Shown: one piece after another, positions 1-64,000 of the stretch
Layout of the letters: each line of letters begins with the position of its first letter
Position numbering within the stretch: position 1 is the first letter of the stretch
NCBI RefSeq assembly: GCF_024713945.1
Contig: NC_134678.1
Location: 6,634,001-6,698,000, forward strand
Source: Dermatophagoides farinae
Taxonomy: Eukaryota > Arthropoda > Arachnida > Sarcoptiformes > Pyroglyphidae
Length of the DNA stretch: 64,000 nucleotides
Direction of reading: 5' to 3'
Made by a program: the position numbers and the translations under genes
The notes under the pieces: generated by a model
Databases searched by the model: none
Told to the model about the DNA's origin: nothing
The model's input: the letters and a program-made list of their open reading frames with translations, nothing else

Positions 1-96
1 CTTGTTTACTTGTAAAATCCATATCTAAAATTAGACAAAAAAAAGTGAACAAATTATTATTGATAAATGAAAAATGAAAAATTAATTAATTCTTAC

Positions 97-538
97 GTGG
101 TGTCATCAATACAATCGATAGAAATATAAATGAACAGATTGTCGAAATGACCAACAATGATATTAGGATACCTTTCCAATTTTTCTGTTCATCATCATTT
201 ACTGGTAACTCCTATGGATTTGAATATAATGAAATTAATTAATCAAAACAAAAACAAAAACAAAAAAAAATCTCACATCTTTGAGTCCAGGTGGAGAAAG
301 TCGTCGAATGTCACCCATTGTTGGTCGTTTGATTGCCCACGAACGTGATCCTGATCTTTGTTCACGATGTTGTGGTTGTTGTTGTTGTTGATGTTCAGAT
401 GACGAAGAATCTCGATGTTGCTGCAATTGTTGTTGTTGTTGATGATGATGATGGCTAATACTTTCAATTTGATCACCCAATCGTTGTTGCTGTTGACAAT
501 TTATTTGGCTATTTTCGTTAATGTTTGATGAAACCAAA
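97..538 (-). CDS. Dipeptidyl-peptidase-like membrane protein (DPP6/DPP10/S9B type), N-terminal part only
   Basis: Two exons of a type II membrane protein are visible. The better one (minus, 211 to 97) follows a CCATAG acceptor and ends at a GTAAGA donor. It encodes ELPVNDDEQKNWKG and then a hydrophobic segment (ILISLLVISTICSFIFLSIV) and LMTP, which is the juxtamembrane pattern of DPP6/DPP10 (acidic/polar, QRNWKG-like motif, one membrane span, LTP). The exon before it ends at 277 with RRLSPPGLKD and a GTGAGA donor, joining in phase 0. It is rich in Gln, His and Ser and begins at either 538 or 489, since both follow plausible AG acceptors. This would be the cytoplasmic tail; the beta-propeller and hydrolase domains lie beyond the left edge. 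In this family the neuronal members lack the catalytic serine and modulate Kv4 channels; which type this is cannot be seen. The family call rests on the membrane-proximal motif. Confidence 0.72.
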
Positions 539-807
539 CTGTTTAGATGTGTATAGATAAAAATCTTCATCTATGATAATGATAACTAAACAAATACGGC
601 TAGTGTTTTTTTCTTTCCTAAATGATACTAAATGAGAAAATTCTTTTCATTCTGTTCATTCAATATATAACAATATAAGACAAACAAATGATCATCATCA
701 TCATTAGTTAAATGGAATCTGTTGTTAATACAATTGTCAAACAATTGAATTACGGTAATAATAATGAAAAAGTTGAATAAAGAACAAAATAAAAAAAAAT
801 TACATAC

Positions 808-908
808 ATTCAAGAGCATCGGGAACTCGAATTTATGGAGAGGGGGTACAATCATTGTTTTCGAAGTTCCATCATCATCAACATCAAACGACCGAACATT
901 TTTTTCAG
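808..908 (-). CDS. Possible further upstream exon of the DPP-like gene
   Basis: A 101-nt segment follows a TTATTATAG acceptor and ends at an AAT|GTATGT donor. It reads openly as EKNVRSFDVDDDG and then TSKTMIVPPLHKFEFPMLLN, a mixed, non-repetitive composition unlike the neighbouring simple-sequence DNA. Its phase-0 end would join the next exon if that exon starts at 489, but not if it starts at 538. I infer that it is part of the cytoplasmic tail of the DPP-like protein. I recognise no domain. It could instead be the first exon of an alternative transcript starting at an internal Met. Confidence 0.4.
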
Positions 909-1689
909 CTATAATAAAATGACATAATGTTGTGAGATGCTATATGATTGGAAATCGTATATCCGTATTGTAAATGTAAAACACAATTGAAAGTCAACAT
1001 CATCCAACATTTCAATGGCCATGTTCAGTTTAATCATAAGCCATCATCGAGTGTGTGTGAATATATAGAAAACGGTAGAAGAATTGGTAGTGAAAATGAT
1101 GGTTTTTTTTCATGAGTAACGCGCAACGATTGTTGAGGAGAATTTTCTACCGTGTATGCCGCATCTTTTTTTTCTATTCTTTCAGAATATAATCATCAAA
1201 TAAATTAGCCACTTTCCCAATCATTATGGTTCTATATAAACATACACAGACACTCACACACCTATGCCACAAACACATAGCAATATATAAATGATCAATA
1301 GAATTTTCAAACTCATCTAGTGGTGATGATAGTAGTGGTTGGCTATAGCCAGAATCTGGATCAATATATTTTTTTTTTTGGTCAACCTATATTGCTATAT
1401 AGATGTAGAATCTATTTTCATTCTCATGAACATCTATCCATGATTGTAACCATACCAAATTAAATTACTTATATCTATCTATGATAAAATCAAGACAAAA
1501 TTTCGCGCCATTCATTTGAATGATTTAAAAATTTAAAGATTCAAAATATTGTCATGTCGTTTATGGATACGGTTGGACACATGTGATTCGAATGAATTCT
1601 TTGTATATTTTATATTTGTTTTTTTTTCATTTTTATAATTTAGTTTTTTAATTTTAAAGGTAAATTCAAATTAACTTTATTATTTCAAA
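909..1689. other. Non-coding spacer
   Basis: AT-rich DNA with short poly-T and CA-rich patches and no convincing exon. It separates the minus-strand DPP-like gene from the plus-strand BOLA3 gene, so it probably holds the promoters of one or both, but I see no distinct core promoter element. Confidence 0.5.
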
Positions 1690-2201
1690 ATGTTAAATCG
1701 ATTATTTATTTATAATGTAAGTTATTTTATTAGTTTTTTTTTCATTGTTGAATTGATTTTTATTTTCAAATCATTACAGTCACCATCATCATTGTACAAT
1801 CAATTCATACGACCATTGACATTGTCAGGTATTCAATTACGATCGGTTTCACAATCATCATCATCATCATCAACAACGTCTCCAGGTGTTGAACTTCAAA
1901 CACGAATCAACGAATTATTGAATAAATCATTTCCAGATGCACAAGAAATTATTGTTAAAGATATAAGCGGTGGTTGTGGTTCAATGTTTGAAGTATATGT
2001 TGCATCTATGGATTTTCAAGGAATGTCCAAAGTGAAACAACATTTAACCGTTTCGAATGTGAGTTTCATTTTTTTTAATTAGAAAAAATAATATCTTTTT
2101 CAATAAAAAATTTTTTTTTTTTGCAGATTTTAAAAAATGAAATTCGAGATATGCACGGAATACGAATATTCACCGAAGTGCCACCGAAATCCGATCTATG
2201 A
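1690..2201 (+). CDS. BOLA3: BolA-like protein 3, mitochondrial Fe-S cluster assembly factor
   Basis: Three exons (1690-1716, 1780-2058, 2127-2201) joined by GT-AG introns of 63 and 68 nt, all phase 0, give 126 residues. BOLA3 works with GLRX5 and NFU1 in the mitochondrial matrix to deliver 4Fe-4S clusters to lipoate synthase and respiratory enzymes. The BolA fold covers about residues 60-120: VELQTRINELLNKSF, then the hallmark DISGGCGSMFEVYV with the conserved Cys, a QHL helix, and EIRDMHGIRIFTEVP with the conserved His of the cluster-binding site. The GGCG form and the MHGxRIFT ending point to BOLA3 rather than BOLA1 or BOLA2. The first 50 residues are basic, Ser-rich and without acidic residues, fitting a mitochondrial targeting peptide. 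The start is the first Met, with a short exon 1 supported by GTAAGT. An AATAAA follows at 2283. Confidence 0.93.
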
Positions 2202-2282
2202 TTTTATTTAAATTTTAACGAAAAAAAAAATCCACTGACCAACCAACGAAACGGAGCCTGATTTTTTTTTCAATGCTCAAAT

Positions 2283-2288
2283 AATAAA
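2283..2288 (+). promoter_or_regulatory. Poly(A) signal of BOLA3
   Basis: A canonical AATAAA lies 81 nt after the BOLA3 stop codon, in the expected sense orientation. Confidence 0.5.
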
Positions 2289-3501
2289 ACAGATTAATCT
2301 TTTTCCTTTTCCGATCGAATTTATCCACATCCCATTTTCAAACAAAAATAATATATAGCTGTGATGATTAGTAAATGTGGATTTGCTTGAATGAAAAATG
2401 AAAGTATACTTGCTATTTTTAAATTAATAAATCAATGTTCAACCGGTAAATATCATGTGGTGCTCTGAGAGATTGTCTGTTTTTTTTCCATTGTTTTGAC
2501 CATCACTATTGAAAATGAACTTTCGACCGCTTGTCACTTGGTCATGTGTGTGTGTGTGTGTGTGTGTCGAATCATTTCCATTGTGTTGGATGATAAAATT
2601 TTTTCTTTTCTTTTCATTTCACATTCATTCGGCCAATCATGTCTATAATAGGAAGAAGAAAACAAATTTTTACCTTAACAATGATTAACGTGTATTGTAT
2701 TTGTTTGTTTGTTTGTTTGGTTTGATGAAAAGAAAAAAGCCTTTCTTTTTTTCAAATGACATCATCAATTTGATGATCATGCATGACATCAAAAGATCAT
2801 CATCTCATATATTATGAATCATCAATGAAAATACATACATAGTTTTCATCGTAGATGGCGTTGTTTTAAAGGAAACTGTTTCAACTTGTTGTTGTCCGTC
2901 CTTATGATGAATGAGAGAGAGAGAGCGTGCGTCACTAAGTTTATTATTATTATCCTTTATAATGCTGTCAGTGTTTCGTGGCAAATGGCGTCGTTAATGT
3001 TTCTGATCAGCTTCCTCCTGTTTCACTCCGCCTTTTCAATTTTTTTTTATCATATTTTTTTCAATGAATTTATGCTACTACTACTACAACGGCTGCTAGT
3101 TTTTTGTTTGATGGTGTGGTAGTAGTAGTGGCAAAGATTAATGTTAAATTTCCAGTTTGTAATCGGAAAATTTTTTTTTTTCCTACGTCGTTAGTTCGAA
3201 ATTCGAAGTAAATTTTGTGCTGTTGTTCCCCCCTCTTTTCTCTTTGTATCGTATTGCACACTCACACCATAAAAAAAACGATCTTTGGCTCACTTTATAT
3301 AAAAAATTTAACATACCAGCAATTGTTAAGTCTTGTATTATTAGTAGAATTTTTTAATTCGCATTTAATCAAATTTCGTTTGTGTAATTTGTTTGAAATC
3401 TCAATCAAAAAAGAAAGAAAAATTCATCGGTTATAACCTTAAATAAAAACGTTTGAAAATTTTTATAATTTTTACAAATTCGTTAAATTAAATTGAACTG
3501 T
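2289..3501. repeat. Spacer with (TG)n and other simple repeats
   Basis: Contains a (TG)n run near 2547-2567, TTTG tetranucleotide repeats near 2700-2720, a short GA run near 2910 and GTAGTAGT trinucleotides near 3115. No exon is recognised. The last few hundred bases should hold the eIF1 promoter, but no TATA element stands out. Confidence 0.5.
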
Positions 3502-4028
3502 ATGTCTACTACAACTAACATTCAAAATCCTCTTAACCTCCGAAATTTCGGTATGTATTTTTTTTATATCTTAATTTTGACCATGATATAGTTTTGTACT
3601 AATCATTTATATTTCTTTTTTTTTATTCAATTTGATTAGATCCATTCGCTGATGCGTTTAGAGGTGATGATACTGGTACTCAAGACGGTCTAATCCATAT
3701 ACGGATTCAACAACGAAGTGGCCGTAAAACATTGACTACCGTACAAGGTATTGCTGACAATTTCGATAAAAAGAAAATTGTTAAAGCATGTAAAAAGGTA
3801 TCTGTGAATGTTGTGTGTGTGTGTGTATATTTGAATATTGTTTCCATTTTTCTAAACTCGTTTTTAATAATTTTTAAATAGGAATTTGCCTGTAATGGCA
3901 CTGTTGTGGATCATCCAGAATATGGTGAAGTGATCCAATTACAAGGCGATCAACGAAACAATATTGTCGAGTTTTTGACTAAAATTGGCATTGCTAAATC
4001 CGAACAATTGAAAGTTCATGGTTTTTAA
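3502..4028 (+). CDS. eIF1: Translation initiation factor eIF1 (SUI1)
   Basis: Three exons (3502-3550, 3640-3797, 3882-4028) join cleanly to 117 residues, close to the usual length of about 113. eIF1 binds the 40S subunit near the P site, keeps the scanning complex open and enforces AUG selection. The protein begins with a flexible MSTTTNIQNPLNLRNF leader. The SUI1 fold follows, with DPFADAF, IHIRIQQRSGRKTLTTVQGI, a helix with KACKKEFACNGTV, EYGEVIQLQGDQR and the ending LKVHGF. These are near-invariant eIF1 signatures. The basic R-x-GRKTLTTVQG loop is the ribosome-contacting segment. Splice sites are GTATGT/TTAG and GTATCT/ATAG. AATAAA at 4111 is the likely poly(A) signal. Confidence 0.97.
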
Positions 4029-4110
4029 TTGAAAAAAAACAATCAAGATTATCCAGAAAAAAATTGCATCCAACCTATTGTCTGATTGAGTGAAAAAAAA
4101 TTGTATCGTT

Positions 4111-4116
4111 AATAAA
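4111..4116 (+). promoter_or_regulatory. Poly(A) signal of eIF1
   Basis: AATAAA is 83 nt past the eIF1 stop, at a normal distance for a cleavage signal. Confidence 0.55.
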
Positions 4117-4863
4117 ATAAATTTTCATTTTCCTAAACTAAACAAAAAAACAAAACATAAAATAATTCATGTTTAACATCACAAAGAAAGACGGCAACAA
4201 AATACCATTGTTTGCCTCAGTGTCTCCTCCTCTACACATAAATGTTGTATACATACCTACCTACCTTAATTATAATTAATTAATTGCCAAACATTACATT
4301 TTTACCATCATACACACACACGTATAGGAAACAATTATAAATTAAAAAATAATTGAATTGAAATACTAACATTACATTAACCATCATCATAAACAGAGCA
4401 TACACCCGCCACCATCTACCATCCAAAAAAAAAGCCAAAATGATGATGATAATGCCTTTCCATTATAGATCATATGTCAACGACAACCAACAACACATTG
4501 GCATGCATCAAATAAGAATTGTTGATGAAAAAATTTCCTGATTATCATCATTCATTGATAATAATAATAATAATTTGTAATTTGTTTTTTTTTACAAAGA
4601 ATAATTTGGCTTTTGTTTTTTTTTCATGCATACACACACCCACACACAACACACATATGGCTATAAAAATATCGATATTGAATAAAATCAAATTTAATGC
4701 CAATTTTCAAAAAAAAAAAAAAAAATTTTTCTTTCTGTGTTTGTCAATTTTAACAATAACAAGTTGAATTTTTTTTTCTTAGTGCAATTAGTTAAATTAA
4801 TTAATTAATTAATAATTGATTGATTGATGATGATATTATTAGAGAGGATGGATGAATCTAAAT
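4117..4863. other. Spacer between converging eIF1 and LRRC57
   Basis: AT-rich with CA-rich patches near 4310-4320 and 4630-4650, a run of ATA/ATT triplets near 4560, and a TTAA tandem tract near 4795-4815. This is the shared 3' side of two converging genes, so it should contain both 3' ends. No coding exon is seen. Confidence 0.45.
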
Positions 4864-6247
<1,384 letters not shown>

Positions 6248-7380
6248 ATGGCCGAATTATTCAAGTTTGTTATGATGTTATAAATTATGAATTTATAAAT
6301 TAATCACATCATTTCTTTTTTCTTTAGAGTTTTACAACCATTACAGTTTATGCAAACAATTCTTGTAAGTTATTTTCTGATTCATTTTCTTTATTTTTCT
6401 TTTACATTCTTTTTTGAATTTTGATGATATAGAATTCTGGTACAAGACATGATGGTAGAAAATTTGATGAATCTCGTCATGTATTGGTCAGTTGTGATTG
6501 TGTTACCAGTGCCAATGGTTCAGCATTGATAAAATTCGGTACATCTTCAGTGATGTGTGGCATTTCAACGGTTCGTTTTTTTTGTCCCAGTTAATTTATT
6601 TTTGCTATTCATTCATTGATTATTCAAACAATAGTCTTTGGTGAAACCAAATACCGATAAACCTGATGAAGGCATCATTGAAATAGACGTTCGATTCTCT
6701 AACACCTGTACGAATGAATTGGATAATCCTGATCGTACAACAATTAGTGGTTATGTTCGTGAATGTGTTAAAAAGATTTTATCACATGCAAAATGTATTA
6801 ATCTTGCACAATTATGTCTTATTCCTCGTAAATATTGTTGGAAGATAATGTTGGAGATTATCTGCTTAAATATGGATGGATCGATTGTTGATCTATCATT
6901 ATTGGCTACATTAGTTGCTTTGAAGAAATGTAAACTACGTAAATATGAAATCGAAACTGAATTCGGCCTGATAACACCAACAAATGAATATGAAAAGATT
7001 GAAATTCGAACATGTCCAATGCTTTGTACATTCGTCATAATTGACAAGTAATATAATTCAATTCTAATCATTATAAATCAAACTCATTTTTTTAATTCTT
7101 TTCAATTCACCACAGACATTTACTAATTGATCCAACAATGAATGAAGAAGAATTATCCGATTCTACAATACGAATGGCTATCGATCCGGATTCATCTATC
7201 GATAGTGATTGTCTTTATTTGCTTGAAGCCACTGGATCTTGTACAATGGATCAAAATCTACTTAAAAATATCCACAACAAAGCAATGAAAAGAGCTAAAT
7301 TTTTACGTTCAATCATGACAAAATATACAGAACAACCAGATGATGAAGAATCCTGTCAATTTGAACCAATGCTGTCATGA
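6248..7380 (+). CDS. EXOSC8: RNA exosome core subunit EXOSC8 / Rrp43 (RNase PH fold)
   Basis: Five exons (6248-6264, 6328-6364, 6433-6570, 6635-7047, 7116-7380) give 289 residues. The 17-nt first exon was recovered because MAELFK then joins in phase to VLQPLQFMQTIL, matching the EXOSC8 N-terminus. EXOSC8 is one of the six RNase PH-like proteins forming the catalytically inert ring of the exosome, which threads RNA to Rrp44 and Rrp6 in nucleus and cytoplasm. RNase PH motifs are RHDGRKFDESR, SANGSALIKFG, the helix with LCLIPRKYCWKIMLEIICLN, MDGSIVDLSLLATLVALK, and in the second half IRTCPMLCTFVIIDKHLLIDPT. The last two fit EXOSC8 better than EXOSC7 or EXOSC9. Phosphorolytic residues are not expected in this subunit. 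The protein is slightly longer than the human one owing to an acidic tail. Confidence 0.92.
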
Positions 7381-10191
7381 TAATTTCGTGACTTTCTTCG
7401 GTCTTAAACATTGTAAAAAAACAACATTTCATTTTGTTTCTAATAATAATGATAAAAATGAGAATATTTTGTTTTTGTTATTCTAAAAGAGAGTAATCTC
7501 TAATTTGATAAATTAATTATGTATAATTGATTGATTGATAAAATCAGCATTCACTTAATTGATCACGTTTCGGTTGTTTTCATTAGTCATGTACGACGAT
7601 AATGATTTGATTTTTCCATTTTTCTTTTTTTTTTTTGTTGTTGTTGTTTTGTTGCATGTCGGCTGACATGCAAATTTCACACCTGTATGATTTGTGCCCA
7701 TCCATCCATTTATTCATTCATCATTGTATAATGATTGACAATTGTGTGTGTGTGTGTGTCGGGAAAAAACCAAATTGAATCATCAACATTGGCAATCGAT
7801 GCTTGTTGATGATGTAAACAAATAGTAAGAAAACAAAACAAAAAACTGGTCGCGGCCCCTAAATGATCATGTAACTGGAAAGTGTATACACAGAGAGAAA
7901 AATAAAAGAATATTTCTTCCATCCCAATTCAATTCATCATCTTCATCTTCATCATTGAGATTTCATCTCATCTCATCATCAATTGTTTAATTTCATTCAT
8001 TCATTCATTCATTCGGTAAATGAAGATGTACTCAAGTGTCTTTGTCTATTGCAAAGATCTCGAGAGAAAAAAAAAGACGAACCAGTAAAATTGTGTATGC
8101 AAAAACACACACACACACACACACACATACATGTCCATTGATTTTTGAAAAAAAAATTCATTTTCCAAAGATTTCATCATTTTTGATCTGTTTTTTGGTC
8201 TTTATTGTCATCGCCCTATTCGTTTTGGTTGGTTAGTTGGTTGATTTTGTTTTCGGTTTTTTTTGTTGTTTTGTTTGATTTGATTGGCGTCGATACTTAT
8301 TTCATCATTTCATTCTATTCATTCATTTACATTATTTTTATTCGATTCAATCAAGATTCTTCCGGTCTAATTTTCTTATTTGCTGCTTCTTATTCATAAT
8401 GATTTGGCGCGTAACCGTCTTCTTCTTCTTCACCAGCATACTTGTTTGCCGCTAACTTGATATAAAAACGAATTGGCATTTTTTTTTCCTTTCGATAAAA
8501 TATACACGCGTGCATCTGTTGCTCGATCGATTAATACAACGACAACGACTACGATTCTAACCATTGAAATATTTTTAATTTAATCCATCGATCGGTCCAT
8601 TTATAATAAAAAATAAATTTCGTTTGTTTTTTTGTTGTTAAAAATTGATTTTTACATTTTTTCCCTCTTTGCATTACAACTCAAATGTGTGTGTGTTTTA
8701 TTTTTGTGGGTGGGTGGTAGTTTCATTGCAATCTTTTTACACTATCCGATATACAATCCTTTATTGGTGGTGTTGGATTTGGGAGAAAAATAAAATTCCA
8801 ATCTATGTGTATATGTGTGTTTAAATGGTGAATTCATTTATTCGTTATTGTCTTCGTCATCATCATCATTATTATCATCATCTCTGTTGTCAAATAAATC
8901 AAATCAAATTCAATCAAGGTCATAAATGGATGCATGTTTGGTTCATCATCATCATCATATATTGTCTGTTTTATATTTATATATCTTGTGTGTATGTGTA
9001 TGTGTTTATATATGATGATTTGAAACGAAAATGAAAAAACACACCATAATGTTATCAGCAATTTTTTTTCTGAAAATCTTTTTCTTTTTAAAAATTGCAA
9101 TTTGGAATTTAAATCGATAATATAAGAAAAACGACAAGAAACAAAAAGTGTTTTATATCCATCGCACATACGCTTAAACATTATCATCATCATCATCATC
9201 CATAATAATTTTTTACCATTCATATTAGTCATCATGTGCCATGCTGGCATTCAAAATTTGAAAAATGAATGCATAAATGAATGTTTTTTTTTTTTTGAAA
9301 CAAAATTTCAAAACATTTAATTTATTGTTGTTGGTGTTGTTGTTGTTGTCCCTATTCGTTTCAACAACAACAACAACAACAGAAAACTTAATTCCACATT
9401 ATTTATAATTGAATTCAAAAGAAAAAAAGAACTTTTTTTCCATTTTTCACAATCATCAATGATGTTGATGATAATAAGCATCATTGTTCTTCTTCTTCTT
9501 CTTATTTTTTTTTAATGTTCATCATTTCTCTACTTTGGTGATATATACATGATAATTTGTATGTCCATTCCAGTGTAAAAGAAAAAAAAATTTTTTAACA
9601 AAGTTATGTCTGTGTTTGTGTGTGTATGGCTCAAAGATTAATTTCATCTTTAAAATTTTGAATAAATTAAATTGTTGAACGAAAATCTTGAAAAAATTCG
9701 CTTCACTTCATTTTCATTGGTTACCACCATCACCATCACCTTTGCCATTTTTTTTTAATCTGTTTGCTGTTTTGTTGAAATGATTACACCATGATTACAC
9801 CATGAAATGAACGAATCATCGTCATGATTATCATCAATGAAATGAAATGGTGAGAAAATTTAATGGTTATCTTTTAATAATAATATAATAAATTTTAAAA
9901 GTAACAAAAAAAAATCAAACAAGAAAAAATATGGTGAATGAATGTTGTTGTCATACGTTGTGTATGGTTGTTCCAAATGTTTGAGATCTTGTTCCTGAAT
10001 CATCATCATCATCATCATCATATACATTAGGAATGGTGAAAAAAAAATCACGGAAGTGTTAATTGACCGTATAATTTTACATCATTTTTATCATATCATC
10101 GCCATCATCATTATAATCAGATTGATCATCTCATTCAAACTTTTTTTTTTGCTGCCATAACGTTTGTTTGTCTGTCTGTAGTTTCAATGAA

Positions 10192-10407
10192 TTATCGTTT
10201 CATATGAAAATCGATATCAATCTTAATGTCTAATTGTTTCACCGGTTCAACCACCATCAATTGATTAGCGGCTTTTTTTGCTTTTGATTCAAACCATTTT
10301 TTTGGTTTCTGTATCAATGATTGAAATTTTCGTTGTAATAATATTCGTTTCGGTGTCGGTTCTTTTCGTCTACATAGACACATTCTGTCTTTGTTTTGTT
10401 TTGCCAC
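10192..10407 (-). CDS. Possible terminal exon of an unknown protein
   Basis: Inside the simple-sequence region, this minus-strand frame is unusually balanced. It is basic (KEPTPKRILLQRKFQSLIQK, then KPKKWFESKAKKAANQLMVV) and ends DIKIDIDFHMKR before a stop. It lacks the homopolymer runs of its surroundings. The Met at 10407 has no clear support; an upstream exon on the minus strand would be needed. I recognise no family, and a chance open frame of this length is quite possible. Confidence 0.18.
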   Translation of the reverse strand: MAKQNKDRMCLCRRKEPTPKRILLQRKFQSLIQKPKKWFESKAKKAANQLMVVEPVKQLDIKIDIDFHMKR

Positions 10408-12215
10408 CCAACTTTTTTTTCTTTAAATACTGATTTTTTCATATAAATTCTTATATTTTCGATTGTTGTTGTGTGGTGGTGGTCATCATCATCATCATCA
10501 TCAAAGAATCTGAACAATAATCATCATTCTCAATCATCATTGCCGTGTTCAAGAAAGCCAAAAAAAAAAAATCCAATTCAAATCTAATGACTTTGTACTT
10601 TATATATTTGCGATTCAATTGGTAATTTGATTTTCGGTTTCAAATTGAATTTTCTGCAGAAAAAAAAATTTCAAATTCAATCAAAATTCAATTCGATTTT
10701 TTTTTAATGGGAGAAACAGAAATAGAATGGAAAAAAAAACTGTTCATCTATATTGAAAAAACCAGAAAAAAAAATTTAGAAATAATAATTCAAAATGAAT
10801 ATATCATACAATTTCGGCGTTATTTTCTTGCAATTCGTCATCATCATGGCCAATTATTTACATTTGCATTTGCATTGTTTCGTGGCCAAATGAAATCAAT
10901 GAACAAAAAAAAAAAATTTCAATTCCAGTTTGCGTGCAAAATAGGTGTAGGTGTACCGTAGATGAAAAACATATGTGTGTATTTTTTGTTTGTCTGTTTG
11001 TTTATTTGTTTGTTTGTTTGTGTCATCATCATCTTCGTTGTCGTTGTCGTCGTTTTGTTTTGGTAAAATTCTCTCTTTGAAAAAAATACAAAAACTGATT
11101 CACTAATTCATTATTTTTATTTTGTTTGATAACAACCAGGTACAACTTGAAACAACAATCAATCAATTTATTATTTGTTATTATTTGGATATGTATATGA
11201 AAAAAAAAGATAAAAGTTTTTTCCACATTTGTAAACCTGGTAGTGGGAAAAAAAATTTTTTTTTTTCATTTCCATCTGGTTGTTGTTGTCGTTGTGTGTG
11301 TGTGTGATATGAATTACATTATATAACGCACAGATATAATAACATATAATTATGGCCCAAATACATGGATGTATATGGGAATTGTATGGCTACTGAGAAT
11401 GGTAAATTTTCCATTTCAATTCGATTGAAATTGATGAATATTGATTATCATCATCATCATCATCATCACCGCCATTGGTTGAAGGTTTTTTTTTCTTCTA
11501 TTGATGAGAAATTTGTTTATCAAAGGATAGAAAAAAATATGTGTTTGAATTAACATTTGAAATGAAAATTTTTTTTTTGTTTTGTTTAACATTTTGCCAA
11601 CAAACATTTCTCTCTATCTCCGTGTGTGTGTGTGTGTGTGTGTTTTATGTTTTTTTTCAAATGTCACAATTTCCGTTCAAATGTTAATGTTGTTGAAATT
11701 CAATTCAATTATACCATCTGTAAATTTGAAAATTAATTGGCCTTATGAGAGCGAGAGAGACAAAAAAAAGTTTGAATGTAATGTAATGTGTGTGTATGAT
11801 TTGTTCATTTTGTCATGATGTTCAGTGATTCGTGAATCATCAGTAAATCCATATTATTCTTGTTATTGTCATCATCATCATCATCATCATGAACAATGGA
11901 ATTTGGAAAACAAAATGAAATTCTGTTTCCTGTGTCCTATTTTGTTCATGTGCGTGGGTGTTTGTATGCATGGATATTATATATATGGACATTTATTTTC
12001 CTGAATTTTTTTTTCATTTTTTTTCTGTTCCCTTTGTTGAATAGATATATATTCTGGTAGTGAAACATTTTTGTTTTTCTGTTTCAGGAACATTTGATTT
12101 ATTTATTTTTTATTTTTGTTCTATATTTAGCGATTCATTTTGAAAAAGAATTTTTTTCCCCATTTGCCATTGAAAAGTTGATTGTGCATGTATGTGTGTG
12201 TTTGATATGATGCTC

Positions 12216-12217
<2 letters not shown>

Positions 12218-12270
<53 letters not shown>
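12218..12270. repeat. (CA)n microsatellite
   Basis: About 53 nt of uninterrupted CA dinucleotide on the plus strand, one of the two longest dinucleotide tracts in the window. Confidence 0.97.
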
Positions 12271-12274
<4 letters not shown>

Positions 12275-13864
12275 AACAGAATTATTGATAGTTTCCTTTC
12301 TCATTTTTTTTTTGTTTGTTTTTTTTTGGCTTCAGTTTTGTTGTTGTTGTTGATGATGATGATGATGATGAGCCATAGGGAAATAAAAAAAAACTTTTTT
12401 TTCCAATGAAAATCTTGAATTCCAGAATTTTTTTTTCATTCAAAATCAAACGATACTTTATCATCATTACCAACAATAATCATATCAAGTGTAGTAGGGT
12501 GGTATATAAAAAAAAAAAAACCAAACCACCCACACTTGGACAGACAAAAAAAGAATTGGCTTCAAGCTAAATTATTCTTTCTAGTTATTTTTTTTCCCCC
12601 CATTTGTCTATGGCCATATTCAATGAAATTTCCAATTTTATTTGTACATGCGTGAAAATGTAGAGAAAAATCGAGAAAATCTAATGTGATCTATATATAT
12701 CTATTTTTGATTGGAGTTCTTTTGCACCATGATTTTTTTTATTACCAATAACCATCATCAAATTCTTGTATCTAAAAATCATTCAATCAATTGATAATGT
12801 ATTTATGTAAAAAATGTTTTTGTTCTAAAAATAGATTCAATAGAAAGAATCCCAAAAAAAAAACAAAATAATAATAACATCTATCTAATTATTTCATCAT
12901 CAACAACAATAATAATAACAATTCTCTGTATTCTGTTTAATTCGGGCCATCAATGCATTGAAACGTATAATAAGAAGATTAACAAATGTATATAAAATAC
13001 ACAGACACGCACACACAGAGAAAGAGAGAGATTAATGAGAAAAAGTGTTTATTCGCTTCATTCACCATTGAATACTGGCCAATGGTCATTCATGTGGTTA
13101 TCATCATTATTCATTCATTCATTCATTTATTTACAGATTCTTCTTTTTGTCATGTCTTCCTGTCTGTATATTCTTGGTTATTCTGGTTGATATATTTATT
13201 TTTATTTAATAAAAATGTATAAACATTTACAAATGTTTCTAAAAATAGATGATTATCATCATCTTATCATCTAAAAAAAAAAATACCAAAAAAGTACAAA
13301 TTTTTGTTTTTCTATCATTGAATGTTCCATAATAATAATTCCAAAATAAAAAAAAACAAAAACACAGTGTTCAGGGAAAAAAACATCTGGTAATTTCATC
13401 AAATACACTAAACACATACATTAGGTGGTTGTGGTGGTAATGATGATGGTGGTGATGGGTGGGTGGTTGGGTGATTGGATGGTTAGCAACAACAACAACA
13501 ACAACAAAAAATGACTGATCGAATTAAACGAATGATGATGATGATGAACTAATGTGTGTGTGTGTGTGTGTAGGTTGAATCCGAACATTAAGCTAATACA
13601 CACGCACACACACACACACATCCTGTAGATTGAAATTCCAAGATGAAAATCGAATGAAAAAAATTTGTATAATGAATGATGAACATGAAATAATAAAAAA
13701 AAGTACATTTGAAATTCGTTTATTCTCAAAGAAAGGAAATGAAAATTGAAATGAATTTATTGTCAATAAATTCAGCACATAAACAACAAGAACAACAAGA
13801 AGAAGATTAACAATGACATATTGAATCTTTAAACTGTTGCTAATCATTGTGGATGACCAAACGA

Positions 13865-13868
<4 letters not shown>

Positions 13869-13927
<59 letters not shown>
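13869..13927. repeat. (AC)n microsatellite
   Basis: About 59 nt of uninterrupted AC repeat, the longest dinucleotide tract seen here; likely highly polymorphic in length. Confidence 0.97.
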
Positions 13928-13929
<2 letters not shown>

Positions 13930-15810
13930 TAGTGCCTGAACAAAAAAAGTTATTGGGCCATTTTTTGTTTTCTTTCTGTGGTAATTTTATTTACCAAAAT
14001 GAAAAAAAAAACGAAAAAAGAATTCAATGTCGATATTTACGTCATCATCATGGTTTTTTCTGTATTTTTTTTTTCTTTTTTGGATCAATTTTGGTTTCAT
14101 TTCTGCTAAAAAAAAATAAAAAATGCCGTCACGCACACACACACACATTACCATCGTTATAATAATGGATATTTTTGGGATGATTATTCCATGTGTTTTA
14201 TTTTCCAATGAAATATCGTTACATCATTGTATTTTTTTTTTTTTTGCCAATATAAATACAAAACACAAACATTCGATTCGATATATGGTTTCGATTTTTC
14301 ACGAGAAAAACAACAACAACAACAACGAAAAAATTTATGGTTTTTATCCCAATGTTTAAATCTGGAATGTGATATTCATGTGTGTGCATGTGTTTTTTTT
14401 CAAACCGTAGAATAACCGTTGCAATCATCAAACAAATCATGGAGATGATGATGATGATGATGAACGATTGCATAGAACGGAAACCGGATTATATATATGT
14501 GTGTTGTTTACTCAATATATTCATGATAAAAAAAAAAATTTGGTTATTATATAAATGAAGAAAAATTATATTTTTCATATAATAATAATAGGCACCGGGT
14601 TATATAATAATAATAATGAAAAAAAATGTGAATAACGTGAGTATTAAGATATGGCTTATATACGTATTTAATATGAATGAATGAATATTATTCTGGCAGT
14701 TTGTGTGTGTGTGTGTGTATGTGTGGGTGGATGTTTTATTTTTATTTTTTTTATTTTATCACCACCACCAGAATAATGAATGATGATGTTGTTGATGATG
14801 ATGATGAAATTCTTTAATGTCATTGAAACATTTTGTTTTCATTTTCATGTTCACCCATGTTAATGTCGAAATATCAAGGTAAAATCCAAAAAAAAGAAAA
14901 ATTAAAATATTGAAAATGGCAAACCTTTCCAACAATAAAGAATCAGGTCATTTTTTTTCGATCGATTTATTTATTTGTTTGTCTATTTTATTGATTGTTT
15001 CCACTTTTTCAAATCTGATCAGATTGACATTTCATTCATTTCATTCACTTAATTTCATCCCCCTTTTTTTAGGTTGATTTGAATTGATTCGATTTGTTTG
15101 CATTGATTGATCATTTTCACAATGTTGACAATTGATAGTAATGACAAACAAAAGGAGCAATTTATATTCAATTTTATTCAGAATAAGAAAAAAACTCTTC
15201 AACCCTTTTTTTGGGGGGGCTGCTTTTTCATTGTCGGCTTTTTTTATTTTGATTGTTACTTTTTTTCTAATACTTATTTCACCATTAACTGTTTGTTTGA
15301 AAAGTTTTTTTTTTGTTTCACTTAGTAAACTGGCAAAACTAGAACGACAACAACGTTTCCGAAAATCCCCATCATCATCATCATGGTTTTCATTCAAATG
15401 TTGCTCTCTTTTTTTCTACAGAAAAAAAACGGACCACCTCATCATCCTCATCATCATCGTTATGATAGCTGTATAGATCAAACCTGTAAAAAAAATCTAA
15501 ACACAAAAACTTGACTAAATTGACGCCCGCTAGCTACAAAAGATTTTTCTGTTTCTTACCAAAAAAAAAAAAATGGTTTTCCAGTGGCATTTAGAAAAAA
15601 AAGACATGTGTGTGGTTGGTTGGTTGGTTGGTCGAGTGGACCAATCGGTTGGAATGTATGGAATGAGATAAAATATGCAAAAAAAAAATAAGAATAAGGA
15701 AGGAACATCAGATGAGATGATCAACTTTTCGGGATATATCATTATCCGAATGGCATCAAATATTGATTGCATCTTCATTCTTAATTTAAAATTTTTTTTT
15801 AAATTTCACA

Positions 15811-15815
<5 letters not shown>

Positions 15816-15845
<30 letters not shown>
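15816..15845. repeat. (GA)n microsatellite
   Basis: About 30 nt of GA repeat. Related GA/CT tracts recur nearby at about 16062-16080 and 16152-16168. Confidence 0.9.
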
Positions 15846-15847
<2 letters not shown>

Positions 15848-16222
15848 AAGTTGAGAAAAGAAATTTTGTTCTACAAAATGAATCTACTTGAATTTAAAAA
15901 AAAAAAACTTGATTCCATCGATCATTGATTGCAACGGAACGAGAAACAACAAGCCAAAAACAATGATAATATTTTGGCCACATCCACACACACACACACA
16001 CACACACACTAAATAAATGCAGTGAATACAAAATAAAAAAGAGAGCAAAATTGGATACAAGAGAGAGGGAGAGAGAAGAGAAAAGATAACTGCAACTAGG
16101 GAAAAAAACTGGACATGAATGGATTTTTTTTCCGTTATATGAATTTTTTTTTCTCTCTCTCTCTCTCTTTCTGTTCTCTTCAGATATCTTTGTCTTCGGT
16201 ATGTGATCATTTTCGATGTTCA

Positions 16223-16272
16223 TGTTTGGTGTTCGTTGTCGTGGTGGTGGTTGTGGTGGTGGTGGTGGTGGT
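16223..16272. repeat. GT/TGG-rich trinucleotide tract
   Basis: A degenerate run of GTT, GTG and TGG units ending in a nearly pure (GGT)n stretch. It is one of the few G-rich stretches in this AT-rich region. Confidence 0.8.
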
Positions 16273-19200
16273 AATGGTAACGTGGTTCAATGCAATGTGG
16301 TGGTTACTATTTTACTGTAAATTTAAAGAAGAAGAAAAAAAAAGTTGTCCAGATAGAAAAAAAAAGTTTGATGTTACCTGTAACTACAACGACCACGACA
16401 ACGATGATGATGATGATTATGACAAGCAAAATTCACCTGCGTAGTCATATATTTGTATGTGTGTATTTGGTTTTTCTTTTTCGTGTGTATTAACAGAAAA
16501 AGAAAAACTGATCGAAAAGAAGAAGAAAAAATTTTTTCTTCTTCTTCATCATCATCATCATTGCTGACAATATTTAAAAAAAAATTGTTGTGGTTGTTGT
16601 TATTTGGAATGCAACGACAAATATTTCAGTTTTTCTTTTCTTTTCTTTTCTTGTTTTTTTTTTTTGGCTCATCTTTGTCTCTTTCTTGCTCTTTTTAAAT
16701 CATTCGTTCATTCATTCATTCATCCGTTTATAGTGTGATAATATCCGGGTAATTATTATTATCATCAGTATCACGTAAAACACCATTTCATCACTTACCC
16801 ATCATCATTATTATTTATGTGTCGATTGTTGTTGTTGTTGTTGTTTTTCTTTATAAATTGGGGGTGGAATGAAAAGAGAAAAATGATATTTATGGCGCCC
16901 ATTTTCCACGTTGTTTAAAAATTATCATTGAGAATTTTTCCAATGAATTTGATAATGGTAATGATTATTATGATGATGATGTTGTTCTATTCAAATGATT
17001 ATTTTTTTTCCATTGAAATATGAATATGGGTGTGTTTGTTTGTTTGTGTTTCTGTTTATGACAACAAATGATTCATCAATGTGATGTGATGATGATGATG
17101 ATGATGATTATCATGAAAAAACAAAATGATATCAAATTTTGTTGTTGTCGATGTTGTTGATTATTACGAAAATTTTCATCATTTTCTACAGCTACATTTG
17201 CTATTATCATATCAAGTGATTATCAATTAAACCAAGAAAAAAAAATGAATGAATGAATGAAATGAATCAATGAAATCTGTCAATGACTTTGGTTTAGTTT
17301 GATGCACTCATCATCATCATCATCAAGATTATTTTGTTTAGTTATTATTATTATTGTTTATTCTATGTCAGTTCTATACGATGTCAATAATCGGTCATCA
17401 AAAAATTTTTTTTTTTTTTTTTTGGTTAGTTTCTGGTCATTTATGGTTGATGTATCTCTGTGTGTATGTGTGTGTGTGTGTGTGTCGTTATGGTTATGTT
17501 TAGCCATAAATTCTAGGATATATCCATCCATTAGATACTGTGTGTGTGTGTAAGCATCAAATACCAATGTAAAATGTACATATAATCATCATCATTTATC
17601 CATTGCCAAAGTTTTTGATGTGATCATTTTTTTCCTGATTTTTTTTTTTTTTTTTTGGTTTTGTTTACATTTCATTTTTAAACTGATGACGATGATGATG
17701 ATGATCAGAATCAGGATCAAGGCATATTTTTTTTTATTTTCTAAATTCATATATTATTTGCATATTTTAATATGCTGATCTTGTTTGATCTTTCTTTTTT
17801 TTTGTTTCTAACAATTCAAAAAAGGAAAAAAATGATGCTCCGTCAGCAACAACAGCAAACATCACGATGATGATGATGATGATGACAGCAGTAAATGCGA
17901 CAAAAAAATTTTTTTGTTTGTATTTGCGTTCTATATGACTTTTCTGGTCTTTTTTTTTCTTCTTCACCATCATCATCATCATCATCCGCCCACTTGTTGA
18001 CGATATGAATTGTGTGTGTGTGTGTGTGTATGTGCGGAGGGGGGATTAAAATTTTGATTTTTTTTTCTGGTATGGTCTATTCGATTTTTTTTTGCTGATG
18101 GAAATGTAAAAAAAAAATTAAAAAAAAAACTACACTGCCACACACACACACACACAAACAAAGCGTGTTTGATATATATTTTTTTTTCTCGCATAGGAAA
18201 TGAATATACAGCTGGTGATGATTGTTATTACAGTAATATATCATCAAATTAATCAATCAAACAAATGAATGAAAGATTTGACCGAAAAAAAATAAACCAA
18301 TCAACCAGAAAACCAGAAAAAAACAAAGCACAAACATGAATGAAACAAATGAACAAATATACACTGTGTGTGTGTGTCTATGTGTGTTTGTGGATTTCCA
18401 TTTCCCTTATCACCATCATCATCATCATCATCATCATCAATGCTACCATCATCATGATCCATTCGTTAATCGAATCATTTCAAATTCAATTTAAAATAAT
18501 GGTGATAATGATGAGTTTGTCATCCATTCATTCATTCATTCATTTTCAATTGGTTGTTCGTATAAATCAACCATCACCTTTTAAAATTTAAATCAATTCT
18601 CTTTTGATTGTTGTTGTTGTGAACAATTAATTTTTTCAAAAAAAAAATGATCCATTATTCTTGAGTGTGAAACAAACAAAAGAAAAAAAAAATTCATCAA
18701 TTCAATCCATTGAATGCCTGCATGAATTTTTTTTTTGTTTCCCCCCCCTTTACATCTGATGGTATCTATAGTCGACATTGCAAATTTCTATATACCAAAC
18801 ATATAATATGGTTAATGGTATACACACCTCTACCCTCATTATTATCATATTCGTTTTTTTTTATATATGTGTATCCTTCCCCCATTAATATATATAGCGA
18901 GAATAATGAAATTTTTTTTTTTTTTTTTTTTGATACCAGAAAAACAAAACCGGCAGCAACAACCATTGATGATGATGATGATACAATGACGATGACAACA
19001 ACATCATCACGTATATAATGTTCTTTGGCATTTATTTTTATTTTTTATTGTAAACCAAAAAAAAGTGTAACAACAACCAGTAGGTTCCATCATCATCAGC
19101 ATAAACTAAACAACAGTTGCTCCAAAGCACCAAATATTGTTTTGTTTTTTTTGTGTGTGTGTGTGTGTGTGTGTGTATGATTAGAATACGCCGAATCGTT

Positions 19201-21231
19201 TTGTGCTGTCTTCATCTCTCTCTATATATATACACACACACACAAACACAAATATATAGACCAACAAGAATATCATCATCATAACAAACATCGATTCCAG
19301 ATTCCAACATCATCATCATCATCATCATCAACAACAACAACTATGATGATGATGATGATGAAAACAATTCTGAATGTACTGTATATATTGATTCTGGTTT
19401 CATTCTTTTCATCTTCTTTCTAGCTATATTTTTTTTTTGTTGGTTCATATCAGAATAGCTTCGTTTTTTTTCCATTCAATTTATTTATGTCTGTGTGTAT
19501 TATTACAACCAGACAAATTTGGAAAAACATGTCAAATTTTGTTCCATGTTTGTCAGAATCGTTGATTCGTTGATTCTACTACTTTTTCAATGTGTGTATG
19601 TATGTGTGTGTGTGTGTGTATGTAGTATTTATGTGAATGGTTGGTGAAAAGAATTTTCTTCATTCAGTTTTGTGTTCATTGCCAGTGTGTGTGTGTGTGT
19701 TATCGGCGTTTTTTTTTTTGTTTTGTTCGGCCCAATTGAAATGTATGATGACGACGACAAAAATTCTTCCCTCGATTCATCGATAAATCTATAAGTGAAA
19801 CAAGCAAAAAAAATTTAAATTTTTCATATTTTTCTCTGTGTGTCTGTGTATGTGTGTATGTGTTTGAATGTCAACGCACGCACGCAAACACACACCAACA
19901 TACACACCGACACAGAAGAATCTTTTTAAATCAAAACCTTCTTCCATCATCATCATCATCATCATCGATTGTGATCTAAAGATTCAATTTGGTGCCGTGT
20001 TGGAATTTTTTTTTCTCTTCAATCATTCAAATTCTTCATCATACAGCTGTTTTTTTATGTTTTTTTTTGTTTTCACTACATTTATCGTTGTGCATATGTG
20101 TGTGCTGAATGTCGGAAATTTTTTTTTCCTATTATACACCGAAAAAAAACCGGAAGAATAAAATTTTTTTGTTTTTTTTTCGATTTGTTTTCCATGTAAA
20201 AATTTTTGTTGTTGTTGTTTGTTTGCTGTTGTTGTTGTTTGTTGTTGTTGTTGCTTGCTTGTTAGTTATATTTTTTATTATTAATCGTGGAAAAGAAAAA
20301 ATTTCCAATTAATTATCATAATTTAAAATTGTTTAAAATTATCATTTTTGCTATCAAATCAAATTAATTGTGGCTGGGATGTCAAAATAAATTATTTCCT
20401 ATCACCACCACCACGACGACGACGACCACGACGACGACTGTTCATCAAAATCACATGATAAACCACAGTCCAGTGATGTGACAATTCATCATCATCATCA
20501 TCAATTAGATTTAATAAAATTACAAATCAAAACAATTGAAATCAACAACAACAAATTTTTATCATTATTTCACGTCATCACCAGCATTGGTATCGATAAT
20601 CAAAAAAAGTGGTAACATTAACTCAGTAATTTTAACATTTTATCGTCATCATCATCATCATCATCGACATCATTATCATCATATGTCACATTTATATTTT
20701 CAGGTGTAATTTAGGTATCCAAGCAAACCAGAAAAAAAAAGTTTTTCCAATTGCCACACGCACACACACACACAGGTAGAAAGTATAGATATTTTTTTTC
20801 TCCATGAAAAAAATATACATATGTTACAGGTGGTAGTGTCATAATAAATTGTGTGTGTGTGTGTGTGTGTGTGTTACTACGGCTTCTGATAACGACAAAA
20901 CCAAAAAAAAAAGAGAATGAGTGAGGGAGAGAGAGATAGAGACAGTTATTGTTACGGTGAAAATTAATGACGATCATCGATAAAAATCGATCAGTGGAAA
21001 AAAAATAACGCATCATAAATATAAATCTGATACAGATTTTTTTTTTTTTGGCCAACATTTCACAAAAATTGATCATCATCACAACATTTAAACTTTAAAA
21101 TCATCGATGGTGCGTTTTTTCTTTTCCAATGAAAACATATAAAATGTGGTCTTCGATATCGACAAAATAAAAACACACGTTTTTTAATTTCAATTCTTCC
21201 ATAATAAATTATCATCATTATTATCATTATA

Positions 21232-23855
21232 ATGATCATCAACAAAAACAACAAAAACAACAACAACAACAATAATTCAAACTCATCATCATCATCATCA
21301 TTGAATAATCGAACGGCTATACATCGTAATCATAATCATAATCATCTAGTCTTTAAATCATCATCAGGCTCTTTACTTTCATCGCCATTATCATTATTAT
21401 CGGATATTTCTTCTTCCATACAAACATCATCAACAACAAATAATTCTGCTGCATATCAGCAACTATCAATGGGTCAACCAACAACAACAACAACAACAAC
21501 ATCGACAGCGACATCGACAGCAACAAAAACAACAATCGATCAACAATGTTGTTGTTGTTGTTGTTTTTGTGGTCCATTAGACAATAATCATAATCATGGA
21601 CATTCATTATTGATTACATCAACATCATCAACAACATCATCACAATCATCATCATCATCACCGATACATCACCATAATTATTATGGTCATAATCATAATC
21701 ATCATCATCATGGTGGTCAAACTAATGGTTTATTGAATAATAATAATAATAATAATAATCAAAATAGTGTATCATCAACAATAATGATGAAAGAAAATTC
21801 CATATCAAATACAAATATGGCTGGAACAATAAATAATCATCATCATCTAAATATTCATAATCAACAGCAACAACAACAACAACAACAACAACAACAGCAA
21901 CAGCAACAGCATAGCTTATTTCATCCAACACCAATACATATAACGGCTGCATTGAATTCAACACCGATACCGATATTAAGTTCAGATGATACATATATTT
22001 GTTGTGCATATTCACCACGTTGTTTCATAATACAAAAGGTATTTGAATTTTTTTTTTGTTTATTTGAATTCAAAAAAAGGATTCTTGTGTATTTTTCTTG
22101 GTTTGTTGTTTTTGTTGTTGTTTTGTTGTTGACATTTAAACATTATCATCATCATTTGAACTACATTAACATTGGCCAGACACATTTACACACACACACA
22201 CACACACAATGCCCTTTTTTTTCTTTGATCATCATCATATCGAGAGATAAACTTTTGTTCTTTTCATATTTTTTTTTCTCTTTGTCGACGGTGGTGTCAA
22301 TGATGATGATGATGATGATGATGATGGTAGAGATATACAACAAAAGTAGATGATAAAAAAAAATTAAAATGTCAAAGGATTGGATTCATTCATTCATTCA
22401 TTTGTTGTTGTTTTCCTGTTTTTTTTTGTCTTCTTTGCTTTCAACATTTGATCCATTTTATTCTTCATCGTTTTTGTTGTTGTTGTTGTTTTCATTTCTA
22501 TATATCATGCATTCATCATCATCATCATCATCAAAAATCTTGAGAAAAAATATCTTCGGCTATATGGTTGATCTAGATTATCATCATCATAGATGATGGA
22601 CACAATAATATATTTGTTGATGATGATCAAATAACACACATACACACACACACACACACAAGACATGACATTGAAGCGATATTATCAGCAAATATTCCAC
22701 AATAGATATCCAAAGTATGGTGGTGGTGGTGGTATTATATTTCGCCATTGTGTCCACATTGATGATGTGATGATGGTATACGAATTTTTTCTTCTTAAGA
22801 AAAATGATATTTTTTTCATTTTTACAATTCATTTTTTTTTCTTTTATAATCGAACAAACAGAACAAAACTATTTATATATATATATTTAGAGTAAGTGAT
22901 ATGGGGATAGATTGACCAAAGCAAATCGGGTATGATAATGAATGACTGAATGAATGAATGAATGAATGACCGTTGAACACGTTCGCCTCATTTTCATAAT
23001 CATAATCATCATCATCATCATCATCATTTTAATATTTATAGTAGATTTATATATGTAGATTATATAATTGAAGATGACCTCGATCAATAAAAAAAAACCG
23101 GTCGAGATATGATAATAACTAAATGACTAACTAACTAACCAACCAACCGACCGACCGACCGATTTATTTATTATTATTACAACTGTGGACATGTGTGGAA
23201 GAGTGAATGAGGATTTTTTGTTTTGTTTTGTTTTTGTTTCATTCACATTCACAACCTTCAATTGTTGTTGTTGTTGTTGTTGTTGAGAATTATCATTTTA
23301 TTAAATATGACGATGATGATGAATAAACTAGGTGAATTTATTCTGGATATTCATGTGTGTGTGTGTGATCGACCTTTCACTGCAATAATCAAAATTTTCT
23401 CTTCCGCATTAAATCATTGTTATTATTATTGAATTGCGAATAAACAAATGAAACAATTTTTTTTTCTGATGAACGTATCAAGAAAGAAATTTTTTTTTTC
23501 TTTTCGTTTCGTTTCTCCAAATGATACGCCCGCCATTCAGTTTTTTTTTTGTTTGAATTGAAAAAAATTTTCGCAACAATTTTACCATATTTATATCCGA
23601 TATATATATAATCATCAAGTAAAGAAATGAAAGAGTGCAGGAGAGAGAGAGGGGGTGGTGAAGAAATTTTTGTTTCATCATGGATGCATGATATATTGAT
23701 GTTGATGATAGTTGTTGTTGTTGTTGTTGGTTGCGGATGGTCGATGAATGATGGTTATGCCATCAATCAAGTTGTTTTCATTCATTTTCATTCATTTCAT
23801 TCTTTATTGCCTTAAATTCAAAAATGGCAAACCATTTTGTTGTATATATTTTTAT

Positions 23856-23889
<34 letters not shown>

Positions 23890-26800
23890 CGATGTCATTG
23901 CGAAATGAATGAATGAGAGAAAAATTAGTAGGGAGAGAGAGAGAGGGAGAAAAATAAAATTATACATTTAATACAACGAAAAATGGATATTTTGTATTCA
24001 AATTGACCATTATTATTATTATTGTTGTTGTTGTTGTTGTTATCAACCGTTTTATATTCAACAACAACAACAACAACAAAAACGGTATTAACAGGTTGTT
24101 CATGTTTTTTTTTTTTCATTCATTCATTCATTCAGAAAATTTTCAATTCAAATTCAATGTATATAATGATAATGATGATGATATCAAATTTTTTTTTTAT
24201 TTTTCTTGTTACATTTTAGTCATTTCACATTCACCTTTTTTTTCATCATTACAATTTTGGTTTATTTTTTTTTTTTTTACTACTTGTTACATTTTGTTGC
24301 TAATAAAATTTAGCCCAAACAACCAATGTTTTTGTGTGTGTGTGTAAAAGAGATTGGTGAGATTGAATGAATGACTGAGAGAGCACCAATAAAAAGAGTG
24401 GAAATGTTGAACTGATTTTTGATTTGTTCTGTGTGTGTGTGTGTCCAATGTTTATCCGAGTGTAAAATTTTTTTTTTTGCTTCTTTTTCAATCACAAGTG
24501 TGTACACACACACAGATGGAAAATGAATTTTTTCCATGTTTTCTAGTAATATACAAAAAAAAATAGAAATGCGAACCAAAAGGAAGGAAGAACAACTGAT
24601 TGACAATTGTCATCTGTCACCAACACCACCACTACCACCACCACTAGTACTATCAATAAAAAAAAAGAATTTCATTTTAAAGTGTTTCGTAACGAGGGAG
24701 ATTAAATTATTCAATGGAAAAAAATGATATTCAGCATCATCTTTAGATTTTTTTTTTTTTTTTTTTTTTTTGAAATATCAAATATCATGGCTCCATAGAA
24801 AATAAATGATGGTCGACTTTTGTTGTTGTTGTTATTGTTGGTATTATTATCATGAGAAATTTGATATGATAAATGTCGGGTAAATGACGATATACGGTAT
24901 TTAAAAAAAAAATAGACAAAAAACCGGCCAATTGAAATATGAATCTTTTGCTCATTTCCTTATTGAATGAATGAATGAAAGTGTGTGTGTCACCGGAACG
25001 GGATAAAAAAAATGATAGATTAAATTATCAACATCAACACCACCACCGCCCCCACACCATCCACCACTATGATTTATACAGATTGATTTATGGAACAAAA
25101 ATGCATCTTTTTGTGTGTGTGTGTGAGAGAGAGAGAAAGAGAGAGAGAATAAAAAAGAATTCTGGAATTCTGGATCATTCTCAAACACACTCTCTCTTTA
25201 TAATTGTAACCATACGGACACACACATACACAATGAGAGAAATATGTTTTGTATACATTGAAGAGAAAATTCCCTTTCTTCGCCATAAGTTGGATATTTG
25301 TTTGTTTACGTTTCATTTTTGTTGAATTAAAAAAAAATTTTTTTTTTTTTTTTGATTTAAAATTAATTACAGATGAAAATAAATTATTTTCATGTTCAAG
25401 ATAGTTGTTGTTGTTGTTGTTGTTGAAAATGTCAATCGATTTTTTTTTTGGATCATGTGCACTCAGTCTATGTGTGTATGTGTGTGTGTATGTGTGTCCA
25501 TTGAATTTTCTTTTTTTTTCTATCCCCTTATATAATCGTGTAATATATGCGTGTGTTTATCTTGTCTGTAGTATCCCTTTGTGTTTGTGTGTGTGTGTGT
25601 GTGTGTTTGTGTAGATCTTTATATTGATGTAGTGGTGGTATTTCTTATACCATATATTCGAATTTCTTTTCATTTTGGTGAATCCAAACAAAACAAACAA
25701 AAAGAAATGTGGTAGATGAAACAAGAAACATCATCATTAGAATCAATAAATACTAAATGACGGCATCATTGTTGTATATGAAACTACCAACCAACCAACC
25801 AATCAAAAAAAAAAACGATAATGATGAGAATTTGACGTCATTTCCTGTTTACGTTTCTAATCACCATTCATTGGATTCATGAATCATAGATTATTATTAT
25901 ATCACATTGAATATCTGATAAAATATTATATAAGTTAAACAAGAGAAAATTTTCTCATAATATACACTCGTATACGTGTATCATATCATATACAATAAAT
26001 ACTTGCATTTTTACCTAAAGGCTGCCATAAATTTCTAGCAATAATTTTTTTTTTTTTTGTTCCTTATTGTTGTTTGCGCATGTTTCACATGTTGGACCGT
26101 TTTCAATATGACATATATATTCTTTGTTGTTGTTGTTGTTGTTGTGTCCAATTGAAGAATCTACACGCAAAGAGAGAGAGAGAGATAGATAAACAAGCTG
26201 TTGAGAATATAGAAAGTATATACATTACGTCAAATTGGCCAACGTGGAATATTTTTCGTTGTTGTTGTTGTTGTTGTAGTTGTATCATCATTCGTTTAAA
26301 TTCATTTATTAATTCATTCTTGGAAAAAAAATAACAGTAAATCGGTTGGTTGAATTTATTGAATCGATTTATTTTTTTAACCGGAGCCCAATGATTTGAC
26401 TTTATTATGGTTTAGGAAAAATAAACGGAAATTGGATTCGATTCTATTTCAATCCATATTGTCTTGAAAACTATATCCACTTTTTTTCCTATTTTCTTTC
26501 TTTTTTTATATTATTATAATTATCATACAAAAAATGATCACATCGACTGATGTGTTGAAGAAGATGTTTGTTTTTTTGTTTTTTTTTTTATTTTTCTGGA
26601 ATAACAAACTTTGCATTTTATCCATTTATATTCATTGTTTATTCAATTGTTTTTTTTTCATCCTTTGGGCAAGGTTTATTACCAACAACAACAACAACAA
26701 CAACAACAGCAGCAGTATTTGTTCAAATTGAATTTTTTCGATTGAAACATAAACAACAACAACAACAACAACAACCAAAACGACGACGATGTAAACACAC

Positions 26801-27165
26801 ATTAAAAAAAACACAAACAGAATGATAAGAAATTTGGATGATGATGATGAAAATAAATTTTGTATTTGCATTAAAACTAATTTCTCAATAACAAATTTTT
26901 TTATTTTTATTTTTATTTCAAAACAAAATTAAAAGGTAAAATCGGGTGCCAAATCTATAAATACAACCGGAAATTTAATTTTACCTCATATTCAACAACA
27001 ACAGCAGCAACAACAACAACAACAACCGGTATTATTAACAAATTCAACATTATCGATCTGTAATAATCCATCATCGATAATTGATCATTATAATAATGAA
27101 TCAAATGGGAATTATAATCATCAATCATATCAACAACAACAACAACAACAACAACAACAAAAACA

Positions 27166-27199
<34 letters not shown>

Positions 27200-27480
27200 C
27201 AGAATGGATCGAATAGCGCCGCCTCTGGATCGATTATGGCACTAACTTCATCATCTTTATCGACATCTTTATCGACATCGACATCGACAACAGCAACAAC
27301 AACAGGAAATGTAGCCACATCATTATCATTACCACTGCTCATTACGCCTCCACCATTATCATTATCATCATCAACGACGATGGTTAACATAACAGCAACA
27401 AAAACAAAAACAAAAACAACAACAACAACATCGACGACTATGATGAATCATTGCACCAATTCTAGTTCATTAATAAATCC

Positions 27481-27513
<33 letters not shown>

Positions 27514-30500
27514 ACAACAACAACAACGTCAATATTTAAATCATAATCGTTTGAATAACCTTGATTTATTGAATGATTCTAATAATAAAAAACATTCGAA
27601 AACGAAAACAACACAGACCACTATAGCTTCCGATATGAATCGTACAATATTAAAACTTAACAATACTACTACTAGTAGTAGTGGTGGTAATATTGGTAGT
27701 AGTAATAATGGTGCTGATATAAGTAAACGATCAACATCCGATTTATCACCATCATCTTTATCATCATCATCATCGATGTCATCATCAACAATGTCATCAT
27801 CATCATCATCATCTTCTTCCTCATCATCATCATCATCGTCTAGTTCATCAACAAATTCTTCACCAATACATCGAACGTCTAGGTCATCATTGTTGACAAC
27901 ATCTTCGTTGATTACGACGACAACAACAACAACGACGACGATGACGACGACAACAACAATGACATCATCATCAAGATGTTCATTATCAACACAGACGAAT
28001 ACGATGACGATGATGACTAAAATGATTCAATCAAATGATCTCAATCAACAGAAACAAAAATCAAATAATCGAAAACAACAAATGTCTGGTAAGTGGTTTT
28101 TTTTTAAAAAAAGTATTAACTAAGAAGAAGAGAGATTGACAAAATTCATTTATTCATTTTCATTCGTTTTCAAATTGTCAAATTGAATTATATTACCTGT
28201 CATATTTAACCGACAACAAACATATGATTGGTTTTTCTTCTTTTGATTGTTGTCAAACAATTTTTTTTTTTTTTGTTTCTCTATTCAATTTGATTAGATT
28301 CAAGTTTTATTCGATTCGTGAATTAAATTGCTAATTAGTGCGTGATAAGTGGTTGTTTATTACCATCATCATCATCATCATTTATTGCTGTTGCTGTTAT
28401 ATCATAACGTTTACCATTTTCTTCCCCCTCCCCCAGAGATCAATATAGTCAAAAAGGAAATTTATTTTCATTTCATTTCATTTTTTGTCAATTATCAATT
28501 TTCAGATTTTTTTTTTGTTTTGTTTTTCGAATGAATTTAAATGAAACGGTGTGAATTTTAAAATTCAATGAAAAAAAAAATTTTTGTTTTTCAAAATTAG
28601 CAAAGAAACTTGTTGTTGTTGTTGTTGTTGTTACTATTTCACTATTATCGGTTATCATTAGACGTTGTATTTCTGTTATATGAAAAAAAAAATGAAATAG
28701 ACACAAACACAAACACAAACAAACACACACACACACAGTGGGAAGAGAAAATTGAAGACCACCATGAGAGAGAGAGAGAAGCAGACATGAAGTGCGGTAT
28801 GATGTTCATCGTTGATGATGATGACGATGGTGGTGGTTGTTGTTGTTGTTGTTGTTTTTATATTTGACTTCCGCATTCTTATCCGGCATCATCATCATCA
28901 TCATCATCAACGATGAACAAGTTGTGTGTGCATGTGTGTGTATATGGTAATGGTGAATGAGATAGCAAAAAAAAAAAAAAAAAAAAAAAAGAAAATCAAA
29001 GAAATTGTCGGCATTTTTTTTTTCTTTTTCTTCTTATTCAACAATCCACAACCAATTACCACCACATCAGTCTAAACAAAATTCATCATTCGTCGTTATT
29101 GTTGTTGTTGTTGTTTTTTTCGGTAAACATAATCTTGTTCAAAAAAAAAAAAAAAAAATGTATCCGTCGTCTTCGTCTTCATAGTTTATTTTTTTTTCTT
29201 CATTCTGTTGTTGTTGTTTTTGTTGCTGTTCCAATTTTTCTTTTTCTTTTCCTTCATGCTGTTTGTTGTTGTTGTTGTTGTTGTTGCTGTATACATATGA
29301 TCACTACACACACACAAAATTCATTATTTGTGTGAGATTTTTGTCTGTGTGTGTGTGTGTATGTATTTCTCACACTTGTATTAAAATTGGAAATTTTTTT
29401 CTTTTTCTTCGTTCATCTTTGTTCATTCATTTTAAAGACAAAATGTCGTCGTCGTCGTCGTCGTCGATCTATCTTTATTTTTTTTTATTATATAAATAAT
29501 GAAAATTGTGGCCATTTCGACTTAATAAACTGACAACGTTAACGACGACGACGACGACAAAGGGCGTCATCTTGTTTTCATTTTTTGTGGCTACAATGTA
29601 TTTTAGTAGTAGTATATATTTGAATTTGAATAAATGTGTCAAATTTTTTTTTTGTGTCTGGAATTTTCAAATTATAATGATCAACATCCTATCATTTATG
29701 AATGGCTCCATATTATTGGATAAGCTATTCCGTTCGATATTATGATGATCATCATCATTTTTTTCACTTTAATTATCTAAATATAATAATTTATGATCTA
29801 TTTTTTTCAGTTTAAAATTATTCAATCAGTGGTGTTGTTGTTAGTTTTTAATGATAAAACTTTTTTTTTCTATTTTATAGTTTATTCAATCCATCCATTT
29901 AAACATTAACATTTTCGATTCGATTCACGAATTTTCACTATAGTAACACTATAGGTAATAATTTCAAGTAGCATTATTAGTGAAAATAGTTTATTTGGAT
30001 TCAATTTTATTGTTGTTGTAGTAGCATTTCATACAGTAATATATGGATGGAGGGAGATGAAAAGTAAGAGAGAGAGAGTTAAACTCAATCATCATCATCA
30101 TATAATACACAAGAAAATATCAACAGAAAATTGGATACCAACTATCATCGTGGATATGAGTTTTTTTTTTCTCTCTCTTTTTTATAATGGTAGTAGTAGT
30201 TCTAATTTGAATATGTTCCTCTTGTTCATCCTCCTCTTTGGACACTAAAAAAAAAATTGAGGAGGATGATAACTTTCTACTTCCTTTTATTTTTTTTTCT
30301 CACACACATACATTCATATATATATATATATATATACTACTACTCGCCACATGGATTACCAATACGTGTCTATCGTACTGCTAGCGGCTTTGCCTTTGCA
30401 TTCCATTTCAATTTAAAACATCAAGTTTTATATGCATGCTTTTATGCGTGCTTGTGTTTGTTTGTCTGTCTGTGTGTATATCCTCACAATCTGTTTTTTT

Positions 30501-33500
30501 TTGTGATGACTGTTTTTTTTTCTTTTGCTTGTAATGTTGTATATTGTGTTGAATTGATCTGAATTTCATCAACAATTCTATATCTCTAAATACACATTTT
30601 TTTTTTTTGATCATCATCAAGAATCCAGAATAGAATATATATATCAATTTTAAGTGAAAAACAACCACAAATAAATGAACCACCAGCAGCAAAACAAAAA
30701 TAACGACAAAAAATCAAGCTATAGGATAAGTAGTTGTTTTCGGCATATAACATTCAAAACGTAAGTAACGTTATCCTGGTTATATATGTGTTGTGGCCAA
30801 CTATGTCCCAGAACATCATGATGATGATGATGATAATTTTTGTGATATTTTTTTTCCTCCCCTTCACAACAGACACACATTCATAAACACATAGACGACG
30901 ACGACTCAAACGAATGATTATGATGATGATGATGATGATGAGAATGATAGAAAAAAAATAACAAAACCTTACTCACTTATATACACACACATAGACAAAA
31001 CAACAACATTCATTGTGAGTTTGATTGAAAATATATGTTTGTATGTGTGTGTGTGTGTGTGTTATATATTTCCAATATATTTCATCATCTGTATTATATA
31101 CAGACTTTATATTCGAATTTTTTTTTGTTTTGTTTGCCCCTTTTTCTTCATTTGTGCGTGTGTGTGTAAATGTAATTTCTTCTTTTTATGGCTACTTCCT
31201 TTCTTTGGCTTGTTGTTGTTGCTGCTGTTGTTGTTCTTGAATTGTGTGTGTGTGTGTTGGTTTAATATTTATCCTGGATGGATGATTTGTTTGTTTGTGT
31301 TTCTAAGGAATCGAATTTTGGAATATTTTAATTATCCTTCATAGTTTTGCATTTTTTACATGAATTGTCTATTTTTCCTCACTGTTTTCTTGTGAATATT
31401 TGTTTTATTTTATTTTTATTTTATTTTTCTGCTCCTGAACACTATAAAAATATTCGATTATCTAACATGGGAAAAAATTGTAAAGTTTTTTTCCCATTAT
31501 TGTCAATGATGATGATGCACCAACAACAACCACCTTTCAATTGGCTTTGACAAACGATAAAAAAAACAGCTATCTTCAAATCATCAATTCATATATATAT
31601 ATGCATAATCGATTATGATAAAATTTAAGCATTTTATTATTATGATGATGATGATGATTTTGTGAATATCAAAAATGAAAAGAATGTATATTCATGAATA
31701 TTCGATCGACAACAACAACAACAACACAACATTGGTGTACTATTGAATTATCGAATTGTAAATGTAATTTGATTCGATAATTAGAATCCTTTTTTTTTCT
31801 TTCGTGAATTCGAAATTCGGTTTTATTTTCTTGCTTCTCATTTGTTTCAAAAATTTGACCTTTTTTCATTTTTATCTGTGTGTGTCTGTATATATATGTG
31901 CACGTTGTTTTTATTTTGTCGTCGTCGTCGTCTTCGTTTTCGTCTACGTTTTTTATCTTTGTTTTTATCATCATCAACTAATATATATATCTGCCGCCAT
32001 AACTATCATCATTGAATCACCGAGCCTAAAAGAATTTCGATTTTTTTTCAAACTTTCAAATAAACAGTGAAGAGAAAGAGTGAGAGAGAGAGGTGTTTCT
32101 TCTAGAATGGGGCGGTGGAGCAATAAAGAAGATAATAGGGGAAGGAAAGAATGATGATGATGATGAACATCTATATTCAGCCAAGTGTTGAACAAAACAG
32201 CCACAACAAAAAAAACCCCTGCCAAACACACAAACATCCTAAAATCATTGAAATATCTGTGTCATCGTGATCATTCTGCAGACAAAACTTTCATTCTTTC
32301 CTTCCTATTATTGCAAATGTATGCCCCCGTATAAATTGTATTGAATTTTACCACATTCTATAATATATTATCATCATCATCATTATCATCATGATTTAAT
32401 GAGAAAAAATAAATACCAACAAATTCATTATACGTTGTCGACTTTGTTTTCGATTTCGTTTGATTTTCCATTACCATTCATTTTCGGGTATTTTTTTTCA
32501 CCATTTTTCTGTGTTTTTCTTTTTTATCTGATGATTCGTATCACCGTTTTTTTTTTTTTTTTTTGATATAAATGAAAATTTTTTGTTTTGTTTTTGTTAT
32601 GTGTGTGTGTGTAATTTTCTCTGATTGATTGTTTAGCAAAAACAACTCTATAATTGAATGAAGAAAAAAAAGTTTTTTTAATTTGAATTACCTGTGTGTG
32701 TGTGTATAATATAAGTGATCATCAAGATCAAGTATCTTTAGAGATATTTTTTTTTGTTATTGTTGTTGTTGAATATCTGTGCTTGTGTTTGTTTAATCTT
32801 TTCTTTCAATTCATCAACAATTTATATATATTTGTTTTTAACGTTAATATTTTTGCCAATTCATGGCATCCCAATCATCATAAACACGTAGCAAAATAAT
32901 ATATCTGATGATGATGATGATGATTTGGCTCCACCTCATCCCACCTTTTAATATTTGAATGGTGGATTCTAGCCACACTTTATTATCATCATTTTTTGTT
33001 GATGGCCCCACGACAGGCGACTATGATGATGATGATGATGATTGTTAGTAACAATATTGTTAATGTGTCGTAATATTGAATGAATGAATTGAATTTAATG
33101 TCTATTTGTGTTGATGGATGCATGGATAGCATACACATACATAATAATAATAATAAAGTCTGAACCATACACACACAAACACAATCTCTTATCACTTGTT
33201 GTTGTTGTTGTCTTGACTTTAAAAAAAAGAATTGTGTATATTGTGTATATATATGTTTGATGATTGGCAATAACATATATTGACGCCAGTGTCCATGATT
33301 ATTTCACTTACCCGCCTTCTCTTTTTTTTATATATATCCCTTTAATAGTAAATCATCCATTCAATCCAATAAATCTCAGTCAAATTTTTTTATTATTATT
33401 AATATGATTCATCTGTATTACACACGTTTATTATATATACACGAAATCCATTCTCTTGTCTGTGTGTCTGTTTTCTTTTTTTTTTGTAACAATATTTTAT

Positions 33501-36500
33501 TATCATCATAAATGATGATGATGATGAAGCAAAAGAAAATCTTTGTTTGTATATGTGTTTGTGTTTGTGAATAATTATCCTATATTTTGCATATTTGCGT
33601 GTAAGATATTTTTTTCCCTTTTGATTTGTTGTTTTTTTTAAAGATTTTGATCTTAATCTGAAAAATATTTAGATTAAGAAAAAAAAATTACCGCCCACCT
33701 TATTATATAGCCACCCATGCATTAGGTATAAGCTGAGGACACACATTATTATATGATGAAAGTGGGTGTTGGTGGTGGTGATTGCTGTTGCGTAACCGGT
33801 ATACCGGTTCTTTTTTTGTCACACTGTTAGCCGACAAAAAACGTTCATCTCCAATTTGTTTTTTGTTGTTTTACCTTTTTTTTTATTTTGTAAATTTTCC
33901 ATGATTAAATAATTTTACCTTCATTTTTTTTTCTTTCTTTTTTTTTCACCCGTGAAAATATGTGTTTGTCTATGTATGTTTTTGTGTCGCTTACCAACCA
34001 ACTAGGATTACCATCATCATCATCAAATAGGAGTAATAATCATCATCATAATGATGACATTATTCAAGCTAATCAACAGCAGCAGCAGCAACAACAACAA
34101 CTTCAAAATTTAACAAAGACCATCAATAATAATGTGAAAAGGTCAAATGTTAATAATGATAATAATGGCCATTTAAAATTATTGATTAATACAAAAAAAT
34201 CTTTGTTATCTTCATCATCATCATCATCATCATCATCATTTGAAGAAGAAGAAGAAGAAGAAACAGAAGAATCTAATAACCTTGATAATAATAATAATGA
34301 AAATGATTCTAATGGTTACAATAATCGATGTATACCATTGTTAATTCTGTCCACACCTTCATCACCATCAAGTTCATCGTCAACATCTAATCATATTATC
34401 GATAGTGGTGGATGTATTAATAAAAAAATTCCAAAGAAAAAATTCCTTTCATTAAATACAAAATTATCCAAAACGAATGAAAATAAAATCATTATTGTGG
34501 ACAATAACAACATCATTTCTAGTACAAAAGAAAAAGTCACTGAAACGATCGATAATAATATCAGTAGCCATACAGCAACGAATAAGATATTGATCGATAA
34601 AACCCATCGTCAACAACAACAACAACAACAGCAGAAGGAAAAAATCAAAAAACAACAACAAGAAATAGAAAACTTTGCCGACAAAAGCCAACAACAAGAA
34701 AAAATAGTAGTCAACAATAATAAATACATCGTTACGACGGCTGTTGAAAATAGTGGCAATAAAACTATATCTTCTGTAGCTAAGAAACGAAAAAAAGAAA
34801 TTTCAACATCGACATCTTGTTTATCGGCGGCCAGTGTTGCTGCTGGTCAGCAATCAGACAACGGTAATAACAACAACAACAACAACATTATCGAATCGAA
34901 TTTCAACAACGGTGTTTGTGTAAAGATAGTGTCTGACACAAATAGTTTGAAAAGTGATTTGAAAAAAATTGAACGAAACGATAATAATAATAATAAAATG
35001 GACAATATGGATAATGTTGATTTGATCGCTACATATGATGGCCAAACACATGATGATGATTCAGTTACCAGTTTCAATATGACAAATAGTATGGATGAGT
35101 CAATGGATACATTGACTAAAAATATGGCCAATATAGGTAATGAACAAATCTCATCGAATGGTAAGTTTATTTAGCATTTTCCTATATATAAGTATAAGTA
35201 ATGATGTTTATTCACGGATTTAAAATTGATTTCTTTTCTAGATGGTGATAATGAACGTCCAGTCACTCCAAGCCCAGCAAATGTACAAGGCCTTCCATAT
35301 AAAGAACTCTGTGAACAAATACGTCATCAATTGGAATATTATTTTTCTTATAAAAATCTATCAAAAGATCAATATCTAGTATCACAAATGGATGATGAAC
35401 AATATGTTGCCATTTCGATTGTAGCCAATTTTGATAAAATACGTCGTCTAACAAATGATTTGGACTTGGTTGTTCAAGTGTTACGATCCAGCACAGAAGT
35501 TACTGTCGATGAGACCGGTACAAAAGTGAAACCGAATTCAAAACGACGTGTGGTCATATTACGTGATGTACCAGATGAAGTTACACGAGATATGATATTG
35601 AAGATTTTTGATGAATCTAAATGTCCAGTCAAATTGGAAAAATGTGAATCAACACATAATCAATCCTATTATCTTTACTTCCATGGTGATGAAGATGCTC
35701 AAAAAGCAATGACTTACCTACGTGATGAATTGGTATACTATCCATCAACACAGATACCGATTTTAGCCCGTATCAAAGCCAAGCCAACTGTTCGTCATAC
35801 GAATCCAACTAATCCAGTATTGGGACCTAATAATAAGCCCAATTCTGTAGTCCTTGGTGCTCCTATGTCAGTACCGCCACATAATGTGATAAGTCCGATA
35901 GGAATTGTGACTGCTCCTAGTCCCGTTGGTTCTACCATATCCAGTCATTCGGCTGCCGTTTCACCCGTATCTAGTATGTCTGGATCGATTATTAATCCAA
36001 GTAACCAGCAACCCAATCATTCGACACCAACTGTTTTATTGCCAACAAGTGCTACTATTCCTGGTGGACCATCAGGAACCGCCGAATCGACAATAAATGC
36101 AATACCTTATCCAAATACCGCCAGTGTTTATCCTTACAATGTGCCTCCTTTGACAAGAGTAAGTAATCAGTTTTATATTTGAAACTGTATTATTTACTGA
36201 TCTATTTGATTTCAGGTTTACCCACCATCACCATTCTATGCGACGCCAATAATGACATCTATTTCGAATGCATATGATCTGAGTACAGTGTTTGTTGCAA
36301 ATGGCTTGGCACCACATTATACACCAAATAGTAATGTAGCCACAACAGGACATTCAGGTGGTCCAACACCACCACCCGGTAGTGTTTGCATTCCTCAGGC
36401 AATTTTTATTCCGACGACAACAAATTGTCAAATAGTAAATGGAAATCATGTTATTGGTGCTGCTAATAATGGTCCTGGTTCCGCTACTGGCCCACCTGGT

Positions 36501-39045
36501 GTTGTTTCAGCCAACGCCAACCCTGAATTTAATACTGTACAAATGGTAGCGCCTATTTTGAATCCATCTGATGGCGGAAATCATCGATATAGTTTTGGCT
36601 ATACGCCACCATCTTCAAATGTTGGCCAACCATATGCCCACCATAATTCTTCGTATCAACCTTCTTACATGAAATCACATGGATCACAATCCCATCATCG
36701 TGGTGGGGGGTATGGTGGCAACAATGGAACAAACATGTCCGGAAGTGGTAAACCGTACCGTGGTGGTAATGGATATAATTCCAACAAATACAACAATTCG
36801 GGTGGTAGTGGCGGTGGTCCATCGTATGGCCAACATCATGCCAATTCAACTACTCATCATAATTCCGCCAGTTCTCATCATGGAGGCAACTATGGTGGCC
36901 ATCATGGATCAAATCATAGTCATTATCATCAACAACAACAACAGCAGCAGCAACAACCACCGCCGCCGCCATCATCATCAACAACAATGACGTCTTCTGT
37001 TGGACAAAGTTCATCTGGCAATAACAATAAAGGTAATAACGTTAATAATACGACAACTTCCACCCAATCATCATCAAGTCAATCACATCCGATAACTGGA
37101 AATACAATCGATACGACGATGGGCAACAAAATTTCATCATCTGCATCTTCATCATCAAACAAATCTTCAGCTGCCAATCATCATCAAACATCTAAGTCAA
37201 ATCCATCAATGTCTTCATCGTCGTCGTCGTCGTCGTCGTCAACTTATCCCAATAATAACAATAAGGTGGTGCAATCATCAAATAATCATAATCATTCGAA
37301 TGCTGCTAGTTCTGAAAATAACAACAACAATTTTACCTCGACTTCCGTGCCACATTCTTCATCATCATCCAACTGGAACAATAAATCAAATGTTGACAAA
37401 TCTTCAATGAAAGAAGAACAACAAACAACACGAAATACACAGACGACAATTCCAAATTCTTCAAACCGTTCGGTTAATCAACAAGCTGTGATCAATAATA
37501 ATTTGGGTCAAACCTCAACAAATACTTCGAATCGTAACATGTCGTCATCATCATCATCGTCGTCGTCAAATACGAAACAATTATACAATTCTGGAATGAC
37601 TCAACAAACATCAAATACAAGAGCTAATTCATCGAATCAGAATTCTCCGTATCGTTCAAATTCTAGTGCTTCAAAATCTAATGATCGTAATAGTGGTGGC
37701 CCAAATAATGATTCGTCCAACAATCGGCCTGAAAAATCATCGCGATATCCACGTAATAGCTCAGGTGCTGGAACTTCCGGAAAATCTTCCTATAATAATA
37801 ATCGAGGTGGTGGTGGTGGTGGTTCTGGAAGCTCAAATCGAAGTGGCTCTGGTCATGGCCAACATCAGCATAACCATCATCAACATCAATCAAATTCAAC
37901 GACAACCACCGAACAACCATTTGATCTGATGGCCAATGCATTTCCACCATTGCCTGGATCAGATGATCAGCAGCAAACAAATATGGCTACCACTGTTCAA
38001 ACATTAGAAGCGACGAACAAAGATTTGTCTGATATAAATAGAACAACACCGAATGTGCCTAATGTATCTGTTTCCTCTTCATCGGAACATCATTCAACAT
38101 CAACGAAAAATCAAGAAAGTATGGCTAATATAGTCAAAGGTGATAATGTATTAATAACTGGTGATCAATCTTGTCCTCCTCTTTCTTCATCATCATCTCC
38201 ATCTATTTTTCATGAACATAATGGTAACGTTGGAGCAGCAACATCATCATCATCGACGACGATTTTAGCCGCAACAACGATAAACAATAGATCCAACACA
38301 AATACTAATAATAATAATAATAATAATACTGCTACTAGTCACAATAATCGTAAACAGCAACAGACTTCATTTAGCAATATTACAAATGGTGAATCCAAAA
38401 CGATAAATGGCAATATCGTTACTACAATTAAAGGACCAGGCAAATCATCATTATCTACAACTATCAATAATGATAATGTCCTTAATAATATATTGGCCAA
38501 AGATTCTGATTCATGCCATGGATCTTCTGAACAATCTGTGTCCACAACAACAAATACTACAAAGCCATCATCATTAAATAATAATAAAAAAACAGCTATT
38601 CAACTACAGAATAGTACCGAATCGATAAATAATAATAACAATAATTCTATTGATAATGGAACAAATGGATATATCGATATTGAACATTCCCAATCAGCAA
38701 TGAGTAAATTAACTTATTCACAAATAGCTAAACGTGGTAAATTGGATACTACCAATACGGCCATAATGGGCAATTCCAATGTTTTTGTTGATACAATGAA
38801 TGATTCAAATAGTAATAATAATAATAATAATTCTCCATTGTGTAACGTTAGTGGTGGTAATATGCAATCATCGTCAGCATCATTGATTGCCACCAATAAT
38901 AATATTCATCATTCGGCTACTAATTTGTCAGCTTCCACAAACGCTTTGTCTACTCCCCATGCATTGGTGGTAAGTTTCAATCATATTTGTGAATTACAAT
39001 GTGTGTGAATAAAAAAAAAATATTTTTTCTTCCGCTTAGAAATGA
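21232..39045 (+). CDS. larp4: Giant La-related protein 4 (LARP4/LARP4B type)
   Basis: Six coding exons join with consistent phases: 21232-22038, 26936-28088, 34006-35160, 35242-36158, 36216-38969 and 39040-39045 (AAA TGA). The product would be 2263 residues against about 720-740 for vertebrate LARP4/4B. LARP4 proteins bind poly(A) RNA and poly(A)-binding protein, stabilise mRNA and promote translation in the cytoplasm. The diagnostic core is in exon 4. The La motif (residues about 1055-1140) has LCEQIRHQLEYYFSYKNLSK, DQYLVSQMD and YVAISIVANF. The RRM (about 1148-1225) has RRVVILRDVPDEV and LARIKAKP. C-terminal LARP4-like elements are FDLMANAFPPLPG (about 1912) and LTYSQIAKRGK (about 2176). 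Everything else is Ser, Asn, Gln, Thr and His runs. Exon 1 starts at an ATG with an in-frame stop just upstream. The acceptor at 26935 is weak but keeps the frame. A shorter form starting at 33960 is possible. Confidence 0.8.
23857..23887. repeat. Poly(A) tract
   Basis: Thirty-one consecutive A residues within LARP4 intron 1. No retroposed coding sequence or target-site duplication was recognised beside it. Confidence 0.95.
24748..24771. repeat. Poly(T) tract
   Basis: Twenty-four consecutive T residues in LARP4 intron 1. Confidence 0.95.
28089..34005. other. LARP4 intron 2 (5.9 kb), simple-sequence rich
   Basis: Begins with a strong GTAAGT donor in phase 1 and ends CCAACTAG. It is filled with (GTT)n, (CAT)n, (CA)n, poly-T and poly-A, and shows no coding exon. 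A stretch of less repetitive sequence at about 30330-30430 and a 16-nt perfect palindrome at 33794-33809 stand out. Confidence 0.6.
33794..33809. promoter_or_regulatory. Perfect 16-nt palindrome AACCGGTATACCGGTT
   Basis: The sequence equals its own reverse complement and contains two CCGGT half-motifs resembling the Grainyhead/CP2 consensus (AACCGGTT). It lies 166 nt upstream of an in-frame ATG that reads into LARP4 exon 3. Regulatory function is inferred only from the motif. Confidence 0.35.
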
Positions 39046-42000
39046 ACGTGACAAATATTTTGGCTTTAATATCTTTATATATACAATACATGTCATCATT
39101 GGTTGTGGAATCTATTGGAATCTTTTGCTCATCATCTCAAGAAAATGAAAAAAAAAGAAAAAAAAATTTTCAAGAATACCATACATGGTTATTTGTTTTA
39201 TTTTTTCGTACATTGTTTTGAAAACGATCTCTTTTGATCTTTACACAAACACACACACACTCATACAATTTTTATCATAGTGTTCGAGATATAAAGAAAA
39301 AATTTTATTAGCATCATTATCATCATAGTCTACTTGAAAAAAAAACAAATTCATTACAAATTTTGAAAATTCTGACAATGACCATCCTCACCTCGTTACC
39401 ACCCAACCCCAGAAATTGCCCATAAATTTAATTGATAAATAACTTATATCCACCATTTCTTCTGTATATTCAAGATATAAAAAAAAATTGTAATGAATTG
39501 AAATGAAACTCAAATATCTTTTCTTTCTTTCTTTTTTTTGTACTCTCTCGAATTCATTTGAGAATGATGATGATGCATCCTCCATATATTGTGGTATGAA
39601 AACCTTGTTTCAACATTATTTTTTTTTCTACATAATCATAATTCTCATTGAACACATCACCACCAATACCACCACCACAATGCAATGCAGATATGTTTGT
39701 ATAACACTCATCCAGAATTTTTTTTTTTTTTTTGTTCTCAAAGTCTGTCGATATATTATGATGATGATATTTATGCAGCTTTCATCGTTGTTTTTTTTCA
39801 TCATCATCATCATCATCATTTTTTTTTTGATCATTGATTGACATGAGCATTTTCGCTCAATGATACACAAATAAACACACACACACACACACACACATAC
39901 ACCTACCTACCGGAATATAATTCATATTGTATATGGGTTTTTTTTTGTTCTGGATATAAAAGAAATTTTTTTTCTTCATATTGTGATCATCATCAAATAC
40001 ACAAGCTTGTAATATCTATCATTCGAATGTTTTTTTTTTCATTTTCGATTTTCAATGTATACCTTACTACACACACACAGACATTACATTTACCATTGTG
40101 TTTTTCAAATTCAGTGTGATCATTTATTAATTCTTTTTTTGTGCGTATGTGTGTGTGTGGGTGTGTGAAAAAATTCTCTTTTTTTTAATTGTATCAACAA
40201 TCAACAATACAAACGACATCATGATCAACGATAAAATAAACAAACAAACAAACAACCAGTGACGAAAATCTAGCAGATAAAAGAATTTTTTTTTTTATTT
40301 TCAAATAATAACAAATGTGACAAAATTTGATTCCAATTTGTTATACACATACAATACACTTCCATCAAGAAAAATCAAATTCTGTGTTCATCATGTGAAG
40401 ATGGTTGAGAAGAAATGATATATAACTTTTATCAATCAATCAATCAAACACTAAAAACTACATATAATAGGTAAAACAATGAAGAATTTAATCGGAATCA
40501 ATTTACACATAATTTATAGGTAATTATCATATATAAAAAAAAGTATTGATTTATTCGATCCAATCAATCAATCGATCCATCCATATGTCCATCACATTCA
40601 TATTAGATTTTCACACATATATTTATAATACTAATTTTATCAATAAGCTTTTTAGGTATATATTAGTTTTAGTATCTGGTTTTTTTTTCACTCACTGTTT
40701 TTTCTTCCATATTTGTTTTTCCATTTTTTCAATACTTGTGTTTGTGTGAGTGTGTGTGTGGATGAAACGTTTTTTTTCCTATCATTATCAATCGATCAAT
40801 ATAGAGACATCATCATTCTATCTGTAATGTATAACATCAACATCAACAACAACAACAACAACACTTGGAAATGATGATTGATTTTTAATCATTGTTTACA
40901 CATTAAAAAACAAACAAGAAAAAAAATCAAAATCAAACGGAATTTTTTTTTACATATAAAACATAAATATAAAAAACCAAAAAAAAAAAAAAAAAAAATT
41001 TATTTTTTCAACTCGAATATCACCGAAGATGATGATGATGATGATCATTGATATTTCATTTTTGTTATTCACAAACCACCATAATATACCCATCTCTTTC
41101 TCATTCTCTCTCTATATGTGGACATAAAATATCCAATCATCATCTGTTTTCCAATAATCAAACACCTACACACACACACATAATGGTTGATGATTGAAAA
41201 TTTTTTTTTTCTAATTTGTTATCTTTTTTTTGTCTAATATATAATTTAATAATTTATAAAAATCTCATCGCTTATCATATATCTCTTTAAATTCATTTTC
41301 ATTTTTTTTTCTTGCTTTGCTGTGTTTCGACTGTTATAATTATTTTATTTTATTTTATTTTTTTTTTTTCATTGTCAAATGTTATACATACACAGACAAA
41401 CAATTTCACCCATCACTACCACCAACACCACCACCAGTAAATACAACAAATCATCATTGAACACAGAAAAATATCTCAAAAACAAAAACAAAAAAAAAAA
41501 AAAATTTTCTTGCTCTGTGTGTGTGTCGGTGTGTGCGATTTTTTTTTCCGATTGATCATTTTGAATTTTTATCATATTACACAAAGCAAAGCATATTCTT
41601 TGAATATTATATCATTTATATTTACTTTAAATGTTATGTTATTTCGAATATTTATTCTCTCTCTCTCTCTCTCACTTTATATATAATATATATATTTTTT
41701 TTGTCTTCATTCGAATATGATGGTGATTACATAATATTCGTTTTTTTGTTTGTTTGTTTGTTTGTTGAACGTTTGCTTGTTGAATCAAATGAATCATCAT
41801 CATCATCATCCTCATCATCATTTATCAGAGACAAAATGGCATCATCAGACAACATACACACATACACACACCGACACTGCTAAAGAATTTGGCATTTTTT
41901 TTTTTAATTTTTTGTCAACAATTTTTTTTCTTCTTTCAAATGAATATATATTTATCATCTGTTTTCTTTTTTTTTTTTTTTTTTTTTTTTTTGATTTTGA

Positions 42001-42658
42001 TTTTTGATTCTAACAATTTGTAAATGTTTATTATTATATACAATGAGAAAATACAAACAAACAAAAAAAAAATTTTCCAAGTCATGTGAACCACACACAG
42101 AATTCGAATCTATTGTTTTTCTTCTTCTTCTTCAACAACAACGATAATTATTACAAGAATTAATGAAATTATATAAAAAAAAACAAAAACAAAAAAAAAA
42201 TTAAATCTGTTTTTCCATTCATATATGTGTCATCATTGTTGACATATTTTTTTCTGTCAATTTTTTTTTAAATTATTTTTATTTTTAACCATTTGTATAA
42301 TTCATTTTTTTCTCTTCTCTTCATTCATTCATTCGAACGTCAATTGTCATGTGTGTTTTTCTTTCGATTATTGAACTTGTTTCGTTTTTTTTCTCTCTCT
42401 CATACACTCACATTCATTGTCATCATCACCATCGTCATCGTCATCATTTTCTTCGATAAAACTTTTGATTCACTTATTTTCTGAATGAATGAATGAATGA
42501 ATTGAAAAAAAAATTGTGAAAAAAAATTGATTAATAAATAAATTCCATTAAATTATAACCAAAAAAAAAGAATGAATTTCGAATTTTTTTTTTTCGTTGA
42601 TTTTTGAACGTTTTCCAGTGTGGCAATCAGATCTGTCGATTGGATATGAGAATCATTC
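39046..42658. other. 3' region of LARP4 and upstream region of the protease
   Basis: Non-coding and simple-sequence rich: (CA)n near 39875-39900, (CAT)n near 39800, GA/CT tracts near 41660 and poly-T at 41967-41992. It must contain the LARP4 3' UTR, whose end I cannot fix because AATAAA-like strings are frequent. No gene is seen. Confidence 0.5.
41967..41992. repeat. Poly(T) tract
   Basis: Twenty-six consecutive T residues between LARP4 and the protease gene. Confidence 0.95.
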
Positions 42659-43568
42659 ATGAATTTCCACCACCACACATTGCTGCTGTTGTTGTTGTTG
42701 TTGATGATTGCAACGTTGGCTGTACATTGTAATGAATTTCCATTCATAGTATCATTACAATATAGACATAATGATGGATGGCAACATTTTTGTGCTGGAT
42801 CTGTAATCCATAAACAATGGATTCTAACCGCTGCTCATTGTATAATGGATAAATTATTATTTCTTAATCAAACAATTGCTTTAGTGAATCCCAATCGTAT
42901 TGATCGTATTCAAGAACGACAATCGTATCGATTACATTCTGTTTTCATTCATCAACAATTCGATTTGAATACATTGGATAATGATATCGGTTTATTACAA
43001 ACGATTAAATCAATAAGGTTGAAAAAAGATTACATAGTACATTTGCCACGATCATTATTACCATCGATACGAATCAATGATATAGCTATTGTTGCTGGTT
43101 GGGGATCGACTATTTCAAATCATCTTACACAAAATCATCATCAACAACAACAACAACAACAACAATCTAATCATTTATTAAAAGCAACATTACGATTATG
43201 GCCACACGATAATTGTAGTGAATTATATCGTACTCAATTATCATTCATTGTTCCAAATGGAACATTATGCTATTTTTCATCATCGTATCAAGATTCTTGC
43301 CAGATAATTATATCTAATTTATTTTTATTTTTTTCATAATATAAACTGCTTATATACTGTCAATTTTGCTAATCTTTTTTCTTTTCTATTATTACAAGGT
43401 GATTCTGGTGGACCATTATTTCGTCGATTAAATAATCATTATTATGAAATCATTGGAATTGTTTCGTTTGGCGCATTATCATGCGATGGTTCATTGCCCG
43501 GTGTTTATACTAATGTTTTTCAATTTCGTCATTGGATTATTTCGAATATTGAGAAAAATAAATTATGA
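42659..43568 (+). CDS. Trypsin-like serine protease (S1), with a defective or unusual splice junction
   Basis: Two coding parts (42659 to about 43303, and about 43399-43568) make a roughly 270-residue S1A protease. A Leu-rich signal peptide (residues 1-22) is followed directly by EFPFIVSLQ, so the usual activation site and IVGG N-terminus are missing; an in-frame stop lies just before this ATG. The catalytic His is in LTAAHC (His60), the Asp in LDNDIGLL (Asp109) and the Ser in GDSGGP in part 2. Asp in QDSC marks trypsin specificity. Part 2 ends SCDGSLPGVYT and a helix with HWIISNIE. A polyglutamine insert lies near residue 165. The break is odd: CAG is followed by ATAATT, not GT, and an ordinary ACAAG acceptor would shift the frame by one. 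It is either a recent pseudogene, a sequence error or a rare intron. It converges on the TNF-receptor-like gene. Confidence 0.8.
43304..43398 (+). other. Non-canonical intron-like interruption in the protease
   Basis: Ninety-five AT-rich bases, with stops, separate QDSCQ from GDSGGP. The left edge reads TGCCAG/ATAATTATATC and the right edge TTACAAG/GTGATTC. No GT-AG, GC-AG or standard AT-AC placement restores CQGDSGGP in frame. Confidence 0.7.
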
Positions 43569-43852
43569 TAGAGATTGAAAGAATTTTTTTTATGTACAAA
43601 AAGTTATTAGGAAAATATACAGAAATTTTTTAAAAAAAGAATGGTTAAAGATGTAAGAAATGTGATGAAAAAAAGGTGTAAAAAAATCCTCAGGCTACTC
43701 ATGAATTCTTGACGAATTTCACAAATAATTTTTTTCCTCATTTATTTGTTGTTTGATACAAAAACAAAAACTGAATAAAAAAACGTATAGACACATTATA
43801 CAACAATGAAATTGTGATTAGATTTTTTTTTTGTTTGTTTGTTTGGAAAATT

Positions 43853-46800
43853 TTATTGCCTTGATGTTGATGTGTGATTTTGTTGTTGCTGTCGTTGTCT
43901 TTGCTGTTGATGATAATTTTGTCGGACAACAACACGAGCACAATCAACACGGCCTATTCTTATCAAAGCATTGCTTAATGTAGCCAATGATGGCGGTCCA
44001 GCAATCTCAGTTTCCGTTGATTGTTGTTGTTGTTGTTGTTGATGATGATGATCATCTGGTGATGTAGTCATCTGTGATGACCAATCTAATAATAATAAAC
44101 GAATAGCTTTGAATGTATCAATCATTTTTAGGCCATTGGTGATAGTCGTTGCTTTTGATTCGAATTGAACGATATGTTTTTCATCATAGCCTATATGGTA
44201 ATAGAAAATATAAATAAAATGTATCAATACAAATAGATCGATGGCTCATACCTAATTCTCTGGCCAATAAACGCCAAATTTCTGTATCTTTTCCAAGCAT
44301 ATTTTCTAATGCTTGCCGTATTTCAATGGTTAAATGTTCAACATCATCACTGATCAATGGAACCGATTGAATCGATCCATTTGATGTGGATGTCGTCGAT
44401 GTAGGACTATTTGAACCAATTAATAATTCATTGTAGGTTTTCTGTCCATAATGATTTGTTGTTGTTAATGGTGTCGAACGATTATTATTATTATTATGAA
44501 TATGGAATTTTCTTTGCGTCGATTCTTTTTGATTTAATGCCGAAAATAATGGCATGACTGAATTATGATGATGATAATGTGGTAATGGTGATTGATATGG
44601 TGATATATCAGTAGTTTGACTTGATAACCATGCTGGAATGTTATAGGAATATTGATGTTGTGGACATGTTTGAATTGAAGATGTCAAGATATTATTATTT
44701 GCATTATATGGAGGTGGTGGTGGTGGTGGCGGCGGTAAAAGTTTCGTATGATGACCATGATGTGTATGTATACTCGAAGAATCGTTAACACGTTGATGAT
44801 CAACACGTAACATAAGAGAATTATTACATTTTAATTGAATCAATGCATAAATACAGAATGTAAATACAATGATGACCAACATTGAAATGTATAATGGTAA
44901 AAGATGTACACCATTCGTATGGTTTCTAATTCGATCAAAATTTGTTGCGGATGAAGATGATGATAATGATGATGATGATCCATCTATTGTATTACCATTA
45001 GAATATATGGCCAAATCATCCGTTTCAGATGGTTGTTGTCCATCATCAATGGTATTCAGATATGAATCCATTAAAGCTGATCGATCTATAAAATAAAAAC
45101 AAAATACATTAGTATATATATAAACCAAAATCAAAATGAATAATCATCATAATTCCTATATAATTCCAAATCATTATCGTCAATTTTTTTTTATATTTTA
45201 AAATTATAATTTACGAGATACAAACATACGCGTGTCAACATTGATTATTTGTATACACAAAAAAAAAAACACTAAAAGTAAGGTAATAAGGTATTTTGAC
45301 TAGAAGGAATTTTTTTTCTTTTCCTTTTCATTTGATTCAATCACTTCAAATCACAACCATATTATCTATTTATTAAGATGATGATGATCATCATCATAGA
45401 TTATTATTATTAGATTTTTTTTTCTTCTTCTTATTCATTCACCGATTTCAGATATGAATGCCTGTTGGTTTTTTTTTTTTGCTTTTTTTCAAAGCCGATA
45501 TAATATCATCAACAAACGAATGGAAAAGTTCGACAAAAGAACAGAAAAAAAATCAAACATAGCTTCTTTGAAAAGATCATTTTTTTCTTCGTTTTTTTTT
45601 TTGTTTTCTTTCTTCATTATCATCATCATCATCATTTTGATCGCCGACAATGATGATGATTATTATTAGTCTGTATAGGTATTACAGTTCGGTTCGGATC
45701 TGATGATGTGTTCAAAAGCAGTGGTGAACAGGAAACGCCTTTTTCTCACCTTTTTTTCTCGTCTCTAGACCATTCATTTTCATTCATCATTCATTCTCCT
45801 GTCTTTTTTTTTCTATAGCCTTAAAAAAAATGTTTGAAATCAAAGTGAAAAGAAAGAGAAAACCTTTGACCTTCTTCGTCAAACGATGATGAACGAATAA
45901 AATGAATGTGCCATGACCAAATGATAATGGTATTCTGTATGAAATAGCAACAACAACCACCACTGATTGGCCATGGTCAAAGATAACAACAGCAACCACC
46001 ATCACCGACTTTTTTCTTAATAATAATAATAACTTATAATTTGCCAACCAAAACGCAAACTAACAATAACTTTTAACTTTGAATTTCATATTCTTTAGTA
46101 AAAAATTTTGATGATTCAAAGGTCGGTAGGTCAAAAATTGGTACCTTTTGGCTTTTTCTTTACAAAAAAAAAAAAAAAAAAATACGGCAGCATCAACAAT
46201 CGAATCGCCGACTAACCGAAAGAACGATGATAATGATGATCAACCATATAGATAAAAGGCGAGGTTTGCAAAAGGTATACAAAAAAAAAAAATTTCTGTT
46301 TGCTTCGAATACTGACTAAGTGTGTGTGTGTGTATATGTGTTGTTCATATATGGTTCAATTAAATCTAAATGACAGCTTTGAGCCCGATAAACAACATTT
46401 TTCTTCAGTTGTTTTTTTTTCGCTATAGTTGTGTGTATGGTGTTTGGTTGGTTGATTGATCATTAGTGATCTCACTTTCCTATACGATTGAACTGAAACA
46501 CGGACAATATGATGGAGAAAAAAAAGAAATTTTTTTCTGAATTTTGCTCGCGAATATCTTTTTTTGTTGTTGCTTTGTTTTCATTACGATACATTTCAAG
46601 AAAAAAAATCAAAAGAAATAACCGAAATATATATTATATATATGAAGCCATTTGACAAATTCAATATGAATGAATGGAAAAGAAAAATGTCTGAATGAAT
46701 TTGGACAAATTTGTCTGGATGAATGTGGATGACTATTAAAGAAAAATCAATTAAATGTTTACCTTGATGTGTTTTATGCTATATAACTTGTGTGCTGTGT

Positions 46801-49521
46801 TCAGATCATTATATCATATATTCATAGAAAAGGTAATTAAGGTAAACCGAATGATGATAATGATGGACAACAGCAACAGGTTGTACGAATAAATTTCAAA
46901 TTCAATTCATTTTTTTTCTGATATAATGAATAAGGTTCTGTGATAAATAAATCTAGATGATATGTTCAAAAGAACTTGGTCAACAGCAATAATAACAAAA
47001 GATGAAAATTCGTGACTGAAAAAATTAATCATCAATTTTGGACTGAATATAAGAGTCGAAACAAAAAAAAAAGAAAAGAAAACGATGACTTAGATGAAGG
47101 TAAGGTAGATGCTATAATAATGATAATAATGAGGATGTGAATGAATGGTTTTTCTGAGTCTGATAAAATGAACAACAACAATGAGAGAATAATAATGAAA
47201 AAAAATTCAAATCGAATATTAGCATGGTGTTGTTGTTGTTGTCCAAAGAGGACAATCAATATGATCGAGAAAAAAATATGATGGATCAAAATCAAATCAA
47301 AAATGAATGATAATTACTTACCAATACAGATTGTGTCACGGTTACCATCACATCCGGAAATCATTTCTATTTTTAAAAAATCAAAAAAAGAAAAAGGAAA
47401 AATGAGTTTTCTCTTTCCCACTGTCACTATCTTGTACTACATTAAAGTTAATTATTTTTAAGTGAATTTTTTTCTTTCTAAAAAAAATTCAATTATAGAT
47501 CTTCTTCGTCGTAGTCGTCATTTGATCGACAAATATCAATTAAATTGAATTCAGGTCGATAGTCGATGATTTGATTTGATTGGCATGACGAAACAACGAC
47601 AACAAAATAGATGATTGAACTGGTTTGGTATTGAACAAAACTACTAACCTTGATTAGGACCACACTTTGAGCATTTTATGCAACCAAGCGTGCCAACTGA
47701 AGCACCGGAAAAAGTTCCCGGTTGACATTGTCGACAAACAGTGTTACGAGACCACCTGCATGTACGCCACACACCTAAAATATAAATCAAAAAAAGCAGA
47801 AAGAATGGAAAAAAATATAGTGTGTGTTATTATGGTTGATCATTATGATTGTATACGAAAAAAAACTGTTCCAATTGAATTGGGTACAAAACATTTGTTT
47901 TGAAGTCAATTCAACATTTTTATGGTCAAAAACGAATGAATGAATTTATGAATGAGAAATCGGAATCATTTGAACATATCGCAAATCTTTATTTTTTTCA
48001 GTTGGTGGTGGTGGTGACAATCCTCAATGTAATAAATATCACCCTTGTATCATATCATATATCTATTATATGTTAGCAATACAATTTATCGGATATATAC
48101 AAAAAAAAAGATACCGGCATACAATCATAATCATCATCATCATGATTATGATTACATGCATGAATCGAATCAAATTTTTTTGATCTTTTTTTTTCCTACA
48201 CACATTTGTTATTTATTATAATTTTTTTCCAATCCTCAATGGTCAAATCAAAGAGAAGGGTGTTGATGGCAATAATATCAAAATAGATCGAATCGTCAAT
48301 AAAATCAAAAAAAAGACAGAAATAAATGCTAATAAAATTTGCCGTATGTTTACAATCGTAAAAATCAAATATTTATGACAGTGTTGTTTGTGTGTGTGTG
48401 TGTGTGACTTAGTTATTCAAATACGGTTATGGCAATTTTAGAATATCAAAAATTATATGACCAGAGAATAAAGAGAGAGAGAGAGAGAGAGGGAAAGAAT
48501 CATAAAAATTTCAATTCCGATGTTTGATGAACATTCTAAATAACAGACAATTGAAATGGACAAAATTTTTAATGTGAAAAAAAGTGAAAGCAAAAAAAAA
48601 ATTTCACACAATAATGATTCATTGTTTATGATTCGAAATGAATTTCTGGTTCTAGCATAATAATTCTTTCTATCATTTGAATTATCATCCATCCATAGAA
48701 TGGACTGTATGTAAAGATGGAACAAAAGATTGTCATTGTCTGTGGGATTCTATTTTTGGTCATACCACACACACACATATGGTTTTGTGTTTATAGATAA
48801 AAAACCAAAAAAAAAAAAAAATTTTCTTACCATAACCAGATGGACATTCTGAACATGGTTTACATGTTCCATCCAATATTGACATATACCATCCTTGTGT
48901 ACAAACACATTCCATATTATTTGTACGATTACATTGTCGTAATATGATTGCACCTGATGGACATTTAGATAAACATTCATGACAATGACCGGTACGTTGA
49001 TTCCAATATGTTTTTCCATCAATACAATCATTTACAGTAATATTATTAGATGATTGATTTTGATTAATTATTGTTGATAATGATAAATTTTTTAGAATCA
49101 CATGACTAATAAAAATTTTGGAACGATTAGAATTCGAATGTTGTTGCTGTTGCTGTTGTTGTTGTTGATGATGATGATGTTGATGTTGGCCATTGATTTT
49201 GGCTATAATATTCAGATCACTAATATTCAATGATTGATTTTGTTGAAGATGATTATTACTATTATTATTATTAACCAAATGAATTAGCCATTTTGGTAGA
49301 ATCCTTTGTGGATTATCTTTTGTTGTCTTTGTCGTTGTTGTTGTTGTTGTTGTTGAATATATTATTAACGGATTTATCGTTGTAATCACTTCATTATTAT
49401 CACCGAAAACATTTTGTTGTTGTTGTTGTTGTTGAGAATCAGCTGATATAAATGTTCGATATGAATCGAAAAATGTTAAAAATATTAGAAAAATATTCGA
49501 AATACAATGTTTATGATGCAT
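43853..49521 (-). CDS. TNF receptor superfamily member with death domain (p75NTR/NGFR-like)
   Basis: Five exons, all joined in phase 1 (49521-48831, 47774-47649, 47366-47322, 45085-44252, 44190-43853), give 677 residues. The start at 49521 gives a signal peptide (HCISNIFLIFLTFF); an upstream in-frame Met at 49572 would add 17 basic residues. A long Gln/His/Asn/Thr-rich stretch (30-160) comes before the cysteine-rich repeats (166-287: CIDGKTYWNQRTGHC, CHECLSKCPSG, CVCTQGW, CKPCSECPSG, NTVCRQCQPGTFS, CIKCSKCGP). One membrane span (about 349-372) follows, then a Pro-rich and Asn-rich linker, and a death domain split by the last intron (about 540-640; EIWRLLARELGYDEKHIVQF). IWRLLARELGY closely resembles the p75NTR death domain. 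It probably binds a neurotrophin/Spatzle- or TNF-like ligand and signals through death-domain adaptors; the ligand is unknown. Confidence 0.88.
45086..47321. other. Third intron of the TNF-receptor-like gene (2.2 kb)
   Basis: AT-rich, with (CAT)n, GT runs near 46320 and poly-A near 46170. No nested gene is recognised. Smaller introns of the same gene are at 47367-47648 and 47775-48830; the latter contains a GA tract near 48473-48491. Confidence 0.5.
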
Positions 49522-51788
49522 TTTTTTTCTTTTCTTTTTTTTTGTTTCTGGTTTTTTACATGAATGAAACATGAAAATTCACATAAAAATTTGATAATAA
49601 TGATGACAACAAATTAAATTTTTTTTTTATTTTTTAAGAACAAGAAAAAAAATTTTGACAAATTGTCAATTATCAAGATGAACAAGAGATCACATGTTTT
49701 TTTTTTACTGCCAAAGTTTAACGAAATGACTAACGAACAAGAACATGGGTGAAGTGAATAGTTTGAACATTCGAATGAGAATGATCTAAGATCATTCAAA
49801 AACAACATGCATGCAACAGTCAACAAGATGGTCAATCAGATCGGTGTGTGTGTTGAACGATATGTGAAGAACCTCGAATCTCGTGTGATGATGATAATGA
49901 TGATAATATTCACTTTTTTTCCACTAACAAAACAACATGTTATTTCATTGTATGGTGAGGTGTTTTTTTTTGTCTGTTTTCAACTTGTTGAATGTTGGCA
50001 AACCACCTTTTTTAATACCATCTTTAGTTTATAATACACATATACAACAATGGCAAAAGGATCGTTGTTTTTTTTTCATTTTTAGTAGATCTTTTTTTTT
50101 TTGTATGAAGAATTTTACCACCACACCGAGAACTTTGGTTTATTTTTCTGCATTTTACGCGGCATGGTGTGTGTGTGTGTGTTTGTATTGATCGATAATA
50201 CCTCCAAGTACACCACACTCTTTCGTCTGATGATGACCAGTTCTTCTTCTTTTTTGTTGTTGTTGTTGGAAAAGAGAAAAAAAAGCTTTGGTGGTGGTGA
50301 TTTGGTTGTAAAATGTTGTTTGTTGATTGGTTGGTTGGCTCGGTGTATATACCCGAATATAAAGAGAGAAAGAGAGAGTTTGATTTTTTAGTGAAGAAGA
50401 AATTTGCCGACACACACAAATACATTTACAGACAAACACGATCAATGAACAACAACAACAACAAAAGTTGTATACAATTCGCCGACGAAATATCCCGAGA
50501 AATAATAATAATAATAAATGCCGACACAAGAAGAAGAAAAATTTGGAAAGAGAAAAAAAAACCTAGCTACGATTTTTGCATACATACACACACACACACA
50601 CCAATCGAAATGACGACAACCAGAAAAAAATGCTATCTATCTATCTATCGTTGTACGAATATATTCTTTTCCTCCCCACCCCCCACAAACACACAAAAAA
50701 ATAATACTTTATGGTACCACATTTACAAACACGAATATTATTATAAACGAATTATGTAGCCAAAGAAGAAGAAGACGAAGAAGAAGATAAAAACAACGAA
50801 TGAATTTATACGGTCGATCCTTGTTTGTATTTATGTAAAATGTACATTTGATAATCGTCGGCATCGTTCAGAGGTCATTAAGAATGTAATACATACATAC
50901 ACACATGCATACAAACAAACAAACAAACAAACAACCGATAGGACAATAGCCTATAGAATCAAAATCAAAGTTCGAGCTTGGTATAATCAGAACAACCGAC
51001 GACAAGACACACGAATAAATAACAACGAAAATTTGATGATGATGATGATGACCATGAAATATGTTTGTTGGACAAACATAAATATTTTTTTATTTTTACC
51101 CGAATCATATTGATGAAACGAAAAAAAAACAAAGACGACGACGACGACAAAAAAAAATTTTTTTTTTATTTCATTTCCAAATTCTTATGAAAATATACGA
51201 TAATGGAAAATTAAAAGACAAAAAATAGAAATCTATCACAAATGAAAAAAAAATGGTTCGATGATCATCATCATAATAATGATGATGATGATAAAAGCAA
51301 ACAAAACAAAAAAAAAACCAAACCGTCATGTCATCATATACACTTGAAATTTTTTTTTTATTTTTTATTTTATGAGACTGGATATATCCAACGAAAGTGA
51401 AACGAAAAATGTATAGTGATCAAAGTTTGCCGCAAACCAAAAAAAAAAAAAAAAAACAGAAAACAGAAACAGAAAACAAAACAAACCAAATCATAGAATA
51501 AACAGGAAAAAATATTGAATAAATGATGATAATCATTATTGTGATAGATTTGATAAAAGAATATGCCGATGAAATCATCATCATTTCATTTTAACCAGTC
51601 AAGTTTTTTTTTACTTTTCTTTTTTTTTGGTGATGATTGGTTGTCTATTTTTCGTTAAACCACATCATCATCATCATCACACATAGATCAAAAGAACCGC
51701 TAGAATTTACATATGGATACACAGGTCTTTTTTTTATTTTTATCATTTTTCAATACAAAAAAAAATCTAGTTTTACTTTTAAATTATT
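49522..51788. other. Spacer between the TNF-receptor-like gene and MRPS23
   Basis: Contains the presumed promoter of the receptor gene and the 3' end of MRPS23. Repeats include (CA)n near 50585-50600, CTAT tetranucleotides near 50633-50650, GAA triplets near 50764-50790, CAAA repeats near 50910-50935 and (GAT)n near 51035. No exon is recognised. Confidence 0.5.
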
Positions 51789-52414
51789 CTATGATGATGA
51801 TGATGACGACGATTTGGATGTGGATATGAATGTACGTTTCATATCGGAATCTTTACGACGTCTCAATTGTACACCACAATCATCAATAAGAGCTTTTTCC
51901 GTTTCATCAAACAATTTCGGGCTATTTAGATCAATTTCATCCAAACCTTTGGATTGTGCCAATTGTAAATATTTAGCGATAAACATTTCACAAACACCCA
52001 TTTTTGATGCTTTCAAATCGGATGGTTTATCGGATATAAAATCATGGATCATTACTGAATCACCGTATGTTCGAAAGAATCGACTAAAATAGTCATTAAA
52101 CAAAGAAATTCAGTTTATTTTATTTTTTTTTAATTTCAAAAAGATTATAAAAACTTACGATCGTAGAATATCTTCAGGATAGAAAATCGGCTTAATTTCG
52201 ATTTCGGGTTCTGGTCGAATGGCTAGCGGTTCAACAGTTGGAGGAAAATGTTGATAAACATCATACCAGATTGGACGATTTTCTTTTAAAACAGCACCGG
52301 ATTTAATCAAACCTGTATATCTATCAAAATCAATTGATTGAGCATTTGAATTGAAATAATTTTTGCATACCTTTTGAATATTGTGGAAAGTTTTTCAACT
52401 CTACTTCCAGCCAT
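51789..52414 (-). CDS. MRPS23: Mitochondrial small ribosomal subunit protein mS23
   Basis: Three exons (52414-52371, 52320-52159, 52083-51789) with GT-AG introns of 50 and 75 nt give 166 residues. It begins MAGSRVEKLSTIFKRYTGLI, nearly the same as vertebrate MRPS23 (MAGSRLE...IFSR). The middle has SGAVLKENRPIWYDVYQHFP, which matches the family's GVLKEKPLWFDVYDAFPP, followed by EDILRSRFFRTYG and an alpha-helical end with TEKALIDDCGVQLRRRK. mS23 is a metazoan-specific component of the 28S mitoribosomal subunit. The tail is a Ser run encoded by (TCA)n-type repeats with no counterpart in other animals, so its length may vary. The gene is head to head with NDUFB3, with 180 bp between start codons. 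Confidence 0.92.
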
Positions 52415-52594
52415 TTTTAAAAATCAAATAAACGATTTTCTAAGAATTTTTTAAAATTTTTTCGTCGTTTGAATCACATGTGTTTTATTTTTATATCGTC
52501 GTCTATGAACAGAGCTGAAAATCGAAACAAAAACAGAGGACAAGCAGGTTGATTTTTTTTTCTGACCATTTTGTGATTTTTTTTCTATCAGATT
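52415..52594. promoter_or_regulatory. Bidirectional promoter between MRPS23 and NDUFB3
   Basis: Only 180 bp separate the start codons of two nuclear genes for mitochondrial proteins that point away from each other. The short gap must carry both promoters and 5' UTRs. No TATA box or other named site is evident. Confidence 0.6.
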
Positions 52595-53074
52595 ATGGGA
52601 CGTGATCTAATTAGTCGAATTTTCGGTGGTCCCGTTAGTGATACTGGTCCATCGGCTGCACGAAAACCAACACCTGGATTCAATCTACCGCCTGGTGCTT
52701 ACATACCTGATTATAAAATCTACAAGGTTGAAGATGCACCCGAATTACATACGATTCAACGTCGTTTAGCTGCTCGTGGATTGAAATCCAATTGGTTAAG
52801 GTAAATTAAATATTATTCGATGATAAGTTATCGATTTGCTAATCCTTTTATTTGATAAAATTCTTAAAGAAACGAAGTATGGCGTTATAGCCGCAAAGAA
52901 TGGGGTACGGAAGCCTGGCGTTTGGCAAGTTTGTTTACCTATGGTTGGAAATATGCCATACCATTATTGATTGTTACAGCAATCTATGAAAATTTTTATA
53001 ATAAAGATAGCCATCATGGTGGTGGTGGACATCACGATGATCATCATGGCCATTCAAGTAGTAGTCATCATTAG
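52595..53074 (+). CDS. NDUFB3: NADH:ubiquinone oxidoreductase subunit B3 (complex I B12)
   Basis: Two exons (52595-52800 and 52870-53074; 69-nt intron, GTAAAT...AAAG) give 136 residues. NDUFB3 is a single-span accessory subunit of the distal membrane arm of complex I. The conserved core is IPDYKIYKVEDAPELHTIQ, RRLAARGLKSNWLRNEVWRY and a hydrophobic helix AIPLLIVTAIY, matching [30 protein letters not shown] and RNEAWRY of vertebrates. The N-terminus has an extra Gly/Pro-containing leader, whereas the C-terminus is a Gly/His/Ser-rich tail. In mammals the His-rich segment is at the N-terminus instead. The poly(A) signal is probably AATAAA at 53136. Confidence 0.93.
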
Positions 53075-53135
53075 TCGATATTTAAAAAAAAATTGTATTT
53101 GAAATTCTTTGCTAATTAACAATTCATAAAAATTT

Positions 53136-53141
53136 AATAAA
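53136..53141 (+). promoter_or_regulatory. Poly(A) signal of NDUFB3
   Basis: AATAAA 62 nt after the NDUFB3 stop codon, on the sense strand. Confidence 0.5.
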
Positions 53142-53615
53142 ATTGATGATTGATCAGTCGATTGTACAAATTTTTTTTTCATCTATGCAATGAACATGGA
53201 AAAATGATATTTTGGTCCTAGAATATTTAACGATTCGATGATACATATTTGCAAGTTGGACAAACGATCCTCAATCCCACCTTTGTGTAGTGACCATTCA
53301 AATTTTGATTTAAATTTTACATAATAATTTTCATTTTTCTTAATAAATAAATTTTGTCATTATTTATTTTTGATATTCTAAATTTTTGTTGTGTGTGAAT
53401 TTTAAATTAGCAATTTTATTGATAAAATCAGCTGACTGATGATTATAATAAATGGAAAAGTTTCTCTGGGAAAAAAAATTGAACAAAAAATTTAAAATAT
53501 TTCCAGAAATTCATGATTAGTAACGGGCATTTAGAATTTTATAAAAAACAGCACTAATCGAATTTCCGAGCAACTAATTGCATAGGTTTTTGGTGTTGTA
53601 ATTTTTTCCACAAAA
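53142..53615. other. Spacer before the RCC1-BTB gene
   Basis: AT-rich and less repetitive than other spacers. It holds the promoter of the RCC1-BTB gene. A sequence near 53425-53445 (TCAGCTGACTGATGA) includes an E-box-like CAGCTG; its use is unknown. Confidence 0.35.
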
Positions 53616-56600
53616 ATGTGTTCAAATGTAGGTTATTTTTTTCCATTTTTCTTTAATTTTTTACTAATTATATTTTGTTTTACAGAAAAATCCTTTAATC
53701 AAAATTGATGATGAAATGTGTAATAATAGCAATGATGATATTGATGATCCAGTTTTTCGTACAACAAATCTAGTTTTTTGGCCTTTATTACGAAGAATAT
53801 CCAAAGAATTTCTACAAAATGTTAAACAATTTCAGATATTTCATAATGGCCAATCGGCTATTTTTCTTCATCAAGATGGTATTTTTGTTTACGGTGATAA
53901 TTTTAACGGTTGGTTTGGCTTATCCAATCATGTTGATCGTGTCATTGAACATCCATTGCCAATCGATCAAATTTTTAAGAATGAAATCAAAACAATACAG
54001 ATTGGTAGCAATTTTATCATATTGTTAACAAATTCTGGTTATATTTATGGCTGTGGAAGTAATTCACATGGACAGATTGGATTGAAAAACGTTGATATGA
54101 TGAAACAATTTACATTGATACGTGAACGTATTAAATTCGTCAAAATTGCTTGTGGTTCTCTTCATGTGCTAGCATTAGACATCTTTGGAAACGTCTGGTC
54201 CTGGGGTGATAATGAATTCAATCAATGTTCAAGTATGCGATTCAAGTTTCTCATACCTACAAAATTACTATGGCCAAAATTTCAAAATATTCAAACAATT
54301 GATATTGCTTGTGGTTACACAAGTTCAATAATATTGAATAGTGATGGAAATGTCTATGTATTGGGTCGAATGGCATCGATTTATTTTATGCGACCAACTC
54401 GAATGGAAATCAAATTAAAACCAAATAATTTCATTAAAAAAATTTATGGATGTCGTGATATTTGTGCTCTACAAACAAATCATGGTGAAATTCTTCATTG
54501 TTTTAAACGAAATGAATATCTTGAATTTCAAAAAATCGATACAAATATTCAAGCTATTAGCACACATTGGAACAACAATCAAATCATTCTTTATTCAAAA
54601 TCTGAAAAGAGATGCTATGTTTGGAATTATGATAATCCTGAATCATTTGCAACGAATTCTGATTCAATACCAGATATCACTAATCTCTATGTTCATCCAA
54701 ACACACCTGGATTAATTAAATTACCATTGGATCTTTCACCTAATACCGATTTCAATGATCCAACCTGTTCAGATCTTGAATTATTAATCACTGACTTTGA
54801 ATATGGAGAATTACCAAGAACATTATATGTTCAACGAGCTATTATCATGAAACATTGGGAAAATCTGCTGAATTATTCTGTTCAATCACCAACAAACACT
54901 GATAGAATAATGATTGACTCTTTTCCTTATTCGTTTCTGTTTCAATATATTTATTTCATTTATAATGGTAATTATCAAACACTTTGGCGAAGCAATCTGG
55001 ATGATAAAGAATATTTTGAGCAAAAAATGTTATTACAAGATTTACTTGCTCATTACAGTTTAAATGATTCTTTACATGAAACATTGCAAAATATTATACT
55101 TGAACGTTTGAATGAGGAAAACTATATTCAAGTAGTATCCCTACAAGCTAAATATCAATCTACTCTATTGTGTCGGCAAAGTGTTTTTCTTTTTCATTAT
55201 TATGTTTACATGAATATTCAAAATTGTGGAAAATTTTTCGAAGATTCATTACGATATAATCAACCACAATTTATAGAACGAATTTTTCGTCTTTTATATA
55301 ATTTTATAAATATCAACTATCGTTATTTGGAAGAAAAATTGAATCCCTATTTGTGTAAATATTACAAGCAAGAATTATTCGATGGTAATGATGAACTTTA
55401 TTATTTGGCCATACGATATGATCCAGAAAAACGTGATTGTATACGTTTTATGAATGACAATGTGGTTACGATATCATTGTTACAGATTTATAAATCTTGT
55501 TTCATGTATCGAAGATATGATTTAATACCAGAAGTCTTGAAACGTATAAAATTCTGTATGCGTAAACATTTGGCCAATGTTTTCTATTTCTATCTATTTT
55601 CACTTGATTATAAATCATATGGTGGTTTATTCGATGATCATAACCATCGTTATCTTCATCAGCTTGTTGTAGCATTTATTAAAAATCCAGAAAATTTCGA
55701 AATAACTCGTAAAGATATTCTTGAACATGTTTTGGCCGAATCGAATTCGAATGCAAACTTGACATATTTTATCAAGGCTAAATTGTTTCAATTAAATGAT
55801 GATTTTCGTTGGCTAGAATCTGTCACCAATTTTTCCGGACAAGAAACATTAATGATACCGGCCATTTATTGTCAATTTTATTCACTTGCCAAAAATAAAC
55901 GAGATGAAAAAATATTGAAAACAATCAAACAACATTTATCCAGTGATCTTTTCGTTAATTTCAACACTTTACCATTAATATTTTTATTGGCATTATTCTA
56001 TGAAGATGAACAACTTAAATTGGTTATAAATGAACGATTGTCAACTGATCTTGATTCTGAAAACATTTTAATCGTTTATAAAATTGTTCATACATACATC
56101 GATGATGATGAATTTTCCAAATATCTTTATTCATTATTTATCAAACATATCAATATGTTCAATTGCATACAATTATATGAACTTATTCAACAATACAAAG
56201 ATTCATTGGCCTTAACGATATTACGTCCGAATTTAATCAAAAATTTTGATTCAATCAATTTGAGTAAATTTGCAAAACTTGCTATGAATTTTCATGATCA
56301 AATTCTATTGTCTCATATACAGAAATTTATTCTTACTAATTGTAATAAGAAAAATGGAACTGATTTCTATAAATTGATAATGCGAAATTCAACATCATTT
56401 TCAAATGATTTTATTCAATCATTTCGAAATGTTATCAGCAAGAATTTATCATCAGAGAACATTATTGATTTCATTATAGCAGCATCGAATCATTTAGATA
56501 CAGAAATGGTTGAAAAATTATGGAAATTAGCTCATGATTATATATCGGCAACGAATTGTTTACGATTCTATGAAATGATGATTCAAAAAGATTTTTTTGA

Positions 56601-57018
56601 TCAATGTCTTCAATTGAAAATAAGTATGATGCTAGCCAAAACTGTTAATGTTGAAAATTTCGAACGAATCTATGTTCTTGCCATCAAAGCAAATGATGAA
56701 TCATTGATCAATCAACTCAATTCTTCTATAGTGAAAAAAATAATGAACAAAGAAAATTGTATTCAATTGTATCGATTTGCAATGAAAAATTCTGATCATA
56801 AATTGGCAAAAAATATTGGCATGCAATTAAAAAGTTATCTAACGGTGAAAAATTGTCTTCGAATCTATATAATTTCATATGAAAATGATGATTCATTTGT
56901 TCGTAAACTATGTGCTCGATTTTTGGCTTCGAATCCAAATGGACGAACATCATTATCGATAATGGATAAACAAGTCAGCTTTCAATTAAAAATGGATTTG
57001 GAAAACTTTAATTTCTAG
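53616..57018 (+). CDS. RCC1-BTB protein with a long BACK-like helical repeat tail
   Basis: Exon 1 (53616-53627, MCSN) joins through a GTAGGT...TTTACAG intron of 58 nt to 53686-57018, giving 1114 residues; an internal Met at 53716 is an alternative start. The first 330 residues form RCC1-type propeller repeats, seen in IGSNFIILLTNSGYIYGCGS, HGQIGL, CGSLHVLALDIFGNVWSWGD and CGYTSSIILNSDGNVYVLG. A divergent BTB/POZ fold follows at about 365-470 (DLELLITDFEYGELPRTLYV, then FPYSFLFQYIYFIYNG). The remaining 600 residues are alpha-helical with regularly spaced units of the form NCxxxYxxA. RCC1-BTB proteins such as RCBTB1/2 are putative CUL3 substrate adaptors but are only about 530 residues long. 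The extra length here is unusual, and I know of no close relative. AATAAA at 57116 probably ends the transcript. Confidence 0.8.
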
Positions 57019-57172
57019 TCTACAATTGTTATTCAATAGATGTCAGTACTATCTCATTGTTTATTTTTTTAATGTTATAACACGTGAAAACAGAATCGAA
57101 TGTTTTTTTTGTTGAAATAAAAAAAAAATTTATAAAATTAATTTTGATTGTGATTTTATTTATTCGAAGAAA
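57019..57172. promoter_or_regulatory. Very short gap between RCC1-BTB gene and TTI1
   Basis: The 154 bp must include the 3' UTR and AATAAA (57116-57121) of the upstream gene and the promoter and 5' UTR of TTI1, both on the plus strand. Read-through or a shared transcript is conceivable but not shown. Confidence 0.45.
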
Positions 57173-60100
57173 ATGGCAGAATTTCCAGATCATGTGCAAA
57201 CAAAATTATTGGCCATCAAATGTGAATCTTGTTTATTTGCACCGGATCCGAATAAACTTGATGATATCAATAGATTCCTTCAGAATCCTAATCTTACCAT
57301 AAATTTTTTCCAATCAAATTGTGATCGTTTAATATTTATAATTCAAACGATTATGGCTGATATGCCTAGATTGATTTCAAATCCAGAATCTAAATTTAGG
57401 TATATTTTTAATATTTTTTTTTTTGAATTTACATTTTGACATTAATACAAAGAAAATACATAAATTAATTTCAGTGCTGATCAACTATTCCGAAAATGTC
57501 TGGAAATTTATCGAATTTTATTCAAAAAAATCATCATTAATAATCCAAAAGTTTTTGATGCCACTTTCAAAATGTTTTCATTGTTAATCGATAAACAAGC
57601 TAATCAGAAAAATAACGATCTTGGCAATAATATAATCGTTCTAAGTGATAATTCCACTGAATTATTGATTGAATGTACAATCAATTTATTAGTGGCATGT
57701 GATCAATCAATGTTCATGGATTTTCTATTTGATCAAATTGAAACAAAAAAATTTGAAATGATATATGGAATGCTTTCAAATTGTCTATTGCAAATTATTG
57801 TCAAACATCATTATCAACCATTGAAAAAATTGTCATTAGAATTAATGTCAACAATGTATTTGAAAATTATTGGCCAGCGATTGTCTGAGTTCAATTATGA
57901 TCTGCCAAATTTTAACGTGGCCAATGACAGATTCTTAAGATTTTCGAAATTTCTTTCATCAATTTCACCCGGATTATTGTCTAGACTTTGGAAACTGTTG
58001 CAGCTTTGTTCAAATGGCGATTACCATAAGCTACATTCTGATGTTATTATCGTTTCGTTGAAATTATTGAATATTGTTCTTCTGATGGTTTTTGAAAATT
58101 CTGGAAAATGTTCTGAAGATTTATTTAATGATGAGAAATATTCCAGAAATTTATCAACAATGATTTCCGATATCATTGAAACACTAATCGAACATACGGA
58201 TTCAAACATACGATTTAATTTATTAAAATTCACCGAAAGTTTGATGTTTAACTGTAATGAAAAATTTATACTGAATCAAATTCTTACCTTATTCAAAGTT
58301 CCTTTAAATTATATTGGAGCAAATTCCATCAATGGATTTGAAAACGAACATGACGAGATGAATGAATTATGTAAACATTTTCAAGAAAATTTTCAAACAA
58401 AAATCTTGGAAAAATCAATTCGATTTGACGTGACCAACATTTTGCATAAAGAATTATTTGATCATCTCACCCGAATGCCATACTCATTTCGAAACATTGA
58501 TATTCATCATCATCATCCTAATAAAATTATAACGAAAACAAATTTAAAATCATCATTTCAAATTCTTGTTGGTTTTTTACATACATTGAATCAATATGGA
58601 ATCAATGATTTTTTGAAATTAGAACAACATAATCATCATTTATTTCGTACATTTATAAATCTGGGAGAATTTGATTTTAAACGTTCGAAATTTTTACCTC
58701 AAGAATTCGTTGATAATGATGCTGATTTCAGTAATAATGATATGAATCGTCATTATCTGATTGAAAAAGTATTCGCTGCATTTCATTTTGATAAATATCT
58801 GAAATATCTGAATGAAAAAGAATTATTTCAATGTTATAAACATTTCATAAGTTATTTATGTGAATTTTCAAATTTTCAAACATTTCAAATCATCACCGAT
58901 CATTTATCCTATCTTTTGGAATATTCTGATTTCGATCCAACTGTCATTATGATTACGAATATTTTTATGATAAATGTATCAAATTTAGACTATAAAGATC
59001 AGTTGGATTATTATCTTCAAGAATTTCTTAATAATTATTCAAAAAATCTACATGTGATTGATATTTACGTTGAAGATGATTTAATGATTCAATCAAAACA
59101 AATGGATAAATATCTTACAATCGATAGTATTGCACAAATTTGTTCATCAAAAACTAATGCATCGACGAAATCCGACGAATCAATCGATTTGATCAAATTA
59201 CATCAAAGAAAATTATTTCAACATTGTCTAATAATGCAAGGAACAACATTATTATATACTTTATTTAAACCGGAAAAAATTCGTTCAAAATTTTTCAAAT
59301 CATTTTTTCTTGATCTTTTACAATCAATTGGTTATCCACGAAGCGATCTTGTTTCTCGTGTAGCTAAATATTGTATGATTTTAATGGGTCATCATCTAAA
59401 TCCCGAACTAATGAACAATGTTAATGACTTAAAATTCTTATCAAATCAAATGATTATGAATAATTTGGACTATATTTTCAGTTCATTTAGTATCGGTCTG
59501 GATTATAGTGTTGTACAGCAAAGAAAATCTGAAATTTCACATGTTTATAAATATGATTCGTATTCAATCAAAACTATTCAAAATTCTTTACTTGCTGTCA
59601 TTGAATTGATCACTGAATATTATTATCAATCATCATCATCGATTTCATCATTACAAATAGAATATCTTCATCGATTGATTGATCAAATTTTGAATCTAAT
59701 AAAATATTATTCCATACGTTTAATTGATATTAATTCCGAAGAATTGAATAATTTGATTGAAATTCTATATGCATATGTGAAGCTCATAAAACTGTTATAT
59801 GATGATGATGGTGATGATGTTCAAGATGAATACACAATCGAGAATAATGCTGACTTTGAAACTGATAAAATGAATACTTTGATTAAAGATGTTGAAAATT
59901 TTGCACAGACATTTTCCATCATACAAAAAGATCTGAATTCAACTCCGAAAACACCGGTGGATTTAAATAGTTTTCAAAATTGTTCTACCATCAATGAAAA
60001 TGATGATAATGATGAAATGAATGATGATAATTTGAAAATTCTTCAATCTCCAATCATTAAATCTCGTGTGGCCAATATTTTTCATCTATGTCCAATGTTG

Positions 60101-60928
60101 CTTGGTGATCCAAACATTGCTATTCGTTTGAATGTATTAAAATTATCCTATATTTCAATGAAATTATTACGATCTTATGAAGGCAAGTATTAGGTTCATA
60201 AACCTTTGATCTTTGATTCTTATTTTTAAACATTTTTTTTCATTATTTTAGATATACTTCTTCCATATGTTCATCGATTTTGGGATTCATTGGTTCAACT
60301 TTTGTCATTGAAATTGGAACATCCTGTTGTGGTAAAAAATGCTTTCGATTGTTTAATGTTGGCCAATAAATTATGTGGTGATTTTTTACTTCGTCGTATG
60401 GGCAAAAAAATCATACCTTCATTGATAAATTTTCTACAAATTCGTTTCGATTCACGTATCAATTATTATCGTAAACATGGCCATAATGAAACATTGAAAA
60501 CAATGGATTATTATATTGAATTAGAATTACTTAGATCATTAGGACGATTAGCTGTAAATGTTAAACTACGATCACAAGATATTTGGAAAATGTTACCAAT
60601 TTTCATACTTTATACATGTTCCAACGGAATAATAATGGATTTACGACAAAATTCATTACAATCATTAATCATCATATCGGATCGTGCAGATTATTATTCA
60701 GTACGATATTTTGTACATATTTTTTTGGAAATATTTTATGAAAATCCTGGACTATCAATTCTACGTCCAAATCAATTGTCTAATCAATGTCTAATCAAAT
60801 TTCAATGTATTTGCCATAGAAATCGTGAACATTACAAAAATATTACAAGAAAATATTCAGATTTATTATTACCATTAGATCATAAATATAATCTATTAAA
60901 TCAATTGATAATACATTTGAATAATTAA
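57173..60928 (+). CDS. TTI1: TELO2-interacting protein 1, TTT complex subunit
   Basis: Three exons (57173-57399, 57475-60182, 60252-60928) give 1203 residues, near the vertebrate length of about 1090. TTI1 forms the TTT complex with TELO2 and TTI2, a cochaperone that delivers HSP90 to newly made PIKK kinases (mTOR, ATM, ATR, DNA-PKcs, SMG1). The whole chain looks like HEAT-type helical repeats. The most recognisable region is C-terminal: LGDPNIAIRLNVL, then ILLPYVHRFWDSLVQLLSLK, FDCLMLANKLCGDFLLRRM and KKIIPSLINFL, the block conserved in TTI1 proteins. A long Asp/Glu/Asn-rich insert lies at about residues 840-930. Intron 2 begins GAAG|GCAAGT, so it is a GC-AG intron. AATAAA starts 2 nt after the stop. 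Confidence 0.88.
60183..60251 (+). other. GC-AG intron of TTI1
   Basis: A 69-nt intron with donor AG|GCAAGT and acceptor TTATTTTAG. Splicing restores SYE-D-ILLPYVHRF in phase 1, while read-through meets a stop after GKY. AG|GCAAGT is the typical strong form of rare GC-AG introns. Confidence 0.8.
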
Positions 60929-60929
60929 T

Positions 60930-60935
60930 AATAAA
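60930..60935 (+). promoter_or_regulatory. Possible poly(A) signal of TTI1
   Basis: AATAAA begins 2 nt after the TTI1 stop codon and is followed by an A-run. If it is used, the 3' UTR is tiny; this fits the convergent gene whose stop is only 88 nt away. Confidence 0.4.
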
Positions 60936-61015
60936 AAAAAAATGTTCACATTTTTTTGTACATATAAATCACATAAATCAAATGAAAAAATATGATTTAT
61001 TTTTCAATATCACCA

Positions 61016-61627
61016 TCAAATACTTGAATCAGATTTAGATCGATCAATTTTCTGTGAATCATTGGTGGTGGATAATATCTTTGATGAATTGCTTTTACTA
61101 CTGTTTATAGAATCAACTACCGATTTCAATAATTGTGATCTTGTATATGCGTAATTAATATCTGATGATACTGTTGATGATGATGTTGATGATGATGCGG
61201 ATGATGATGACGATGACGATGAAGAATTTTTTCTATACGATGATGGTATGATTGACTTGATATCTTGACTACTTTTTAGTGTTAATTTTTTTCGATCATC
61301 ATTATCATTGTTATTAATATCATCATCATCAAATATTTTACTTAAATGTCCAATTCTTGCTGCTGCTTTACGGAATATTGCCTCTTGTTCCATATTGGCT
61401 TTAAGTTTTCTATAATCAATCCTGATTGCTGGTATTCTTAATGCACTAGGTAATTTTGGCATATAAACATCAGCATTATTTTTTGTCATTACTGGTGAAT
61501 GTTGATGATCTGTTTCCGATTTATGGCTAATTTCTTCTTGGCTATTGATCGATTGTTCTTTGGTTATCGATTCTTGACAATTATTATTTCGTAATTGTTC
61601 ACCAGTTGTTGATTGACAACATCCCAT
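61016..61627 (-). CDS. Unknown MGCC-starting, probably myristoylated and palmitoylated protein
   Basis: A single-exon frame of 203 residues. The start MGCCQST has Gly2 for myristoylation, Cys3/Cys4 for palmitoylation, and Ser6, so dual lipid anchoring at the plasma membrane is predicted. The most structured part is about residues 52-98: ADVYMPKLPSALRIPAIRID, then YRKLKANMEQEAIFRKAAAR and IGHLSKIF, a possible short helix pair. The rest is acidic, Asn-rich and Ser-rich, with a long Ser run near 133-154 and a basic/Ser tail (KIDRSKSDSSI). I do not recognise a family. It converges on TTI1, with 87 nt between the two stop codons. It could be lineage-specific; an additional upstream exon cannot be ruled out. 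Confidence 0.6.
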   Translation of the reverse strand: MGCCQSTTGEQLRNNNCQESITKEQSINSQEEISHKSETDHQHSPVMTKNNADVYMPKLPSALRIPAIRIDYRKLKANMEQEAIFRKAAARIGHLSKIFDDDDINNNDNDDRKKLTLKSSQDIKSIIPSSYRKNSSSSSSSSSASSSTSSSTVSSDINYAYTRSQLLKSVVDSINSSKSNSSKILSTTNDSQKIDRSKSDSSI

Positions 61628-64000
61628 TTCTAAATAGTGTCCACCATTATTGCCATGTGGAATATCGAAATTTTTATATAAATGATCAAATTCTTAATTC
61701 ATATTAAATTAAATTATTCAATTATGGTAAATGTGTAAATTGAATTTTTCGTTTTTGTTTCAAATCATGTAACAACAAGCGAATTATTTTATTCACATGT
61801 GCACATTGAAAATGATTAATAATTCATGAAATCGGAAATATTGTTTTTTTTTGGGAGTTGACCATTTTTTTTTGCATTCATTCATTTTGTTTCTTGTAAA
61901 TCTATGTCAAGTCAATCAATCAATTTCATAAACATGACCTCGAAAATCTGATTATTGTCAACAAAAGTGAAACAATTTTTGTATACATTGAAATCATATT
62001 ATGTAAAAAGTTATTTGTTTAATTGATAGGTGGCGCATCTCTTGTATTTCAAAATTATAAATTGTATAAAGGATAATGACGCCTGGTGTTCCAACACCCA
62101 AAAATCACCCGATCATTCGATCCTGATGATAGTCAACTGTGTGTTTATCATCATCATGTGATATATCACAACTAATCAATGGTTGGTATGACAAGTGAAA
62201 ATAAGAACAGAGAGGAGGAGTAGTAAAAATGAACAGAAATTCCTAGGAATTCTGGAATGGAATAAATATTGGCTGAAATAATAATGTTAATGGTCGTCAA
62301 ACACACACACACACGCACGTTTAATGTTTGGCATTGAAAACACCCAAATGAAACCATGAGAATAAATGGTGATGATGATGATGATGATGGGAAATTGGCT
62401 CTTGAAACAGAGAAAGAGAAGAAAAAAACTTTGTCACTGTTCGACTTGTAGTTGTCAAATTTTTCCCGAACAAATATACCTGTACAAAAGAATTGGTAAT
62501 ACAAACTTTTGAATGAAATCATTTTTTTTACCTTGAATATTTTGTTATATAATTTATTATTCTGAACATATTTTTTTCAATATTTTTGTTTGGTACAGGT
62601 TGGAATCATTTATTTGTCCTTGACATTGAACAATATATAATTGCTTGTCTTTTCACGAAAGGATTACATTTTTGATCCGGTGGGTTGGTGGGTTAGTGTT
62701 CGATGATAGATATTAATCAAGCAAAGAAAAAACCATTTTCAATAGTGATAATCATTAATTTTTTCGTTGTTTATGAATAGTTAGTTATCAAACATAAAAT
62801 AATTTCAATAATACGTGAGCAGCAAATACAATTGTTGATTATAATCATTCATTTTTTTTATGATCCACAATATAATTATTGATGATCCGAAATATCGATA
62901 AAAAAGTAACAAATTCTAAATGAACAAAAAATTTTTTTTTTTTTGATTTCCTTTCACCACCTACACATAATTATTGATCTTCGAATCTTTTCATCCGAAT
63001 ATTCTATTGACGTCATCAACGTGTAGTGGTTGGTAGTCGTTTATAAAAAAAACGTTTTCAAATGGAGAAAAAAAAACTATAATCCACACAATAATTCAAA
63101 GGAATATTATCTTGTTTCTGCTGCTACAGTATTATAATTGGTTCTTTATTCGTTTATTTTTTCGAATAAAAAACCAATTGATCGGTTGTCATGACAAGAA
63201 TATTCTTGCATAAAAACCACGCATGTTTAGCATTTTTTTATTATTATTATTATCATTAGAATGTTAATAAATTCATGAAATTTATGCCGGAACCATTGGA
63301 ATATTCTTTGAGCGTGTATATGTAGTGCAGTGTACTGGTATATATGAATAATCAGTATAATGATGTATCTCAATCATTGTATATGTAATCGTTACATATG
63401 ATGATTATGAAAATGTTTGCACTTGAATTCTTTTTTGTTGTTGTTGTTGTTGTTGTTTTGTTATTGATCGAGTAAATTAGCATTCCGTCATGATAATTGA
63501 AGAAAATGAAACAAAAAAATTCGTCCAGAATTTTCAATCGAAAATGTAGAAATTTTTTTTTCAGTTTATTTAACACCTGGATGAAAATCGTATTGAGACG
63601 TTTTCGTATTTTTTGGCCTTAAGGCATACAAACATTTTTCTCTTTATGATGAACTGCATATATAATAATAATAATGTTTTATGACCTGAAAAATATTGAT
63701 TTGTTTGTTCGATGACTCATTCAATAAGAAAACATTGAATAAAAATTTCGATCGAATCAATCAACAGAACAAAAATGAATCAAATTTGAAGTATTCGAAA
63801 AAAACCCATTTTTGATTCCAAATTTTTTTCACGATATCAGATACTATATTTTTTCTTTGGTGTTTTATCTGACAAATTCTCTGATGTGATCATCCATTGT
63901 GTATTCAATCAAGATGGATGGATAGAGATGGTGGAAGAAAAAAACATTGAACAAGAACCAGTTTTGCATTACCATCGACAATATGAAAATCTACCAAACT
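61628..64000. other. Right-end non-coding region
   Basis: AT-rich DNA with a short (CA)n at about 62300-62315, (GAT)n near 62370-62390, poly-T near 62933 and (GTT)n near 63436-63455. It includes the presumed promoter of the MGCC protein. Open frames here have no recognisable features. A gene outside the right edge may use part of it. Confidence 0.45.

Follow-up and report, generated by a model that had tools for sequence, protein, structure and literature searches.

An RCC1-BTB protein of Dermatophagoides farinae with a C-terminal array of BACK-like helical hairpins

Results

The locus and its gene model

The window, the whole stretch of 64,000 nucleotides of Dermatophagoides farinae DNA that was analysed (contig NC_134678.1, G+C ∼ 29%), contains a forward frame of 1116 codons without a stop (53668-57018). 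A tiny first exon (53616-53627) joined to the main exon gives, on our reading of the sequence, an in-frame two-exon model that encodes 1114 amino acids, the length implied by the "residues 480-1114" of an earlier note on this DNA. Residues are numbered here with the methionine at 53716 as residue 1; the protein so numbered (P0001) has 1100 amino acids. The features of the gene and its neighbours are as follows, hairpin units 1-9 being placed by the unit profile, the alignment and the AF2 model.

53616..53627, +, putative tiny first exon (ATG TGT TCA AAT), read from the sequence
53628-53685, putative 58-nt intron, donor gtaggt, acceptor ttttacag, read from the sequence
53686..57018, +, main coding exon, from open frame and translation; stop codon 57016-57018
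53833..54372, +, RCC1 repeats, residues 40-219, from Pfam RCC1_2 and RCC1 and PDB matches
54760..55107, +, diverged BTB domain, about residues 349-464
55108..55590, +, BACK-like helical region, about residues 465-625, opening with a 3-box-like hairpin
55591..55854, +, connecting region, residues 626-713, all-helical in a low-confidence model, aperiodic in sequence
55855..55956, +, degenerate hairpin unit, residues 714-747
55957..56055, +, degenerate hairpin unit, residues 748-780
56056..56154, +, hairpin unit 1, residues 781-813
56155..56250, +, hairpin unit 2, residues 814-845
56251..56346, +, hairpin unit 3, residues 846-877
56347..56451, +, hairpin unit 4, residues 878-912
56452..56547, +, hairpin unit 5, residues 913-944
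56548..56649, +, hairpin unit 6, residues 945-978
56650..56748, +, hairpin unit 7, residues 979-1011
56749..56844, +, hairpin unit 8, residues 1012-1043
56845..56943, +, hairpin unit 9, residues 1044-1076
56944..57015, +, short C-terminal tail, residues 1077-1100, from the translation
57116-60928, +, TTI1, the gene directly downstream, with Pfam TTI1 N- and C-terminal domains
4864-5610, −, leucine-rich repeat protein
35205-39008, +, La-domain protein, with a long low-complexity frame after it
42650-43339, +, trypsin-like protease
48760-49578, −, TNF-receptor-type cysteine-rich protein

The likely start codon of TTI1 is at 57173, about 155 bases past the stop codon of the gene described here.

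RCC1 repeats and a diverged BTB domain

Computation finds in the protein RCC1 repeats, a BTB-like domain and a 32-35-residue repeat of predicted hairpins that are similar to the BTB tail and 3-box. The N-terminal part belongs to the RCC1 superfamily, with Pfam scores above the curated cut-offs for both RCC1_2 (71.9 bits versus 22) and RCC1 (56.4 bits versus 21.7), and its PDB sequence matches are UVR8, HERC2 and RPGR. The whole-propeller model WD40_RLD reaches 109.9, under its cut-off of 150. The RCC1-like stretch probably extends to about residue 330, judged from the sequence.

When the whole protein and its segments were searched, Pfam BTB (PF00651) gave zero matches at E up to 10 and Pfam BACK (PF07707) none above its cut-off. 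The BTB domain was instead identified by profile comparison, by structure comparison and via a paralogue (L014); it has BTB-type strands and helices, and its profile is similar to those of BTB domains. Chains of BTB proteins make up 49 of the 50 rows among the structural matches listed, 6wcq being counted with them on the strength of its KEAP1 residue range. Pfam (for RCC1), profile comparison and structure models together support the order proposed in the earlier note, in which RCC1 is followed by BTB and BTB by tandem helical hairpins.

RCC1-BTB proteins of the RCBTB1/RCBTB2 type share with the mite cluster described below, and with the window protein, N-terminal RCC1 repeats followed by BTB. 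Within the genome the best match of the window protein (L010) is 27% identical over its residues 3-361, and the longest collinear match (L014) is also 27% identical, over residues 8-433. The frames of L014 and two further paralogues (L028, L012) stop 17, 31 and 61 residues past the Pfam BTB match, whereas about 640 more residues follow in the window protein. Searched against its own genome, the region 430-1100 matched only itself; in collections of viral and prokaryotic genomes, which by their description are free of mites, there were one and ten pattern matches respectively, none of them confirmed as a relative of the tail.

Period and extent of the repeat array

The array consists of nine tandem units (residues 781-1076). 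All of them have N at position 3 (residues 783, 816, 848, 880, 915, 947, 981, 1014 and 1046); seven have Y at position 8 and eight have D at position 16. Unit boundaries were placed by hand on this N residue, and the successive N-to-N spacings of 33, 32, 32, 35, 32, 34, 33 and 32 give a period of 32-35 residues. Autocorrelation of the same stretch has its top lag at 32 (z 5.8), a value that none of 3000 shuffles attains at any of the lags 20-60. The array read from the translation in the earlier note is therefore real, and all nine of the cores quoted there are present, the fourth having been quoted from its G (the full form is NGTDFYKLIM). The period of 36-37 residues given with them is wrong: there is no signal at lag 36 or 37 (z 0.8 and −0.1).

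When each unit is scored with a profile built from the eight others, five of the nine do better than every one of their 1000 shuffles; the remaining four are equalled by 13, 18, 33 and 49 of 1000. Identity to unit 1 is only 16-29% for the other units, so the array is either old or quick to diverge. In alignment A1 the first residue of unit 9 appears as M; it is truly V (GTG taken as a start).

The array had also been thought to run back, in degenerate form, to the BTB domain, and this holds for a short distance. One further unit at residues 720-743 scores 6.5 bits with the unit profile (equalled by 2 of 300 shuffles of 431-780), another candidate at 748-780 is in register by eye only, and the segment 690-800 compared with the unit profile gives a probability of 19. 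An unbroken array back to the BTB domain finds no support in the sequence, residues 500-780 being aperiodic by autocorrelation (1531 of 3000 shuffles as good). Self-comparison of the whole stretch 480-1076 is likewise not significant (lag 32, z 2.6, 540 of 3000 shuffles), so we limit the repeat claim to the last 300 residues and do not extend it to the whole tail.

The units resemble the first hairpin of BACK

All comparison sets were drawn from the same D. farinae genome (62,435,336 bases, 22 contigs). Of its 15 BACK matches 12 were given loci and 11 of these were read; L036, L037, L039 and L040 were omitted as incomplete or poorly alignable, and the BACK set has nine rows, or seven without RCC1-BTB rows. 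The other sets comprise, as the best among those given loci, 12 of 41 TPR, 12 of 16 clathrin, 10 of 144 ankyrin and 10 of 53 HEAT matches listed; a BTB set includes one gene twice (L004 and L038).

A two-unit profile, whose rows overlap one another, aligns in register over 60 columns with the BTB tail plus the first BACK hairpin (hhalign probability 92, P 5.8e-7). None of 200 column-permuted controls reaches this match (null maximum 18.2 versus 34.4). The same profile scores 7.5-11.9 against the TPR, HEAT, ankyrin and clathrin sets, with probabilities of 0.3 (TPR), 0.5 (clathrin), 0.1 (ankyrin) and 0.2 (HEAT); Pfam lists none of these families for the protein, and with these sets we reject an origin of the units from any of the four. 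The likeness to the first hairpins of BACK that the earlier note had seen thus stands. It is retained with non-overlapping two-unit rows (probabilities 91 and 53) and when the two RCC1-BTB rows are taken out of the BACK target (63-65, P 6-7e-5), and the reverse controls, in which the four other repeat sets were compared with the BACK hairpins, give 0.1-0.9. For a single unit the best match among ten sets is BACK hairpin 1, the 3-box region (probability 40), as against 0.8 for the BTB-tail hairpin by itself. Two units compared with the tails of 12 mite RCC1-BTB rows reach at most 10; it is therefore the classical 3-box that the units resemble, far more than the faster-changing tails of their own family.

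In BTB-BACK-Kelch proteins (KLHL3, KLHL11, KEAP1; PF07707) this hairpin lies directly behind the BTB domain. Judged from the BACK proteins of the same genome it has about 32 residues, starts with N and carries an NCxxxxxxA-like helix. The excerpted text of the KLHL3 study equates the first BACK hairpin with the 3-box and expects four hairpins in a BACK domain (PMC3616122), and BACK of BTB-kelch proteins measures about 130 residues according to the available portion of PMC1257465. By comparison the window protein goes beyond a BACK domain: nine near-equal units and two weaker ones beyond a BACK-like region.

Sequence searches of the tail in Pfam, NCBIfam and PDB returned no BTB, BACK or solenoid family, and we take the sub-threshold names (MscS C-terminal, APOBEC4-like, VPR, Leuk-A4-hydro_C, DUF4773, IsdI and others) as chance. 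A nine-unit profile finds designed helical repeats in the PDB (best E 6.6e-11), the individual stretches all being non-significant, together with one septin and exportin-1. We regard the designed-repeat matches as general likeness among helical repeats.

Structure models

Models of moderate confidence predict a BTB domain, a BACK-like region behind it and then two helices in each of the nine units. AF2 was run first on the single sequence (block-mean pLDDT 75-87 for residues 980-1085) and then with an alignment of seven rows, limited to the BTB domain and its tail, in which some paralogue tail ends were put in distant columns. Alignments A2 and A3, which wrongly set paralogue tails onto repeat units, were kept out of folding. 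The modelled BTB and BACK-like region resembles the CUL3-bound chains of KBTBD2 and A55. For the solenoid model, Foldseek and VIA-align place helical repeats of spliceosomal, PUF, retromer and designed proteins in their top rows.

The CUL3 contact motif

A main CUL3 contact is the φ-x-E motif in the α3 region (α3/β4 loop), and in KLHL3 the E85A mutation within it severely disrupts CUL3 binding, which in that protein draws on both BTB and BACK (PMC3616122, in the excerpted text). Read by eye in two alignments, the corresponding loop of the window protein has no φ-x-E and no glutamate. The motif is kept in 11 of the 14 BTB copies of relatives that were read, also by eye, in rows caught by a sequence pattern (14 copies versus 97 BTB matches in the genome). 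Eight of nine mite RCC1-BTB rows have it, as W-x-E or, in L014, Y-x-E, the exception being L020 with WNG; it is found in three of the four modules of L086; and L010, the best match of the window protein, reads WAS. Judged by the motif, the mite family looks like one made up mostly of CUL3 adaptors, and the window protein, like L010, looks as if it were without the CUL3 contact. The earlier note's idea of a CUL3 contact at one end of a long reach is thereby weakened, the motif being missing here though most relatives' copies have it.

Discussion

We favour, with a probability of roughly 0.55, the reading that the mite RCC1-BTB family has here a diverged member whose 3-box-type hairpin has been multiplied into a solenoid, and which acts as a scaffold that binds CUL3 weakly or not at all. 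The solenoid would have at least nine hairpins and probably eleven. The missing contact motif makes such a scaffold likelier than a standard adaptor, and the absence of the motif together with the gain of the arm suggests a change of function relative to the motif-keeping clustered relatives. BTB domains generally dimerise. We propose that the hairpin that opens BACK, behind the BTB domain, was duplicated repeatedly to give a long helical arm, and that dimerization through BTB would produce an assembly with two RCC1 propellers and two such arms. Propeller and solenoid, on opposite sides of the BTB domain, could then serve as two partner-binding surfaces. Descent of the units from a BACK hairpin is suggested by the profile comparisons; dimerization, partners and expression we infer.

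In second place we rank an adaptor of long reach, with BTB and 3-box on CUL3 and with the solenoid and RCC1 propeller on a distant substrate. This is a minority reading, which the resemblance of the modelled BTB and BACK-like region to CUL3-bound KBTBD2 and A55 would fit, as would the contribution of both domains to CUL3 binding in KLHL3 and the motif retained by most relatives' copies. Against it, the motif is absent from both the window protein and L010, a mutation within it (E85A) badly impaired CUL3 binding by KLHL3, and the propeller likely to take the substrate precedes BTB here but is C-terminal in kelch proteins. We think it less probable still that a generic α-solenoid of HAT, TPR or HEAT type was fused to RCC1-BTB and acquired the N-cap motif by convergence. 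Tandem antiparallel hairpins are common to TPR, HAT, HEAT, PUF and retromer VPS35, the overall shape of the model is alike, and both the top structural rows and the best PDB matches of the unit profile (designed repeats) are of this kind; but the TPR, HEAT, ankyrin and clathrin sets of the genome show no profile similarity, scoring 7.5-11.9 where the BACK hairpin match scores 34.4 (null maximum 18.2), and the array sits in a protein with BTB upstream. That the gene is a decaying or non-functional RCC1-BTB duplicate, its repeat signal a drifting remnant, seems very improbable. RCC1-BTB copies are numerous in the genome, and a BTB domain unseen by Pfam and without the CUL3 motif would suit such a fate; 1100 open codons at about 29% G+C and an N retained in every unit would not. 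Moreover, in L010 and L014 the frame stops shortly behind the BTB region, and the window gene has thus probably acquired its tail and retained it.

BACK is usually a fixed-size piece between a CUL3-binding BTB and a substrate domain. If nine or more related hairpins are indeed present here, the 3-box hairpin lends itself to copying in the manner of a TPR, a point of interest for the ways in which BTB proteins alter their reach. We class an enlarged BACK-type solenoid on a BTB-anchored scaffold as a new form within the BTB-BACK kind and not a new kind; in the open-licence literature we found no BACK solenoid or array of this sort. A bolder version, in which the 3-box hairpin is a solenoid-forming unit that was multiplied in this mite lineage while CUL3 was abandoned, leaving a dimeric two-arm scaffold, is tentative. 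If true, it would define a new class of α-solenoid descended from BACK.

The RCC1-BTB expansion

Nearly half of the BTB matches listed for the genome (46 of 97) fall within C7:531-674 kb, and many of the frames concerned match RCC1 as well. This is a large, clustered expansion of RCC1-BTB, with further members at 1985-2003 kb and 2228-2234 kb, and in the open-licence literature we found no paper that joins Dermatophagoides, BTB and RCC1, and none on a mite RCC1-BTB expansion. On the minus strand of L086 (C7:646500-654500) the frame 1239-7232 runs uninterrupted for 1997 codons and encodes four successive RCC1-BTB modules in head-to-tail order, in which Pfam marks four stretches each of BTB and WD40_RLD. 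Other frames of the cluster hold three BTB matches (1489 codons) or two (983, 1013 and 1068 codons). Since BTB usually occurs as one copy per protein (PMC1257465, in its available portion), L086 and the other multi-BTB frames may be RCC1-BTB polyproteins with a natural tandem order, or the result of genes losing the stops that once separated them. A 1660-codon open frame containing RCC1 matches lies at C16:51734-53320 (L013, L024).
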